Origin: Succinimonas amylolytica DSM 2873
GTDB lineage: Bacteria; Pseudomonadota; Gammaproteobacteria; Enterobacterales; Succinivibrionaceae
NCBI RefSeq assembly: GCF_000378405.1
Contig: NZ_KB899637.1
Coordinates: forward strand, 492,050 to 556,049
Direction: 5' to 3'
DNA length: 64,000 nucleotides
Position numbers and translations under genes: made by a program. Below the pieces are notes generated by a model. That model saw nothing but the letters and a program-made list of their open reading frames with translations, made no database searches and had not been told where the DNA came from. Shown in pieces: positions 1 through 64,000 of the stretch; position 1 is the stretch's first letter, and the number at the start of each line of letters is the position of its first letter.

Positions 1-1
1 G

Positions 2-214
2 CACAAGATTGTCAGAATTATTTACGTGATAATAACGCGGAAGGTCAAATACGAAGACAGCCCGAACGATCAGTCGTTGGCAAAATTCCGGATGGATCAG
101 GTCAAACGCGCCATCTCCAGAGCCAAAATTACTGAAGGTCTGTGTGTGCAGAGCGAAACCAGCAATCAGGGCAAAGTGATCTGTGCCAGCGTCAGCATGA
201 CCCAGCCAACTTAA
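2..214 (+). CDS. C-terminal fragment, possible transposase (5' partial)
   Basis: The reading frame is open from the left edge of the window and stops at 214, giving about 70 residues. It begins HKIVRIIYVIITRKVKYED, which resembles the C-terminal tail of IS110-type transposases, where a KLARIIY-like helix is followed by a basic tail. This is a resemblance only; no catalytic residues lie inside the window. About 115 bases beyond the stop, base composition drops sharply to AT-rich and the truncated PKD lipoprotein begins. That is what an insertion-sequence end would look like, but no terminal repeat could be recognised. Confidence 0.35.
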   Translation, partial: HKIVRIIYVIITRKVKYEDSPNDQSLAKFRMDQVKRAISRAKITEGLCVQSETSNQGKVICASVSMTQPT

Positions 215-333
215 CGGGGGCCGGAACGGATCTTACCGAAGAGATCCGGGCCGCCACTCCATTCCAGGGCATGCAGCGTTCCGAATGCGGCTTAAGGGCC
301 GTCGCTTTCGTTTGTCCGCCGGGGAGCTTTCTT

Positions 334-1092
334 TCATAATAATTTCTTAGATTTTGATAACCCGCCATCGCTTGAACTCCATGAAAGCTCTGTAATTTCA
401 TCAGTTCCATCGTATGTGGCGGTAACGGTATTCCCGTTAATCTCAACAGAAAAAGAGGCTACTGGCAAATCTTCGGAATTTTGCTTAACGGTCACAGCTT
501 TGCTGTATTGATTTGATACAGCGCCTTTGCTATCAGTGACTGTTAAACTAACTGTATAAGTTCCTGCTTTCCGAAATACATGTGAAAAATCTTTACTATG
601 TGATAATCCTCCATCTGAAGATTTCCATAAATATGAAATAATATCGCCATTACCATCAGCGTCATAACTTGTATTTGTAGCAACGACTTCCAAATTATTC
701 GTTGTAAAATCAAAAGACGCCACAGGGTCATGATTCTTTCGTTCAACTACAATATCTTCTGAAACAACTGAGGATTGTTTTCCATCTCTGTCAGTTACAT
801 AATGAGATATTGTATATGTGCCTTCTTCAACAAAAACATGTTTAAAGTTTTTTTCATTAGATTCACTGCCGTCACTACAAAACCAACTATATTTTAGAAT
901 ATCATCGTTGCCATCTTCATCAGTACTGGTATCTGTTGCAATAACTTCTAAGTAATTAATACGTGTTGAAAATGATGCTATAGGTTCATGATTTTCATTA
1001 CTAGTTTCACCACTGCCACTGCCGCCGCCACCGCCGCAAGCAGAGAGTGCAATAACAGATAAAATGGCACAGGAAAGTTTTGAGAATTTCAT
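334..1092 (-). CDS. PKD-domain lipoprotein, apparently truncated at the C-terminus
   Basis: The 252-residue product starts with a lipoprotein signal peptide ending in the lipobox LSAC (Cys19), then a Gly/Ser linker. It should be an exported, lipid-anchored surface or periplasmic protein. Three PKD-type beta-sandwich repeats follow. Repeats one and two are complete, with the hallmark GTYTISHYVTD and GTYTVSLTVTD strands. Repeat three stops just after SSDGGLSKSK, before its own GTYTV strand, so the third domain cannot fold normally. PKD domains usually mediate protein or carbohydrate binding; nothing here shows an enzyme. The gene is AT-rich, unlike the DNA on either side. The abrupt end at about position 334 next to a possible transposase tail suggests truncation by insertion. 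Confidence 0.75.
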   Translation of the reverse strand: MKFSKLSCAILSVIALSACGGGGGSGSGETSNENHEPIASFSTRINYLEVIATDTSTDEDGNDDILKYSWFCSDGSESNEKNFKHVFVEEGTYTISHYVTDRDGKQSSVVSEDIVVERKNHDPVASFDFTTNNLEVVATNTSYDADGNGDIISYLWKSSDGGLSHSKDFSHVFRKAGTYTVSLTVTDSKGAVSNQYSKAVTVKQNSEDLPVASFSVEINGNTVTATYDGTDEITELSWSSSDGGLSKSKKLL

Positions 1093-2092
1093 TTTTGTAC
1101 TCCATTTTATAATTTAAGTGCCATACATAAACAAACATCATCAAAAAACACCAATAATGCAATCCTGATATCTGACACTTTTCCTATTAAAATTGTGGTT
1201 CTATGATTTTTTGATCACTGTTATTTATGATCTAGTATTAAAACCTTTTATGAATACGATATTAAAAAACATACCTGAGATTTCACAGTTAAATTTTGCC
1301 TGTTTATTCCCACCAGTTATCCATCTTTGCAATTATAATCTTTCAAAAAATCATAAGTTCTATTTCAATTTTCTGAACAGACACAAAAACTGGCAGGATA
1401 TCATCAGTAAACGCTAATTTTTTCTCTGTAAAGTAGAAATCCTTACTTTGCTACCAATTGTGATCACGCCTTTAAATTAGACTCTTTGTGTCCTAATTAC
1501 ACATATAAGTTAACTTATTTTTTTTTTTGACCATCTTTTGCTTAACTTCCGTATTCTTTTTGTGAAGTGCTTATAAAAAAACAATCTTTTAAAACTGATG
1601 TCGCATACAATTAACCAAGCCATGCTCACCATATTGCTACGTAGCCACATTCTCGAAAAACAGCTAAAAAACGCCCCAAATTTGTCTGTAATGATTTTCA
1701 GCTCATGAAGTCTGTCTGCCTGCTTCCTGAAGCGGTGCATCAGGCTATCAATTGTTTCAGCATGCATATCACATGCAGCCCGAGTTCCCGGAAACTGACT
1801 GTTTCCGGGAACAGTCAGGATTATTTTGTTAAGCACATCAGAGTTTAAAAAATTCCTGAATGGTAATCACCGGGGGATTCACATTTTTTCTTCCCGGTAG
1901 TTAGTTCTTTTTTTTCGGCGGGATATGCTTACCGGGAGTGCCTGCTTTCTAAAACCGGGGGTTATAGCGGTCGGCGCCGGGGATAGCTCTCCGGGCCGGT
2001 ATTCTGGCAGCCGGATCAGGTGTTCAGTCATACGGATTTTATGTCTGCGGAGCGTTTCGGGATCTGCGGAATTTTTGTTTACAGGTGCTTAC
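1093..2092. other. AT-rich intergenic region upstream of the cas operon
   Basis: No convincing gene is seen. Two open frames exist. A 74-codon frame at 1193-1417 (+) has an AT-driven, Phe/Asn/Ile-rich composition. A 108-codon frame at 1510-1836 (-), rich in basic and aromatic residues, matches nothing I recognise and could be a degenerate fragment. The stretch has several homopolymer T runs, and its composition changes to the CCGG-rich style at about 1900. The cas promoter should lie near the right end, but no clear -35/-10 pair stands out. Confidence 0.5.
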
Positions 2093-4024
2093 ATGGACAA
2101 ACTGTCGATATTTCTGTTTGAATCAAAGTCAATTCAGGCGTATCTGAGCCGGACAGGCAGGCTGAGACACATGATTATTGCCAGCGACCGGCTCGACAGT
2201 CTGGTGGGGCCGGATGAGGACGGTCTTATCCAGAGAGCTCTCGCTGCCGCGGGACTGGATCCCGGCCGGGATACCAACATTATTGCCGCGCAGTCCCCAG
2301 ACTATGAGGTTCAGGAGGATAACGGGAAGATCGTTTTTTTTCGCTACCTGGGCGGAGCCTTCAGCTGCTATGCTCTGGGACAGCAGGGATACGAGAATCT
2401 GGTCAGGTTCCGTTTTGCCGTAACTCTTGCCGTGCAGACGGAGCTTCCGGGAATGCCTTTTTCGGATGCCCTGGTTTCCGGGGATCTGGAGGATCTGTCC
2501 GATAACCGGGGATTTTTTGACCTCCTGGATCAGGCCTACACCGCTCTGGCCGCTGCCGGTAACCGGCCCCTCATGCTTCTCCCGCTGGCTACGGCCTGCA
2601 CTGCGTCGGCCGTGGCCACCGGCGAAGCGGCGGTCCGTACCGATGCGGAAGATGCCCGTAATCTCATGAAGGCGGATCGGGACAGTGCGGATGCCGTAAT
2701 GGTCAGACTGGCCTCTAACTATCAGAAGGTGAATCTCTCGCTGTATATCCGGTACCTGTTCAGCAAGAAGGAGGCCAGAAGCCTCCGGAAGGCAACTGCC
2801 GCTCAAAGAGATTTGGCGGCTTCCTTTGACAGAAGGTTCAAGAGCAGCGTGAATTTCAGCGGCAGCGACCAGGATGAAAACGACGGCGATATTGCGCTTA
2901 TTCACATGGACGGCAACAGTGTCGGCACCACTCTTATCAGACTGCGCAGCGTTCTCAGCGGCAGGGACGGAGAGAATGCAGCTCCGGTATCCCGCGGCGA
3001 ATATACAAAGGTGATGCTGGAGATCTCCGAAATGCTCCAGAACTCTACCCGAAATGCTGTGAAGGAGGCGATTTCCGGTTTGATGAAGATGAAGAAGGAC
3101 AGCAGCCTGAACTTCAGGCCGCTGGTGCTGGGAGGAGACGATGTCACTCTGCTTATGGATCCCCGGTATGCCGCAGACTTCTGTGTGAATTTTGCCCGGA
3201 AGTTCCGGACAGAGACTGAAACGAGCATTAAAAAAAGCGTGCTTATAGGCAAGTATCTGAAGGGAAAGCTGAAATTTCTCACCTCCAGCGGCGGTATTCT
3301 GTTCCAGAAGAAAAAGCATCCCTACCAGGGAGCGGTCAGACTGGTGGAGTCCCTGGCAAAAATGGCCAAGGACCGCTGGAAGAATCTGAGCTCTGCCGCA
3401 CCTTCGAAGAACGGAACGGAGCTCTGGGATAAAGTCATCTCCGCCTCTGAAAAGGGGGTTATCAGGGTAAATCCCTCCGCAGTGGCATTTGTCAGGGTTA
3501 CCGAGGCCTCCGGAGAGGCTCTCGGAGAGCTCTTTGACCGGCTGCGCCGCTTCCGCATCCCGTCCGAGGGCCGGGAGTTCTGCACCGGCAGCATGAACGG
3601 CTTTGTTACCCTTGGCAGCTCCGATGAGGATGCGGGCGAGGTAACCCTGGAACAGCTTGCGGACTGTGTGGGGAGGCAGCAGGGCGGTGCGGTGATTTCC
3701 CGATTCCGCAGAATGCTTTCGGAAATTTCCTGCGGGCGGCTTACTGATGCCCGGCAGCTGTTTAAACAGGCCAGGCGTAATGATGATTCCTTTATAAATA
3801 ATCCGGTAGTGGAGCTCCTGATTAAGAGCGGGGAGCATGAGGAAGAGGATCCCGACGGCATCTGGTACTATAAGGTGCCTGCCGGACAGGGAGACCGGCA
3901 GCAGTCTCAGGATTTTCGCTATGAATCCATCATTAACGATATTCTGGTACTGGATCATTACATCGTGGAGCAGGCACGGGAGGAAAGCTCCGGAACTCCT
4001 GCTGAAACTCAGGAGGAGCAATAA
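2093..4024 (+). CDS. cas10: Cas10 (Cmr2/Csm1-like), type III-D-like, GGDD intact, no HD domain
   Basis: This is the large subunit of a type III CRISPR effector, 643 residues. The N-terminus (LFESKSIQAYLSRTGRLRHM) is the first palm region seen in Cmr2-like proteins. No HD nuclease domain precedes it, so DNA cleavage by this subunit is unlikely. The second palm domain has HMDGNSVG near residue 272 and LVLGGDDVTLL with GGDD at 347-350. That motif makes cyclic oligoadenylate in active Cas10 proteins, so signalling activity is possible. The zinc-knuckle region between the palms appears degenerate (TACTASAVATG). ATG 2093 is chosen because it follows AGGTG and begins right at the conserved palm; an upstream in-frame extension to 1925 looks non-coding. 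It is the first gene of a tightly overlapping operon. Confidence 0.85.
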   Translation: MDKLSIFLFESKSIQAYLSRTGRLRHMIIASDRLDSLVGPDEDGLIQRALAAAGLDPGRDTNIIAAQSPDYEVQEDNGKIVFFRYLGGAFSCYALGQQGYENLVRFRFAVTLAVQTELPGMPFSDALVSGDLEDLSDNRGFFDLLDQAYTALAAAGNRPLMLLPLATACTASAVATGEAAVRTDAEDARNLMKADRDSADAVMVRLASNYQKVNLSLYIRYLFSKKEARSLRKATAAQRDLAASFDRRFKSSVNFSGSDQDENDGDIALIHMDGNSVGTTLIRLRSVLSGRDGENAAPVSRGEYTKVMLEISEMLQNSTRNAVKEAISGLMKMKKDSSLNFRPLVLGGDDVTLLMDPRYAADFCVNFARKFRTETETSIKKSVLIGKYLKGKLKFLTSSGGILFQKKKHPYQGAVRLVESLAKMAKDRWKNLSSAAPSKNGTELWDKVISASEKGVIRVNPSAVAFVRVTEASGEALGELFDRLRRFRIPSEGREFCTGSMNGFVTLGSSDEDAGEVTLEQLADCVGRQQGGAVISRFRRMLSEISCGRLTDARQLFKQARRNDDSFINNPVVELLIKSGEHEEEDPDGIWYYKVPAGQGDRQQSQDFRYESIINDILVLDHYIVEQAREESSGTPAETQEEQ

Positions 4025-4725
4025 TGACCACGGCAAAGATTGAGATAGCTTTCCAGTCGTTCTGGTTTGTAGGCACCGGCCGGGAGGCCGGAGTCTATGC
4101 CGATTCCATTCCCGTAAAAAGAACACTGGTTTCTGAGTCCGGAATTCCGGTGCCGGTCCCCTGCGTTCCCGGAAAAACCGTCAAGGGCATGTTCCGGGCC
4201 GCCTTTCAGACTGCCGGCGGAAACGGCTGGTTTGGTACTAAGAAGGAAGCCGAAGAGCTGGAACACAGGCTCTTCGGGCAGCCCGGACCGGACAAGCTTT
4301 CGGAACAGTCTCCGGGGCAGCCCGGACCGGACAGGCCCGCGGAACAGTCTCCGGGGAAGTCCGGAAATCCCGGAATACTGCATTTCAGCATGCTGGAAAT
4401 CAGCCCGGCCCTCAAAGCGTATCTCAGGAAAGAGCCTGATGCGGCAGGCGAGCTTTTCCGGACGGTGAAGAGCACCGCCATCGACCCTGATACCGGTACG
4501 GCCAAAAACAAATCGCTGCGGGAGTATGAGGTGGTGGTGCCTTTAACTCTTACAGGCGAAATCTCCTTCTGCGAGGATGGGATCCGGGATCCGGAACTCC
4601 CGGGAGCCCGGGAACTTACAGAGAAGCTTAACCAGGTAGCGGCTCTGATAACGGAGCTGGGAGGCCGCAGAACCCGCGGTTTCGGGCAGTGTGTCATTAC
4701 TGTTAGGGAGGAGCCCCGGAAATGA
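4024..4725 (+). CDS. RAMP-superfamily Cas7-like protein (single domain)
   Basis: A 233-residue RAMP protein, probably a backbone subunit that grips crRNA in the type III effector. VPGKTVKGMFRAAF near residue 50 is the helix-start motif of Csm3/Cmr4-type RAMPs. LGGRRTRGFGQ at about 212-222 is the glycine-rich loop that defines the superfamily. Residues 85-110 hold a perfect-frame tandem duplication of a 13-residue Pro/Gly unit, probably a disordered loop. The start codon shares a base with the cas10 stop (TAATG), so the two are translationally coupled. Cas6 is an alternative RAMP family, but no catalytic-type histidine near the N-terminus and the small-insert architecture argue against it. Confidence 0.75.
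   Translation: MTTAKIEIAFQSFWFVGTGREAGVYADSIPVKRTLVSESGIPVPVPCVPGKTVKGMFRAAFQTAGGNGWFGTKKEAEELEHRLFGQPGPDKLSEQSPGQPGPDRPAEQSPGKSGNPGILHFSMLEISPALKAYLRKEPDAAGELFRTVKSTAIDPDTGTAKNKSLREYEVVVPLTLTGEISFCEDGIRDPELPGARELTEKLNQVAALITELGGRRTRGFGQCVITVREEPRK
4276..4353 (+). repeat. 39-bp in-frame tandem duplication inside the RAMP gene
   Basis: Two adjacent 39-base units (4276-4314 and 4315-4353) encode GQPGPDKLSEQSP and GQPGPDRPAEQSP. They differ at a few positions near the unit centre. A third, partial copy (GKSG) follows. The length is a multiple of three, so the frame is kept. Confidence 0.9.
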
Positions 4726-6539
4726 AGAAATGGTTTGTTCTGGAGACCATAGACGACATCATAATCGGCACCACCAATGCGGGAGCCTTCGTATCCGCTA
4801 CCCAGGGCTATATCCCGGGCAGCACCGTCATGGGAACTGTCTGTGCTCTTTATGGCAGAGATAATTTTGAGGCGGATACGCTTAACCTGCTTTTTCAGGA
4901 AAATATGGCGGAATTCAGCGATTTCCTGCCCCTGAATGCGGAGGGAAGGGAGACCTTTCCGGCTCCCATGTGCCTCCATGCCGAAAAGAGTCATGACAGC
5001 AGCAGTGAGGTGCTGCTTAATTTCCTGAAGAGCGGCGTGAAGGAATCCTTTAAGCAGTATAACCAGATCCGGGGCGATAACCGGGACTCCCGTTTTTTCA
5101 GCTACAGTATCAGGCAGACGGTTACCGCCCGTACCGCCATTGACTATAAAACCGATACTGCCAGAAAAAGCGCTCTCTACAGCCGGAACTCCATTGCCGC
5201 CGGACAGTGCTTTCTGGGCTGCTGCCGGATACCGGACAGCCTGACAGAGGGCAGAGCCGCTGCCGGATCCCGTTCCGCCACCGCAATTAAGGAGGCCCGG
5301 GATGCGGTGTTTGACATCCTCAGGGACGGCCGGGTGCTGCGCATCGGGGCCAGCCGGGGCTCCGAATACGGCCGGGTGCGGGTTCATGACGTTACTGCTC
5401 TTATGGAGAGCTCCGCCTCCCGGCAGAATCCGGAATCGGGTACGGTGCTTCCGGACGGCAAAAGAGAGCTGGTGCTCTGGTGTCTCTCCAATACGGAGTT
5501 TCTGGATGCGCTGACCAGCTATGATTCCCCGGTGCCGGACAATTCCGGCATGCTCTGGGCTTTCGCCCGCCGGAATATCAGGGCGGAGTTTGTTCCGGAA
5601 CGGTCCTTTATAAGAACCGGCAGGACCCGGTATTTCAACAATGCCAGAGGCGGGCTGGATTCGGCCCGGGTTTATATAGCCAGAGGCAGCGTTCTCACCT
5701 ATACCTATGACTACAGCGGAGCGGATCTTCCTGGTATTCTCCGGGATCTGGAAGAGGAGGGGATCGGCATTTCCCGGCAGCTGGGTTTCGGCCGGGTGAT
5801 GGTGAATCCGCATTTTCTGCTTACCGAAGGCGTGTCCGGCGCAGAATCCCCGCTTTTCGAATCCGGTTTCACATTTTACAGAGACCGGTTTTCCGACGCG
5901 GATGATTCATACCTGAAGGACCCGGAGGTGCGCTGGCTCGGGGAGCAGCTCCAGGCCCGGAGAGACTGGGAAAGCATCGAAAAGCTGGCCGAATTATTCC
6001 TGAAGCGGGTAGCTGAAATGTATGAAAGCGCCCGGCGTTACTGCGGTATCGGAAAAGAGACGGATTTCGGTCCCGGAAAAACCCAGTGGCAGGCATTGCG
6101 GGACGTGCTGGGCGGCCTTTTTTCAGAAAGCATCACGAGTGACTGCCTCCTGGCCGCGGTCCTGAGGGTTACTGTTGCCGGCAAGGAGGAAACCCAGAAG
6201 GGCGCAGAGCTGAAACCTGATGATATCTGGAATATCTACTGCCTGTTCCAGGGCTGCACCAATGTGGAAATTACCTTCGGATCCGCCTTCCAGAAACTGG
6301 TGCAGGATCTGATCCGCGATGCCGTCAGACTTCAGATGGAAGAGAATGCCGAGAAGGCAGAAAAGACAGAGAAGGCAAGGAAGGCCGAGAATGCAGAGAA
6401 GGCTGCCCCGGGGCTGGCCTGCAGGGGGATCATCAGATGTCTGGATCATAATATGACGCTGCTGAACCCGCGGGTATACAGCGAACTTCAGCAGCTTAAG
6501 AAGAAGCCTGATGATGATAGGAAACAGGAGACCCGGTAA
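4722..6539 (+). CDS. csx10: Csx10-like RAMP protein (type III-D marker)
   Basis: The 605-residue protein matches the Csx10 layout: two RAMP-type halves. The N-terminal half has IIGTTNAGAFVSATQGYIPGSTVMG, a glycine-rich strand-helix typical of Csx10, given here as positions 13-39. LRIGASRGSEYGRV at about 205-219 is the diagnostic glycine loop. The C-terminal half ends with a second loop, ISRQLGFGRVMVNP. In type III-D complexes Csx10 acts in the Cas5-like position at the crRNA 5' end. Residues about 540-563 are a charged low-complexity Glu/Lys/Ala segment, probably a flexible or coiled linker. The gene overlaps its upstream neighbour by four bases (ATGA). Confidence 0.75.
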   Translation: MKKWFVLETIDDIIIGTTNAGAFVSATQGYIPGSTVMGTVCALYGRDNFEADTLNLLFQENMAEFSDFLPLNAEGRETFPAPMCLHAEKSHDSSSEVLLNFLKSGVKESFKQYNQIRGDNRDSRFFSYSIRQTVTARTAIDYKTDTARKSALYSRNSIAAGQCFLGCCRIPDSLTEGRAAAGSRSATAIKEARDAVFDILRDGRVLRIGASRGSEYGRVRVHDVTALMESSASRQNPESGTVLPDGKRELVLWCLSNTEFLDALTSYDSPVPDNSGMLWAFARRNIRAEFVPERSFIRTGRTRYFNNARGGLDSARVYIARGSVLTYTYDYSGADLPGILRDLEEEGIGISRQLGFGRVMVNPHFLLTEGVSGAESPLFESGFTFYRDRFSDADDSYLKDPEVRWLGEQLQARRDWESIEKLAELFLKRVAEMYESARRYCGIGKETDFGPGKTQWQALRDVLGGLFSESITSDCLLAAVLRVTVAGKEETQKGAELKPDDIWNIYCLFQGCTNVEITFGSAFQKLVQDLIRDAVRLQMEENAEKAEKTEKARKAENAEKAAPGLACRGIIRCLDHNMTLLNPRVYSELQQLKKKPDDDRKQETR

Positions 6540-8077
6540 TGTCGCATCTTGTATTGTCACGAATTGTTATTGAAACACAGTCTCCGCTGGCACTGTCCTC
6601 CGGCGGTCATGATCTGGGCTCCTCCTCCGATGTGGCCCAGGACTGGAACGGGGTGCCCTGCATTCCTGCCGCTTCTCTTATGGGGGTGTGGCGGGCCAGT
6701 GCCCGGAGCTCCGGAATGAAGGATAGCTGGGACAGGTGGTTCGGCTGTGTAAACGGTCAGGAGCCGGGGCGGGCCTCGCGCATTGTGCTTTCGGACGGGC
6801 TCCTTCTTGATACCGCCGGTGATGCCAGAAGAGGGCTCGTTCCGAAATGCGAGCTGGAAAAGAATTTATTCACCCGGGAGAATTCGCCGCTGATTATCCG
6901 GAGACAGCGCACCAGAATCAATCACCGCGGTGCTGCTGATGCTGCCGGCCATGGCAAGTTTGATACCAAGTGCCTTATGAAGGGCGCCCGTTTTGTTTTT
7001 GATATCAAGGCCTTCACGGATGATGCTGCCGGGTTTTCGGCTGCGGATCTGAACGCCATTATCAGTCTTATCGGCGAAGCCTCCTTTGCTGTGGGCGGCG
7101 GCCGGACCAGCGGTTTTGGCAGAGTAGCGGTAAAGGGCTTCATTCAGGAAAATATTGATCTTGGCGAGGGCGGTGCGGCCTGCCTGAAGCGGATAACCGC
7201 ATTCCGCACCAGAAAGCCGCCGCATGAGATCCAGAAGGGAGTTCCGGGCATTTCCTTTAATGCGGACCGGATCCCGGAGCGGTTCCAGCTTCTTCTGGAT
7301 ATGAAGATGAATGTTTCGGGGCTCTATACCGCAGGAACCGGAGGAGACTTTCTTGACAGTCGCCTAAAAATGAGCTTCCCGGGGAAGATGGGAAAATCAG
7401 TGGCGCACCCCGGTTCGGAAACAGCCGTGGTCTGGGACGGCTGCCTGGGCAGAATCGACAGCACTGATAAGTTGCGGGCATTTATTCTTCCCGGCAGTGA
7501 AATCAAGGGCATAATCGCCCACAGGATGGCGTATCACTATAACCGCCTTGCGGAAAACTGGGCCGATACCGCGCTGGCTCTCGGCGGAAAGGGGGCGGAA
7601 ATGCCGGAGCCCCTCCAGGTTCTTCTGTTCGGAAGGGCCGGAGACGGGGCGGAAAAGGCTTCTTCAGCTAATGGAGCCCTGTCCGGGAAGCTGTTTTTCA
7701 GTGATGCCGTAGTGAGTTACCGGAAGTGCGCAGCCAGAAAGCATAACCGTATTGACAGAATTACCGGCGGGGTGATTGACAAGGCGCTTTTTACCGAGGA
7801 ACTGGCGGTGAGTCCGGTCTTTGATGTCCGGATCTATATCAGCAGGGATACCCTGGATATCCTTTCCGGGAAGGTTTCCCATGCCCGTTATGATGAGGAG
7901 ACGGTTTCCCGGGTGGTCACTGCTCTCAGAAGAACCTTCTTTGATCTTGCCCGGGGGCTTCTGCCACTGGGGGCGAAGAGCGGCCGCACGCTTGCAGAGT
8001 TTTCCGGATGCAAGAAGGCCTGTGCGGAGCTTGTGGAGTGCTGTTTCCCGCAGCCGGAAAAGAACGGTAAGAAGTGA
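6539..8077 (+). CDS. Tandem (double) Cas7-like RAMP protein
   Basis: The 512-residue product contains two RAMP modules in one chain. Module one has IPAASLMGVWRASA near residue 40 and the glycine loop GGGRTSGFGRV near 185-195. Module two has ILPGSEIKGIIAHR near 320 and HNRIDRITGG near 401-410, the thumb-type sequence of Csm3/Cmr4 proteins. A fused pair would supply two crRNA-backbone subunits from one gene, as type III-D systems often do. The catalytic Asp of target-RNA-cleaving Cas7 cannot be assigned with certainty. Its start overlaps the csx10 stop (TAATG), so it belongs to the same transcript. Confidence 0.75.
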   Translation: MSHLVLSRIVIETQSPLALSSGGHDLGSSSDVAQDWNGVPCIPAASLMGVWRASARSSGMKDSWDRWFGCVNGQEPGRASRIVLSDGLLLDTAGDARRGLVPKCELEKNLFTRENSPLIIRRQRTRINHRGAADAAGHGKFDTKCLMKGARFVFDIKAFTDDAAGFSAADLNAIISLIGEASFAVGGGRTSGFGRVAVKGFIQENIDLGEGGAACLKRITAFRTRKPPHEIQKGVPGISFNADRIPERFQLLLDMKMNVSGLYTAGTGGDFLDSRLKMSFPGKMGKSVAHPGSETAVVWDGCLGRIDSTDKLRAFILPGSEIKGIIAHRMAYHYNRLAENWADTALALGGKGAEMPEPLQVLLFGRAGDGAEKASSANGALSGKLFFSDAVVSYRKCAARKHNRIDRITGGVIDKALFTEELAVSPVFDVRIYISRDTLDILSGKVSHARYDEETVSRVVTALRRTFFDLARGLLPLGAKSGRTLAEFSGCKKACAELVECCFPQPEKNGKK

Positions 8078-8673
8078 ACAGGCAGACAGACAAACAAATA
8101 GACAGAATGGATGAGCGGAAAATGGAAGAGGTTTTAGACAGCGATTTCCGGATAGACGATGCGGAAGCCCGGGACATAATGGCCCGTCTTAAGCTTGATA
8201 ATGTGCATTACAGCAGGGCTCCCGGGGTTAGCCAGGAGCTCCTTTCGGGAGACGGGCTTAAGAAGCTTTTCAGTAGCTTTCCGGCTTCCCAGGGATGGAT
8301 TCTCTACACTGACGGCCTTGTTAACTTCATGAAGAGATCCGCCGGGGACGATTCCCGGGAAATTCTGGAGCTGGAACTCTGTGCCGCCGCAGACGGAGAG
8401 GGGTACTGCCGGACTCTGAGAGCGGTTCTGATAGCCGAGGATCTGTATTCGGTAACACAGGTTGATCCTGCCGGGGCGGGGGACAACGACTGGGTCTATG
8501 CCTATGCTGATACTGCCGTCCTGGTAAAGAACAGTTTCCGAAGCAACCTGGACGGCGAGGGGCTGGCACGGTACCGGGTATGGTATCGCTGTTTCCGCAG
8601 CGGGGCCGTTAATAATGCTGTAATGGGCCGCTGGGTACCCTGGATGCAGCAGTTTGCGGGATTTATCAGGTAG
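8074..8673 (+). CDS. Csx19-like (TIGR03984) small type III-D protein
   Basis: A 199-residue protein between the double RAMP and the TIGR03986-like gene, the position usually held by Csx19 (TIGR03984) in type III-D loci. It has the plain alpha/beta composition expected, with GWILYTDG near residue 72 and RYRVWYRCF near 168. No catalytic motif is visible. The first possible start is GTG 8074, overlapping the previous stop. ATG 8107 is a reasonable alternative because the intervening residues (NRQTDKQID) look non-conserved. Assignment rests mainly on gene order and size, so it is tentative. Confidence 0.5.
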   Translation: MNRQTDKQIDRMDERKMEEVLDSDFRIDDAEARDIMARLKLDNVHYSRAPGVSQELLSGDGLKKLFSSFPASQGWILYTDGLVNFMKRSAGDDSREILELELCAAADGEGYCRTLRAVLIAEDLYSVTQVDPAGAGDNDWVYAYADTAVLVKNSFRSNLDGEGLARYRVWYRCFRSGAVNNAVMGRWVPWMQQFAGFIR

Positions 8674-8691
8674 GTCAGGAGAAGAAACGCT

Positions 8692-11115
8692 ATGCCAGAA
8701 ATTATTGCACCCTACAGCTTTGTGCCGCTTCCCGGGAAGGTTTTTGCTCCGGACTGGGCCTATTGTGTTTCTCATGACCTTCCGTTCCCGGACGGCCTTG
8801 ACGGCGTTATCGATCTGGAGCTTGTCAACCATGGCGACATCTGTGTCGGTTCCGGCGGGGACGAGGAGTCCGAAGATGCGGATTCCGGCGGTAAAAAGCC
8901 CCGTGAGGTGTGGTGGGCCCGGGATCCTGAAGACCAGGACCGGCTCATTATTCCAGGCACCTCGGTGAAGGGGATGCTCCGGAACGTTCTCGAGATCGTC
9001 TCCCTGGCCCGGCTGACTCCGGATTCCATGTATCAGATAAGGGAGTTTTCGTACCGGGTCCTGGAAAAGGGCGATTACATGAATCAATACCAGAAATATG
9101 ACCGCGCCCGGGCCTGGCTCCGTTATGACCCTGCTGCCAAGACCTGGAAGCTCAGAAAATGCAAAAGCAAGCATGGAATTATTAAGATTTTTGATGAAGA
9201 GCTTAACAAATTCCTGGGTCTTGGCGCGGATTGCGGGATTAAGAACTATGACCCGAAAGCCGGTTTCAAGCAGCAGAGCCTTGAGGAGAAATACGAAAAG
9301 GCGCGGAAGTCGCAGAAGGGCCTGGATTTAAATACCAGGGTTCAGGTTTTTCTCAAAACGGAAACTCCGCATCGCGGGCAGTCCTATGAAAGGGTAGTCC
9401 GTATTGTCCCTGCCGGTTCTGAGGGGACTTCCAGTGCGGAATCCTCCTGTACCGGATATGTGGTTTTTTCAAATTTCCGGGTAGCTGAAGCAAGTGATAA
9501 GGACAAAAAGGCTTTCAGCTACATTTTTCCGGATGACGAGTATGAGCCGGAGATAGAGGTTTCCCAGGATATGGTGCAGGATTTTACCGGTGTCAGCGAT
9601 ACAGCCGCCAAAAACTTCAGGTATCTTCTCGGGCATCAGAACCAGGAGCTGGGAATTCCGGTATGGGCTTTCACGGACAAGGTGGATAGAAAGCTGAAGG
9701 AGCTCGGTTTTGCCAAAATGCCCCGTTTTAAGTGCAGGTACAATACAGAGCAGGTCACAGCCAGACACCAGTGGGGAGGGGATGATAAGGACTGGGAACT
9801 GGCTGATGAGCTCTATTTCTCATTGCCGGATCTTCTGTTCGGCACCGTCAGAAAGCAATGCGGGCATCTCAGTATCAGGAGCCGGATAGGCTGCACCGAT
9901 ATGGTGTCCGAGAAGGTTTCTTCTGCCGATTTCGGGGAGAAGATGGATATCGTGCTGAGTTCTCCCAAGCCGTCCTTTACCGCCATGTATCTGGAGGATA
10001 ATAAAACCTATTCCTCAAGCACCGGCATTCCCCGGTCCTCGGGATTCAAGCGCTACCGCTGTCAGGAAAAGTCCACTTCCGGCATTCCGGGAAAGGAGCC
10101 GGTTATTTCGAGGCTGGAGGTACTCAGGAAGCCCAAAGCATTTTCCGGAAGGATTAAGTTTCATAATCTTAAGAGAGAGGAGCTGGGAGCTCTGCTGTGG
10201 TGTCTGAGATTCGGGGAAACGCTGCAGGATTCCGCGAAATCTCCCTTTTACCACAATATCGGGCATGGCAAGCCCTACGGCCTCGGAGCGGTGCAGTTCC
10301 GCAGGATTGCCGTGGAGGTGCCGGATTATGACTCTTTCGGCATGAAGCGCCTTGATACTGCCGAGCTGGATGCCATGGTGCGGAGTTTCTGCGAGCTTAT
10401 GGACCGGGAGTTTGAGAAGGCCGGCGGCGGCAGCAATCTCTGGAGCACTTCGGCGCAGGTGGAGATGCTCCGCTCTCTGGCGGTTCTTCATGATGATTAT
10501 GTCCGGGATTCCCGGGTTTACAATGCTCAGGGAGATTTTAAGCATCTGAATAATGCCCGGATGCCGAAGATTCCGCGAGTTCAGGTTATTGATGGCACGG
10601 CTGTCACGGATCCCAAGGATGTGATTCAGCGCCAGAATCCTGCAGACAGTCAGCAGCTACTTACTATCACCGGCCTTAATAAAAAATACTGCAGGTATCC
10701 TGAAATCGATGCAATGTACCAGTATCTTATCAAGGAACGAGGCAACGATAAATATTTAAAGAAATGTTGTGACGATCTGGAAGAGAAGAAGAAGGAACTG
10801 AGAGAGCAGGAGAAATTTAACAGGATCAGCTGCGCGGCTATCAGGGATTTCATATCTTCAGAAGGCTATAAACAGATGTCCCAGATTTCTAACTGCAAGG
10901 CCGCCGGATCGCTGCCGGTTTCCGGTGACAAAATTACCGCCTTCCTTAAGGAAGTGGAGGCTGCTCAGGAGCTCTCGGAGACGGACAAAATAGTGCTGGA
11001 TGATATTCTTAAATCGGCATGGCTGAAAGCCTATAAGGAAGTTAAGAAAAATGCTGCAGTAAGAAAGAAGCTGGTGAATGACATCCGGGAGAAGCACGGT
11101 CTGTCTGAGACTTAA
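8692..11115 (+). CDS. TIGR03986-like RAMP protein with helical C-terminal extension
   Basis: The 807-residue product opens with APYSFVPLPGKV and HDLPFPDGLDG, the signature start of the TIGR03986 RAMP family found in type III-D loci. LIIPGTSVKGMLRNVLEIVS at about 85-104 and the glycine-rich HGKPYGLGAVQF at about 524-535 complete the RAMP features. From about residue 660 the protein changes to a Lys/Glu-rich, largely helical tail of roughly 140 residues. No separate small subunit (Cas11) gene is visible in the operon, so this tail is a candidate for that role (inference). A spacer of 18 bases follows the previous stop. This is the last gene of the operon and runs towards a convergent gene. Confidence 0.75.
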   Translation: MPEIIAPYSFVPLPGKVFAPDWAYCVSHDLPFPDGLDGVIDLELVNHGDICVGSGGDEESEDADSGGKKPREVWWARDPEDQDRLIIPGTSVKGMLRNVLEIVSLARLTPDSMYQIREFSYRVLEKGDYMNQYQKYDRARAWLRYDPAAKTWKLRKCKSKHGIIKIFDEELNKFLGLGADCGIKNYDPKAGFKQQSLEEKYEKARKSQKGLDLNTRVQVFLKTETPHRGQSYERVVRIVPAGSEGTSSAESSCTGYVVFSNFRVAEASDKDKKAFSYIFPDDEYEPEIEVSQDMVQDFTGVSDTAAKNFRYLLGHQNQELGIPVWAFTDKVDRKLKELGFAKMPRFKCRYNTEQVTARHQWGGDDKDWELADELYFSLPDLLFGTVRKQCGHLSIRSRIGCTDMVSEKVSSADFGEKMDIVLSSPKPSFTAMYLEDNKTYSSSTGIPRSSGFKRYRCQEKSTSGIPGKEPVISRLEVLRKPKAFSGRIKFHNLKREELGALLWCLRFGETLQDSAKSPFYHNIGHGKPYGLGAVQFRRIAVEVPDYDSFGMKRLDTAELDAMVRSFCELMDREFEKAGGGSNLWSTSAQVEMLRSLAVLHDDYVRDSRVYNAQGDFKHLNNARMPKIPRVQVIDGTAVTDPKDVIQRQNPADSQQLLTITGLNKKYCRYPEIDAMYQYLIKERGNDKYLKKCCDDLEEKKKELREQEKFNRISCAAIRDFISSEGYKQMSQISNCKAAGSLPVSGDKITAFLKEVEAAQELSETDKIVLDDILKSAWLKAYKEVKKNAAVRKKLVNDIREKHGLSET

Positions 11116-11308
11116 AGATCAGAGATACGGTTAATTCCGGTGCCGGATGGGACAGGAGCCGGCAGGAAGGCGGTATTGCCAGGGCCGCAGGGCAGGGGAA
11201 CTGACCTGACAGCAAGCCGGGCGGCGCGGGGGAACGAAATGTTTCTGACCGCCGGAGCCGGACACGGCTTCCTGGTTCCGGGGGGTAAGGAGTGCGCCTG
11301 CATTCTCA

Positions 11309-11704
11309 TCAGGATTTCTTTTCCCGTGCTGCTTTCCGGGCCCGGCGCTGTGCTCTGTTATTGGCCTCGGAAGCAAACAGTTCCACGGCTTCATCTGTAA
11401 GATCCTCATCCAGAATAGCACCTGTGGGCACGGTTTTTGCCCAGGGGCAGAGTTTCCGGTAATCCACATCCAGAATCACCGTGTACGGCGGCCCGCAGCG
11501 ATCGTTTACCGTCATATACAGATGACGGCCTCTCCGGCGGATCAGATCTTCCGGACTGCCGGCGCCGGGTGTATTCACAAGATCATATATCTCCTTCGGT
11601 ATCTCATACAGATCATGATTGCAGCCGCCGCCGATCTCCGCGGTACAGAGACCGGTTTCCGGATCATAGCAGCAGCGCCACCCCTTACCGGTTTTAAATT
11701 CCAT
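11309..11704 (-). CDS. Hypothetical protein, 131 aa, convergent to the cas operon
   Basis: I do not recognise this family. The N-terminus reads WRCCYDPETGLCTAEIGGG, then LYEIPKEIYDLV, RGRHLYMTVNDRCGPPYTV and a basic Arg/Lys-rich tail (NRAQRRARKAAREKK). The even, conserved-looking domain and good composition argue for a real soluble protein. Five cysteines are present but not in a clear metal-binding pattern. It lies between the cas operon and the two nucleotidyltransferases, on the opposite strand. Link to CRISPR function is by position only. Confidence 0.6.
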   Translation of the reverse strand: MEFKTGKGWRCCYDPETGLCTAEIGGGCNHDLYEIPKEIYDLVNTPGAGSPEDLIRRRGRHLYMTVNDRCGPPYTVILDVDYRKLCPWAKTVPTGAILDEDLTDEAVELFASEANNRAQRRARKAAREKKS

Positions 11705-11975
11705 AATTTTTTCCTCTCATAAGACAATTCCGCACTCAGCCGTTTCCTGCAGTGCAGTATGACTCGGTATTTCCGATATGATAAACGTTTCAGATTATTT
11801 TAGCAGCTGAATGCTTTAGAATAACTGTCAGATTTAAGCTTCAGTGAGCCAGTTACGGACCTGGGGCCTTCCCTGCCACCGGCAGTGGCGGGGCAATGGT
11901 CAGTAAAGGCCGGGAAGAACCGGTGCGGGAAAGACTGAAGCGGGAAAGAACTTCAAGGATTGAACAGGAGTCCCT

Positions 11976-13013
11976 ATGGATTATTTTCAGGAGCTTTTAA
12001 GATCAGAGAGCTATGATTTCATCCGGACAAACGAGAGACTCGGGGAGCGGATAATGCTTCTGGGGCTGGGCGGGAGTCATGCCTACGGCACTGCCAATGA
12101 GAACAGCGACGTGGATTTCCGGGGCATAACGCTGAACCTGCCCTCGGATCTTATCGGGCTTACGAAGTTCGAGCAGTATGTGGATGACGGTACCGATACG
12201 GTCATTTACAGCTTTAACAAGATGGTAAAGCTCCTTCTGGAATGCAATCCCAACACCTGCGAGATTCTGGGGCTGGAGGATGATCAGTACCTGATAAGGT
12301 CTCCGCTGGGGCAGGAGCTCCGGGAGAATGCCGGCCTCTTTCTTTCCATGCGGGCGGTACGCAGCTTCGGGAGATACGCCAACGATCAGCTCCGGCGTCT
12401 TCAGAATGCCCTGGCCCGGGATTCTCTGCCGCAGCCGGACCGGGAGCGGCATATCATGAATTCCGTAAAGTGCGTTATCGAGGACTTTAACCGCAAGAAC
12501 GGAGATGAAGTGAAGTCCTTAGCCGGAACAGGGGATTTCCGGATCAGCCTGGACAGCTCTGCTAATCCGGAAATGGAGACGGAGATATTTATGGATGCCG
12601 TCCTAAGCCACTATCCGCTCCGGCGGTTTGCGGATCTGTCCGGCCAGGTGCGGGCCGTGCTCCGGGAATATGACAGGCTCGGAGCCCGCAACAAAAAGAA
12701 GGACGACAATCATCTTAACAAGCATGCCATGCATCTGGTGCGGCTTCTGATGATGGCCCGGGACATTGTGGAAAAGCGCCGGATTATCACCAGGAGAACG
12801 GAAGATCTTTCCGTGCTTCTTTCTATCAGGCGGGGGGACTTCATGCTGGAGGACGGTACCTATTCCCGGGATTTCTATGCTCTCGTGGACGAATACGAAA
12901 GAAAGCTGGACGAGGCGATACGGCATACCAGTCTTCCGGAGGAGCCGGACATGGCAGCGGTAGGGCGTTTTGTGGAGCGGGTAAATCTTTATGCGGTTAC
13001 CGGGAGGTTCTGA
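11976..13013 (+). CDS. RlaP-type (COG3541) nucleotidyltransferase
   Basis: A 345-residue member of the DNA polymerase beta superfamily. The active-site signature is near residues 29-45: GGSHAYGTANENSDVDFRG, with the GS helix start and the DxD metal ligands. Downstream NPNTCEILGL and the helical C-terminal half fit the RlaP/YcgL group, named from RNA-repair gene clusters. Its substrate is unknown. SD-like AGGAG precedes ATG 11976. The stop is separated by one base from the next gene's start, so the pair is co-translated. It sits between the type III-D operon and its CRISPR array. Confidence 0.8.
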   Translation: MDYFQELLRSESYDFIRTNERLGERIMLLGLGGSHAYGTANENSDVDFRGITLNLPSDLIGLTKFEQYVDDGTDTVIYSFNKMVKLLLECNPNTCEILGLEDDQYLIRSPLGQELRENAGLFLSMRAVRSFGRYANDQLRRLQNALARDSLPQPDRERHIMNSVKCVIEDFNRKNGDEVKSLAGTGDFRISLDSSANPEMETEIFMDAVLSHYPLRRFADLSGQVRAVLREYDRLGARNKKKDDNHLNKHAMHLVRLLMMARDIVEKRRIITRRTEDLSVLLSIRRGDFMLEDGTYSRDFYALVDEYERKLDEAIRHTSLPEEPDMAAVGRFVERVNLYAVTGRF

Positions 13014-13014
13014 T

Positions 13015-13782
13015 ATGGATGCCAGTATGGAAAGGGAAATCAAAAACAGGCTGGAACAGGTGGAGGCGGAATATAGTGTCCGCATTCTGTTTGCTGCGGA
13101 ATCCGGTAGCCGGGCCTGGGGGCTGGAATCTCCGGACAGCGATTATGATGTCCGGTTTGTGTATGTGCGTCCGCTCAGGGAATACCTCCGGGTGGACGAG
13201 CCCCGGGACGTTATCGAATGGCAGCTTGACGCGGTTTATGACATCAATGACTGGGATTTTCGGAAAGCGCTCATGCACCTCGGCAAAAGTAACCCTGTCG
13301 TTTTCGAATGGCTTAATTCTCCGCTTGTCTACCGGGAAGCTCCGGAATGGGCCGGGGTGCGGGATGCGGCACAGCGAGTGTTTTCAGAAAGAGCCGGAGT
13401 CCGCCATTACTACGGTCTTGCCAAAAACACCTTCCTGACCCATCTTACCGGAGACCGTGTCAGCTATAAGAAGTACTTCTATGCGCTCCGTCCGCTCCTG
13501 GCTGCCAGATATATCGAATCCCGGCATGAGGCACCGCCGATGCGTTTTCAGGAGCTTATGAATCAGGTGCTGCCGGAGGATCTCAGGGAGGCTGTAACCG
13601 CGCTTCTGGAGGTGAAACGGCAGACTCTCGAAGGGGATCTCCTGCCCCGGATTCCGGCCATAAGCGACTTTATTGAAGCCGAGATCCGTGCTCAGCAGGA
13701 AATCCTGGGCCGGCTCCCGGACAGCCGGAACCGGGACATTGCCGCGCTGAACCGGATTTTTCAGGAAATTGTCCTTGCCTGA
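13015..13782 (+). CDS. RlaP-type (COG3541, YcgL-like) nucleotidyltransferase, second copy
   Basis: A 255-residue paralogue of the preceding gene. ESGSRAWGLESPDSDYDVR near residues 24-42 holds the GS motif and the metal-binding DxD. Further matches to COG3541 are DVIEWQLDAVYDINDWDFRKAL and KSNPVVFEWLNSP. ATG 13015 is chosen because GGGAGG stands about 13 bases upstream; an in-frame ATG at 12991 would overlap the previous gene by 23 bases. The two copies differ clearly in sequence, so this is an old duplication or two subfamilies, not a recent copy. Possible accessory to the CRISPR locus, by position only. Confidence 0.8.
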   Translation: MDASMEREIKNRLEQVEAEYSVRILFAAESGSRAWGLESPDSDYDVRFVYVRPLREYLRVDEPRDVIEWQLDAVYDINDWDFRKALMHLGKSNPVVFEWLNSPLVYREAPEWAGVRDAAQRVFSERAGVRHYYGLAKNTFLTHLTGDRVSYKKYFYALRPLLAARYIESRHEAPPMRFQELMNQVLPEDLREAVTALLEVKRQTLEGDLLPRIPAISDFIEAEIRAQQEILGRLPDSRNRDIAALNRIFQEIVLA

Positions 13783-14706
13783 TGACAGACGTCTCAGGAA
13801 GAAATCTGCAGGGCATAAAGAGCTAAACGCCGCGGGCATAGGACGGTTTTGGAGCGCCGTGATCCCAATTCCTGCGGCACCGGAAGAAGCCCCGGAGAAA
13901 ACGGCCTTTATGGGAGATAAACCTCAGCTGTACAGAAACGGCACCGGCAGTAAATCAGCACCCAAATCCGGGGCTTATCACCGCCTGCTGTTCTGAGGCT
14001 CCCGGGCCCCCCGGAAGCAGAATACGCTGTCCGGGAATTCTGGTGACCTCCTCCAAAGTTTCAGGCGAAGGACAGCAATTGTTCTCCCGGCCCGGAAGGT
14101 CATTCTTTACAATAGAGGTACGGACAGCAGTTTTTCATGCACTCATGATATGTAAGTTTCCGGTCCGGCAGTAACGTTATCCGGAAGCCACCTGGCGGAA
14201 AGGCTCCTCAAAACAGCATTTTAAAGCTGCAAAAATTTAGGTTTCTGGAGAATTCCCCTATAACAGTGCCGGAGGCCGGCGGAAGAAGGCACCGGGTAAC
14301 ACTGCAGCCTGAACTCAGGATTACTTTCTTACAGACTATAAGCAGATAAAAGTCTTAATAATGCGGATATGTAACCTGTTACACAGACTAATGATATAAG
14401 CAACCTGCAGGATATAAAATTAACAGTCGGATCCAGGTCTTGTAACTGGCCGCAAAAATGCGTTAGCTAAAAGAATAAAAACTATTACTTAAAAAATGAG
14501 TCTAAGGATCTTAAATGATGTACCGCATTTCAGTTTTTTGTGATGGAGATCGGGCACCCAGGTAATATTCTCCTTTTTAGGGGATCGGTTTTTTGAAAAA
14601 GTGGTAGAATTTTATGTAACAAAAATCTAACTGGAACACTGTCAGGATGTGATGTATTTTTGACACCGGCTGGGCCTTTGTGACATAATGGCCCCCGAAC
14701 GGAGGA
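13783..14706. other. Intergenic region and probable CRISPR leader
   Basis: No credible gene is seen; a 75-codon open frame at 13769-13996 (+) has no recognisable features and overlaps the preceding gene. The right third, from about 14340, is AT-rich and lies against the array end whose repeats are intact, so it is the likely leader. TGGTAGAAT at 14602-14610 is an extended -10-like element that could start the pre-crRNA about 90 bases before the first repeat; no good -35 accompanies it. Confidence 0.55.
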
Positions 14707-14960
14707 GCCGCAAAGGGGTCAACCCTTTCGCGGTATTGAAACAAGACTGTTAAGGATCTCAAAAAGAGTGGAGCCGTAAGCCGCAAAGGGGTCAACCCTT
14801 TCGCGGTATTGAAACCCCAGATTGTGGAACCGGGTAAGCAGAAGGGACGGAGCCGCAAAGGGGTCAGCCCTTTCGCGGTATTGAAACCGGCGTAGCATTC
14901 ATAGTATTCATCACGGAGAATTTCGCCGCAAAGGGGCCAACCCTTTCGCGGTATTGAAAC

Positions 14961-14997
14961 TCAACCTCGCCAGTAACCTCAAATTCTTCGGTTACGC
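14961..14997 (+). repeat. CRISPR spacer 4, identical to spacer 7
   Basis: This 37-base spacer starts TCAACCTCGCCAG and ends TTCGGTTACGC. The same 37 bases occur again at 15184-15220 as spacer 7. The flanking repeats differ in their central bases (GCCAACCC against GTCAATCC and GCCAATCC). Confidence 0.97.
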
Positions 14998-15183
14998 GCC
15001 GCAAAGGGGCCAACCCTTTCGCGGTATTGAAACTACTCCTGCCGAGGTACGCCGCTCCACTCCTGCGGGATGCCGCAAAGGGGGGCCAACCCTTTCGCGG
15101 TATTGAAACCATTGTCGCCGCAAATCTTATGTAACCCGGTTTCATGGGCCGCAAAGGGGTCAATCCTTTCGCGGTATTGAAAC

Positions 15184-15220
15184 TCAACCTCGCCAGTAAC
15201 CTCAAATTCTTCGGTTACGC
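15184..15220 (+). repeat. CRISPR spacer 7, identical to spacer 4
   Basis: A second, exact copy of the spacer at 14961-14997, three units downstream. Confidence 0.97.
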
Positions 15221-15398
15221 GCCGCAAAGGGGCCAATCCTTTCGCGGTATTGAAACTTAATTAAAAAATACACATTAACCGGGCTGTCCGCCAGCCGCAA
15301 AGGGGCCAACCCTTTCGCGGTATTGAAGCCTGGTCTTAATCTTTCCATCCACGTAAATCTGGATGTCAGCCGCAAAGGGACTGTCCCTTCGCGGCAGG

Positions 15399-15850
15399 GC
15401 CCTTTTTGAGTTAAAAAATGTTTTTTCGTTTTATAGAAGCTGCCGCCCGTATGCGGTATTCTGCTTTCTGAATCTTTTTTCTGATTGTCTATTTTTATTC
15501 GTTCCTGCTCTGGAGTTTATTTCCAGAATACCCTTGGAACCGCTGCTGAGAATTCCTTCCTGCCCCAAACGCCGGAAAGCAGCATGAAATTTCCCGGAGA
15601 AATCCTGCAGTGTCCGGTGCCAGTAACAGGTTCTGATTATCTGGTTATCTCCAGGAGGGCGGTTTTTCCCCAAACTCCTCCTGGCCAGTGCCGTCAGATT
15701 CCCGGACAGAAGCCGCAGGCCGTAAGTCCCTTATTTAGTCCCTAAAATCCCCTAAATCCCATTCCTTGGATACCGCGCACCGGAACAGAGCTTTTTCAGC
15801 AGTGCCTGATAATCCTTAGCTTCCGTTCCGGTCTGTGCTTTCGAGAACTC
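15399..15850. other. Intergenic region between the array and terC
   Basis: No gene is supported. Short open frames occur on both strands but have no recognisable motifs. A T-rich run follows the last degenerate repeat. Confidence 0.5.
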
Positions 15851-15892
15851 AAAAAAAGCCCCCGCAAGTTTGTTCAGCTTACGGGGGCTTTA
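15851..15892 (-). terminator. Rho-independent terminator of terC
   Basis: The arms AAGCCCCCGCAAG and CTTACGGGGGCTT form a strong stem. Read on the minus strand, the hairpin is followed by seven T. It lies about 60 bases past the terC stop. Confidence 0.9.
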
Positions 15893-15949
15893 TAGAGTAC
15901 GGATCTTGTGAAGATTAGTCCGGACAGGAGCATGGAGCTCCGTCAGGTA

Positions 15950-17047
15950 TTATTCGGCAGCACTGTCAGCGGCCTTTTCGGCGGCTTCTCCGTTAGCAGC
16001 TGCATTTTCCTTGTCTTCTGCTGCTTCCTTCTTTTCCGGGAAGATGATGCTGGCCAGAATGCCTGCGCCCAGGGTAACCACAATCACAATCATGGAGATA
16101 ACGTTGGAAAGCTCCAGATCCGGCTTTCCGGCCAGACCGCAGGCGGCGTTGTAGATCAGCTTGAAGCCGATGAATACCAGGAGGAAGATTACGGCCTTTT
16201 CCAGATGGCACAGGAACTTGGTCAGCGACTCCAGCACGAAGTACAGGGATCTGAGACCGAGGATGGCGAAGATCATGGCGCTGTAGATAATGAGGGGTTC
16301 CTTGCTCACTGCGATTACTGCCGGCACAGAGTCAAACGAAAACGATACGTCGCTTAATTCCACCACACCGAGACAGAGGAACAGCGGGGTGGCATAGATG
16401 AGGCCGCTTCTCTTCAGTGTCAGAGACTGGTTTTCCGGAAGTGCCTTCAGCTCCTCCACGGTCTTTTTTCCCAGGAAGAAGGAGTGTCCCTGCAGCTTCG
16501 GCCACATGGGGAACAGGCTTCTGGTGAACCGGTAGGCCTTATGGGTGGAGTAGTCTTCGATTTCATCGTCGTCATCGCCGCCTTCCTTGAACATGACATA
16601 GGCAGTATAGAGCACAAAGAGACCGAAGAGGATTTCCACTCCTGAGCCGAAGGACAGCAGGAAGGTTCCCACGCCTACAAATATGGCCCGGAAGAAGATG
16701 GCTCCCAGAATGCCGTAGTAGAGCACCCGGTGCCGCATGCCCCGGGGAATCTTGAACCAGGTGAAGATTGCCATGATGGCAAAGAGGTTATCAACGGACA
16801 GGGACTTCTCCAGAACGTAGCCCGAGAAGAACAGCGAGGCCACGTCGCTGTTGAAATGCCAGTAGAGAAAGCCTCCGAAGCATACTGATACAAAGACCCA
16901 GAATACTGACCACAGGCAGGCCGAGCGGAACGAAACCTCCCGGTCGTCATGGTGGCACATGAGGTCGATTATCAGACAGATAATAACGGTGACTGCAAAA
17001 ATTATGATGGTGCTTGTTTCAAGCGTGTTCGGCAAACCTTCGGTCAT
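15950..17047 (-). CDS. terC: TerC-family integral membrane protein
   Basis: A 365-residue polytopic inner-membrane protein with about eight or nine hydrophobic helices. The two family signatures are present: VLEKSLSVDNLFAI in the N-terminal half and LSDVSFSFDSVPAVIAVS in the C-terminal half, with acidic residues inside membrane segments. An acidic cytoplasmic loop (EGGDDDDEIEDY) separates the halves, and the C-terminal tail is Ala/Glu-rich. TerC is linked to tellurite resistance and metal-ion handling, and works with TerD-type proteins at the membrane. It is divergent from the terD cluster across a 400-base promoter region. Confidence 0.93.
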   Translation of the reverse strand: MTEGLPNTLETSTIIIFAVTVIICLIIDLMCHHDDREVSFRSACLWSVFWVFVSVCFGGFLYWHFNSDVASLFFSGYVLEKSLSVDNLFAIMAIFTWFKIPRGMRHRVLYYGILGAIFFRAIFVGVGTFLLSFGSGVEILFGLFVLYTAYVMFKEGGDDDDEIEDYSTHKAYRFTRSLFPMWPKLQGHSFFLGKKTVEELKALPENQSLTLKRSGLIYATPLFLCLGVVELSDVSFSFDSVPAVIAVSKEPLIIYSAMIFAILGLRSLYFVLESLTKFLCHLEKAVIFLLVFIGFKLIYNAACGLAGKPDLELSNVISMIVIVVTLGAGILASIIFPEKKEAAEDKENAAANGEAAEKAADSAAE

Positions 17048-17455
17048 ACTTATTCCTTGAACTCATGGTTGAACTGTGCCGGAACTGCCGGCCGGCCGGG
17101 GTCAATTATAGACTAGTTTCTGCGGCGGGGGGATAATTTAAAAAGACGGATTATTAAAATCGCGTCTGAGATACCGGAATTATTTATGACCGGCAGGGAT
17201 ATCGGAGTCCGCAGAGGGGGAGATGTTCGGAGGTTTTTGCAATTCACTTCAAATTTTATTCCCGTCCCGCGCGGGGCTCGTTGACAGTTTTTTTTCCGGA
17301 AAAATATAATCACTTCAAACCGGCGGCCGGCCTTCGATTTCGGGAGCCCGGCGGTGCGGAGACGGTCATCCGGAGGCGCTCAGATCAGGTCTTCCGGGAA
17401 CTCCCGTCTCCGGGGCTTCTGCCGGAAATCAGAGTTTTATTTTCAGGAGTTCATT
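17048..17455. promoter_or_regulatory. Divergent terC/terD regulatory region
   Basis: No gene. A TATAAT on the minus strand (plus 17105-17110) could be the terC -10, without a good -35. The plus-strand promoter for terD is listed separately. Confidence 0.5.
17281..17310 (+). promoter_or_regulatory. Consensus sigma-70 promoter of terD
   Basis: TTGACA at 17281-17286 and TATAAT at 17305-17310 are both perfect consensus hexamers, 18 bases apart. Transcription would start near 17317, leaving a leader of about 140 bases. No operator could be recognised. Confidence 0.85.
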
Positions 17456-18037
17456 ATGCCTATTAATTTGTCAAAGGGTCAGAAGGTCAGTCTCACCAAG
17501 GGCAACCCCGGGCTTTCCAAGATTATGGTCGGTCTGGGCTGGGATGTTAATGCGTTTGATTCCGGCACCGATTTTGACCTGGATGCCTCCGTGTTCATGA
17601 CTGATGCCAGCGGCAAGTGTCCGTCTGATGCCGAATTCATTTTCTACGGCAATCTTGAGCACAAGAGCGGTTCCGTAAAGCACATGGGCGACAACCGCAC
17701 CGGCGACGGCGAGGGCGATGACGAGCAGATCGATATTGATCTTTCCAAGGTTCCCGAGAGTATTGGCAAAATCGCCTTTACCGTAACCATTTATGAGGCG
17801 GATCAGAGAAAGCAGAACTTTGGCCAGGTATCCAAGGCCTACTGCCGCATTGTGGATCAGTCCAACGGTCAGGAGATTGCCCGTTTCGATCTGGGCGAGG
17901 ACTTCTCCATTGAAACCGCGGTAGTGGTAGGCGAGCTCTACCGGAACAACGGCGAGTGGAAATTCAATGCCATCGGGAGCGGCTTCCAGGGCGGTCTGGC
18001 TGCACTCTGCGCTCATTACGGCATTGATGCCGCCTGA
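17456..18037 (+). CDS. terD: TerD/TerE-family protein (first copy)
   Basis: A 193-residue cytoplasmic TerD-domain protein. It starts with [11 protein letters not shown] and carries [10 protein letters not shown] and [15 protein letters not shown], the acidic loops that bind calcium in this family, then the conserved [16 protein letters not shown] near the end. TerD proteins are thought to tie metal sensing to membrane-associated TerC. ATG 17456 has CAGGAG at 17443-17448; an open extension further upstream lacks family similarity. A hairpin with five T follows the gene, so it may also be expressed alone. TerE is an equally good name. Confidence 0.9.
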
Positions 18038-18052
18038 CAGCAGGCGACCGGG

Positions 18053-18106
18053 ATCCCCTGAGGCCCAGGCCTTCCTCCGGAATGCGCCGGCAATAAGGGG
18101 ATTTTT
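18053..18106 (+). terminator. Probable terminator after the first terD
   Basis: ATCCCCT (18053-18059) pairs with AGGGGAT (18096-18102), followed by TTTTT. The loop is long, with smaller internal stems, so termination may be partial. Confidence 0.55.
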
Positions 18107-18164
18107 CCGTGACGGGGCGGAATAGCACCCCGGAAAACACAGCATACAAACAAGGAATTCAGAA

Positions 18165-18785
18165 ATGTCGGTAAAACTTCAGAAAGGACAGAAGGTCAGC
18201 CTGACCAAAACCAGCGCCGGTCTTTCAAAGGTGATTGTGGGACTCGGCTGGGACGAGGCGCCCCGGCAGAGCAGCGGGGGCGGCGGCTTTCTGTCATCCC
18301 TGTTTTCAGGCGGCGGCTCGGGGGGCAGCAGCATTGACTGTGACGCGTTTGCTCTTTTGCTTTCGGACGGGAAGCTTCAGGGGAAATCCGATGTGGTGTA
18401 TTTCGGAAATCTTGAGCACAAGAGCGGTTCTGTAAAGCATATGGGCGACAACCTGACCGGAGCCGGAGAGGGGGATGACGAGCAGATTGTCATCAACCTG
18501 GATTCCGTGCCGGCTCAGTATGATCGTATTCTGATGGGGGTGAACATCTACAGCGCCCAGTCCCGCAAGCAGCACTTCGGGATGATCCGGAACGCCTTTA
18601 TCAGACTGGTTGATGCCCGCACCAGCCAGGAGATGTGCATTTTCAACCTGACCGAGGACTATTCCGGCATGACCGCCATGGTGTTCGGGGAGGTGTACCG
18701 TCATAACGGCGAGTGGAAGTTCAATGCCATAGGACAGGGAACCACCGACGGCTCCATTAACGAGTTCATAAAGCGCTACGCCTAG
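18165..18785 (+). CDS. TerD-family protein with Gly/Ser insertion (second copy)
   Basis: A 206-residue TerD-domain protein, sharing [27 protein letters not shown] and GEGDDEQI with its neighbour; the acidic calcium-binding loop is intact. It differs in a Gly/Ser-rich insertion at about residues 35-55, after GLGWDE, probably a flexible loop. The long stretch of identity over [16 protein letters not shown] suggests a duplication with later divergence or gene conversion. A strong hairpin follows, so it may end a short two-gene unit. Confidence 0.88.
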   Translation: MSVKLQKGQKVSLTKTSAGLSKVIVGLGWDEAPRQSSGGGGFLSSLFSGGGSGGSSIDCDAFALLLSDGKLQGKSDVVYFGNLEHKSGSVKHMGDNLTGAGEGDDEQIVINLDSVPAQYDRILMGVNIYSAQSRKQHFGMIRNAFIRLVDARTSQEMCIFNLTEDYSGMTAMVFGEVYRHNGEWKFNAIGQGTTDGSINEFIKRYA

Positions 18786-18809
18786 CGCTGACGGCAGGTG
18801 ATAAAACGG

Positions 18810-18838
18810 AGGAGGCTTGCGGAGCCTCCTTCTCTTTT
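18810..18838 (+). terminator. Rho-independent terminator after the second terD-type gene
   Basis: AGGAGGC and GCCTCCT form the stem around TTGCGGA, followed by TCTCTTTTT. It separates the two terD-type genes from the biosynthetic genes. Confidence 0.8.
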
Positions 18839-18912
18839 TGTGGCTTTTCAGCTTTTTTATGCCCCTTTACAGGGCATTTTTCACAGTTTTTCTGCATTGC
18901 GGCAGTGCGGTT

Positions 18913-18944
18913 TTGCGGATATCCTGGCGGAAATCTGCTATTAT
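18913..18944 (+). promoter_or_regulatory. Possible promoter of the ter biosynthetic module
   Basis: TTGCGG at 18913-18918 and TGCTATTAT (extended -10) around 18936-18944 lie 40-70 bases before the ATP-grasp start. Spacing depends on which hexamer is used. The preceding terminator makes a promoter here likely. Confidence 0.4.
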
Positions 18945-18983
18945 TACGCGGTTTTTTAGAGCAGAATTTTGGAGGACGGCAGC

Positions 18984-19982
18984 ATGGTAAAGGTTTGGTT
19001 CAATCACTGGTTCAGCGCGGCATACAACATTATGAGCATGATAAAGGAGGATAATCCGGACTTCCGCATTGTCGGCTCCAACGAAAACCGGGTTTCCGTG
19101 CTTTCGGCAGTCTGCGATGAATGGTATCAGGAGCCCGCGCTTAAGGGAAACGACTATGCGGATTTCTGCCTTGATTTCTGCCGGGAGCACGAGATTTCCG
19201 TGTTTATGCCGCGCCGTGAAATGCTGGCCGTCAGCAGAAGAAAGGCCGATTTCGAGGCTGCCGGCGTTAAGGTTATGGCGGATGACTACGGGATCCTGGA
19301 GATTCTCAACTACAAGGACCGGGCCTACCAGGAGCTGGCCCGGCGGGGCGTTTCCACTATTCCCGAGTACCGGATTGTCACCACTCCTTCCGGCTTTGCC
19401 GAGGCCTACCGGGAGCTTTCCGGCAAATTCCGGGAGGTCTGCATCAAATTTGTTCACGACGAGGGCGGCAAAAGCTACCGTCTTATTGACAACACCCGCC
19501 GGGGGTATGCTGCGCTCTTCAGGAAGCAGAATACCAGAATGACCTATGATGCGGTCTTCGAGGCTCTTTCCGAGAGAGAGGAGTTTTCTCCTCTGATGGT
19601 GATGCCGAATCTGTCCGGTGACGAGGTCAGCGTGGACTGCCTCAATACGTCCCGGGGGCTTATTATGCTGCCCCGGATCAAGGATTCCTCCAGAATCGAG
19701 CGGCTTTCCTTCCGGGAGGATATTCTGGAGAAGACCCGGGAGGTATACCGGGCTGTAAAGCTGGAATGCCCCTGCAATATCCAGTTCAAGTATCTGGACG
19801 ATAAGCCGTATTTTCTGGAGGTTAACACCAGAATGTCCGGCGGGGTCCAGATGGCCTGTCTGGCGGGGAAGGTAAACATCCCCTCCATTGCGGTAAACAA
19901 GCTTCTGGGGATTGACCGGGAGTGGGAGATCTGCCGGGACGAGCGGTATGTCACCCATGTGGAGCTCCCGGTGCTTCTGTAG
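18984..19982 (+). CDS. ATP-grasp protein of the Ter biosynthetic module
   Basis: A 332-residue ATP-grasp ligase-like protein. CIKFVHDEGGKSYRL in the middle, then SGDEVSVDC and YFLEVNTRMSGGVQ, give the ATP-binding lysine and the metal-binding Glu/Asn pair. Homologues in Ter operons are predicted to join an amino or carboxyl group to a nucleoside-like metabolite. GGAGGA at 18971-18976 supports ATG 18984; TTG 18969 is in frame but overlaps that site. The next gene starts 21 bases after the stop. Precise substrate is unknown. Confidence 0.82.
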   Translation: MVKVWFNHWFSAAYNIMSMIKEDNPDFRIVGSNENRVSVLSAVCDEWYQEPALKGNDYADFCLDFCREHEISVFMPRREMLAVSRRKADFEAAGVKVMADDYGILEILNYKDRAYQELARRGVSTIPEYRIVTTPSGFAEAYRELSGKFREVCIKFVHDEGGKSYRLIDNTRRGYAALFRKQNTRMTYDAVFEALSEREEFSPLMVMPNLSGDEVSVDCLNTSRGLIMLPRIKDSSRIERLSFREDILEKTREVYRAVKLECPCNIQFKYLDDKPYFLEVNTRMSGGVQMACLAGKVNIPSIAVNKLLGIDREWEICRDERYVTHVELPVLL

Positions 19983-20003
19983 TTTCGGAAGCGAGGACCG
20001 GAG

Positions 20004-20792
20004 ATGCTGTTTTTTACCGACCTGGACAATACACTGATCTATTCCCACCGGCACTGTATTCCCGGAGACCGGGTCTGGGTGGAAATGCTTAACGGAAGAA
20101 ATCAGAGCTTTATGACAGCCCGGACAGCCGGTTTCTACCGTGCTCAGGACTGGCTGCTCCCGGTGCCCCTTACTACCAGAAACAGCCAGCAGTATGCCCG
20201 CCTGGCCCCGGCTCTGGAGGCTTTGGGCTGGCATGATGCCCTGGTTTCCAACGGTGCTGTTCTTCTGAGGGACGGGGTTCCGGATCCGGAATGGTGGGCG
20301 GAATCCCTGGAGATATCGGGAAGGGACAGATCGGAATATAATGCTGCCCTGGAGCTGGTGCGCGGCATGGTGTCTCCGGATTCCCTGGTGTCCCGGGATC
20401 CCTTCATGTTTTATGTGAAGACCGGCAGTGCCGCAGAGCTTTACAGCTTTCTGGTCCGGGAGACCGATGCCGCGCATCTGGCGGTGTTTCGGGATTCCCG
20501 GAAGGTGTACTGCCTTCCGCGCTCCCTGAACAAGGGGGCGGCGGCCAGGAGGTACCAGATCAGGTCCGGTCATGAGGGCTATATTGCCGCAGGTGACAGC
20601 GAGTTTGATATCCCGATGCTCCGCGCGGCCGATATCTGTCTCTGCCCCGAAGGTCTTCCGGATTTTGTTCCTGCCGGAAAAAGAATCGTCTGTTCGGGAG
20701 TGTTTTCCGACACGATCTGCGACCGGCTTACGGAGCTCCGGGAAACACTTTCAGGGGGCAGGAGTGCATTTTTTCAGAGGAATAACACGTGA
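20004..20792 (+). CDS. HAD-superfamily phosphatase of the Ter biosynthetic module
   Basis: A 262-residue Cof-type HAD hydrolase. FTDLDNTL gives the nucleophile Asp6 and Asp8, LVSNGAVLL is a motif II-like strand, the lysine is in LNKGAA, and AGDSEFDIPML supplies the acidic metal ligands. It would dephosphorylate a pathway intermediate. The stop overlaps the next gene's GTG start (GTGA). Found in most Ter biosynthetic clusters together with the CitE-like and PRTase genes. Confidence 0.82.
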   Translation: MLFFTDLDNTLIYSHRHCIPGDRVWVEMLNGRNQSFMTARTAGFYRAQDWLLPVPLTTRNSQQYARLAPALEALGWHDALVSNGAVLLRDGVPDPEWWAESLEISGRDRSEYNAALELVRGMVSPDSLVSRDPFMFYVKTGSAAELYSFLVRETDAAHLAVFRDSRKVYCLPRSLNKGAAARRYQIRSGHEGYIAAGDSEFDIPMLRAADICLCPEGLPDFVPAGKRIVCSGVFSDTICDRLTELRETLSGGRSAFFQRNNT

Positions 20793-21766
20793 TTGACAAT
20801 GTAAAGGAAAAATACAGCGTGGGTGCACTGCTGTATTCTCCGGCCCTGAACAGCAAGGTGGCCGGACGGGTTACCGGCGGAGACCTGGGCTCCCGGTATT
20901 CTCTGGCGCTCTGCCTGGAGGATACGATTTCTCCGGATCTGGTAACGCTCGCGGAAAAACAGGTGCGGGATACTCTGGCGCAGATCTGCACGGCCTCCCG
21001 GGAGCAGGAAATGTACGTGCCCCGGATTTTTGTCAGGGTGCGGGAGCCGGAGCAGGCGGAACGGGTGTTCGACATCATAAGCCCGTATCAGGACATTTTT
21101 ACCGGATTCATTTTTCCAAAATACACCGTAGCCAATGCCGCCTTCTACAACGAGGCGATCCGGAAGGTCAATGACCGGGCCCGCCGGACGGTTTATATGA
21201 TGCCGATTCTGGAAAGCGGGGACATTGTCGATTTCAGAACCCGGGCCGAGATGCTGGGAGCTATCAGGGATCTGATAGATCACGTGAAGGATCTCACCCT
21301 GAATGTCCGGGTGGGCGGAAATGACTTTTCCAACGAATTTGCAGCCCGCAGGCATGTGAACGAGACTATCTATGACATTCTGCCCATAGGTCAGCTTCTG
21401 GGAGACATCATTACCGTGTTTTCCCGTGATTATGTGGTTTCGGGGCCGGTATGGGAGTATTTCGCCGGTGCGAACGATGAATGGCGCACAGGGCTCGAGA
21501 AGGAGCTCCGGATGGATATCCTGAACGGCTTTATCGGAAAGACGGTGATTCATCCCCGGCAGATTCCGGTGGTGAATGAAATGCTGAAGGTGACAGAGCG
21601 GGACTACGAGGATGCCCGGGCCATCCTCAGCTGGGACGAAAGCGGCCTTCAGGTGGGCAAAAGCTCCGGCGGCGAAAGAATGAACGAAGTCCGTACCAAC
21701 TGCAACTGGGCGGCAAAGATCCTTCTTCTGGCGGAAATCTACGGAATCAGGCAGGAACATGTTTAG
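20789..21766 (+). CDS. HpcH/HpaI (CitE-like) lyase of the Ter biosynthetic module
   Basis: A 325-residue TIM-barrel protein related to citrate lyase beta subunits. LCLEDTIS, FIFPKYTV, MMPILESGDIVD and VRVGGNDFSNEF hold the expected acidic metal ligands, and GKTVIHPRQIPVV is the C-terminal strand typical of CitE. It is predicted to make or break a C-C bond in the Ter metabolite pathway. The start is GTG 20789, overlapping the HAD stop. The stop overlaps the next start. Confidence 0.85.
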   Translation: MIDNVKEKYSVGALLYSPALNSKVAGRVTGGDLGSRYSLALCLEDTISPDLVTLAEKQVRDTLAQICTASREQEMYVPRIFVRVREPEQAERVFDIISPYQDIFTGFIFPKYTVANAAFYNEAIRKVNDRARRTVYMMPILESGDIVDFRTRAEMLGAIRDLIDHVKDLTLNVRVGGNDFSNEFAARRHVNETIYDILPIGQLLGDIITVFSRDYVVSGPVWEYFAGANDEWRTGLEKELRMDILNGFIGKTVIHPRQIPVVNEMLKVTERDYEDARAILSWDESGLQVGKSSGGERMNEVRTNCNWAAKILLLAEIYGIRQEHV

Positions 21767-22889
21767 GCTTGAGGATCTGGTTACGGTGGCCAGAAGAGAA
21801 AACAACCCCAAAAGAAAATATCTTTATGTGAACCCCCTGCAGGGAAAGCACATTCCCGTATCTCCCGCTTTAGCCATGGGCGTGTTTTCCGAAACTGCGG
21901 CCCGGGTAAGGGCCCGGTATCCCGGCGAACGGCTGCTGGTTATCGGCTTTGCCGAGACGGCCACGGCCATCGGGGCGGCCCTGGCACTGATGGCCGGCAA
22001 TGCTTCCTGGTATTATGCCACCAGCCGCGAGGATATCCCCGGGGCGGAGTATCTGTTTTTCACGGAGGCGCACAGTCATGCCACGGAACAGAGGCTGGCC
22101 GTAAACGGTCTGGATGCGGCTGTTGCCGGAGCTGACCGGATTGTGTTTGCCGAGGACGAGGTTACCACAGGCAACACCATTATGAACATCGTCGGGCTGC
22201 TCCGTGAAAGATATCAGGATCAGGAGCTCCGCTTCGGCATTGTTTCCATTCTGAACAGCATGTCGGACACCCGGCTCAGAGAGCTCCAGGAGCAGGGCGT
22301 GTACTGCGATTATCTTCTCAGGATTCCTTTTCAGTACCGGATTGACTCCGTAGATCGCGATACCTACCTCAGGACGGCGGCGGAGCCTCTTTCTGACTCA
22401 GGTGCAGCGGTGCCGGTTTTCCGGACGGAGGGCTACTGGAACGCCAGACTGCCGGCTCCGGTTCCGGAGATCCGGGCGCTTACGGAACGGTTTACGGAGG
22501 AGGCTATGGGCTATCTGGATCCGGCCGGCATTCCGGCAGGAGCCCGCGTTCTGGTTCTGGGGACCGAGGAGTTCATGTATCCGGGGCTCAGCCTGGGGGC
22601 CCGGCTGGAGCAGGAGAGACCGGATCTCCAGGTCCGGTTTCATGCCACCACCAGAAGCCCCATTGAGGTCTCCCCGGATCCGGATTATCCCCTGCACAGC
22701 CGGGAAACTCTGGTCAGCCTGTACGACAGAAGCCGGAGAACCTTTATCTATAATCTGGAGCGCTATGACCGGGTGCTGGCTGTTACCGATGCGGCACCGT
22801 GCCCGGAGGGGCTCGGAAGCCTTGTGGCGGCGCTCCGGAAGCATGGGAACACAAATATCGCGCTTGTTAAATGGGGAGATTTTCAGTAA
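21759..22889 (+). CDS. PRTase-TRSP fusion protein of the Ter biosynthetic module
   Basis: A 376-residue phosphoribosyltransferase. The N-terminal domain has IGFAETATAIG and the PRPP-binding FAEDEVTTGNT near residues 129-139. The C-terminal TRSP domain contains RVLVLGTEEFMYPG and FHATTRSPI, including the naming residues TRSP. It likely attaches a base-like group to phosphoribose. Start overlaps the upstream stop by eight bases, and its own stop overlaps the next ATG (TAATG), so it is tightly coupled. Confidence 0.85.
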   Translation: MFRLEDLVTVARRENNPKRKYLYVNPLQGKHIPVSPALAMGVFSETAARVRARYPGERLLVIGFAETATAIGAALALMAGNASWYYATSREDIPGAEYLFFTEAHSHATEQRLAVNGLDAAVAGADRIVFAEDEVTTGNTIMNIVGLLRERYQDQELRFGIVSILNSMSDTRLRELQEQGVYCDYLLRIPFQYRIDSVDRDTYLRTAAEPLSDSGAAVPVFRTEGYWNARLPAPVPEIRALTERFTEEAMGYLDPAGIPAGARVLVLGTEEFMYPGLSLGARLEQERPDLQVRFHATTRSPIEVSPDPDYPLHSRETLVSLYDRSRRTFIYNLERYDRVLAVTDAAPCPEGLGSLVAALRKHGNTNIALVKWGDFQ

Positions 22890-23944
22890 TGCGGAGCAGT
22901 TATGCGGAGGAGGATGTCACCCTTCTCCTTAAGGATATCAGCGGTCTTGTGGAGCCGCTTCCGGCCTCCGTCCGCGAGCGGTATATTCAGCAGGGGGTGC
23001 ATTACTGTGAAATGCTGCCTCTGGAATACCGGCCTTCCGAAAAGTATCTTGAAGCCTACAGAAATGCTCTTGCCGTTTATGCCGGAAGCACGGCCCGGGC
23101 GGTATCCGTCCTTTCCGAAAAGCTCTACCGGAGAAAGGGGCGGGATCTCGTGGTGGTTTCCCTGGCCCGGGCCGGCATTCCCGTGGGGATCCTGATAAAA
23201 CGCTATCTTAGGCAGAAATACGGCCTGGATATCCGGCATTATGCGATTTCCATCATCAGAGGCCGCGGTATTGACCGGAACGCCATGGATTACATTCTGA
23301 AGCATCATGCCCCGGGGGCAGTGCAGTTTGTGGACGGCTGGATCGGGAAGGGGGCCATTCTCACCGAGCTCCGGGAGGCGCTCCGGGATTATCCGGAGGT
23401 GGATTCCGGACTCGGGGCGGTGTCGGATCCGGCAAATCTCACGGAGCTTTCGGGCACTCACGAGGATATTCTCATTCCCTCCTCCTGTCTTAATGCCACG
23501 GTTACCGGCCTTATCAGCAGAACCTTTCTCAGAAGCGACATCATCGGGCCCGGAGATTTTCATGGCGCGGCGTACTACGGGGAACTCAGATCCGAGGATC
23601 TCTCTTTGGAGTTTCTTTCCGCCATTGAAAGATTTTTCGATTTTGAGGCGCTTCCGGAACCCCCGGCGGGCTCCCTTTCCGGTCCTGCGGTGGCCCGGGG
23701 CATTGCCGCGGCCTACGGGGTTTCGGACATCAACTTTATCAAGCCCGGCATCGGGGAGGCCACCCGGGTGCTGCTCCGCCGGGTGCCGTGGCGGGTTATT
23801 GTGAATGAGCGCCATGCCGCTTCTCCGGAGCTCCGCCACATCCGCGAGCTCTGTCAGGAAAAGAATGTACCCTGCGAAATCAGCCGGACGGATCTCGGAA
23901 ACTACAAGGTCTGCGGAATTATAAAGAATCTTTCCGATATCTGA
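22889..23944 (+). CDS. StiP/PELOTA-domain PRTase-like protein
   Basis: A 351-residue protein with two parts. The first has VVVSLARAGIPVG and FVDGWIGKGAI, a PRTase-like core with PRPP-type loop, plus PSSCLNATVTGL containing the cysteine for which the StiP family was once called a protease. The last 100 residues (VSDINFIKPGIGEATRVLLRR to the end) match the PELOTA RNA-binding fold. ATG 22889 shares bases with the upstream stop; it is preferred over the in-frame upstream 22871. Possibly modifies or recognises an RNA or nucleotide; substrate unknown. Confidence 0.83.
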   Translation: MRSSYAEEDVTLLLKDISGLVEPLPASVRERYIQQGVHYCEMLPLEYRPSEKYLEAYRNALAVYAGSTARAVSVLSEKLYRRKGRDLVVVSLARAGIPVGILIKRYLRQKYGLDIRHYAISIIRGRGIDRNAMDYILKHHAPGAVQFVDGWIGKGAILTELREALRDYPEVDSGLGAVSDPANLTELSGTHEDILIPSSCLNATVTGLISRTFLRSDIIGPGDFHGAAYYGELRSEDLSLEFLSAIERFFDFEALPEPPAGSLSGPAVARGIAAAYGVSDINFIKPGIGEATRVLLRRVPWRVIVNERHAASPELRHIRELCQEKNVPCEISRTDLGNYKVCGIIKNLSDI

Positions 23945-24135
23945 GGACAGGGAGAGCCCCCGCCCGGAATCAGGGCCGCGCTCCCGGAAATTATGCCGGA
24001 GATCGTGTTTTGAGAGCATATTTGCGGCATCGGAGCCAGCATCTGATAATATGACTGATTCCGCTTCCCTGAAGGGCGCTTTCCCGCGGGCGGATCCTGC
24101 CGGGAATGTCCGGCGGGCTATACAGAGGTTAACGA

Positions 24136-24927
24136 ATGATCAATATTCCAAACAGGACGACGCCTCCTCTTACCAGAGCGAATATCGGCACTCTGAATTC
24201 CCGGCATCTTCCGCCGCTTACCAGGACTTCACTGTCCGGGCTTAACCGCACCGGCACTGCCGCTATGGAGCCGGTGCGGGCACCGGCCCGGCCGGCTCCG
24301 GTGCAGTCTCCGGTTCAGGCTCCGGCGTCAGGAGCGGGGATGCCGCTTCCCGATATTCCGGTACCTGCACTCAGACATCCCCTGCGCAAGGGCCAGAAGA
24401 CTCCGCTTAACAGCGGGAACCGCAAAACTCTCCGTCTCCGGGTCTGCTTCGGGTGGAATATCCGGGATGCCCGGTGCGATGTGGATGCCTCCGCGTTTCT
24501 GGTGCGGGCTGACGGCCGGGTGCCGGGGGACGACTGGTTTGTGTTCTACGGCCAGGAGGTGAGTCCCGACCGGAGTGTGGCGCTGTCCCAGGATGGCGGC
24601 GGACAGGATCGGGAGGTGATCAGTGCCGATCTGGGGAAGCTCAGTCCCGAGATTCAGAAAATCGTGTTTGTGGTCTCCATTCACGAGGCCTTTGAAAGAA
24701 AGCTGAATTTCAGCATGCTTAAGGATACGTACGTGCGGCTTCTGGACGCCGATACCGGGGAGGAGCTTCTGAGCTACTGCCTGGAGGAGTATTATCAGAA
24801 TGTAACCTCCATGACTCTGGGGGAGCTTTATCTTCACAGCGGGCAGTGGAAGTTCAACCCCGTGGGAAACGGCGTCAACAGGGATCTGGCGGGCCAGTGT
24901 GCGGTTTACGGTGTGGCAATAGCTTGA
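24136..24927 (+). CDS. TerD-family protein with Pro/Arg-rich N-terminal extension (third copy)
   Basis: A 263-residue protein. Residues 1-85 are rich in Pro, Arg, Thr and Ala and are probably disordered. A TerD domain follows: LRKGQKTPL, RCDVDASAFLV, VISADLGKL, IVFVVSIHEAFERK and LGELYLHSGQWKFNPVG. The usual GEGDDE acidic loop is replaced by DGGGQDREV, so calcium binding may be weaker. It begins 190 bases after the PRTase gene and is followed by the AIM24-like gene 13 bases on, suggesting one transcript. Confidence 0.82.
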   Translation: MINIPNRTTPPLTRANIGTLNSRHLPPLTRTSLSGLNRTGTAAMEPVRAPARPAPVQSPVQAPASGAGMPLPDIPVPALRHPLRKGQKTPLNSGNRKTLRLRVCFGWNIRDARCDVDASAFLVRADGRVPGDDWFVFYGQEVSPDRSVALSQDGGGQDREVISADLGKLSPEIQKIVFVVSIHEAFERKLNFSMLKDTYVRLLDADTGEELLSYCLEEYYQNVTSMTLGELYLHSGQWKFNPVGNGVNRDLAGQCAVYGVAIA

Positions 24928-24940
24928 GGAGATTTGCCGA

Positions 24941-25642
24941 ATGCTCTCATTTGAAACATTAAACGAATTAACGCTGAAGGTGACCTGTACCGGCAGGGAT
25001 GTGCTGTTCACGAAGGCCGGTTCCTTCATTGCCGGGGACAGCCCCACCAAGAACTACAAGTTTGAAAAGCTGCTTCTGGGACCGGAGGGCGGTATCGGAC
25101 GGGCGCTTATGGGCTCCCTGATGCGCCGGGTCAGCGGAGAGAACCTGCCCCTTATGAAGGTGATGATGGAGGGTGATTCCGTAACCTACTATGCCAACTG
25201 CGGCCAGCATGTGGTTATCTACCGGCTGGAGGAGGGGGAAGTGATTTCGGTGGAATCGGAAAACATTCTGGCCTTCACCCAGGACTGCGACTACAAGGTG
25301 CGTTTTCTGGGTACCGGCATATTTTCCCAGAAGGGGCTGGCTACCTCCACTCTGACCGGAAGAGGAAAGAATGCCTATGTGGCAGTGCTTTCGGACGGAA
25401 ACCCCCTGGTGCTCAGCAATATCGAAACCCGAAATACCATTTCGGTGGATCCGGATGCGGTGATCTGCTGGATTGGCCGGGGAGACTGCGATCCGGGCAT
25501 CAAGACCGATGTGAACTGGAAGAACCTTATCGGACAGGCCTCCGGAGAGTCCTATTCCTTTGAATGGCACGGCGGGCAGCCGGTGACGGTAATTGTACAG
25601 CCTTCGGAGCGTTCCGGCGGCATCAGAGTGGGTATTGACTAA
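24941..25642 (+). CDS. AIM24-family protein
   Basis: The 233-residue product is a beta-rich AIM24 (TIGR00266-type) protein. VLFTKAGSFIAGD near the N-terminus, VTYYANCGQHVVIY, VESENILAFTQDCDYKV and the final DGNPLVL/VSPDA-like strand (ISVDPDAVICWIG) fit the family. AIM24-like proteins often accompany TerD genes, and may form homo-oligomers. No signal peptide. It is closely spaced from both neighbours. Confidence 0.8.
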   Translation: MLSFETLNELTLKVTCTGRDVLFTKAGSFIAGDSPTKNYKFEKLLLGPEGGIGRALMGSLMRRVSGENLPLMKVMMEGDSVTYYANCGQHVVIYRLEEGEVISVESENILAFTQDCDYKVRFLGTGIFSQKGLATSTLTGRGKNAYVAVLSDGNPLVLSNIETRNTISVDPDAVICWIGRGDCDPGIKTDVNWKNLIGQASGESYSFEWHGGQPVTVIVQPSERSGGIRVGID

Positions 25643-25647
25643 CTGGA

Positions 25648-27996
25648 ATGGCAGACGGGACCGTTCCGGATTCCGGGACGGCAGCGGCTGGCAGCTTAAT
25701 GGAGATTGGGGTTTTGCTGAAGCGTGCGGAAATAGCGAAGCTGGATGATTTTTTCACAGAGCGGGGCAATCGCCGGGATCAGGGCGGATATTTTTATCGC
25801 ATAAACGGCTATTCTCCCGAGATCCGGGGGTTTATCCGGCGGTATTATGAAGCGGCCAGATCCTGCGGAGTGATTATCGAGGGCGGTCTTAAAAATCCCG
25901 ACAGCGCCAACCTTTCGTACTATAACGAGATGATGGGCGGGGATTTTCAGATGACCCCCGAATTCATTGATAGCAGCCTCGTGAAATGGCTGCCCCGGCT
26001 GGACGCCCGGGCGAGAGACCTGGTAGCCCAGGCGGTATACAGCACTCTGGACGATCTCCGGAAGAACGGCAAGACCGGCGGGATGCTCCGGAATGCCTAC
26101 ATCAAGTTCATGTGCTGGCTTTACTACCGTTTCGAGGGAGTTGTATCCCGGCTGGGATCGGAGCAGATTCCCCGGATCCTCTATGAGGGAGAGCCCGGAA
26201 ACTACGAGCTTCTGCTGCTTAATGTGCTTTTTCTGGCCGGCTGCGACATCGTGCTTTTGCAGTACCGGGGGGATGCCGGGTACCGCGCTCTGGATCCCGC
26301 ATCCGCAAAATCCTGCGAGCTCAGCCTTCCCGGCATGACCGCCTTTCCGGAGTCCTTCAGCCTGAAGCAGATCCGGCAGGATATTCAGGAGGAGCTGGAG
26401 CTGGAACGGATTTCTGGCGAAAAGCCCCGGCTTGCCCCCTGTACCAATGCCTGGATTTCCGGAAAGCCCCTGGACGATCTCCGGAAGGATCCGGCCGCAA
26501 GACTGGAGGCTCCGGAGTTCTTTTCGAACTGCTTTTTCAGGATTGCGGGGGCGGAGGACCGGGTTACCTATCTCAATGATCTCTACAGGCTGCGTCAGGA
26601 TCTCCTGGCGGCCGGAAGAAAGGTCGTTATTGCGGATACCGGCATAGCGCCGCCGTCCTCCGAGGAGATTGCCGCTGTTACCAGGGGCGATTCCCGGAAT
26701 ATCAGGGAGCTTGTTGCCGGTCTCCTGCCGAATCTGAGCTTTCTGACGGGGGAGCTCCGCCGTATCGCCCGCAAGGCCTTTACAGAGCTTATGCTGGAGG
26801 AAAGCCGCCAGGAGGAGAACCTGAGCCGGCTGACCAGCCGCGGTGTTTACCTTATCTGCTGGCTCCGGCGCTTTCACCGGGATCTTTTTGGAACCGGGGA
26901 GCCTCTGGCCGTGGGGTGCTTTTTTCATATGGGGGGCTGCCGCTACGGTCCCGAGGCGCTGTTCTGCCGGTTTCTGGCCCGGCTGCCGGCGGATGTGGTG
27001 ATCTTCTGTCCGGATCTGCGGCAGAAGTGCTGTCTTCAGGATCCCCTTCTTTATGAAGTGCGGTATGAGGAGTCGCTGGAGGTTACTGCCTATCCGGAGG
27101 CGGAAACCGGTATTTCCATGGGCACTGCCGCCTATCATGCCGAGAGGGATCTGGACTCTGCGCTGTTTGAGGATACCGGAATCTACCGGAATCAGCAGTA
27201 TTCCAGCGCGGTGCCGCTGCTTCTTAAAACGATGTACGAGGAGATTCCCGTTCTCTGGGATCAGGAGCTTAAGTTCCGCCCGAATTTCAGCGTCCGGGAC
27301 GGCACAGTGACCCTGCCGGTGCTTTTTGCCGTTATTAACGGTGTTAAGGACGGCAACGTTCCGGCGTACTGGGACGGCATAAGAAAGCTGATTACTCCGG
27401 ATACGGCGGTTATCAGAGGCTTTCCGTATCTTTCCGGAAGCGCGTCCGGAGCCGATAATCCGGTGAAGCCCTTTGCCACGGAGTTTTTCAAAAACGGCCG
27501 GCTTCAGAAATCCCTCATAAAATCCCACCGGGCCTATCAGTACGGCTTTTTAAGGGAGCCGGTGCAGGACTATATTCTGGACTGCCTCCAGAGGCTTATT
27601 GATCAGAAGCTTATCAGAGGCACCTTCGAAAACGGCATGGAGTATACCGTGATTGCCGTGGCCCTGAATCTCGAAAAGAATATCCTCAGGCTGATTCAGA
27701 GGTTCGATTTTACCAGGAAGAATCCCAAGCTGATCTGCCTGGTCACCGGAGAAACGGCGCCGTCCCTGGAGGATGACATCCTGGTGGCTTTTTTAAGTCA
27801 GATCGGCTTTGATGTGCTCTTTTTCGTGCCAACCGGCTACCAGTGCGCGGAGCGGCACTTCAGCCGCAGCCTGGCAGTTCCCCACGAGATCGGGGAATAT
27901 GTGTTTGATCTGGAAGCCCCGGGTTTTGTGGCGGCGCAGCCGGATGCGAACAAACGTTCGTCATGGCTTGATTCTATTTTTAAGTGGAGGAAATAA
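25648..27996 (+). CDS. YceG_bac family component of the Ter biosynthetic module
   Basis: A 782-residue soluble protein of the YceG_bac group (a family noted as part of Ter biosynthetic modules; not the MltG-type YceG). Two halves resemble each other in the pattern of a long helical region followed by LLLLNVLFLAGCDIVLLQYRG-like and DDILVAFLSQIGFDVLFFVPTG strands, suggesting an internal duplication. No catalytic motif can be named. ATG 25648 is used; ATG 25699 is in frame. Next gene, telA, begins two bases after the stop. Confidence 0.75.
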   Translation: MADGTVPDSGTAAAGSLMEIGVLLKRAEIAKLDDFFTERGNRRDQGGYFYRINGYSPEIRGFIRRYYEAARSCGVIIEGGLKNPDSANLSYYNEMMGGDFQMTPEFIDSSLVKWLPRLDARARDLVAQAVYSTLDDLRKNGKTGGMLRNAYIKFMCWLYYRFEGVVSRLGSEQIPRILYEGEPGNYELLLLNVLFLAGCDIVLLQYRGDAGYRALDPASAKSCELSLPGMTAFPESFSLKQIRQDIQEELELERISGEKPRLAPCTNAWISGKPLDDLRKDPAARLEAPEFFSNCFFRIAGAEDRVTYLNDLYRLRQDLLAAGRKVVIADTGIAPPSSEEIAAVTRGDSRNIRELVAGLLPNLSFLTGELRRIARKAFTELMLEESRQEENLSRLTSRGVYLICWLRRFHRDLFGTGEPLAVGCFFHMGGCRYGPEALFCRFLARLPADVVIFCPDLRQKCCLQDPLLYEVRYEESLEVTAYPEAETGISMGTAAYHAERDLDSALFEDTGIYRNQQYSSAVPLLLKTMYEEIPVLWDQELKFRPNFSVRDGTVTLPVLFAVINGVKDGNVPAYWDGIRKLITPDTAVIRGFPYLSGSASGADNPVKPFATEFFKNGRLQKSLIKSHRAYQYGFLREPVQDYILDCLQRLIDQKLIRGTFENGMEYTVIAVALNLEKNILRLIQRFDFTRKNPKLICLVTGETAPSLEDDILVAFLSQIGFDVLFFVPTGYQCAERHFSRSLAVPHEIGEYVFDLEAPGFVAAQPDANKRSSWLDSIFKWRK

Positions 27997-27997
27997 C

Positions 27998-29155
27998 ATG
28001 GGACTCGATTTCAAAAAACCGTCCCCGGTGCAGGACGCAGTGGTAACAGCTCCGGAGGATGCTGCGGGCACTGAGCTTGCCGAGGTAAAGACCTACGACA
28101 TTGTGGCCGACAGAAATCAGATGAATGCGGATCTGACGGGGTCTCAGGAGGTGGATGCGCTGGTGAGCACCATTGAGGTAAACAACATGGAGTCCATTGT
28201 GAGCTTCGGGGCCACTGTGGCTGAGGAAATCTCCAAGGCCTCCGATGTGGTGCTGAACGGCATGAGCATGGCTCAGCTGGATGATTCCAATGAAATGCTG
28301 GCAACCCTGGCCAAGATTATGGAGAAGTTCGACATCGAGGAGCTTAAGGATGAAACCCCGGGCTTTTTCGGAAAGCTGTTCGGGAATCTCCGGAAAAAGC
28401 TGGATCAGCTTCTGGCCAAATACCACACCATGGGCGAGGAGGTGGAGAAGATCTACGTGCAGCTGAAGCAGTACGAAACCGAGATTCGCCAGGCCAACCG
28501 CAAACTGGAGACCATGTTTGACGCCAATGTTAATTTCTATCATGACCTGGTAAAGTACATTCTTGCGGGCGAACAGGGCTGCCGGGAGCTGGAGGCCTAC
28601 ATCGCCCAGCGTCAGAAGGATCTGGAGAGCACCGGAGACAGCTCTATTCAGTTTGAGCTTAACAACCTGAACCAGTGTCTTATGCTGCTGGAGCAGCGTA
28701 CCCAGGATCTCAGAATGGCGGAAAGCGTGGCTATGCAGTCCATTCCGATGATCAAGACCATGGCCTTTGCCAATATGAATCTGGTCAGAAAAATCAATTC
28801 CGCCTTCGTGGTTACTCTGCCGGTGTTCAAGCAGGCCATTGCCCAGGCCATTATGCTTAAGAGACAGCGTCTCCAGGCCGAATCCATGGCAGCTCTGGAC
28901 GCCAAGACCAATGAGCTTCTGATCCGGAATGCCAGAAATACCGTGGAGCAGACCAAGATGGCTACCAGGCTGGCCTCGGGAAGCTCTATCAAGATCGAAA
29001 CCCTGGAAAATACCTGGCGTACCATCGTAAGCGGCATTGAGGAGACCCGGAATATTCAGGAGAACGCCCGGAAGAAGCGTACCGAGGATGCCAAGCGGCT
29101 GGAGGTCATAAAGCAGGAGTTCAGCCAGAAGTATCACATGCCGGACAGAAAATAG
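27998..29155 (+). CDS. telA: TelA/KlaA toxic-anion-resistance protein
   Basis: A 385-residue cytoplasmic, almost wholly helical coiled-coil protein of the TelA family. Central matches are FGKLFGNLRKKLDQLLAKY, NRKLETMFDANVNFYHDL and the C-terminal NAMN-like heptads. TelA proteins are linked to tellurite and other stress resistance, though mechanism is unclear. GTGGAGG precedes ATG 27998. It is the last gene of the ter cluster; a clear terminator follows. Confidence 0.88.
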   Translation: MGLDFKKPSPVQDAVVTAPEDAAGTELAEVKTYDIVADRNQMNADLTGSQEVDALVSTIEVNNMESIVSFGATVAEEISKASDVVLNGMSMAQLDDSNEMLATLAKIMEKFDIEELKDETPGFFGKLFGNLRKKLDQLLAKYHTMGEEVEKIYVQLKQYETEIRQANRKLETMFDANVNFYHDLVKYILAGEQGCRELEAYIAQRQKDLESTGDSSIQFELNNLNQCLMLLEQRTQDLRMAESVAMQSIPMIKTMAFANMNLVRKINSAFVVTLPVFKQAIAQAIMLKRQRLQAESMAALDAKTNELLIRNARNTVEQTKMATRLASGSSIKIETLENTWRTIVSGIEETRNIQENARKKRTEDAKRLEVIKQEFSQKYHMPDRK

Positions 29156-29232
29156 TCCGGGATCCCGCAGGGGCGGAGAGAAGCCGGCGGGGCTTTAATT
29201 ATGACACTGCATAACCCCGGTTGGGGCATGAG

Positions 29233-29272
29233 CGGCATTCACTGAAGACTTTCGGTGGATGCCGTTTTCTTT
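29233..29272 (+). terminator. Rho-independent terminator of the ter cluster
   Basis: CGGCATTCACTGAA (29233-29246) pairs imperfectly with TTCGGTGGATGCCG (29251-29264), followed by TTTTCTTT. Confidence 0.8.
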
Positions 29273-29512
29273 AGTGATAATGTATGCCAGCGGTGCCAAA
29301 TCCCCCGCAGGGATACATTTTGCTGCCGCTTCCTCTTCCGGCTCCCGTCCTGAACAGGAAGGCGGGGGCTTCCGGGAGGCCGCTTCTCAGTTTCCGCTAA
29401 TTCCTGCCTCCCAGGTTTCCGGCATCACCATTGCCGGGCGGTCAGGAGCGCTTCCGGAATCTGATTTTGAGATCCTGACGGGGTTTTTGGAAAAACGGGG
29501 GATATCAGCCAG

Positions 29513-29541
29513 TTGAAATCTGACAGTAATGGTGTTAGATT
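29513..29541 (+). promoter_or_regulatory. Promoter of the MerR-type gene, possibly leaderless
   Basis: TTGAAA (29513-29518) and TAGATT (29536-29541) are 17 bases apart. The start codon is at 29548, only six bases beyond the -10, and no SD sequence precedes it. Transcription would begin at or near the start codon. Confidence 0.5.
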
Positions 29542-29547
29542 TAAATT

Positions 29548-29958
29548 ATGAAAGAAGAAAAGCATTTTACACTTGAAGATCTGAGCGCGCTTACCGGTTT
29601 TCCCAGACGGACGATCCGCTATTATATGCAGAGCGGACTTCTGCCCGGTCCGGAGGGTGCCAACCGGGGAGCCTACTATCTTCCCGTTCATCTTGACAGA
29701 CTTCTGGAGATCCGGAAATGGCAGCAGGCCGGAATCGGTCTGCGGCGGATCCGGGATCTTCTTTCCGGCGCGGCTTCCCTGATTGCAGTGCCGGACAGGT
29801 CTCCGGTTCCTGGGGAGTTTACGGTTAAGAGTCATGTGTTTCTGCGTCCCGGCGCGGAACTGGTTATCGATCCTGCAGAGTCCGGCATGAGTCCCGAGGA
29901 GGTTCGGGATATGGTTCAGCGGATCCTGCGGGTTCTGAACAAAACTGAAGGAGAGTAA
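29548..29958 (+). CDS. MerR-family regulator
   Basis: A 136-residue DNA-binding protein. The N-terminal winged helix has FTLEDLSALTGFPRRTIRYYMQSGLLPGP, here covering residues 7-35, typical of MerR. RKWQQAGIGLRRIRDLL is the second helical segment. The C-terminal 55 residues are short and have no cysteine pair, so it is not a classical metal sensor; ligand unknown. It is followed two bases on by the VIT/VWA gene and probably controls it. No RBS precedes ATG 29548, while the MerR fold requires this start. Confidence 0.82.
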   Translation: MKEEKHFTLEDLSALTGFPRRTIRYYMQSGLLPGPEGANRGAYYLPVHLDRLLEIRKWQQAGIGLRRIRDLLSGAASLIAVPDRSPVPGEFTVKSHVFLRPGAELVIDPAESGMSPEEVRDMVQRILRVLNKTEGE

Positions 29959-29960
29959 AA

Positions 29961-32216
29961 ATGACAAACAGCAAAGACTCCGGTGAATACGCCGTTCTGA
30001 AAGCCAAAAACGGTCATCCGGTGCCTCTTGCCGGCATTGATGTCAGAGGCAGTATCGGCGACGTGTTTTCCCGGGTTACCGTGACCCAGCTTTACGAAAA
30101 CCGGGAGGAGAAAAATATCGAGGCGATTTATTCCTTCCCGCTGCCGCTCCGGGGAGTGCTTCTGGATTTTACTGTCACCATCGACGGTGAGACCCGCCGC
30201 GGCACGGTTATGAAGAAGAGCCAGGCCCGGGAGGTTTATGAAAGCGCCGTGGAGAAGGGGGATTCCGCCTGCATGCTGGAAAAGATCGACGAAGGGCTTT
30301 ACAGCATGAGCGTGGGGAATATTCTGGCAGGGCAGAAGGTCGAGATTTCCTTCAGCTATGCAATGTTCAATATCTGGAACGGCAGTCTTTTCCGGTTTTT
30401 CCTGCCTTCGGTGGTGGCACCGAAATTCGGCGATCCTGCAAAGGCCGGCATTGAGGAGTATCAGGCTCCGGTAACCTCCCTGACAGCACAGAATGCCTGG
30501 CGCTGCGTGATAGCTGTTGCCGGAGAGCTCCGGAAATGCCGCATTTCCTGTCCGACCCATGAGACGGAGCGCCGGGATACGGAGGAAGCAGCGGAGTTTC
30601 TGGTAAACGCCTATGCCGACCGGGATTTTGTGCTGGAGATCCGTACCGACACCGCACCGGTTCCCTATGGTGCTCTGGGCCGTGACGGTACCGGCTATGT
30701 CGCTGCGGTGGCCATGACTCCAGATTTCGGCACGGAGCTTAAAAGCGTCCCCCGGATTCTGGACATTATTATCGACTGCTCCGGCTCCATGGCCGGGGAT
30801 TCCATACGTCAGGCCCGGACAGCGCTTCTGGAGATTCTGAACCGGCTCTCTGATACTGACAGCTTTAATATTATCAGGTTCGGCAGCCAGGTAAAGCCGC
30901 TGTTCGCGGCTCCCCGGCCCCGCAGTGCGGAATCCGTAAAGGAGGCCTCCCGGCTTCTGGAGGTGATGGATGCGGATATGGGAGGCACCAACCTGGAGGA
31001 GGCGCTCCGGGCGGCCTACAGATCCGAAACCGGGGAATCTCAAAAGGGCACGCTCCATGATATTCTCCTGATTACCGACGGCGAGGTGTATGAAAGCTCC
31101 TCGTTTTATGACGAGGCGGTTAGTTCGGGATGCCGGGTCTTCACTGTCGGAGTGGGCACTGCCGTTTCCGAAGGTCTTTTAAGAAAGCTGTCGGAGGTTA
31201 CGGCGGGCATGCCGGAGTTTGTCACCCCTAATGAGGACATGGCCGAGAAGATTGTCCGGCATTTCCAGAGAATGTGCCTCCCGGTCATGGATTCGGAAAT
31301 CATCTGGCCGGTAACTCCTGACTGGGTATGGCCGGAAAAGAATCTCCATCTTTTCCACGGAGATACTGCCGTGTTCTTTGCCCGTTTCCCGGAAAAGCCT
31401 GCCGGGAAAACAGAGCTCCGGGCCGTTTCCGGAGACCGATCCTGGTCATGGAGCGTCAGCCTGCCGGAATCCGGAGACGAGACCCCGTGCTCGGATCTGG
31501 CCCGTATGGCGACAAGACGGAGGATTTCCGGACGGAAGGACGATGCGGCGCAGGAGCTGGCCGTGAGCTACAGCCTGGTGACCAGCCTGACCAACTATAT
31601 CCTTGTTAAGGAAAACGAAAACGCGGACAGCCTTGATCTCCCCGAAATGCGGACGGTGCCCCAGATGCCGCCCCGCGGCTTTATGGGAGGCGGTATGGGG
31701 GCTGCGGCCTGCTGCATGTCGGCATCTTCCGCCGCCATGATGGGGGGAAGCGGCGGTGCTATGACGGGCTTTATGGGCATGATGAGCATGGCCATGAGCC
31801 GCATGGCCAGTCCTATGGCAGCGAAGATGACGGCCCCGGCAGATGTAAGCGTGTGCGAGGAGCCCCAGGATCGCTGTGACGGCGCTCTGCACAGATTTGC
31901 GGACATTCTGGCCGGGATGGCGCTTCCGGAGGTGAAGAAGCTGTTTGGGGAAAAGACCCTGGCGGCTCTTAAGGACGCCGGACTCTCTGAGGACACGGCG
32001 GCCCTTCTTGCGGACCTGGTGGCTCAGGGGGTTCCGGAACGGATTCTGTTCGTACTGTTCCTGAGACGTCTCTGGGCTGAATGTCAGGGGCTTTTCGGCG
32101 GGACCCCGGCCGCGGAGTTCATTTCCCGCAGCTACAGCCGGCTGACTGCCGCCGAAAAGGGACTTCTGCCGCCGCAGGAGCAGCTGCTGATGGATCGCAT
32201 TTTTGCGGAGTTCTAA
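29961..32216 (+). CDS. VIT and von Willebrand factor A domain protein
   Basis: A 751-residue protein with an N-terminal VIT domain (about 1-140: VTVTQLYENREEKNIEAIYSF spans 34-54) and a VWA domain. The VWA metal site is complete: DCSGSM at 272-277, GGTNLEEAL with the Thr, and LLITDGEVYE. After it lies a Met/Gly/Ala/Ser-rich low-complexity segment (about 573-625) and a C-terminal helical domain. No signal peptide, so it should be cytoplasmic. VIT-VWA proteins usually form adhesion-like or regulatory platforms; partner not evident. Pairing with a MerR regulator is uncommon. Confidence 0.83.
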   Translation: MTNSKDSGEYAVLKAKNGHPVPLAGIDVRGSIGDVFSRVTVTQLYENREEKNIEAIYSFPLPLRGVLLDFTVTIDGETRRGTVMKKSQAREVYESAVEKGDSACMLEKIDEGLYSMSVGNILAGQKVEISFSYAMFNIWNGSLFRFFLPSVVAPKFGDPAKAGIEEYQAPVTSLTAQNAWRCVIAVAGELRKCRISCPTHETERRDTEEAAEFLVNAYADRDFVLEIRTDTAPVPYGALGRDGTGYVAAVAMTPDFGTELKSVPRILDIIIDCSGSMAGDSIRQARTALLEILNRLSDTDSFNIIRFGSQVKPLFAAPRPRSAESVKEASRLLEVMDADMGGTNLEEALRAAYRSETGESQKGTLHDILLITDGEVYESSSFYDEAVSSGCRVFTVGVGTAVSEGLLRKLSEVTAGMPEFVTPNEDMAEKIVRHFQRMCLPVMDSEIIWPVTPDWVWPEKNLHLFHGDTAVFFARFPEKPAGKTELRAVSGDRSWSWSVSLPESGDETPCSDLARMATRRRISGRKDDAAQELAVSYSLVTSLTNYILVKENENADSLDLPEMRTVPQMPPRGFMGGGMGAAACCMSASSAAMMGGSGGAMTGFMGMMSMAMSRMASPMAAKMTAPADVSVCEEPQDRCDGALHRFADILAGMALPEVKKLFGEKTLAALKDAGLSEDTAALLADLVAQGVPERILFVLFLRRLWAECQGLFGGTPAAEFISRSYSRLTAAEKGLLPPQEQLLMDRIFAEF

Positions 32217-32583
32217 GCAGCGGAGCCGGGATCATCCGGCGTTTTGGAATGGCATAAAATGAAAGCAGGGCGGTTCCGGGCGGGCCGCCTTTTTCGTATT
32301 GGTGATTTTTCCGGCAGAGGTCTTTATGGAGAGGCTTTTCAGGGGGAGGCAAAGGATGCTGCTCCGGGGATTTCCTGCTCTAAAAAAGGAGGAGGCAGAG
32401 GGACTTTCAAAGGGCTTTTTACAGGCGGAAGTTCCGGAAAGAGGCTTATGGAGAATATTTACATTTCGGTGCATTAATCACATTTTTCTGTTAAAATTCT
32501 GTTACAAAAATCACATTTGCCGCTATTCCAGGTAAAGCATTGATGGCGGCTGGAAACGTTTCGGAGTTCTGTTTTTTTTACCT
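32217..32583. other. Intergenic region before the Sel1 gene
   Basis: Holds a terminator for the VIT/VWA gene at 32269-32294. The remaining sequence has only featureless short open frames; AT-rich tracts before 32584 may contain the promoter. Confidence 0.5.
32269..32294 (+). terminator. Rho-independent terminator of the VIT/VWA gene
   Basis: GGCGG (32269-32273) and CCGCC (32285-32289) form the stem, followed by TTTTT. Confidence 0.65.
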
Positions 32584-34587
32584 ATGGCCAAGAAGTGGAA
32601 AAAAATCTATAACTGTTTTCTGTCAGACTGGCGGGACTGGTATTCCCGTCTGGGCGCTGAAAGGAATTCACTTTTGTCATCCAGGAAGGGAAGACTCTTC
32701 CTCGTTCTGGGAGGCTGCATTGCCGTGGCTGCTCTCATTGGCGGCTATTATGCGTCCCGGTATTTCAGCATGCAGGATTATGAAATGCGGGCGCGGCTGG
32801 CTTATGATGCCAAAAGCTACAAGGATGCCCTGGAGAACTACCGGAATCTTGCTGACGCCGGAAACAGCGAGGCCATGTTTCGCACCGCAGAAATGTATCT
32901 TTCGGGACTGGGAACGGTCAGGAACTCCTCCAAGGGCCTGAAGTATCTTCGTATGGCTGCAGAACGCGGCAGTGTCAGGGCAGAGGTGCAGCTGGGGCTT
33001 TTATATTTTGCTCCCTCGGGAGAATCCCGTACCTGTGTCGAGCATAATTACCGCCTGGCCCGGGAATGGCTGGAAAAGGCCGGACAGGAACCGGAGGCTC
33101 TTCTGGCTCTGGGCACCATCTACCAGCGGGGACTCGGAGTGCCTAAGGACGAGGTGCGGGCTCAGAACTATTTTGATGAATGGGTGCGGGGCTACATGCT
33201 CAAGGCAGAGCAGGGAGATCCCGAGGCGCAGTATCAGATGGGGCTGTACTTTACCGACGGACTCAGGCATGCTGCTGATGATGAACGGGCGATTTTCTGG
33301 TACGAAAAGAGTGCCGGACAGGATTATGTCAAGGCCCTGGAGGCTCTGAGCTCCTTCTATACCCTGGGCGGCAGCACCATAAAGCCGGATCCGAAAAAGG
33401 CTGCAGAAGTATTTCAGCATCTGGTTCGCATCTATGAAAGAAACGCCAGAAACGGCGATGTGGACGCGCTCCTGGCTCTGGGAGATATCTATCAGAGCGG
33501 GGTGGGGGTTTCGCAGGACTATTCCAAGGCCGTAGGCTATCTTATTCTGGCTATCGAAAAGAACAGTCCTGCAGCCATGCTGACTCTGGCGGATCTTCTG
33601 GATTCCGGAGTGGTGGTCAACCGGGTATCCTATGAACGGGAGCGGCTGGAGAAGGAGAGAATTGCCCATGCCGCCATTATCCGCAGGCAGCTGGAGGAGC
33701 GGCGGCGCTTAAAGGAGGAGGAACTCCGGAAAGCGCAGGAGGCGGCCGGAATACCGGACGGAGAATCCGTTCCTGAAGTATCTCCGGAACTCCGGCAGGA
33801 GACGGGAGACAGTGCTCTGTATTCCCAGAATCCGGATAACGGCACTTCCGTCTCCCCGGAAGACGTCGTGGCGGATCCTGAGGCTCCGGAGCCGGTGCGG
33901 GTGGATTTCCCGGAATACTATACCCCCGAGAAGCTCAGACATCTGGCTCATGAAGAAAAGCTCAAGCGGGCGGGCACCGGAGATGTCACGATGATGAAGG
34001 AGCTGGCCTTCGATGCTCTTTCAGGCTTTGGTGTCAGTGAAAACTCCGAATACGGTGCCAATTACGGAGATGCCATACTCTGGTTCTCCAGGGCCGCTCA
34101 GGCCGGAGAGGATGCCGAATCCATGTTCGAGCTGGGGCACATCTATCAGACTGCCGAAGATCGCAGTATCCGGAACAATGCTCTGGCCGATGCCTGGTAT
34201 CAGAAGAGTGCCGATCTCTGCTACACTCCGGCCTACCTGGGACTGGGAAGTCTTTACGGTACCAGAAACTCTGGCATCGAGGACGCCAGAGTTTCGCACA
34301 GCTGGTATGAAAAAGCAGCCAAGCTGGGCAGTCAGGAGGCTCAGATGGCACTTGCCCGCGCCTTTGCCGAGGGCGGACGCGGGGCGCAGCCTGATTTTCG
34401 GGAGGCTCTGAAATGGCTTCTCGTGGTGCGTATCAGCATGGAGAAGGCCGGAGATACTGAAAGTCAGGAATACCGGAGCATTCAGGAGCTTCAGGATTCC
34501 TTTGAGTATCACCTGCAGCCGGAGGAAATCAAGGAGGCCCGGGCAGCGGCCGAAAACATGCACGAGATTTACGGAACCGACTGGTAG
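32584..34587 (+). CDS. Sel1-repeat inner-membrane protein
   Basis: A 667-residue protein with one N-terminal transmembrane helix at about 39-58 (LFLVLGGCIAVAALIGGYYA), short basic cytoplasmic N-terminus and a large, probably periplasmic, repeat region. About nine Sel1-type repeats (pattern A..LG..Y..G.GV..D...A..W) occupy residues 85-350 and 450-630, for example ALLALGDIYQSGVGVSQDY. They are separated by a charged coiled coil rich in Arg/Glu (about 355-385) and a Pro/Glu-rich linker. Sel1 proteins scaffold complexes; the partner is not identifiable. A terminator follows directly. Confidence 0.85.
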   Translation: MAKKWKKIYNCFLSDWRDWYSRLGAERNSLLSSRKGRLFLVLGGCIAVAALIGGYYASRYFSMQDYEMRARLAYDAKSYKDALENYRNLADAGNSEAMFRTAEMYLSGLGTVRNSSKGLKYLRMAAERGSVRAEVQLGLLYFAPSGESRTCVEHNYRLAREWLEKAGQEPEALLALGTIYQRGLGVPKDEVRAQNYFDEWVRGYMLKAEQGDPEAQYQMGLYFTDGLRHAADDERAIFWYEKSAGQDYVKALEALSSFYTLGGSTIKPDPKKAAEVFQHLVRIYERNARNGDVDALLALGDIYQSGVGVSQDYSKAVGYLILAIEKNSPAAMLTLADLLDSGVVVNRVSYERERLEKERIAHAAIIRRQLEERRRLKEEELRKAQEAAGIPDGESVPEVSPELRQETGDSALYSQNPDNGTSVSPEDVVADPEAPEPVRVDFPEYYTPEKLRHLAHEEKLKRAGTGDVTMMKELAFDALSGFGVSENSEYGANYGDAILWFSRAAQAGEDAESMFELGHIYQTAEDRSIRNNALADAWYQKSADLCYTPAYLGLGSLYGTRNSGIEDARVSHSWYEKAAKLGSQEAQMALARAFAEGGRGAQPDFREALKWLLVVRISMEKAGDTESQEYRSIQELQDSFEYHLQPEEIKEARAAAENMHEIYGTDW

Positions 34588-34611
34588 TGCGGCTGCCTTT
34601 TCCGGAAAAAG

Positions 34612-34645
34612 AACTCCGTTCGGGATGCTCCCGGCGGAGTTTTTC
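34612..34645 (+). terminator. Rho-independent terminator of the Sel1 gene
   Basis: AACTCCG (34612-34618) pairs with CGGAGTT (34635-34641), with an inner CGGG/CCCG stem, then TTTTT. Confidence 0.8.
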
Positions 34646-34877
34646 GTTACTGGGGGTACGGACTTTGCAGGCAGCAGGGGATATCATTTTCCCGCCATTC
34701 CCTCCTTTGTAGGCTTCCCGGATAATACAGTCTGATACCATCATTGTTTCAGGTACCATTGAACAGAAGGGAATTCCTGCGCGCTATGCCAGACACTACA
34801 GGGTAAATCGGGGCAAGGCTATACGCTCTTGCCTTTTGCCGGTTCCGGGAGGCGGGGGTTGCGGGTAGGGAATCTAA

Positions 34878-35336
34878 CTAAAGTTCATTATCTGCATTTG
34901 CGATTTTTGATTTTAATGTTTCTTCCAGGATGGTGAACGTCGCAATGAAACTGTCCCGTATTAGGGACACAAGTTCATCAGCCTCGTTTTCATTGTATAC
35001 ATGGGCGGAGAGATTTCTCTTTTTTAGCATCAGCAGCCATGTTGCAGAATCAGAAATAAAGCCAACCTTGTAGGCAAGCTGAAGAGTCTCTCTAGGGGGC
35101 CAAATATCAGCTCCTTCTACGCCATGAATTCTCAGTACTTCCTGAAGAGCTTTCCAGGAAAGCTCAAATGTCAGGTTGAACTGAGCTATTACTCCGGTTC
35201 TGTATATTTCGCTTTCTGTGGTCTGCTTAAAATCAGCCTTAATTTCCACCGCTACTTCGCGGCATTGTAGCACAGCCATTTTTTCAGACTGTGCCCCGGT
35301 TGTAAAATTTATTAGCAAGCCTGTGTTATCCGGCAT
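34878..35336 (-). CDS. HEPN-domain protein, HI0074/HepT-like, without an MNT partner
   Basis: A 152-residue four-helix HEPN protein of the 'nucleotidyltransferase substrate-binding' (HI0074) group. VIAQFNLTFELSWKALQEVL is the conserved first helix pair. KKRNLSAHVYNE near residue 108 contains the RX4HXY ribonuclease motif of HepT toxins. Such proteins normally sit beside a MNT nucleotidyltransferase antitoxin, but neither flank (34.59-34.87 or 35.34-35.58 kb) encodes one. It may be an orphan, or be held in check by a distant protein. No strong SD precedes ATG 35336; a second in-frame ATG follows about 20 codons later. AT content is higher than neighbours. Confidence 0.8.
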   Translation of the reverse strand: MPDNTGLLINFTTGAQSEKMAVLQCREVAVEIKADFKQTTESEIYRTGVIAQFNLTFELSWKALQEVLRIHGVEGADIWPPRETLQLAYKVGFISDSATWLLMLKKRNLSAHVYNENEADELVSLIRDSFIATFTILEETLKSKIANADNEL

Positions 35337-35578
35337 TGGTCAGTATTGACGTTTCCAGAAATCCTGCTGTCCATAAATGCCCATCCGGAAAATTATGTCA
35401 GAAATTAACGTTTTTGGCACGGTGTTCGGACTTTCCGTCCCGGATCATGATATTCTTTGAAGGATGACAGTGTCAGGAACGTTTCCGGACATGACTTAGA
35501 GGGGACTCCAGGGCTATTCCGGAGTGCCGGAACAGTGCTGGGCGGTACGGAGTGTAATTGCGGAGGGATGGCAGGCCT

Positions 35579-36496
35579 ATGGAAAGTACAGCTGACAGGG
35601 GCACCGAAAGCAAGGTTTCCGTAAAGGTTGTTTTTTTGGGCGTGGCGACTTTTTTTCTGAGCGTTGCGATGGCTGTTTTTTGCAGCAATACCGCAGATCT
35701 TCCTGGTGCTTCAGTAGTTATCGAGGGACTTCCGGAGATTCGCGAGTTTGCCGTTCTGGATGCGGCCGGGGTGCTGTCGCCGGAGACTCATGATTATTTC
35801 AACCGGGAATCCCGGAAGCTCCAGCTTAAGAACGGCGGCGAGATTTTTGTAGCGACCTTCAGGACTCTTCCGGAATATGCTGCTACCGGTATACAGACCC
35901 GTGCTCCGAACATTAATGAACTGGCCACCTTTCTTTTTAATAAAATCGGGCTGGGGAGCCGGGAACGCAACAACGGGGCCCTGATCCTCTTTACCACCGA
36001 GACGCCGCATGTGGTACTGCGTACTGGCAGCGGCCTTGAGTCCTGCATTCCGGACTCCATGGCCGGCAGAATACTGGATGACTATGCGACGGAAGACATG
36101 AGAGCCAGGAGATGGAACAATGCCGCGGTTAAAACCTGGAATGCCGTGGCCCGGGAAATCTACCGCTGCTACCGGAACGAGATTCCCGAGAATGTCGGAA
36201 AATCAGATCCGGTTTTCCGGGAAGGAACCTCAAAATTTTATGAAGAGCCCCCAAAGCTAAAGGGCCGGATTGACTCGGGTATCATAAAGGCACCCATCTT
36301 CTTTTTCCTGGCAATCGCGGATGCCTTCCTGCTTTTTGTTTATTTTTTTACCGAGGGCAATATTGCAGGCGGAGGGCGTTCCGGATACCACCGTGGTTTC
36401 AGATTCAGTAGCAGCCATTCCGGCGGGCACCGGAGCAGCAGCCGCGGGGGGAGTCATGGCGGCGGACGCAGCCGTGGCGGCGGGGCCAGCCGCTGA
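35579..36496 (+). CDS. TPM-domain membrane protein (YgcG-like)
   Basis: A 305-residue protein. An N-terminal signal-anchor (about 14-32) is followed by a TPM domain: VLDAAGVLSPETHDYFNRES, GGEIFVATFRTLPE, NGALILFTTETPHVVLRTG and GLESCIPDSMAGRILD. A second membrane helix (APIFFFLAIADAFLLFVYFF) lies near residue 240, and the tail is Gly/Ser/His/Arg-rich. TPM domains act in envelope processes such as photosystem repair in plants; the bacterial role is unclear. GGAGGG 11 bases upstream favours ATG 35579; a TTG at 35558 lies before it. Confidence 0.78.
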   Translation: MESTADRGTESKVSVKVVFLGVATFFLSVAMAVFCSNTADLPGASVVIEGLPEIREFAVLDAAGVLSPETHDYFNRESRKLQLKNGGEIFVATFRTLPEYAATGIQTRAPNINELATFLFNKIGLGSRERNNGALILFTTETPHVVLRTGSGLESCIPDSMAGRILDDYATEDMRARRWNNAAVKTWNAVAREIYRCYRNEIPENVGKSDPVFREGTSKFYEEPPKLKGRIDSGIIKAPIFFFLAIADAFLLFVYFFTEGNIAGGGRSGYHRGFRFSSSHSGGHRSSSRGGSHGGGRSRGGGASR

Positions 36497-36764
36497 CAGC
36501 CTTCAGTCTGGCATTGCAGATTTCATAATTGTCAGAGTGGCATTCCGGAATGTCAGAAAAAAGTATCAGAAGCAGGTATCATAAACAGGGAGCCGTTTAC
36601 ATTGGACCTGCCGGCCTGAGGCAGGAGGATTCTGAGAGCTGGCCGGATCCGGGGAATGCCCAGGCGGTAAATGCTAAACTGCAGCGCAGCTGGTCTGTAT
36701 TTCCGGATAGCTGCCGGTGGCGCGATACCGGATTTGAAGGACTACGCACCGGAGAAAAGCAGAA

Positions 36765-37298
36765 ATGGAATACACGCATCATTATGACTCCCCGCTTGGC
36801 AGTATCACTTTGGCGTCTTCCGGAGAAGCATTAACCGGATTGTGGTTTGACGGGCAGAAGTATTTTGAGGATTGCCTTGCAGATGAGCATGAGGAAAAAG
36901 CGCTTCCGGTATTTGAACAGACTGACAGATGGCTTGATATCTATTTCAGCGGCAGGGCACCGGATTTTACGCCGCCTCTGAACATGAAGGCTACGGAATT
37001 CCGCAAGGCGGTCTGGGAGATTATGCTTTCCATTCCTTTTGGGCAGACGATGACCTACGGTGAGATTGCCGCACGTCTTGCGAAACAAAAAGGCATTGAA
37101 AAAATGTCCGCACAGGCGGTCGGCGGAGCGGTCGGGCATAACTCTATCTCGCTCATTATTCCCTGCCACCGGGTTGTAGGCACAAACGGCAGCCTGACCG
37201 GATATGCAGGCGGTATTGACAAGAAAGTGAAGCTCCTTGAAATGGAAGGTGCGGATATGAACAGGCTGTTTGTGCCCGGGAAAGGAACGGCACTTTAA
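36765..37298 (+). CDS. ogt: Methylated-DNA-protein cysteine methyltransferase
   Basis: A 177-residue DNA-repair protein that moves the alkyl group from O6-alkylguanine to its own cysteine. The active-site motif IPCHRVVG is near residue 129, preceded by AVGGAVGHNSISLI. TEFRKAVWEIMLSIPFGQTMTYGEIA is the helix-turn-helix start of the family, given at residues 77-102. No Ada-type N-terminal domain. GGAG lies about 12 bases before ATG 36765. The nitroreductase gene follows after 130 bases. Confidence 0.95.
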   Translation: MEYTHHYDSPLGSITLASSGEALTGLWFDGQKYFEDCLADEHEEKALPVFEQTDRWLDIYFSGRAPDFTPPLNMKATEFRKAVWEIMLSIPFGQTMTYGEIAARLAKQKGIEKMSAQAVGGAVGHNSISLIIPCHRVVGTNGSLTGYAGGIDKKVKLLEMEGADMNRLFVPGKGTAL

Positions 37299-37429
37299 GC
37301 ATGCCCTGTGGTCCCGCACTGCCATCACTGACGGCGGGGATAAAGAAAATGAACTGATGGCCAGCTCTGGCGGAACAGGGCCGGTTATTTTCAAGATTGA
37401 AAGAATCGATTATGAGGAGGAATGAGCCA

Positions 37430-37957
37430 GTGAACGAGATTATCAAAGCAATGCAGGAACGCAGGAGCATACGCAGGTTCAAACCGCATATGCCTGCAAA
37501 GGAAGATATTGCGCAAATCATTAATGCGGGTCTGTATGCTGCCAACGGCAGGGGGAAACAGGCAACCATTACGGTGGCCATAACAAACAAAGCCCTGAGG
37601 GACCGGCTGGCTGCGGATAATTGCAGAATCGGCGGCTGGAAGGAGGGCTTTGATCCCTTCTATGGAGCTCCGGTCATCCTGATCGTGCTTGCAGACAGGA
37701 ACTGTGCGACCCGTGTATATGACGGAAGCCTTGTCATGGGAAACATGATGCTGGCGGCACATTCACTGGGTCTTGGCAGCATCTGGATTCATCGGGCAAA
37801 GGAAGAATTCGAGATGCCGGATTACCAGAAGATATTAGAGGATCTTGGTGTTACAGGCGAATGGGAAGGGATAGCTCATTGTGCAGTGGGGTATATTGAC
37901 GGAGATATGCCTAAGGCCGCAAAACGAAAAGACGGCAGAGTATTCTGGGCAGAATGA
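37430..37957 (+). CDS. Nitroreductase-family flavoprotein
   Basis: About 175 residues of the FMN-dependent nitroreductase fold. ERRSIRRFKPH at the N-terminus is the FMN phosphate-binding segment, and GAPVILIVLADR, GNMMLAAHSLGLGSIW and HCAVGYIDGD follow in the standard order. It probably reduces quinones or nitro compounds with NAD(P)H. AGGAGG at 37415-37420 is nine bases before GTG 37430, so that start is preferred; ATG 37412 is in frame but overlaps the SD. Confidence 0.88.
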   Translation: MNEIIKAMQERRSIRRFKPHMPAKEDIAQIINAGLYAANGRGKQATITVAITNKALRDRLAADNCRIGGWKEGFDPFYGAPVILIVLADRNCATRVYDGSLVMGNMMLAAHSLGLGSIWIHRAKEEFEMPDYQKILEDLGVTGEWEGIAHCAVGYIDGDMPKAAKRKDGRVFWAE

Positions 37958-38169
37958 TAGATTCCTGCTGGTGTGATTATTCAGCCAGCCGGTGGGAAAT
38001 CAAAACACTATAGTGGCATGTAAAGACTGCTCATCTGGCCGTTTTTACGAATTTTGCGGATAGATGAAAGTATAGGGACCGGGCAAAACCTTCGTTTTTC
38101 AGGTTCAGATATCTTTTTGCTGTCCGGGGTGCTGATCAGGAAAATTTTTGAGAATACAGGTGAACAGCA

Positions 38170-38836
38170 ATGTATTTTTCAAAGCACAATGAAAAAACTG
38201 TCTATATAAATCATTACAGGCTGCTTGAGGTGGAAGGAGAGGGGGAGCTTTGCAGGGAAGACGCTGAAGCATGGCCAACAATGGATGATGACTGGCGAAA
38301 TCAGTACACCATTCTGAGTGTCAAAGAAGGAATAACCGGACTTGGAGACGGATATCTGGAGTCTTTTCCGAACATCAGCTGCCTTATTCTCAGCAGGACT
38401 GTGGAAGCAGTTGCCACTACGCCGAAGCATGATAAAAGAATGCGTAAAAACAAGGTTCTTATACGCGGCGAGTATGGCACCTTCGCTGAGAAATTTGCCT
38501 GTGATAAAGGTCTGAAGTTCCTGCACTGCGACATCCCGCTCGCTGTTGATGATCTTGAGGAGCATCATGAGCACGACATCATTACTCTGCATTACTCTGC
38601 GTTTTCATGAAAAGGGCTCTCCGGATATTCACTATAACTGCTTTACGCCGGGAAGCTCCGCCGGCAGCTATGGCGGAGGAGAGTATGCTAATAAGCTCCC
38701 GAAAGATTTCTACGCAGGGTGTTCACTGGAGGATTTTGCAGCTAATTTTCCGGAGCGTCTGCGTGAACAGCTGCTGGCAAATGAAATGCTCCGCCGGTTT
38801 CTGGAGGCGGCTAACAGCCGAAGAAAAAAATCTTAG
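38170..38836 (+). pseudogene. Hypothetical protein interrupted by a frameshift
   Basis: The first frame (38170-38610, 146 codons) ends TLHYSAFS and a stop. The second, overlapping frame continues HEKGSPDIHYNCFTPGSSAG and runs to 38836. Removing one T from the TTTT run at 38602-38605 joins them smoothly as LHYSAFHEKGSPD, giving a protein of about 221 residues. ITGLGDGYLESFPNISCLILS resembles a leucine-rich repeat. The conserved-looking GSYGGGEYANKLPKDFYAGCSL in the second frame argues both parts are coding. Family unknown. The lesion may be a real mutation or a homopolymer sequencing error. Confidence 0.6.
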
Positions 38837-38993
38837 ACTGCTTCTGAGACCCGTCAGGGGAAGCTATAAGCCGTGTCGCTGACAGTGAGTGAAGAAAAAA
38901 TAGAGCGCAATCCATCGGGAGCGCAGAAAATTCCCTTATCCGGCGGCACAGAACCTGTCTGTAAAAGACTCCGGTGATAGATGGCTCAGTGTT

Positions 38994-40235
38994 TCAGCAG
39001 GACTGTTCTCCTGGTAACAGAGTGGCTTTCGAAGACGCTCTGACCGGGGCTGCCGGGAATGATTCAGGAAGCGGGGCGGTGATTATCTCCGGGGGACAGG
39101 GTTCCGCGGCCAGTTTTTTAAGAAACATCTCCCGCACCAGCTTTTCATCCTGCCAGATCCGGGTGGTGTAGCTGTCCAGCCCGTCCAGAAGCTCGAAATT
39201 CACGTTGTTTACGGATTTTTCCAGCATTTCCCGGTATTTTTCCTTTTTGCGGATCTGAAAATACCCGCCGGTTACCAGGCTCATCACACAGGTCCGGACA
39301 TATTCCCCCACGGCGCCGTTCCAGCCCGAGAGGCGGGAGAGCTTTTCCCGGGTGACCTTCGCAATATCGACTTCCTCATGGGCAAGATCAATGCCGGTAT
39401 AGCCTTTGATAACCCCGGCGCTCATGGTGTTTATCTGCGTCATCTTTTCCTGAAAACGGCTGTAAATCCGTTTCATTTCCTCCAGATAGAAGGCGGTGGC
39501 CTTTTCCCGGATGGTGTTATGCATTTCCTGTCCGTAGACGGTAAAGACGCCCAGCGAGCCCGAGAGCTCCTCGAACACCTCCATGGTACGTCTTTTGGCG
39601 ATGCTGACCGAAAGCTGCATTTCCTGACGCACGGCAGCAAAAAGATGGCTGAGGAGATTGTCCCGGAGATTGATGCACATTTCCCGGAACAGCTCTTCCC
39701 GTCCCTGAACCTGAGTGGTAGTGCCGTTTCTGAGCTTCTGGCTTACCGCCTCCACCGGGATGGCTGCCAGGTCCGGATAGAGACTCAGAAGCGCTGTGCG
39801 CATGCTTTCCTTCTGACGGTCGGTGCAGAGTCCCCAGCGGGTGAGGGCGAAGATGATCCGCACTCCCTTCTGCCGGAGCTCGCTGAGCACCTGCTCCTGC
39901 TCAAAATCGTCCGGACGGGATTTCCGGGCATCGCAGCAGTAGATTACCGTATGAAACCAGTCGGCGATGTCCGGACTCTGATCGCAGTCCCGCATGGCGG
40001 AGTACAGATCCGCCTTCCAGTCAGCGGCACGGTTCGACTCCAGTCCCCAGCTGTCAAATACGGATACCTGCATATCATTCCAGAGAAAGGGCGGATGCCG
40101 GTGCAGACCGCGTTCCGTTACCGGCTTTCCTACCCGGGCAATGGCAATATTCCGCCCGTAGAGATAGTTTACCAGGGCAGATTTGCCGGAACCGGTCTTT
40201 CCGAGAATAAGTACATTGGTGTTAAAGGTGCTCAC
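38994..40235 (-). CDS. P-loop GTPase (dynamin/YfjP-related), unknown role
   Basis: A 413-residue protein. GKTGSGKSALVNYLYG at residues 12-27 is the Walker A loop; DSWGLES is the switch II DxxG; ALTRWGLCTD stands where NKxD is expected, so the base-recognition motif is divergent. TVIYCCDARKSRP precedes it. The C-terminal two-thirds is helical and has no recognised domain; an 'AAxSVxKEV'-like segment and amphipathic stretches may contact membrane or partners. It is divergent from the exonuclease pair with about 670 bases between. The function cannot be named. Confidence 0.72.
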   Translation of the reverse strand: MSTFNTNVLILGKTGSGKSALVNYLYGRNIAIARVGKPVTERGLHRHPPFLWNDMQVSVFDSWGLESNRAADWKADLYSAMRDCDQSPDIADWFHTVIYCCDARKSRPDDFEQEQVLSELRQKGVRIIFALTRWGLCTDRQKESMRTALLSLYPDLAAIPVEAVSQKLRNGTTTQVQGREELFREMCINLRDNLLSHLFAAVRQEMQLSVSIAKRRTMEVFEELSGSLGVFTVYGQEMHNTIREKATAFYLEEMKRIYSRFQEKMTQINTMSAGVIKGYTGIDLAHEEVDIAKVTREKLSRLSGWNGAVGEYVRTCVMSLVTGGYFQIRKKEKYREMLEKSVNNVNFELLDGLDSYTTRIWQDEKLVREMFLKKLAAEPCPPEIITAPLPESFPAAPVRASSKATLLPGEQSC

Positions 40236-40902
40236 TGTTTTCCTCTGTTCGGCATGGCTGGGGATGTTTTCGGGGCTGGTTGCGGAGGCGCCTTCCGGGA
40301 GAGAGCTTCATTTTCTGAGACTCCTCTCTGAATGTTTCCGGAAATGCGGCGGAGTCAATTATATTTTGAAGCGGCGGATCCTGCCGGTAAATCGGACTAT
40401 TGTTTGAAGGATTACACAGTTTTTATGCGGAGGACGGCACTGCGGGGCAGGATTCCCGGAAATCCGGAAGCCCCTGAAGAGTTCTTCCCGGAAATACGCT
40501 GGCAGACCGGATTTTTATGTTGTATTTTTAAACGGATAGGTTTTATTATAAGTTTGTTATATTTGATTTAAAAATATTGTAAAAAAGTTGACTAACGAGC
40601 TAGTTTTTATTGAAAATCTGTAATAAATTGGTAGAATTACCGGTGCTGGCAGAATCCGGCCTTCCGACTGGGCTTCTGGCGCAGGACGGATTTTACGGAG
40701 ATTGTGCCCTGGTTTACAAAAGAACGTGCTTTTTTTCTGCAAAAAGCTAGAATTACGAGTTAATCTGAGCAGAAGGCCGTTACTGAAGACAAATACTCCG
40801 GCAGCGGCAAGGGAATTGATACAGAGGTCTGCAGCGGTACGGAAACCATGCTTACAGAAGATTGCGCTGATTGGTGCTGCAGGCGGTTAATGGAGGCTTT
40901 AT
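40236..40902. promoter_or_regulatory. Divergent region between GTPase and exonuclease genes
   Basis: No gene supported. The best promoter is TTGAAA (40610-40615) with TGGTAGAAT (-10 TAGAAT at 40632-40637, extended TGG), 16 bases apart, about 265 bases before the exonuclease start. A second TTGACT lies at 40588-40593. Confidence 0.5.
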
Positions 40903-41856
40903 ATGACAGATTCCGACAAGATTGAACACTTTCCTCTGGAGATTCTTCCGGAGATTCAGGCAAATCCCGGGGGCTACCGGCTTCTGGAGCGGGTGCCGTT
41001 TTCAGATTACGATGAGGAGTCCAATTATCCGGTGGTGCTGGGCCCCGAGGCTCCGGATGAAAAATCCCTGATTATTCTGGATACGGAAACCACCGGGCTG
41101 GAGCTGGACAGTGCCCAGATTATCGAGCTGGGCATGGTGAAGGTGAAGTACTCAATTCACGAGGCCCGGATTACCAGGATCGTTTCGGTATATGACGCTT
41201 TCGAGCAGCCGGAGGAGCCAATTCCCGAGCTCATTACCAGAATTACCGGCATTGACAACAGCATGGTGGAGGGGCGGCATTTTGATGAAGCCCGCGTAAT
41301 GAAGTATTTTCAGGACAGTCCGCTGGTGGTGGCACACAATGCCACCATGGACCGGGGGTTCGTGGAAAAGCGTTTTTCCCCGCTCTTTGCCAGCATGAAT
41401 CTCAGGCTTCCCTGGGCCTGCACCGTGAACGATGTGGACTGGCACAGGCTGTTTCCCGGAATTGCCTCCCGGAAGCAGGAGTATCTTCTGAACCAGCGGG
41501 GCTACTTTTATGATGCGCACCGGGCCATAAATGACTGTCTGGCGCTTCTTTGGCTGCTTCATACCACCCCCGGGGTGATGGTGTCGCTGCTTCAGAATGC
41601 CCGCCGCCGGAATCTGGCTCTCAGAGTCGGGGCCGGCGGAAATACCTGGAATCACCGGGATGCCTTCAGGGACTTTGGTTACCGTTATGTCAGATTCCGC
41701 AATGCCTGGGAGAAAATCTGCCAGGATCAGAACGAGGTGAACCGGGAGCTGGAAATGCTCCGGGGGCAGATGCTGATTCCTGATGCCCAGATTCAGGTTT
41801 CCGTTCTGGATGCCTACACCCGTTACCGGGACAAGCTGGAGGCTCTCGGGCGGTGA
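40903..41856 (+). CDS. DEDDh 3'-5' exonuclease (DnaQ-like)
   Basis: A 317-residue exonuclease of the DnaQ fold. LDTETTGLE supplies Asp60 and Glu62; HNATMDRGF supplies Asp150; AHRAINDCLAL supplies His206 and Asp211, so all five DEDDh residues are present. A helical C-terminal domain ends with FGYRYVRFRNAWEKICQDQ, a region seen in small RNA or DNA exonucleases. An N-terminal 55-residue extension precedes the catalytic fold. ATG 40903 has GGAGG 12 bases upstream. It is followed 89 bases on by its degenerate paralogue. Confidence 0.88.
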   Translation: MTDSDKIEHFPLEILPEIQANPGGYRLLERVPFSDYDEESNYPVVLGPEAPDEKSLIILDTETTGLELDSAQIIELGMVKVKYSIHEARITRIVSVYDAFEQPEEPIPELITRITGIDNSMVEGRHFDEARVMKYFQDSPLVVAHNATMDRGFVEKRFSPLFASMNLRLPWACTVNDVDWHRLFPGIASRKQEYLLNQRGYFYDAHRAINDCLALLWLLHTTPGVMVSLLQNARRRNLALRVGAGGNTWNHRDAFRDFGYRYVRFRNAWEKICQDQNEVNRELEMLRGQMLIPDAQIQVSVLDAYTRYRDKLEALGR

Positions 41857-41945
41857 CGGGCGGCACCGCCTGCCCCGCAGGAGAAACATGAAAGAAGAAA
41901 AAAACGAGAAAAGACAGAGAAAGGACATAAGAGAGAGTGGCAGAA

Positions 41946-42869
41946 ATGACAGAAAGCATTGCAAGGCAGTTTCCCCTGGATCGGATTCCCGCTATCCGGG
42001 AGCATCCCGAGAATTTCCGGCTGGAGATTGAGATTCCCTTTATGAGATTTGCCGGCGCGAATCAGAAGCTTCCCATTGAGCTTGGCCGGCCTTCGGATAA
42101 TCCGGATCCGCTGCGCAGCATGGTAATTCTTTCCGAGGATATCCAGGCTCGGGACGGCCGGATGTACGGACTTGCCATGCTGCGGGTTTCGTATGACCGC
42201 TATACCTCGAAGCTGGTAAGTATTGACCGGATCTGGAGCGGCCTCGAGAATCCCCCGGAAAATGTCCGCGAGAATCAGGACCTCTATACCACCGCCGCCC
42301 GGAAATTCGATGACGAGGAGGTGCGGGAGATGTTCCGGAAGGAACCCCGTACCGGAGGAGTAGCTCCCTTTGCGGTGTCACTCCTTCCGTATACCGAAAG
42401 GCCTCCCTTTGACATCCGCTTCCCGGAACTGGGGGCGGTATCGTGGGTAACGGGCGGCCGGGGCTTTCCCTGGGCGGAGCTGGACGAGGATCTGCCGGCA
42501 CAGTTTTCCAGCATGCATCTCCTGTGTCTGAACAAAAGGGTGTTCTTTAATGAAAGAACACCGGTGGATCGCTGCCTGGCACTTCTGTGGTTTGTCAGCA
42601 TGGTTCCGGGAGCCCTGGAGCACATGGTTCAGGAGGCGGATTCCGCAGCCAGCACCATTCAGGTAAGGAATTGCTTTAATCAGAAGGAGGAGCTTAAGCA
42701 GCGCCGGTTCAGATGGAGCGGGGAGGATCGCTGCTGGAGCAAGACCGTTTATACTGAAAAGGAGCTTCAGGAGGAGCTGGAGGCGGTCCGGGACATCATG
42801 ATGGATCCTGATGACCGGAATGTCCGTATTATTGAGAGTGCTCCCTGGGAGCGCTACCGGAAGCGCTGA
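41946..42869 (+). CDS. Inactive paralogue of the upstream exonuclease
   Basis: A 307-residue protein that follows its neighbour along its full length: FPLDRIPAIREHPENFRL matches FPLEILPEIQANPGGYRL, and CLALLWFVSMVPG matches CLALLWLLHTTPG. The C-terminal FRWSGEDRCWSKTV aligns with FGYRYVRFRNAWEKI. The catalytic motifs are lost: LDTETTGLE becomes LSEDIQARD, HNATMDRGF becomes LPYTERPPF, and His206/Asp211 are not conserved. So it should be non-catalytic, perhaps a binding or regulatory partner. ATG 41946 follows an AGAGAG stretch; GTG 41937 is in frame. Confidence 0.8.
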   Translation: MTESIARQFPLDRIPAIREHPENFRLEIEIPFMRFAGANQKLPIELGRPSDNPDPLRSMVILSEDIQARDGRMYGLAMLRVSYDRYTSKLVSIDRIWSGLENPPENVRENQDLYTTAARKFDDEEVREMFRKEPRTGGVAPFAVSLLPYTERPPFDIRFPELGAVSWVTGGRGFPWAELDEDLPAQFSSMHLLCLNKRVFFNERTPVDRCLALLWFVSMVPGALEHMVQEADSAASTIQVRNCFNQKEELKQRRFRWSGEDRCWSKTVYTEKELQEELEAVRDIMMDPDDRNVRIIESAPWERYRKR

Positions 42870-43407
42870 AATCAGAGTTTCCGGCGTTTCTGAAAGGAAC
42901 CGGAAAGCCTGTCATGAAGGTGCCCGGAATCCCGGAGCTCCTGAAGAAGGCCCCGGTTCCTTCTTTATTTCTGAATTCAGGGGCGTCGCCTCTGAGCCGG
43001 TCTCCGGAAGCTCCCCCCCGTCCTCAGAGAAATCCCGCAGTTTTTGAAAAGCCAGGGCACCTTTCGGGCTTTTCCTGATTTTTATCCGGTATTTATCAGC
43101 AGTACTGTTTTTTCCGGTTCCCTGACAGCTGACTGGAGCCTGCTGCGATTTTTCATCCTGCGCCGCAGTTTCCCCGGTACCGGCCTCTCCGGGCTTCCGC
43201 GTACTGTTTCTGAAATCATAATGCCGCCTGGATCACATGAGATTCGGCGATTTTGTGACCTTCTGACAGATCTTTGTTACTTCAAATTGATAAACTATCC
43301 GGAATAGGGTGTTTTTCCGGCGTTGCCGGTACCGTCTGGGGATCCGGTTTACATGCCGGGAATCAGAAATTGTTGCAATAAGGTTTTATCAGCCGGATAA
43401 GGTGGCT
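42870..43407. other. Intergenic region with terminator after the exonuclease pair
   Basis: AAGAAGG (42944-42950) and CCTTCTT (42959-42965) form a hairpin followed by TATTTCT, a plausible terminator. The rest holds only featureless short open frames; 43260-43400 is AT-rich and may hold the promoter of the HD-GYP gene. Confidence 0.5.
42944..42972 (+). terminator. Possible terminator after the inactive exonuclease paralogue
   Basis: Seven-base stem AAGAAGG/CCTTCTT with an eight-base loop, then a weak T-rich tail. Confidence 0.5.
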
Positions 43408-44817
43408 ATGGTTAGAATTTTGCTTTCCGATCATGATGAAATGAACTCCATGATCATTGAAATGATTCTCCGGAAAGCCGGCTACGAGGTGCTGTCGGTG
43501 GCCCCAGAATTCTGCATAGGGGAACTTAAGTCATCTCGCTTCGATCTTCTCCTTCTGGGAATTTCGTCAGTGCATAGCGAAGGGATGCCCATTGTGGAGT
43601 GGATCCGGTCCGATGCCTCTGTTGCGGATATCAAAATAATTCTTCTTGCCTCCAGCACCATGAAAATCGATCTGACTAACGCCTATCGTCTGGGGGTTCT
43701 GGATTTCATCAGAAAGCCGGCGCTTCCGGAGGTGGTGACGCAGAAGGTGCGGGATGCACTGCAGAAGATTCGCAAGGACACCATTCTGATTGCGGATGAT
43801 GATCCCGGCAATCTTATTGCCTTTACGGAGATTCTTTCCATCTGCTACAGCATCAGAACCGCCGCATCAGGACGGGAGGCTATGGATCTGATACGGCAGG
43901 AGGTTCCGGATCTGCTGCTTCTGGATCTGCATATGCCCGGCATGGACGGTTTCGAGGTTATGGAGGCGCTGTCGGAGATTGAGAGCGCCCGGAATCTTCC
44001 GGTGATTGTAGTTACTGCCGATGATGATGTGGATACCGCGGCGGAGATCTTTCAGTACGGGGCCATGGACTACCTTACCAAGCCCATTGTCATGCAGGTG
44101 GCCATTCAGAGAATTCGCCGCATTCTGGAGCTGTCGCATTTCCAGAATGAGCTCCGGGATGAGATCCGGCAGAAGAACCGGGATCTCCTGGCCGCCAATA
44201 TGCGTCTGCAGGCCCTGTCCGATCAGACTATCTACGCTCTGGCCGGGGCCATTGACGCCAAGGATGCCTATACCAACGGCCATTCCAGAAGGGTGGCACA
44301 GTATTCCCGGGAAATTGCCAGACGCATGGGCAAGGGCCAGTACGAGCAGAATGAAATCTATAATGTGGCGCTCCTGCATGACATTGGAAAGATTGCCATT
44401 CCCAACGGCATTATTGACAAGCCCGGCAAGCTTACGGATGAGGAATACCGCATTATCAAGTCGCACACGGTCCGCGGCTATGAAATTCTGAAAAACATTA
44501 CGGTAATGCCCCTCCTGTATATCGGGGCCCGCTGGCATCATGAGCGTTATGACGGCCGTGGCTATCCGGACGGCAAAAAGGGCCAGGATATTCCGGAGAT
44601 TGCCAGAATTATCAGCGTTGCCGACTGCTATGATGCCATGAGCTCTGACCGTAGCTACCGCGAGGCTCTTCCGCAGCGGAAGGTGCGGTCGGAAATTGAA
44701 GAGGGGCTGGGCACGCAGTTTGATCCCGAAATCGGGAGAATCATGATTGCCATGATTGACGATGATCGGGATTACCGGATGTGCCACAGCGTCTGCTTCC
44801 CGCACCAGGAATCCTGA
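43408..44817 (+). CDS. HD-GYP response regulator with two receiver domains
   Basis: A 469-residue protein: degenerate REC, intact REC, and HD-GYP domain. In the first receiver the phospho-acceptor position is glycine (RFDLLLLGISS, Gly51). The second has DLLLLDLHMPGMDG with Asp173. The HD-GYP domain carries HDIGK (His324, Asp325) and HHERYDGRGYP, with GYP at 385-387, expected for a c-di-GMP phosphodiesterase. ATG 43408 follows AAGGTGG; an open extension to 43309 begins before it and looks non-coding. The FIST gene and hybrid kinase downstream form a likely signalling set. Confidence 0.9.
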   Translation: MVRILLSDHDEMNSMIIEMILRKAGYEVLSVAPEFCIGELKSSRFDLLLLGISSVHSEGMPIVEWIRSDASVADIKIILLASSTMKIDLTNAYRLGVLDFIRKPALPEVVTQKVRDALQKIRKDTILIADDDPGNLIAFTEILSICYSIRTAASGREAMDLIRQEVPDLLLLDLHMPGMDGFEVMEALSEIESARNLPVIVVTADDDVDTAAEIFQYGAMDYLTKPIVMQVAIQRIRRILELSHFQNELRDEIRQKNRDLLAANMRLQALSDQTIYALAGAIDAKDAYTNGHSRRVAQYSREIARRMGKGQYEQNEIYNVALLHDIGKIAIPNGIIDKPGKLTDEEYRIIKSHTVRGYEILKNITVMPLLYIGARWHHERYDGRGYPDGKKGQDIPEIARIISVADCYDAMSSDRSYREALPQRKVRSEIEEGLGTQFDPEIGRIMIAMIDDDRDYRMCHSVCFPHQES

Positions 44818-44989
44818 AGGGCGGGAGTCCGAAGCTTTTCTGGCGCTGCAGTGCGGGGCCGCACTGCCGCTTCCCGGCAGAAAGACGGCCGGGGAACATT
44901 CGATGTTACTGCATACGGAGCCAGAACCGGGAAAGAATTTTTGTCATGCTGTTCCGGGAGCGTTTCCGGAAGTTTTGAGGGGGTATATT

Positions 44990-46183
44990 ATGGATTCGAT
45001 AACAGCTTATACCGAAGAGATTGATGATCTGGCGCAGGCCGCCTCTGAAATTTTTGAGCAGGTAAAGGATTTTACCCTGCACAGGAATTCTATCGGTCTT
45101 ATTTTTGCCGAGGAGGAAACCAATTATGCCGAGCTTTATGAAATCCTGAAGCAGAAGTGGGATTTCCCGATTGTCGGCTGTACGGCCATGGCTATGCTGC
45201 TGGGCCGGGAATTCCGGAATCTGGGCATTTCATTCATGATTATCTCTGCCGATGACTGCTACTTTTCAGCGGCTGTCACCGATGATTTCAGTATCGAGAA
45301 TTTCCAGGAGAAGCTTGAGGAGACCTACAGGAAGGCCGAGTCCGCGCTTCCCGAAAAGCCCCGTTTTATTCTGACCCTGGGCGAGATGGTGAAGGAGGAT
45401 ACGGATGTGGATGCCGACTACGTTCTTTCCGAGCTTAACCGGCTTTCCGGAAATCTTCCGGTCTACGGATCCCTGGCGTCTGACGGCTTCAGTATGGGGG
45501 GCTACCGGATTTTCTGCAACGATCAGATCCGGAAGCACGGTCAGGTAATCATCCTGGTAGCCGGAAACGTGGAGCCCAAGTTCTATCATATTAACTCCAT
45601 TAACAACAAGGCCACCTCCAGCTACCTGGTTACCGAATCGAAACGCAATATTGTTTACCGTCTCGGGCAGGATACCTTTGTGGACGTGCTGCGGCAGCAG
45701 GGGATGAACGTTGACAAGAGGATGGTGCTGGGAGACTACATTCTCTCGCCGTTTGTGGTGTCCATGGAATATCCCAACGGCGATCAGGTGGAGTACGCCC
45801 GTACCCTGGCATATCTGGATCAGGAGCATGGTTCGGCAGGCTTTCTGGGAGCCATTCCCGATAACGCCGTAATGAGCGTGGCTATCATCAGCAGAGCCGA
45901 TGTGCAGACCTCGGTTGCCAAGGGCTTCGATCAGGTGTTCGAGGATCTCAGAAACAGCAACGGCCGTTATAAAACCATCCTTTGCAGTACCTGCTGTGCC
46001 AGGTTTATCGCTCTCGGTTCCGATACCGATGCCGAGGCTCAGGCCTACCGGAAGGGGCTGCCGGACGATGTCTCTCTTATCGGCATTTACAGCTACGGGG
46101 AGTTTTGTCCGACAAAGGGCAGCAAAACCGGAAATTTCTATAATTCCTTTCATAATTTCACGTTTTCCATCCTGATGATTTAA
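44990..46183 (+). CDS. FIST-domain sensor protein
   Basis: A 397-residue soluble sensor. Matches to the FIST N domain are FAEEETNYAELYEIL and VGCTAMAMLLG; the FIST C part includes CSTCCARFIALGSD and LIGIYSYGEFCPTKGSKTGNF near the end, typical for this family. FIST domains are proposed to bind small ligands such as amino acids, and typically are found in signalling proteins. No signal or transmembrane segment. ATG 44990 is preceded by GAGGGGG; an upstream in-frame extension is likely non-coding. Confidence 0.87.
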   Translation: MDSITAYTEEIDDLAQAASEIFEQVKDFTLHRNSIGLIFAEEETNYAELYEILKQKWDFPIVGCTAMAMLLGREFRNLGISFMIISADDCYFSAAVTDDFSIENFQEKLEETYRKAESALPEKPRFILTLGEMVKEDTDVDADYVLSELNRLSGNLPVYGSLASDGFSMGGYRIFCNDQIRKHGQVIILVAGNVEPKFYHINSINNKATSSYLVTESKRNIVYRLGQDTFVDVLRQQGMNVDKRMVLGDYILSPFVVSMEYPNGDQVEYARTLAYLDQEHGSAGFLGAIPDNAVMSVAIISRADVQTSVAKGFDQVFEDLRNSNGRYKTILCSTCCARFIALGSDTDAEAQAYRKGLPDDVSLIGIYSYGEFCPTKGSKTGNFYNSFHNFTFSILMI

Positions 46184-46205
46184 CGTGCTTTCAGGAGGTG
46201 AAAAT

Positions 46206-48431
46206 ATGGAAGAAGCAGATTATCAGCTGGAAATAAAGAAGCTGAGCCGTGAGCTCCGCAGATTAAAGAAGAATAATGAGCTTCTGCGCATTGCCAACGA
46301 TCAGGCATCACGCACCCAGGCGTATATTCAGAAGGATATTAATCAGCAGATATTCTATATAAACCAGCTTCTGAAATCCTCTCCCTATCTTCTGATTCTG
46401 ACCAACCGGCAGATGCAGACCGTGATGATTTCCAATATCTATTTCCGGCATGAGAAGGAAATTACCAAGGCTCAGGTGCAGCGCGGCCTGCCCCTGCACC
46501 AGGTGCTCAGGAACTATCTGAGTCCGGAACAGTCTCAGGAGCTTATGGATAAATGCGAGCAGGTGCTGAACGGAACTGATGTGCCTCCCTATCTCATAAA
46601 GACTGTCATAGACGGGCGGAATTTCGATATTCAGGTTATCATCAGCCCCATGGAGCAGCAGAACGAGGTTTCCGGTCTCAATCTGGTGTTTGTTAACGTA
46701 ACCGCCATGGTGGAGGCCATTGAGCATGCCCAGCAGGCCGATCGGGCGAAGAGCAATTTCTTGGCCAATATGTCTCACGAGATCCGTACTCCCATGAATG
46801 CCATTGTGGGGATGTCGGAATTCATCCTCCGGGACTGTACGGATTCTAAGGCGAAATCCTATGCCTCAATGATCAGATCCTCCTCAAAAACCCTGCTGTC
46901 CATCATCAACGATATTCTGGACTTCTCCAAAATCGAGTCCGGCAAGATGGAAATCATCAACAATCATTTCAAGCTGACCTCGGTCATCTCAGACGTCCAT
47001 GCGCTTATCAGGATTCGCATTAATGAAAAGCCCATTAAGTTTCTTATGGACATTGATCACCGGATTCCTGACGAGCAGTTCGGCGACGAGGTGCGCATAA
47101 AGCAGATTCTTATTAACCTTCTGGGCAACGCCATCAAGTTTACCAATAACGGTTCTATTACTCTGAAGATCTGGACCGAAACGGTGCCGGAGCCCAACAG
47201 AATGTACCGGGTGTACTATTCCGTTACGGACACCGGGATAGGCATCAAGAAGGATCAGCTGGAGAGAATCTTCGACAATTTCACTCAGGTGGATACCAAA
47301 AGGAACAGATCGGTGGAGGGTACCGGTCTGGGACTGGCCATTTCCAAAAATCTGGTTAACATGATGGGCGGCAATCTCCAGGTGGTAAGCGAATACGGCA
47401 GGGGAACCACCTTCACCTTTGACATTCTCACAAAATCCCGGGACATGAGCCCGGTGGGTGAAATGAGCATGATCCTTTCGGAGGGGATATTCAGCCAGGA
47501 TGTGTTCAAGGCTTCCTTTACTCTCAAGAACACCAGAATTCTGATTGTGGATGACAACGATCTTAATCTGAAGGTGGTGAGCGGTATTCTGGCTCCTTAC
47601 AAGGCCACGGTGGAAACTGCCACCTGCGGAGCGGAGGCGCTGATAAAATGTGCCAAAACCCGCTATGATCTGATATTCATGGATCATATGATGCCGGTTA
47701 TGGACGGAGTGGAGGCTGCCGGCATGATCAGAAAGATGCCCTTTGGGGATGTAACTCCGATAGTGGCGCTGACCGCCAACGCTCTCAGCGGGGCGGCGCA
47801 GGAATACCGGCGGCTGGGGTTTCAGGATTTTCTGTCAAAGCCGGTGGATCCCTATGAAATGGATCAGGTGCTACGGCGGACGCTGCCTTCTGAAATGATG
47901 GTGCCGAATCCGGCGGCAGACGATACTATTGGCCATCCGGTGAATTCATCCCAGAATGAGTCCGACACCACCTGGACGGGGCCCGCTCTGTCTGCGGCTT
48001 CCTTAGCTCCCTCCGGAGGAACCGGAGCACCGTTCTCTCACCTTTCCTGCGAGCTTTCGGAGACAGATTCCGCTGCAGGGCATGAGGTTTCCGGCCTGCT
48101 GGTGGACACCCGGGTTGGTCTCCGTTACTGCATGAACAACCGTGATTTTTACCGGAAGATGCTGGATACCTTTGTAACCCTGAATCCCATTGACGAAATC
48201 GACAGGCTGTTCAAGGCAGAGGACTGGATCAATTACCAGGTGAAGGTTCATGCTCTTAAAAGCTCGGCGCTGACTGTGGGAGCCCGGGTGCTGTCAGAGC
48301 TGGCCCGGGGCATCGAGCAGGCGGTAAGGGTCAATGATATCGGTTATGCGCTGCAGCATCATCAGGAGCTTTGCGATGTTTTCCGGGAAACCCGGGATCT
48401 GATAAAGTCCGGAGAACTGGAGATGAGCTGA
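46206..48431 (+). CDS. Soluble hybrid histidine kinase with receiver and HPt domains
   Basis: A 741-residue kinase without membrane helices. Order: N-terminal coiled coil (1-45), PAS-like region (46-170), HisKA with NMSHEIRTPMNAIVG (His191), HATPase (EFGDEVRIKQILINLLGNAIKF-type N box at positions about 292-312, DTGIGIKKDQ, GTGLGLAISKNLV), REC with MDHMMPVMDG (Asp493), and a C-terminal HPt with VHALKSSALTVGA (His682). Phosphate can thus pass His-Asp-His. Output may go to the HD-GYP regulator two genes upstream, with the FIST protein as input. AGGAGGTG precedes ATG 46206 closely. Confidence 0.93.
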   Translation: MEEADYQLEIKKLSRELRRLKKNNELLRIANDQASRTQAYIQKDINQQIFYINQLLKSSPYLLILTNRQMQTVMISNIYFRHEKEITKAQVQRGLPLHQVLRNYLSPEQSQELMDKCEQVLNGTDVPPYLIKTVIDGRNFDIQVIISPMEQQNEVSGLNLVFVNVTAMVEAIEHAQQADRAKSNFLANMSHEIRTPMNAIVGMSEFILRDCTDSKAKSYASMIRSSSKTLLSIINDILDFSKIESGKMEIINNHFKLTSVISDVHALIRIRINEKPIKFLMDIDHRIPDEQFGDEVRIKQILINLLGNAIKFTNNGSITLKIWTETVPEPNRMYRVYYSVTDTGIGIKKDQLERIFDNFTQVDTKRNRSVEGTGLGLAISKNLVNMMGGNLQVVSEYGRGTTFTFDILTKSRDMSPVGEMSMILSEGIFSQDVFKASFTLKNTRILIVDDNDLNLKVVSGILAPYKATVETATCGAEALIKCAKTRYDLIFMDHMMPVMDGVEAAGMIRKMPFGDVTPIVALTANALSGAAQEYRRLGFQDFLSKPVDPYEMDQVLRRTLPSEMMVPNPAADDTIGHPVNSSQNESDTTWTGPALSAASLAPSGGTGAPFSHLSCELSETDSAAGHEVSGLLVDTRVGLRYCMNNRDFYRKMLDTFVTLNPIDEIDRLFKAEDWINYQVKVHALKSSALTVGARVLSELARGIEQAVRVNDIGYALQHHQELCDVFRETRDLIKSGELEMS

Positions 48432-48510
48432 CCGGCGTCTCCCTATCTGCCGGTAACGCCGGAGGAATCCACCGGGAGCGCTTTATTAGAAGCACAGAGA
48501 GGGACAGGGT

Positions 48511-49128
48511 ATGGGCTACTGTGACTGGGCCCGCACCAGCGAGGCAAACAGAAAATATCATGATACCGAGTGGGGCGTCCCGGTGCATGACGACCGGCTG
48601 ATGTTCGAGCATCTTTCCCTGGAATGTCTTCAGTGCGGTCTCAGCTGGAACCTCATGCTCAGGAAACGGGAGATTTTTCGCAGCTGTTTTGCTGATTTCG
48701 ATTATGAAAGGGTGGCTGGCTACGATGCCAGTGATGAGGAACGCATTCTCGGAACTCCCGGAATGATCCGTTCTCCCCGCAAGGTGCAGGCGGTTATCGG
48801 GAATGCCCGCTGCTTTCTTGCCGTCCGGAAGGAGTTCGGAAGCTTCTGTGATTTTATCTGGTCATATTCCGGCGGAAAAACCATCTGTTATCAGGGTCAT
48901 GATACCGGGACGGTGCCGGTGAGTAACGGCCTGTCACTCCGGCTGAGCCGGGATCTCAAAAAACGCGGCTTCCGGTTTGTGGGCCCGGTTACCGTCTATT
49001 CGCATCTCCAGGCCTGCGGGATTATTAACGACCACGACCGGAGCTGTCCCTGCTTCCGGGCGCTTTCAGCCGGGTATCCTTCCGTTACGCTTCCGCGGGA
49101 TGCGGAGGTGCTTCCGGAGCAGAGCTGA
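48511..49128 (+). CDS. tag: DNA-3-methyladenine glycosylase I
   Basis: A 205-residue base-excision repair enzyme that removes 3-methyladenine. GYCDWA at the start, YHDTEWGVPVHDDRLMFEHL, LECLQCGLSWNLMLRKRE and the final FVGPVTVYSHLQACGIINDH with downstream CPCF are Tag landmarks, including the zinc ligands. It follows the kinase gene by about 80 bases and may be a separate unit. Length matches the family. Confidence 0.93.
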   Translation: MGYCDWARTSEANRKYHDTEWGVPVHDDRLMFEHLSLECLQCGLSWNLMLRKREIFRSCFADFDYERVAGYDASDEERILGTPGMIRSPRKVQAVIGNARCFLAVRKEFGSFCDFIWSYSGGKTICYQGHDTGTVPVSNGLSLRLSRDLKKRGFRFVGPVTVYSHLQACGIINDHDRSCPCFRALSAGYPSVTLPRDAEVLPEQS

Positions 49129-49529
49129 GTGCCGGCGCTCTCCTTCAGTTCTGCTGCTGTTCTGAATGTAATGTTTTTGCCGGTGAGGCAGGGGCAGAGT
49201 ATTTTTTTTTATTCATCTGAGATAATTCTATTACAATAGAATCAACGGCTGTGAAACCTGCAATTAGGGAGCTAAAACCTCTACTCGCTTCAAGTAATCA
49301 GAAAAAATAGTGAAGCTAGTCATGTTCCAAAATGGAAGATTTCCATGGGTAAATACTAACAGCCGATAGTTGTAAATAGACGCCATTCTGTATCGTCTGC
49401 TCAAAGAGTGATTGATAGGGATGGCGTCTTTCCTTATTTAGACAAATATTTATGGTCAAACTTGTCGTGTCTTCAATGGGCTGTGAACAGTACGGTCAAA
49501 CCCATGCCATATTACCGTCTAACCAGTTG
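49129..49529. other. AT-rich intergenic region with a strong hairpin
   Basis: No gene is supported. AGACGCCAT (49378-49386) pairs with ATGGCGTCT (49421-49429), with a further TATC/GATA stem inside and a T-rich tail on the + strand. It could be a terminator for tag or the end of a small RNA; a T-rich start and ATTCTATTACAATAGAAT near 49215 could be promoter or operator. Confidence 0.5.
49378..49436 (+). terminator. Long hairpin, possible terminator or sRNA end
   Basis: Nine perfectly paired bases plus an inner stem around a loop, followed by TTTCCTTATTTA. Confidence 0.45.
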
Positions 49530-50198
49530 TTACTTATTTAATATTTTATCCTTGCGGTATTTTGGTGAATAAGGTCCGCTTAAAATAGGATCATAAATAT
49601 AAGGATTATCTGGAGTAAACATCATGTAGGAATTATTCACAGAGACATTATATCCCAGTTCAGCGGCCTCATTGATTGCATGTTTAAATAAGGCTGCAAT
49701 TAAATCTGCGAAAATATTACCTGAGCTTCCTGATTTATTGTTCATTATGGATGTTTCTTTCCAAAGAACGGTACCGTCTGATACATTAACTAATTCAGCA
49801 GTTACTGAAACCTGAAAATAGCTGTCAAGCAACGTATAATGCGTCTGGTATTCATTTATAGTCAAGTACATTATGGCATCGACACCAAAAACCTCTTTTA
49901 TCTTTTCTCGAGGTATATTACGAATCTCAGAAGCATCGGAGACCCCATTATACTTAAAGGTTTCATTTGCCAGTGTTACCGGTATTACATAATAACCAGC
50001 CTCTGATAAAGGCAATGATACTGAAGCAAGTACTGCAGGTCCTGAATTAACATCATTAGAAACAGAAGAGGGCATGGCAACTAAAATAGAATGAGGATCA
50101 GCATTTTTAAATGCTGTATAATCCATATGTTCCCGAGTTGCGCATCCTGAAAACATTAAGATGGCAAACATCCAAAAAAACATGGTTTTAATGTTCAT
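49530..50198 (-). CDS. DUF799 (GNA1162-type) lipoprotein
   Basis: A 222-residue outer-membrane-directed lipoprotein; signal peptide ends FSGC (Cys19). Matches to the DUF799 family are DPHSILVAMPSSVSNDV, GYYVIPVTLANETFKYNGV, VFGVDAIMYLTINEY and NVSDGTVLWKE. The structure in Neisseria homologues is TolB-like. GGAGGG at 50205-50210 (minus strand) precedes ATG 50198; a longer frame to 50237 runs into the upstream gene. Last gene of the CsgG-DUF4810-DUF799 operon. Confidence 0.87.
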   Translation of the reverse strand: MNIKTMFFWMFAILMFSGCATREHMDYTAFKNADPHSILVAMPSSVSNDVNSGPAVLASVSLPLSEAGYYVIPVTLANETFKYNGVSDASEIRNIPREKIKEVFGVDAIMYLTINEYQTHYTLLDSYFQVSVTAELVNVSDGTVLWKETSIMNNKSGSSGNIFADLIAALFKHAINEAAELGYNVSVNNSYMMFTPDNPYIYDPILSGPYSPKYRKDKILNK

Positions 50199-50631
50199 TA
50201 TTTCCCTCCGCAACATTCTGTTCAGAATTGTTACCATCAGAATTATTAGTCTTGTTATCAGTGTTTGTAGTTTGCTGTTTTTTCTTAGAGGTTTCTATTA
50301 AAAAATCTATGTAATGTACGGAGTCCGGAAAAGCTTCTTTTTCCTTTTCCAAGTATTTCAGAGTCTCTCCTTCAGCGCCGATTTTTGACTTAAGTATCGC
50401 ATAATGAGCGTAAGCTCCAGGGGCAACTTTTTTCCCACTTGATTCAGCTTTTTCAAAATACGTATCCATGAGTTCTAATTGTTCTTGATAGTCTGGATCG
50501 TCTTTTAAAAACATATACATTGATTCTGTATAGGAAGAATCGTGATAGTATATATAATCAGCACTTGCACATCCTGTTAAAATAGTGCAGTAAGATATGA
50601 GCAGAATAACTCTACGGAATTGATAAATCAT
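50188..50631 (-). CDS. DUF4810 lipoprotein
   Basis: A 147-residue lipoprotein with lipobox ILTGC (Cys21). A short helical domain follows: YIYYHDSSYTESMYMFLKD, LMDTYFEKAESSGKKVAPGAYAHY, typical of the DUF4810 partner of DUF799. The C-terminus is Asn/Asp-rich and probably disordered. It overlaps the DUF799 start by eleven bases, so coupled. The set is thought to assemble at the outer membrane with the CsgG-like protein. Confidence 0.85.
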   Translation of the reverse strand: MIYQFRRVILLISYCTILTGCASADYIYYHDSSYTESMYMFLKDDPDYQEQLELMDTYFEKAESSGKKVAPGAYAHYAILKSKIGAEGETLKYLEKEKEAFPDSVHYIDFLIETSKKKQQTTNTDNKTNNSDGNNSEQNVAEGNNEH

Positions 50632-50654
50632 ATTGTTATTACATCCTTATATAT

Positions 50655-51326
50655 TTATTCAGGTCTCCATAACCCCTGATCAATAGCCCTTGTCAAATCA
50701 TTTACCGCTTCCCGGATAGCGAGACTCAATACTTTTCCGTTAAGTGTCGAATCATATCCAGCATTACTGCCAAAGCCGATAACATCACGACTGGACAATG
50801 CATACTCACCAGCACCTGTAGAGGAATAAACAACCGCAGAAGTTTTTACATCCACAATATTTAAATTGACATTAGCATAAGCGACCTGCTTTTTGCCATG
50901 ACCAAGAATGCCCCACAGTTCATGATCACCAACTGTCTTTCTTCCGAATTCAACTATATCTCCTGTAATAACATAACGAGCTCCGGCAATATTTTGAGTG
51001 GTGTTATTAAAATTAGATTCTCGCGCAAGAGCTTTCATATTATTTCTATCAAGAACCATATAACAACCGGCTTGCTGAAGAAAAGTTATGAGTATTGTCT
51101 CTGCCTGGGAACCTAATTTATCAACCCCATCAGAAAAAATCCCGTTTTGAAAACTGGAGTGATTTGCAAACTGTCCAATTGCGACCTGAATTTTTTGACC
51201 AGAAACAGACCGTGTTATAGATACTTCTGCTTTTTCTGTATTAATTGCAGTATGAGATTCCACAGCGCATCCTGTTATTAACAAAACAGAAAATGCTATT
51301 ACCATTATATAATAATCTTTCTTCAT
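50655..51326 (-). CDS. CsgG-family lipoprotein
   Basis: A 223-residue lipoprotein (lipobox ITGC, Cys20). KIQVAIGQFANHSSFQNGIF, LITFLQQAGCYMVLDRNNM, GARYVITGDIVEFG and the VNLNIVDVKTSAVVYS strand are CsgG/HfaB-type elements. No long pore-forming hairpin is clear, so it may not be an amyloid exporter. It leads the three-gene AT-rich operon; its C-terminal helix ends DLTRAIDQGLW. Confidence 0.87.
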   Translation of the reverse strand: MKKDYYIMVIAFSVLLITGCAVESHTAINTEKAEVSITRSVSGQKIQVAIGQFANHSSFQNGIFSDGVDKLGSQAETILITFLQQAGCYMVLDRNNMKALARESNFNNTTQNIAGARYVITGDIVEFGRKTVGDHELWGILGHGKKQVAYANVNLNIVDVKTSAVVYSSTGAGEYALSSRDVIGFGSNAGYDSTLNGKVLSLAIREAVNDLTRAIDQGLWRPE

Positions 51327-51481
51327 TTTTGATTTTCCTTTTATGGTAAGCGATATTTGCTAATTACAATAATTCCAATTTTTTTAATTTTTCAGGTTAT
51401 GTCGTCTTGATCTTTTGCCTCTCTTTTATATGATGGTAAATAATTACTGCCTATATCTAAACTTGTATAACCACCGGATTT

Positions 51482-51718
51482 TCATGGTACGATAAAATAG
51501 GTTGAATAACTCTTGTAATTTGATTTATAATCATGTTTTTTGGCTAAAGCCTTCAATTCACTACCGTTTATAGTAAATCCTTTTACCGCATAATCATGAC
51601 TCCATTAATAATCAGCGCGGCGATATCTGATATAAGCTTTTAAAGTTTTATCTGCTAATGATTCGTTGAACGTTAAATATGCTATTAACGATAATAGAAA
51701 TAAATTCCAAATTTTCAT
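51482..51718 (-). pseudogene. Small secreted protein gene with one in-frame stop
   Basis: Translation from ATG 51718 gives a signal peptide (MKIWNLFLLSLIAYLTFNES) then LADKTLKAYIRYRRADY, a TAA at 51605-51607, and continues in the same frame WSHDYAVKGFTINGSELKALA and on to FIVP and the final stop. Without the stop it would be a 78-residue exported protein. The downstream half keeps a coherent reading frame, so the gene appears recently broken. Too short to be recognised; family unknown. Confidence 0.55.
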
Positions 51719-51738
51719 GTGGGATCTTTTATTCCTAA

Positions 51739-51984
51739 TTACCATCTGTTTTTAGTTCCTGGTTTACCTGTATATGGATTTGTATTTCCTTGAACCGACC
51801 AGTTATTGTTGTGATAACCATCTCTTCCTGAGCGGTAATGAGGAGAAACATATGAACCATTACTTCGGTAATAACCGTTTATATGAGAATGCGAATGATA
51901 TCCTCCGCGGTGCCCTCCAGCCTCAGCATAAGTTGTAAAAATCAAAGCGATAATGCCTATTAGCATTAAGAAACGATTTTTCAT
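51739..51984 (-). CDS. Small secreted Gly/His/Tyr/Asn-rich protein
   Basis: An 81-residue product with a cleavable signal peptide (FLMLIGIIALIFTTYAEA). The mature part is rich in Gly, His, Tyr, Asn and Ser and ends VQGNTNPYTGKPGTKNRW, a tail I recall from short exported proteins of gammaproteobacteria. Its histidines could bind metal; that is inference. It is AT-rich and sits next to the broken secreted gene. Confidence 0.7.
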   Translation of the reverse strand: MKNRFLMLIGIIALIFTTYAEAGGHRGGYHSHSHINGYYRSNGSYVSPHYRSGRDGYHNNNWSVQGNTNPYTGKPGTKNRW

Positions 51985-52897
51985 GTTCTCATCCTTAACA
52001 TCAAAAAAATCAGTTAAGCTTTAATTAGTTTACATTTGTTTTTTTTGTTTGACCACTTTTTACTTATGATTAGCATTCTAATTGTGATCAATATACAAAA
52101 TAATCATTATTTTGAAGCAAATATCACGTATTGCACGGTACTTTTTCAGACAGTCCTAGCATCTCAAGTGGACTATTAATTTGGAATTTTTGAGATGGAG
52201 AAGTTTAAAATATGTGAAATTTTCATAATCCGGTCTAAATGATCACATTGATTATGAGAGAACTGCTGATGATGAAAGCCTGGCTCTGATAACAGGATTA
52301 AATGAGATGTCAAACCCAGAGAGGTATATCAGATTTGTTCCGATTGATGAGACATTGGGAATAGACAGCTTGCTGTTCAAAATGAGTGTTCAGCTCAACC
52401 TTGATTTTGCATTGGGGCTTTGAATCAGTGTTTCTATTCGGATGGAGAGTATGGCATTTAAAATGAAAGCCGTGATGCTGAACCTGCATGACTGCAACCT
52501 AGAACTTTCATATTTGAATCAAGGTATCCTGTGCATCGCAAGACATGTCAAAGGAGAGCCATTTTAGTGGGGAGGGGGGGGGAACAATTCAGATGTGGTC
52601 CATTTTCTGATAACATCAAATTTGTGAAAGACAAAAAAGATATTAACTGACAGCGTACAAATCAAGAATAGACGGTGCATAGTATTTCGGATGAAACGTA
52701 TGTCACAGATGTGATCAAGAAGTTTTTTACATTAATTACTTTCTTGAGAGATTTTTCAGCCGTTCGGGATCAGGAGAACTCCGGAAACAGATCAGCTCCG
52801 CATTCCGGAGAATAATTCCGGAGGGCGGAGCTGTTCTATGGCCTGCGCGCTGCAGTACGGAGATTTCAGGCGGCTCTGGACGCCGGCAGCAGTATTA
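51985..52897. other. AT-rich intergenic region with decayed gene fragments
   Basis: No intact gene. One frame (about 52234-52421, +) reads DHIDYERTADDESLALITGLNEM and YIRFVPIDETLG, coherent but without a start; another at 52442-52564 (+) encodes MESMAFKMKAVMLNLHDCN-type sequence. Both appear to be pieces of one decayed gene in shifted frames. A run of GGGGAGGGGGGGGG is at about 52569-52582. Confidence 0.55.
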
Positions 52898-53650
52898 TCA
52901 GTGCATTGCCGGAATTTTCTTGGCAATACAGGCATCGATATCGGACAGCATCTCCTTTCCGGAGTTATAGATGTCCTCTTCCGACAGCGAAATGAACCTG
53001 CCAAACTTGTGCTGGGAGCATTTGGCAGTCCGTGTCGTGCCGTTCTTCTTTACGACCGTGATATCGATGTCGTATTTGTACCCGAATTTGAGATTGGTGG
53101 AATCAATAACATCCGCTGCCAGTTCTCCGATAGTAAGCATTTTGGCAGTTGTTTTGACCATGCTGGCAGTGGAGCTTTCCTTCTGGCTCTCCTTATAGAA
53201 ATAGTCATCCCGAAGAAAGGACACCCACATCTTTTTCACCGATACGTCCACAGAGGCGATACTGTCGGGAATCGATTGTCCAAAAGCCCGGGACACATCA
53301 TTAGACAGCACCTCGGGAACCGTGGTGTCCATGACGAGATTGTTCATGCTCCTTTCAAAATTGGAGCACATGAAGCCGATGGTGACCAGCCGTCTTTCCG
53401 TTGTATCCGGATAATATGAGGCAATCCAGTGCTCTGTTCCGTCATTGATGCCGCCTTCTTCCACAAAGGGCCTCATGTCGGTTACGTGAATTTTGTCGCT
53501 GGCGGGGGCTTTTGTCTGGCTGACATTTAGGGTATACAGCTTGGAAGGAATTAATTTGCCGGAGCTGTCAGCAGTATCGGCGCAGCCATTTAAAGCGGAA
53601 CCCAGCAAAAACAGCGCGGCCGGAATAATCATTTCAATTTTCAAGGTCAT
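52898..53650 (-). CDS. Lipoprotein of unknown function
   Basis: A 250-residue lipoprotein; lipobox ALNGC (Cys23), so probably anchored in the inner or outer membrane. After the signal, SKLYTLNVSQTKAP and KIHVTDMRPFVEEGG begin a mixed fold. A YKYDIDITVVKKNGTTRTAKCSQHKF strand region (positions about 190-215) follows. I do not recognise the family. ATG overlaps the upstream stop (TAATG), so it is coupled to the DUF2846-type gene. Confidence 0.72.
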   Translation of the reverse strand: MTLKIEMIIPAALFLLGSALNGCADTADSSGKLIPSKLYTLNVSQTKAPASDKIHVTDMRPFVEEGGINDGTEHWIASYYPDTTERRLVTIGFMCSNFERSMNNLVMDTTVPEVLSNDVSRAFGQSIPDSIASVDVSVKKMWVSFLRDDYFYKESQKESSTASMVKTTAKMLTIGELAADVIDSTNLKFGYKYDIDITVVKKNGTTRTAKCSQHKFGRFISLSEEDIYNSGKEMLSDIDACIAKKIPAMH

Positions 53651-54123
53651 TACTTACGCTCCTCTGAAACTCGGTCACTCTCCTGAACCAGCTTTTTGCC
53701 ATCCTCTTCGGAGAGAATGGAAAAGGTGCCGTTGAAGTAGTTATACTCCACAAACTTGTTCTTTTTCTCCTCCGCCTTTACTCTGAAAAACAGGGATTGC
53801 TTGTCACCGCCAGTCAGTACCGCATTGGTAATCTCAAACTCGCTGGCCATCAGGCTGTGGCTGCCGACGGGAAGTGTGGTATAGTAAAAATCTCCGCTGC
53901 CGAGCTGTGCTGCCTTCTGATTGTCTATGTAGAGATCCACCGATTTGTGAGATCCTAAAAGATGCGATTCGCGTACAACATACAAACCGCCCTGACCGGC
54001 GGACGGTTCCGGAAAACTCCGGGCATATGCCGTATCAGCGGAGCTCATGCGGCTGACACATCCGGCAGTCATCATAAGAGCGCAGCAGAGCAGGGCACAT
54101 TTTTTAATCATAAGCATTTTCAT
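53650..54123 (-). CDS. DUF2846-type lipoprotein
   Basis: A 157-residue lipoprotein (lipobox TAGC, Cys22). GGLYVVRESHLLGSHKSVDLYID, then GDFYYTTLPVGSHSLMA and DKQSLFFRVKAEE, fit the DUF2846 beta-sandwich. Family role unknown, usually envelope-associated. Its stop overlaps the start of the next lipoprotein by two bases, making a two-gene operon. Confidence 0.77.
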   Translation of the reverse strand: MKMLMIKKCALLCCALMMTAGCVSRMSSADTAYARSFPEPSAGQGGLYVVRESHLLGSHKSVDLYIDNQKAAQLGSGDFYYTTLPVGSHSLMASEFEITNAVLTGGDKQSLFFRVKAEEKKNKFVEYNYFNGTFSILSEEDGKKLVQESDRVSEERK

Positions 54124-54656
54124 CCTCTAACAATTACATTCTGATTTCTGAACCGGGAAGCCTTGACACTGTCTAGTGAAGAAGTGCAGGAGATCACATT
54201 AAAACATGTGAAGCCGAAAACAGCAGGCGGCGAAATGTGCTTTCTCTTCCGGGGGCTTTTCCGGGAAACATAAAATCCAGACATAACATGCAGCAAAATA
54301 CCTCAGGGCGGGAGTGCCTTCCAGTGCGGAAGATCTATTCTGACTGCAGCAGGAACGACAGCGGCAACGACGGAGAGGCTGTTTTCTTTCCGTTCAGCCT
54401 TGCGCCGCTCATCGCTATAGCTTTAGTATAATTCGTGCTTTGGTCAGTGAATGGTAAACCTGTCACAGAATAAGCAAGGCAGGCGGCAAACAGTGATTTC
54501 CGGGTAAAAAGTGTCCCGTGCGGGGCAGGGAAACAGTGATCTCTCCGGCACTTCGTCATCCAGGGGCAGTTATTTCCGTAATTCCCGCTTCAAAAAAAAG
54601 CCCCGCATTCCGGAAACATTGCCGGGATGCGGGGCTTCTCGGGGATTATCAGAATG
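54124..54656. other. Intergenic region downstream of nrdD
   Basis: Only featureless short frames; the nrdD terminator at 54592-54637 is listed separately. No nrdG activase gene is found here. Confidence 0.55.
54592..54637 (-). terminator. Rho-independent terminator of nrdD
   Basis: AAGCCCCGCATTCCGG and CCGGGATGCGGGGCTT pair almost fully, followed on the minus strand by eight T. Confidence 0.9.
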
Positions 54657-56789
54657 TCAGAGATGCTTTACCCGTCTCTGAACCTCCTTCTGTTTTCCGT
54701 CATTGAAGGGACGGGAGTCGGGCGCTCCGAGATAGCCGCAGACTCTTCTGATTACCGAGGCCTTGCCGGGATCCTTGTTGCCGCATTTCGGACACTCAAA
54801 TCCCTTGCTGGTACAGGAGAATTCACCCTTGAAGCCGCAAATGTAGCATTCGTCAATCGGCGTGTTGGTACCGAAGTACGGCACCTTGTCATAGGTATAG
54901 TTCCAGACATCCTCAATACCTTCCGGATTGTTGCGCATATTGGGGAATTCCGCATAGCAGATAAAGCCGCCGGAGGCCAGGGCGGGATAGCCCTGCTCGA
55001 AATCGATCTTGGCATAGGGATCCACCTTGCGGTTAACGTCCAGATGGAAGCTGTTGGTGTAGTAGCCCTTGTCGGTAACGCCCGGAATTGAGCCGAACTC
55101 CCGGGAATCCAGCTTGCAGAAGCGGCTGCAGAGGTTCTCTGCCGGGGTGCTGTAGAGACTGAAGCCGTAGCCGGTTTCTGCCTTCCAGCGATCGCAGGCT
55201 TCGCGGAGATGCCGTACGATGGCCAGGCCCTTTTCCCGCAGCACTTCGTCATCAAAAATATGATGATCAGTGCCGTAGAGAGCATTAATGGTTTCGTGAA
55301 TGCCGATATAGCCCAGAGAGATGGAGGCCCGGCCGTTCTTGAAGATGTCGCTTATGCGGTCATCAGCCTTGAGCCGCACGCCGCAGGCTCCCTCCATATA
55401 GAGGATCGGTGCCACCTTGGCCTTGACGTTGTCCAGCCGGTGCACTCTTTCCATGAGCGCCCGGAAGCAGAGTTCCAGTCTCTGATCCAGGATTTCGTAG
55501 AACTTCTTCTCGTCATGCTCAGCCTCTATGCCGATGCGCGGCAGGTTGAGACTTACCACGCCGAGATTGTTGCGGCCGTCATGCTCCAGTTCGCCCTGGG
55601 CATTGCAGTACGGAGCCAGGAAGCTGCGGCAGCCCATAGGTGCCTTGAAGGAGCCGGTAACCCTGATCACCTGATCATAGTTCAGAATGTCCGGATACAT
55701 TCTCTTGCTGGAGCATTCCAAAGCGATCTGCTTGATGTCGTAGTTGGGATCCTCGGGACGGAGATTTACCCCGTCTCTGATGGCGAATACCAGCTTGGGG
55801 AATACCGCGGTCTTCTTGTTTTTGCCCAGTCCGGCAATGCGGTTCTTCAGGATGGAGGTCTGAATCAGCCGGGATTCCCAGGAGGTGCCGAGACCGAAGC
55901 CCAGGGTTACAAACGGGGTCTGGCCGTTGGCTGTGTGCAGAGTATTGATCTCGTATTCCAGAGACTGGAAGGCGTCGTAGCAGTCCTTTTCGGTGCGGGA
56001 GCGGGCAAAGCTTTCTGCCTCCGGCACCCGCCATTCCCGGGCGATCTCGAGATTCTTTTCATAGCTCTTGGTAACGTACGGAGCCAGTACCTCGTCAATA
56101 CGGTTAATGGTGGTGCCGCCGTAGATGTGGCTGGCTACCTGGGCGATGATCTGGGCTGTTACCGCGGTGGCAGTGAGAATGGAGTGCGGAGTTTCAATTT
56201 CGGCATTGCCCATCTTGAAGCCGTTAGTCAGCATCTCCCGGAGATCAATAAGCATGCAGTTGAACATCGGGAAGAGGGGAGAGTAGTCCAGATCGTGGAA
56301 GTGGATCTCGCCTTTCTCGTGCGCCTCCACAATGTCCTGCGGGAGCATGTGGGTTTTGGCGTAGTGCTTGGCCACAATGCCGGCCAGGAGATCCCGCTGT
56401 GTCGGGATGACACGGCTGTCCTTGTTGGCGTTTTCGTTGAGGATGTCGGGGTTGTTCTGCTCGATGAGGCTTTCGATATCCTGGATCAGCTTGCTGTGCT
56501 TTTCGCGGATGCGATCCCGGTCATGACGGTACTCGATGTAGGCACGGGCCACCTGCTTGTACTTGGTGTCCATGAGACGGTTTTCCACCATGGTCTGCAC
56601 CTTGGCGATGTCCACCGAGGTCAGTCCCTTGATTTTGCTGTAGATGAACTTCTCAACCTCGACACAGAGAGCCAGGTCTCTGAGACCGCAGGCATCACAC
56701 GCCTTGGATACAGCTTTAACGATGCGATTACCATCGTAGGGAACCATACTGCCGTCCCTTTTGATAATTACGATCTGGGATGCTTCCAC
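54657..56789 (-). CDS. nrdD: Anaerobic ribonucleoside-triphosphate reductase
   Basis: A class III reductase of 710 residues. An N-terminal ATP-cone (VIIKRDGSMVPYDGNRIVKAV) gives allosteric control. Catalytic and radical motifs include GRNNLGVVSLNLPRIG and the C-terminal RRVCGYLGAP, with the glycyl-radical Gly; a zinc site CYICG/CPKCG lies just before it. It makes deoxynucleotides without oxygen and needs the NrdG activase, which is not encoded in this window. GTG 56789 is preferred because GGAG lies seven bases upstream; TTG 56795 is too close to it. FNR- and NrdR-like sites lie upstream. Confidence 0.96.
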   Translation of the reverse strand: MEASQIVIIKRDGSMVPYDGNRIVKAVSKACDACGLRDLALCVEVEKFIYSKIKGLTSVDIAKVQTMVENRLMDTKYKQVARAYIEYRHDRDRIREKHSKLIQDIESLIEQNNPDILNENANKDSRVIPTQRDLLAGIVAKHYAKTHMLPQDIVEAHEKGEIHFHDLDYSPLFPMFNCMLIDLREMLTNGFKMGNAEIETPHSILTATAVTAQIIAQVASHIYGGTTINRIDEVLAPYVTKSYEKNLEIAREWRVPEAESFARSRTEKDCYDAFQSLEYEINTLHTANGQTPFVTLGFGLGTSWESRLIQTSILKNRIAGLGKNKKTAVFPKLVFAIRDGVNLRPEDPNYDIKQIALECSSKRMYPDILNYDQVIRVTGSFKAPMGCRSFLAPYCNAQGELEHDGRNNLGVVSLNLPRIGIEAEHDEKKFYEILDQRLELCFRALMERVHRLDNVKAKVAPILYMEGACGVRLKADDRISDIFKNGRASISLGYIGIHETINALYGTDHHIFDDEVLREKGLAIVRHLREACDRWKAETGYGFSLYSTPAENLCSRFCKLDSREFGSIPGVTDKGYYTNSFHLDVNRKVDPYAKIDFEQGYPALASGGFICYAEFPNMRNNPEGIEDVWNYTYDKVPYFGTNTPIDECYICGFKGEFSCTSKGFECPKCGNKDPGKASVIRRVCGYLGAPDSRPFNDGKQKEVQRRVKHL

Positions 56790-57026
56790 AATCAAACTCC
56801 GTTTTACTGCATATTGTTATTTTCAGGGCTTCCGGCCAGTTCGGAAAATCGTTCGGGTGAACCTTCCTGGGCCGTGCTGTCTCCGGCGGGGCAGCGGCGT
56901 GCCGGCCGGAGATCCTGTAATTTTTGGGGAAAGGGCGAGTTCCGTTTCCCCTGCGAGAGCAAATTTAACTACAAAAAAATGAACTCGTAAATAGGCAACC
57001 AGGAAAATTTAAAATTGTTAAATTAA

Positions 57027-57040
57027 TTGACGCAGATCAA
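57027..57040. promoter_or_regulatory. FNR-like site upstream of nrdD
   Basis: TTGACGCAGATCAA matches the FNR consensus TTGAT-N4-ATCAA at nine of ten positions. It lies about 240 bases before the nrdD start, suiting an anaerobic gene. Confidence 0.65.
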
Positions 57041-57115
57041 GGAATTTTCTAAAAATGAATGCGGAGTGTTATGAAATCTAGCTCTAAACGGTTTTTCACA
57101 GATTGGTTGCATAAG

Positions 57116-57130
57116 CACCATATACAGTGC
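57116..57130. promoter_or_regulatory. NrdR-like box 1
   Basis: CACCATATACAGTGC, with the C-ATAT-G core shared by NrdR boxes. Confidence 0.55.
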
Positions 57131-57157
57131 TATTTTTGAAAAACTGTGCAAAAATAT

Positions 57158-57172
57158 CACTATATCTAGTAG
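57158..57172. promoter_or_regulatory. NrdR-like box 2
   Basis: CACTATATCTAGTAG, starting 42 bases after the first box, about four helical turns. NrdR usually binds tandem boxes on one face of the helix. Confidence 0.55.
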
Positions 57173-57674
57173 TAGCAAAAATAGTATTAACAAGATAAAA
57201 AATAGCTGTAAAATAAGCGGTTTTAAATTGATGATAAAAGCATCAGTTTCAGAATCCGTGTGTTTCGCAGTTTGCCGCCTTTTTAGAAATTTTTATAGCA
57301 ATAATGAACAGTCATTAGGGTATTGTCTGACGGACTGATGCCGGCTGCCTCCGGGGTGTGGATTAGTGTTGGGGAAAACTTTTTAGCCGTTTATAGCATG
57401 GCAAATATTTTTTTTCAAAATGCTTCCCGGGCCTCATGTGATCTTCCCCAAAAAACGGATCCGTTCGGCCGTGCTTTCATGTTTTTCCGGTTCTTCGGTC
57501 ATTTTTTGGGTAACGGCGGCGATTCCGGGGACTTTTCCTGCCTCCGCCGCAGTTCTGACTTATAATAGCCGCCGGAAAGCTTCCGGGGATACCCGGACTT
57601 CCCTGTACCGTGCGGTGCCCGGAGTCTGATGTGTGCCGGACAGTTCCGCTGTTTTAAATGAGAGGTTTTCAGAT

Positions 57675-58481
57675 ATGAACAGGCGTTTTCCCTGCAGGGT
57701 GGCTGATAAATCCTGTCTGCGGCTGCTCCTGCCGCTGGTGCTTTTTTCCGGAGTTTTTGCGGGGATCGGCGCTGCACTGGGTGAGGCCTTATCCGCAGCG
57801 GAATCAGTGCCGGAGGAGCGCCTTCCGGTTCCGGAAAAGCGGCAGGAGGTTCCCGTACGGTATCTCGGCGGCTTTAATGCTGCGGACTATCCTTTTGTTT
57901 CTCCCCGGGCCGGGGAGACTCATGCTATGAGACGGTTCAGCCGGGTCTGCTACGGAGCTCCGGATCGTTCACCTGCCGGCTATCTCTGCCGGAATCCCCG
58001 TCTTCTGGCCCTGGAGCGGGAGATTCTGGTGCGCATGCATCGGGATCCCGAAATTGCCGCCTTTCTGAACGGTGGGATGGTATTCCGGGAGTCCTTTTAC
58101 TCCTGCATGGCCGAGGAGCATCCCGGAAGGTGTCTGGAGTATACCCTGCTGATGGCCCTTTCCCGGGAGCAGATAAAAGGGCGGGAGACCGTGTTTCAGG
58201 ATGTCTCCTACGAATGCGAGGGAGGCACGGGGCTCCGGGTGCGCTACTATGATACGGAAATGCCGTCTTTGCGGGTATGCTTCAGTGAGGATCCCGCCTG
58301 TCCGGAGAGCGCCGGGGACATCCTCTTTCTTTTTCCGGGCAACCGGGGACGCTTCTTTTCTGACGGCAGTGCCCGCGATAACGGCTTTCGCGATCCGGAA
58401 AAGCTTTATCCTCTGAGAAACGGTGTCCGCTTTGAGAGATCGCCCGGGGTGGCTTTGCACTGCACGGCAGGGCAGGACTGA
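57675..58481 (+). CDS. Secreted cysteine-rich hypothetical protein
   Basis: A 268-residue product with an N-terminal hydrophobic segment (about 14-33), a signal peptide or anchor. The mature region is rich in cysteine: VCYGAP, LCRNP, SCMAEEHPGRC, ECEGG, VCFSEDPACP and HCTAGQ, suggesting disulfide bonds in the periplasm. No known domain recognised. ATG 57675 is used; an upstream in-frame ATG at 57633 adds a poor N-terminus. A bidirectional terminator follows. Confidence 0.7.
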   Translation: MNRRFPCRVADKSCLRLLLPLVLFSGVFAGIGAALGEALSAAESVPEERLPVPEKRQEVPVRYLGGFNAADYPFVSPRAGETHAMRRFSRVCYGAPDRSPAGYLCRNPRLLALEREILVRMHRDPEIAAFLNGGMVFRESFYSCMAEEHPGRCLEYTLLMALSREQIKGRETVFQDVSYECEGGTGLRVRYYDTEMPSLRVCFSEDPACPESAGDILFLFPGNRGRFFSDGSARDNGFRDPEKLYPLRNGVRFERSPGVALHCTAGQD

Positions 58482-58520
58482 ACCGGAATACCCTGCGGAG
58501 GGGGGAGAAGGCAAAAATAA

Positions 58521-58550
58521 AAAACACCGGTCATTTCTGCCGGTGTTTTA
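58521..58550. terminator. Bidirectional terminator between the secreted protein and the chemoreceptor
   Basis: AAAACACCGG and CCGGTGTTTT pair around a short loop, flanked by A and T on both sides. Confidence 0.85.
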
Positions 58551-58567
58551 AGCGTGCGGAACGTAAC

Positions 58568-60187
58568 TCAGACCTGGAACTTTTCGATATTTTCGTTCAT
58601 GCTGCAGGAGATCTGATGCACCAGGTCCGATATTTCCAGTGAGCTGTCTGCATTTTCCTTGGCGCTGGCCGTCAGATCGGCAACCAGCTTGAGCCGCTGC
58701 GAGATTTCATAGCTGGTGGCGGTCTGCTGTTCGGTAGCCACGGCAATCTGCGAGATCTGCTGGTGCACCTCTTCCACTGAGCGGTCAATTTCGCTGAGGC
58801 TCTTTTCGATGTCGGACGAGCTTTCCACAATGACATTCATCTTGCTGTAGTTTTCGTCCATGGCGGTGTTAGCCCGCTTCTCCAGAGTCTGAATAGCGGA
58901 AATCATGGAGCCGATTTCCTTGGTTGATTCCGAGGTTCTGTTGGCCAGAGAGCGGATCTCGTCGGCCACTACCGCAAAGCCCCGGCCGTATTCCCCGGCT
59001 CTGGCGGCCTCGATGGCGGCGTTAAGAGCCAGAAGATTGGTTTGCTCGGCAATCTGCTCGATGGTTTCGATAATGCCGCTGATTTTCTGGATCTGCTCGC
59101 CCAGCATCCGGATCAGGTTGAAGCTTTCGCTGGTGGCTACGCTGTATTCGCGGATCCGGTTGATTATCTGCTGCACCTTTTCAACATCGGTGTTTACCAG
59201 GTTCTGGGTTGCCGAAGAGGACTCCGAGGCCATGATACACTTCTTTGCAATGTTATTGGCTGTGGAGGCAATCTCGCTGCTTGATGAGGAGACCCCGGAT
59301 ACCGCCTCCATGATTTTGGCGTTGTTTTCTGCGAGAACCGTACTGTTGTCCTTGAGAGAACCGGAGTTGTCCAGAAGGGAGCCGGCGGTTTCATGAATGT
59401 GGGAGAGCAGTCCCTTGATGGCATCCACCATCTGCCCGAAATGCACGGAGAGGTCTCCGATTTCGTCATTGCCGATTCTCTGAATCTCAATGGTCAGATC
59501 ACCCCGGGCTACGTGTCTTGATTCCCGGGAGAGAATCGCTACCGGACGCACGATGGATCTGCCGATGATGTACAGCACGCTGCCCAGAATGATAACTGAC
59601 AGTATACCGATGACGTAGAGCCAGAAGGGATTGCAGCTCTCCAGGGAGTTTTTTTCGTACTCATCGGAATAGTCAGAGGCGATCTTTATCAGTTTGGCAA
59701 CCCGGTCATCAATGTTGTCTCCTATGGGTGCCAGGTATTTCTGGATGGCCAGATAGCCCTCGCGGGGATTTCCTTCGTCGGTCAGCTTGTATACGATATC
59801 CTTAGCCTTGTCATACTCGGTGAGGTTGTACTCCATGCTCTTTACCAGCTCGAGGCATTCATTCCTTTCCTCGCAGGATGCTCTGATGGCCTCGATGGTT
59901 TTGTTATACCTTTCTCTGTTGGTAATATAGGCTTTTCTCATGCCGGTGCGTTCTTCGGCAGTTACTGTCATCGGATACTTGATGGCGCTTATGCGGAGTT
60001 CCTTGAACAGTCCCTCGGCATGGCGGGCGTGATCCACAAAGTCAACGCTGTTCCCGAGAGCGGGGATGGTTTTCTCGATTTTCCCCAGTTTTAGTATGGA
60101 CAGTGAAATCAGCAGAAACAGCACCATAATTGCCAGAAATCCGATAATAAGAAGCCGGCGGACGATTGTTATATTCTTTAAGTTCAT
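58568..60187 (-). CDS. Methyl-accepting chemotaxis protein
   Basis: A 539-residue receptor: TM1 (about 11-31), a roughly 150-residue periplasmic helical sensor, TM2 (about 186-206), HAMP, then the coiled-coil signalling domain. The hairpin tip has [24 protein letters not shown] with [21 protein letters not shown], the classical MCP core, positions given as about 400-450. There is no C-terminal pentapeptide for CheR tethering (ends EKFQV). Start ATG 60187 follows GGAAGA; an upstream extension to 60238 looks spurious. Ligand unknown. Confidence 0.92.
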
Positions 60188-60537
60188 TGAAGATCTTCCT
60201 GATAAAACATGAAGAAGACACCTGACGGACAGAAGCAAAACAGGGATCCGTTTATATTCTCCTGAACCGTTCCGGGGATGCTGTCATATCCTTGTCAGCA
60301 ATGTTAGGTTACAATGTGCAGAAATGCAGATCTGAGCACTGAATTCTGCCATGCCCCAAAATGGACTGAAAATGCCCTTTCTCTTATTTTATGCATGAGC
60401 AGTTATTTTTGATATTATCGGGTGCATAAAATGTTTGATAGCTCATGTTTATGATTGTTGCGGCTTGTTTCCGGAGATCCGGAGGAAGGCTGGCAGGGTG
60501 GCGGGCTGAGACCTCCGGCGTTTTTTAGGGTGCATAT
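60188..60537. other. Divergent region between chemoreceptor and yigZ
   Basis: About 350 bases with no gene. No flagellar sigma-28 pattern was found before the chemoreceptor. Confidence 0.5.
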
Positions 60538-61164
60538 ATGACCGAAATGGAGCTTTTTATCCCCAGTATGGATCCGGGTGATCTCAGGCGCCGGGAGCTT
60601 TCAGTTAAAAAAAGCCGTTTTATCGCCAGTGCCGGCCATACCCCGGGGGAGGAGGCGGTGCTGAGCTTTATCGGGAGATGCCGGGCGGATTTTCCGGATG
60701 CCCGGCATCACTGCTTTGCCTTCAATGCGGGAAGAGGTGACAGCACCGCTTTTCTGGGTGCTTCCGATGACGGAGAGCCCCGGGGAACCGCGGGAAGGCC
60801 GATGCTGAACATTCTGGCACATTCCGGTATCGGGGAGCTGACCGTAGTGGTCAGCAGATATTTCGGCGGGACTCTTCTGGGAACCGGCGGTTTAACGCGG
60901 GCCTATCAGGACAGTATCCGGGAGGTGCTCCGGGATCTTCCGCTGAAAAAATACGAACCTGAGACTGTACTCCGGATTTCCGCAGGGGCGGCAGTTCTTA
61001 ATGCCGTGCTGCTTCTGGTCCGGAGATCCGGAGGAACGGTTCAGGAAATGTCCTTTCCGGACGAAAGGGCCGTGCTGGCAGTTTCCCTCCCGGACCGGAA
61101 TGCCGTGGGATTTATACGGGAGCTCCCGGGGCTCCGGGATGCCGTGATTCTGGAGCGCTCCTGA
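60538..61164 (+). CDS. yigZ: IMPACT/YigZ-family protein
   Basis: A 208-residue protein. KKSRFIASAGHTPGEEAVLSF, DARHHCFAF, GEPRGTAGRPMLN and VVVSRYFGGTLLGTGGLTRAY are hallmarks of the UPF0029 IMPACT N-domain; the C-terminal region (DUF1949-like ferredoxin fold) follows. Role in E. coli unclear, perhaps linked to translation. AGGGTG precedes ATG 60538. Confidence 0.92.
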   Translation: MTEMELFIPSMDPGDLRRRELSVKKSRFIASAGHTPGEEAVLSFIGRCRADFPDARHHCFAFNAGRGDSTAFLGASDDGEPRGTAGRPMLNILAHSGIGELTVVVSRYFGGTLLGTGGLTRAYQDSIREVLRDLPLKKYEPETVLRISAGAAVLNAVLLLVRRSGGTVQEMSFPDERAVLAVSLPDRNAVGFIRELPGLRDAVILERS

Positions 61165-61201
61165 CAGCATGCCCGGGGGCATCACCGGACTCAAAACAAA
61201 A

Positions 61202-61230
61202 GGTCCCGCTCTGATAATCAGAGCAGGACC
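61202..61230 (-). terminator. Rho-independent terminator of rpiA
   Basis: GGTCCCGCTCTGA and TCAGAGCAGGACC form a stem; the minus strand follows with TTTTGTTTT. It may also stop yigZ transcription. Confidence 0.8.
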
Positions 61231-61276
61231 GTTCAGGTGCGGTCCTCCGGATTTTCGGAGCAGCGCCGGATCTTTA

Positions 61277-61939
61277 TCAGGATTTTTCGGAAACCCGGAC
61301 GCCGTCCTCGGTTCCTACAATGAGAACATCGGCGCCTCTTTTGGAGAAGAGGCCCACAGTTACCACTCCGGGAATGGCATTAATTTCCTTTTCCAGGGCT
61401 CCGGGATTGACAATGCGGAGATCGTGCACATCAAGAATCTGGTTGCCGTTGTCGGTAGTGCAGTCCTTTCTCCATACCGGATTTCCGCCCAGCTTTTTCA
61501 GCTCCCGGGCCACGTATTCCCGGGCCATGGGAATAACTTCCACCGGCAGGGGAAAGGCGCCCAGCACGTCTACAGTCTTGGTGTCGTCTACAATGCAGAC
61601 AAACTTCCGGGCTACGGCGGCCACAATTTTCTCCCGGGTGAGAGCCGCACCGCCGCCTTTGATCATCTCAAGGGCCGGATTGATTTCATCGGCACCGTCC
61701 ACATAGATGTCAAAATGATCCACCTCGTTAAGATCCAGTACCGGGATTCCCATCTTCTGAAGTCTGGCGGTAGAGGCCTGGGAACTGGAGACGGCGCCCC
61801 GGATTCGGCTTTTGATTGCCTCCAGACCGTCTATGAAAAAGTTAACGGTAGAACCGGTTCCCACTCCGAGAACGGCGTTCTCCTCAACGTATTTCAGGGC
61901 TTCTCTGGCGGCATGCTGTTTTTTGGTATTCTGGCTCAT
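61277..61939 (-). CDS. rpiA: Ribose-5-phosphate isomerase A
   Basis: A 220-residue pentose-phosphate pathway enzyme interconverting ribose-5-phosphate and ribulose-5-phosphate. [23 protein letters not shown] and [12 protein letters not shown] are the substrate-binding and catalytic loops, with the acidic pair in DGADE. The end, [15 protein letters not shown], is the RpiA C-terminus. Length and gene order next to fau/ssrS/zapA match gammaproteobacteria. Confidence 0.97.
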
Positions 61940-62132
61940 GGGTATTTTCTGTTCCTGGATGGTTTATGGACAGGTGCATTATACGCCGGAGAAGAAAATT
62001 GACAATACACAGATTTGATTTTAGAACTGTGATGAAGTGCAAAATCATGAAAATGATTTTGCAGGGCGCCAGAAAAAACGGCATTTAGGGGCCGGGAGAC
62101 CGGAGAAAAAATGACGCGAGGATGAGAAAAAA

Positions 62133-62160
62133 ACAAAGAAGGCGATCCTTCAGGACCGCC
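62133..62160 (-). terminator. Rho-independent terminator of fau
   Basis: GGCGATCC (62141-62148) and GGACCGCC (62153-62160) pair around TTCA; the minus strand ends in a T-rich tract. Confidence 0.75.
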
Positions 62161-62178
62161 CTCCGCCAGTGTCCGGAA

Positions 62179-62802
62179 TTACGGACGGGGTTTTCCGGCC
62201 GGTTCCCGGATGTTCTTTTCAAAAATAATGTCCCGGGTGGGGGTGATGATCTCCGGCAGCGGCACGTCCCAGATTTCAGTGGGGAGGCTTTCCACCTCCT
62301 GGATGTCCAGAGCCAGTCCTACCGGAAACGGTCCCTCGCCTGTCTGATTGTAGATCTGCAGGGTGCGGTCGTAATAGCCGCCGCCCATGCCGAGACGGTT
62401 TCCGTTGGAGTCATAGGCTACCAGGGGGGTACACATGATGTCGATGCGGTTCAGCGGAATAACATTTCTGACATCAAGCTCCGGCTCGGGGATACCGTAT
62501 TTGTTGTTTACCATGACGGTGTTCTTGTCATAGTTCAGAAACAGCAAATGTCCCTTGGAGAAGGGATGCAGCACCGGAAGGGCAACCCGGATATTGTTGT
62601 TGAGACACCAGTTAATTACTCCGGCGGTGTCAATCTCGCCGTCAACGCTCATGTACAGGGCAATGCAGGAGGCTCTGTTAATGCGCTCATGATGCATAAA
62701 ACGGTCAACCAGCTGGGCTGAGTAGTGAGCATGCTGTTCGGGAGTAATGGTTTTACGCAGGTCGCGGATTTTCTGACGCAGAAGAGGACGTGATGTAGGC
62801 AT
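62179..62802 (-). CDS. fau: 5-formyltetrahydrofolate cyclo-ligase
   Basis: A 207-residue folate enzyme converting 5-formyl-THF to 5,10-methenyl-THF with ATP. MGMGGGYYDR near residue 140 (GMGGGYYD) is the phosphate loop, preceded by IDIMCTPLVAYDSNGNRLG. In E. coli (ygfA) it is co-transcribed with 6S RNA; here a terminator lies between them. Start ATG 62802. Confidence 0.95.
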   Translation of the reverse strand: MPTSRPLLRQKIRDLRKTITPEQHAHYSAQLVDRFMHHERINRASCIALYMSVDGEIDTAGVINWCLNNNIRVALPVLHPFSKGHLLFLNYDKNTVMVNNKYGIPEPELDVRNVIPLNRIDIMCTPLVAYDSNGNRLGMGGGYYDRTLQIYNQTGEGPFPVGLALDIQEVESLPTEIWDVPLPEIITPTRDIIFEKNIREPAGKPRP

Positions 62803-62836
62803 ATTGTTTTACAGCTAAAAAGTTACGGGTATTAAA

Positions 62837-62859
62837 AAAGGCAGGTCAGACCTGCCTTT
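62837..62859 (-). terminator. Terminator between ssrS and fau
   Basis: GGCAGGTC and GACCTGCC form a perfect eight-base stem; the minus strand then has TTTTTT. Confidence 0.75.
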
Positions 62860-62885
62860 CAGAATAATCAATCACACCAGACTCC

Positions 62886-63062
62886 CAAACAATGTTAAGG
62901 TCTGAAACCTTGAACCCGGAAGTTCAAAGCGGGGGACGCTGAAGTACACTTAGGCTTCCTGACGGGATTCCTGTTAAAGATCCGCAGGCCTGCACACCAT
63001 GTACCTTTAATCTCCCTAATCTGTATGTATCGGCTCAGGGACATAACCAAATACAATGCCTA
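62886..63062 (-). ncRNA. ssrS: 6S RNA
   Basis: The minus strand carries CCCTGAGCCGATA near the 5' end and TTGAACTTCCGGGTTCAAGG towards the 3' end, both 6S RNA landmarks in gammaproteobacteria. Between them is the characteristic bulged helix region that mimics an open promoter and traps RNA polymerase sigma-70. Location between zapA and fau is conserved. End positions are approximate. Confidence 0.87.
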
Positions 63063-63084
63063 AAAATCGGCGATTGAAGAGAAT

Positions 63085-63432
63085 TCAGCCCTTGTTGCCC
63101 TTTAGGAGCTCCGCAAGCCTCCTTACTCTTGATTCCAGTGTATCGTTTATATCCTTTAATTGCAACGTTTTTTGGTTCAATTCGTGACAAAAATCTAAAG
63201 ATGCCAGAAGCGCTATCTTTTCCATTGACAGGCCCGGAGCCATTTTTCGGAGTTCCAGAATCTTGTCGTTGACCATGTTCTGGGCCCGGATCATGGCAGC
63301 AGCCTCTCCCTTGCGGCAGGTGATGCGCATAGTCTGTCCGGAAAGAGTAAGATTCACCTGTTCGGTGGACAGGGGTCTGATTTCCTGAGCTCCTGCGGCG
63401 GACTCCTGCTCTGGTTCGTTGTTGCTCTGCAT
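63085..63432 (-). CDS. zapA: Cell-division protein ZapA
   Basis: A 115-residue coiled-coil protein that bundles FtsZ. QVNLTLSGQTMRITCRKGEAAAMI forms the N-terminal strand/helix, then a long C-terminal coiled coil (LEL-RKMAPGLSMEKIALLASLDF and heptads to the end). Length and position upstream of ssrS fit ZapA. The N-terminal 15 residues vary. Confidence 0.92.
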   Translation of the reverse strand: MQSNNEPEQESAAGAQEIRPLSTEQVNLTLSGQTMRITCRKGEAAAMIRAQNMVNDKILELRKMAPGLSMEKIALLASLDFCHELNQKTLQLKDINDTLESRVRRLAELLKGNKG

Positions 63433-63496
63433 GGCTATTGTTCCCGCTCAAAAACTGAAGACGCGGGATGCCTGCGGCACCCCGCGCGGCATTTGC

Positions 63497-64000
63497 CTAC
63501 TCGGAACCGGCAGCGGATTCTGCGGTGTCCGCGCCGTTTTCCTCTCTGATTTCTTCCGGATCCGGCTTTTTCAGGGAAATTTCGGGTTTCGGATTTCCGC
63601 ATTCGGTGCAGAAGCGGCCCTGATTAATTTCCCCGCAGGAGCACTGCCAGACCACCCGGCTGCGCGGTGTGCCGCATTCCGAGCAGAATTTGCCGCTGTT
63701 CGTGTTGCCGCAGCGGCACTTCCAGATTACCCGGCAGGATTTTGCGGCAGCGGCTGAATTTCTTCTGCTGTTCTGGCGCTTCTCATGCTCGGCCAGGGCA
63801 AAAAGACGCATGGCCTCTCCGGTACCGAAGCCCATAAGCCCCTGTCCCAGCATGTAGCCGGTGCCGTAGAGGGAAGCCCCGAAAGGCGCGGGATAAAATC
63901 CGAAGGCCGGATAGATTCCCGGCCAGATGCCGCATCCCGGAAGACTTCCGGAATCGCAGTCCGGGAAACCGCCGGCAGCGCCGAAATCGCCCATGTCACC
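63497..64000 (-). CDS. Zinc-ribbon protein, C-terminal part (5' partial)
   Basis: The reading frame runs off the right edge of the window. The visible part begins with a Gly/Pro/Tyr-rich linker, then two zinc ribbons: CRCGNTNSGKFCSECG and CSCGEINQGRFCTECG. The tail is acidic (DPEEIREENGADT). This arrangement is seen at the end of SPFH/Band 7 'virion core'-type proteins, so the missing N-terminus may be an SPFH domain; that cannot be seen. Confidence 0.65.
   Translation of the reverse strand, partial: GDMGDFGAAGGFPDCDSGSLPGCGIWPGIYPAFGFYPAPFGASLYGTGYMLGQGLMGFGTGEAMRLFALAEHEKRQNSRRNSAAAAKSCRVIWKCRCGNTNSGKFCSECGTPRSRVVWQCSCGEINQGRFCTECGNPKPEISLKKPDPEEIREENGADTAESAAGSE

Follow-up and report, generated by a model that had tools for sequence, protein, structure and literature searches.

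The question raised by this locus is why two nucleotidyltransferase genes should stand between a type III-D CRISPR operon and its array. The stretch of DNA analyzed here (the window; 64,000 nucleotides in length) derives from the 3.96 Mb genome of Succinimonas amylolytica DSM 2873, whose nearest named relatives are Succinivibrionaceae, the first of them being an uncultured Ruminobacter MAG (locus L013). The six-gene type III-D effector operon (1925-11115, plus strand) was recognized through Pfam, NCBIfam and PADLOC matches and encodes, all on the plus strand, a Cas10 carrying GGDD (1925-4024), a Cas7-type protein (4024-4725), Csx10 (4722-6539), a Csx7-like protein (6539-8077), Csx19 (8074-8673) and a TIGR03986 RAMP protein (8692-11115). 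It is followed by the RlaP gene pair and then by a CRISPR array (14707-15340, plus strand) of nine repeats lying 72-76 nt (about 73) apart, with an apparent degenerate tenth repeat near 15370. The original prediction, according to which two RlaP-type genes lie exactly inside the CRISPR locus, is thus borne out as regards their position between operon and array by the open reading frames, the Pfam scores, the Cas matches and the nine-repeat array. The pair nevertheless lies outside the cas operon, as RlaP1 starts 860 bases past the operon end and an antisense ORF of 131 aa (11309-11704, minus strand) intervenes. This ORF belongs to no family in Pfam, NCBIfam, PADLOC or PHROGs, has no relative in loci L003-L092, and may not be a real gene. 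Scans for promoters and terminators performed no better than on shuffled sequences. Within the Cas7-type gene that follows cas10, a tandem 39-nt direct repeat, 90% identical, was noted at 4276-4353.

The first gene of the pair, RlaP1 (11976-13013, plus strand), encodes a Pol-beta-type nucleotidyltransferase of 345 aa, and the second, RlaP2 (13015-13782, plus strand), a nucleotidyltransferase of 255 aa, the two being separated by a single base (13014). The start of RlaP2 was taken to be the ATG at 13015; the longest ORF, from 12991, would overlap RlaP1. Both proteins exceed the cut-off (23 bits) of the Pfam RlaP family PF10127, RlaP2 over its full length with 273.2 bits and RlaP1 with 62.1 bits over positions 12-140 only of the 249-position profile. 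Their best matches among phage-protein families differ (phrog_388 for RlaP1, phrog_14344 for RlaP2), which marks them as divergent paralogues. The prediction that these tandem paralogues carry complete GS...DxD sites holds: G33 S34, D45, D47 and D74 of RlaP1 and G31 S32, D43, D45 and D72 of RlaP2 are each invariant in a set of 24 aligned sequences, the window included, and we take D74 and D72, respectively, to be the third catalytic acid. A strongly conserved stretch in the C-terminal part of RlaP1 reads RNKKKDDNHLNKHAMHL in the window (residues 238-254).

When genome contigs were scanned with RlaP1, 109 relatives were returned, the best 80 of which were kept as loci L013-L092; as the search used peptide patterns taken from the RlaP1 of the window, these are close relatives. 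RlaP2 directly follows RlaP1 in 65 of these best 80 of 109, is located elsewhere in the locus in two and was not seen in 13, two of which are ended by a contig edge. For example, the tandem pairs of Lachnospiraceae and their relatives (63 of the 78 loci L015-L092) have the same gene order as the window, with genes mostly overlapping or nearly touching and RlaP1 proteins at 57-67% identity, while they differ from it in their varied neighbourhoods and in the lack of any match to the window's Cas proteins. No shared partner gene emerged when immediate, co-directional neighbours of at least 100 aa, less than 300 bases away, were counted, as no Pfam family occurred in more than five of 89 such neighbours (from 58 of the 78 loci L015-L092). 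In one case, from a Lachnospiraceae MAG (L066, 9134-11017), an R2K-clade ATP-grasp domain (PF14243) stands N-terminally in one frame with RlaP1.

Among viral contigs, three RlaP1 relatives at 46-47% identity and no RlaP2 relatives were detected. The 50,697 annotated phage records contain 421 matches to phrog_388 and 86 to phrog_14344, phiKZ being one example; these phage RlaP proteins belong to the same families as the window's proteins but all fall below 60% identity, at 43% or less, and most of the RlaP1 matches are partial, with 80% of the query covered in 23 of 421. With RlaP1 as the query, plasmids yielded 15 records, two of which cover most of it. A phage or plasmid origin was rejected on these grounds, namely few relatives on viral contigs or plasmids and phage records all below 60% identity. 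A candidate fusion of RlaP1 with RlaP2 in L151 was likewise discarded, since the long ORF lies in a different frame from the RlaP1 match.

From its position, the pair had been guessed to modify RNA, nucleotides or proteins as an accessory to the defence system. An accessory of this III-D system might repair or tail host RNA damaged upon III-D activation, or modify crRNA or target RNA. The window's Cas proteins, used as queries in a search that other CRISPR types could escape, matched at only two of the RlaP1 loci (best 80 of 109), L013 and L014, both from Succinivibrionaceae; at the 29 other Pseudomonadota RlaP loci, nine of which were searched with four of the six proteins only, they matched at none. 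These 29 loci represent all other matching genomes among 398, and were examined in sets of 20 and 9. A simple repeat script, run across L013-L092, flagged an array in L013 and a weak one in L091, and in no other locus. At the level of whole genomes, the III-D RAMP (TIGR03986) was found in three of the 49 genomes behind 50 of the RlaP1 loci, the L014 genome being left out, and in two of these it exceeded the cut-off. The Cas10 palm family PF22335, which matched 27 of the 49 genomes (14 over cut-off), was dropped as a type III marker and replaced by TIGR03986 because it also matches the E. coli control and because most of its matches are confined to the GGDEF-like part. Among the 398 Pseudomonadota genomes, RlaP is present in 30 and III-D over the cut-off in eight, and the two occur together in the window's own genome and in G224, where they lie on different contigs; with the window's genome set aside, no significant association remains (p 0.41). 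Homologous pairs thus occur mostly away from CRISPR loci, the very outcome that had been named as refuting an accessory role.

Some support for an accessory role comes from within the Succinivibrionaceae. RlaP1 occurs in eight of 56 genomes and the III-D RAMP in ten (in G006 as a fragment), with both in four; RlaP1 is therefore found in 4 of 10 genomes with the RAMP versus 4 of 46 without it, a nominal association (Fisher p 0.027) drawn from few, related genomes. Furthermore, the window, L013 and L014, i.e., the three members found of one III-D sublineage, have the III-D operon followed by the pair in the same order, with an array after the pair in the window and L013 and none detected in L014. 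The TIGR03986 protein of the window is 61% identical to that of L013 and 48% identical to that of L014, compared with 27-34% (over long aligned stretches) for the other Succinivibrionaceae III-D loci. L014 has retained the pair although its six Cas proteins share only 43-62% identity with their counterparts in the window. A flank protein of L014, presumably an exonuclease, is 79% identical to its counterpart in the window's genome, while the next genus reaches 50-60% over parts and the incomplete genome G001 gave no good match. This close kinship of L014, together with the presence of the pair beside III-D in all three, points to an adjacency of long standing in a lineage of about genus rank. 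Such adjacency in three of three cases need not be expected from mere hitch-hiking, and it counts against the explanation favoured below.

Against an accessory role, of the ten Succinivibrionaceae genomes that match the III-D RAMP, the fragment in G006 included, six are without an RlaP1 match, and the pair is missing downstream of six III-D loci of the family (L129-L133 and L135), each readable for about 3 to 9 kb. The count of six omits L123, L124 and L125, whose contigs end 0.3-0.6 kb after the last cas gene, and L134, the fragment in G006. One of the six, L133, is a second III-D locus of the L013 genome, given that the YceG-like gene of G001, which holds L133, is 100% identical to that of L013. 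Conversely, the Succinivibrionaceae RlaP1 loci L120-L122 and L126-L128 have no match to the window's Cas proteins, L121 and L122 being on short contigs. G017 has both, the pair on a 3.7 kb contig and a III-D operon on a 4.3 kb one, in either case close to a contig end. The proteins themselves have no match to a CARF or SAVED domain (Pfam, E up to 0.1); this sensor of cyclic oligoadenylate is absent from some type III accessories. The word 'nucleotidyltransferase' does not appear in the main text, as available, of two papers on type III systems (PMC11229360, PMC12669027). Among the publications listed by literature searches, none was seen to deal with a pair of this kind at a CRISPR locus, which is no proof of absence. 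Linkage to III-D that recurs across lineages, by which a III-D accessory would be recognized, was not found, and the distribution of the relatives led us to reject a CRISPR accessory as the main reading. A role of this kind is accordingly unlikely, and the tempting but weakly founded call of a new CRISPR accessory is removed; what still speaks for it is the adjacency in three loci and the nominal association within one family.

The surroundings of the relatives point elsewhere. In the available part of PMC7824862, RlaP is described as the 'RNA ligase-associating Pol-beta' family and is predicted to restore lost nucleotides before ligation. RNA-repair genes are present at 14 of the 29 other Pseudomonadota RlaP loci: 12 have Rtc genes (L152-L160, L162, L168 and L170), in L166 the RlaP gene lies between Hen1 and Pnkp, and in L151 a tandem pair adjoins an RNA ligase. 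In 11 of the 12 Rtc loci an RlaP2 adjoins an rtcB or rtcA match, and in seven it lies between both; L170 has an RlaP1-like gene. Queries with repair proteins gave no match at the remaining 15 of 29 loci, some of which are on short contigs. A link of the family to RNA repair, which had also been noted at the outset, is further supported within the Succinivibrionaceae by L126, where a pair directly follows rtcR, rtcA and rtcB being encoded on the opposite strand. The L126 pair is the same tandem from the same bacterial family, its proteins being 52% and 44% identical to those of the window, but it differs in its rtcB/rtcA/rtcR repair locus and belongs to a separate tree lineage.

The RlaP proteins of rtcB-RlaP-rtcA operons resemble those of the window in that both window proteins pass the Pfam cut-off and keep the active-site residues and the predicted fold, and the full-length RlaP2 of the window is 41-47% identical to the 11 RlaP2 proteins of Rtc loci. 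Unlike these operons, the window has two consecutive, divergent family members, CRISPR and Ter neighbours and no ligase match adjoining, and its RlaP1 matches the Pfam model over one half only and carries an extended, strongly conserved C-terminal part. It counts against a repair role that no RNA ligase match was found beside the window's pair, and that in the other 78 RlaP1 loci, read with flanks of at most 10 kb and often less, the RtcB query matched only in L019 and L024, 3-7 kb from the pair. At the genome level, RtcB is present in 40 of 49 genomes that carry a close relative of RlaP1 versus 42 of 120 (Fisher p 2.8e-8, uncorrected for kinship) in a sample of Lachnospiraceae, the family to which one of those 49, itself part of the sample, belongs. 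RlaP2 was seen in the locus for 43 of the 49. The window's genome has two RtcB genes, the nearer of which is on the pair's contig at a distance of about 223 kb, while no RtcB match was obtained in the pair-bearing Succinivibrionaceae genomes G064 and G065, nor in the other nine of the 49.

As the relatives are almost always without CRISPR and often stand beside RNA-repair genes, the pair is most likely an RNA-repair unit that adjoins a CRISPR system. The explanation that we favour, and hold to be probably correct, is that RlaP1 and RlaP2 constitute an RNA-end repair module which became established beside the III-D operon and forms no part of the CRISPR system.

The history of the genes was examined through a midpoint-rooted RlaP1 tree of 30 rows. 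Its six Succinivibrionaceae rows from the window, L013, L014 and L120-L122 form one clade (100/100), which is nested within Lachnospiraceae rows (98/89), suggesting horizontal transfer. Inside this clade the three III-D-linked rows (window, L013 and L014) are not resolved as one group, and L126-L128 represent a separate lineage whose placement is unsure, as it is joined to a long branch. The pair is under purifying selection, with dN/dS values between the window and L013 of about 0.12 for RlaP1 and about 0.15 for RlaP2, compared to 0.23-0.27 for three Cas genes. Under the favoured explanation, the module may have entered the Succinivibrionaceae from Lachnospiraceae-like gut bacteria and subsequently been kept by selection, and its position between operon and array would have been set in the ancestor of the genus-level lineage and not by any need of the CRISPR system.

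This apparent transfer, the patchy distribution of RlaP1 within the family and the varied neighbours of its relatives would also suit a mobile defence module or a toxin-antitoxin-like module in its own right, which might make a nucleotide signal or modify a partner in the manner of HalB of Hailong or of MntA antitoxins. The AlphaFold (AF2) models (pLDDT 83.2 for RlaP1 and 88.9 for RlaP2) are both predicted to consist of a Pol-beta-type nucleotidyltransferase core and a helical bundle, and resemble HalB (Z 9.2 and 10.2, respectively) as well as MNT antitoxins. Middling Z values are common for such models, those of this size say nothing on function for such folds, and the relatives are found in repair operons. 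Furthermore, no PADLOC or NCBIfam model scored convincingly against either protein, the best weak matches being to PDC-S09 (E 0.02-0.03) and to MntA (14.0 and 13.4 bits, where the cut-off is 60). Neither a toxin nor an effector was seen as a partner: where an MntA system would have a separate HEPN toxin gene, the adjacent gene is a second nucleotidyltransferase. On balance, a mobile module of this type seems quite improbable.

The same models bear on whether the two proteins might be housekeeping or metabolic nucleotidyltransferases, akin to kanamycin nucleotidyltransferase, that act on a small molecule or a protein and are unrelated to RNA. In Foldseek searches, nucleotidyltransferases head the hits of either model. 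For RlaP2 these comprise 3c18, the kanamycin nucleotidyltransferase group and HalB (E 1.8e-5 to 8.9e-4), while RlaP1 matched those groups only more weakly (E 1.3e-3 at best), with TM-scores of 0.5 or less in both cases. The best VIA Z was 9.2 for RlaP1 and 11.1 for RlaP2, the latter to the nucleotidyltransferase DrrA at the top of the list. Matches to aminoglycoside nucleotidyltransferases and to DrrA could be read in favour of a metabolic role, but this likeness is one of shared fold only, a search of solved structures (PDB) by sequence gave no significant match for the pair, and relatives reside in rtc and Pnkp/Hen1 loci. A metabolic role is thus the least probable of the readings considered.

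If the pair is indeed a repair module, RlaP1 and RlaP2 would add nucleotides to damaged RNA ends, most likely those of cleaved tRNA, and the rebuilt ends might then be rejoined by an RNA ligase whose gene lies at another locus, with RtcB as the candidate. Since the C-terminal parts of RlaP1 and RlaP2 differ, each may recognize its own end or half of a broken RNA, or the two may act as a heterodimer. To our knowledge, no activity has been measured for any RlaP protein. A bolder version, which we regard as very unlikely, would couple the module to immunity within one Succinivibrionaceae lineage as a recovery arm: host RNA would be cleaved following III-D activation, the RlaP pair would rebuild the ends and RtcB would rejoin them. 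If true, an otherwise abortive immune response would become survivable for the cells. The favoured reading, that of a repair module beside the CRISPR system, draws attention to a widespread and apparently uncharacterized two-enzyme RlaP module of gut bacteria, which has apparently moved between phyla and is enriched together with RtcB. As the role of RlaP in RNA repair is, in the available part of the published source, a prediction from genome context, a compact pair with two different C-terminal parts offers a practical test case.

Traces of local rearrangement are visible around the pair. In L013 (7843-9842), the stretch that separates the intact pair from the cas operon upstream holds a decayed extra RlaP1 that continues into another YceG-like gene, the shorter of two, which suggests duplication and rearrangement at this spot together with recombination with the Ter region. 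In the window, the Ter/Yce stress and biosynthesis genes (15950-27996) occupy the far side of the array and include TerC (minus strand), two TerD genes, ATPgrasp_Ter, C-C_Bond_Lyase and PRTase_2/TRSP, in addition to a third TerD-like stretch (24379-24924), a 262-aa ORF that lacks a Pfam match and is presumably HAD-like, and a YceG-like ORF (25648-27996) which is 73% identical to a PF14266 protein of L013. The array of L013 is likewise followed by genes from TerC to PRTase. Finally, two spacers of the window's array are identical (about 14961-14997 and 15184-15220), suggesting a segmental duplication within the array.
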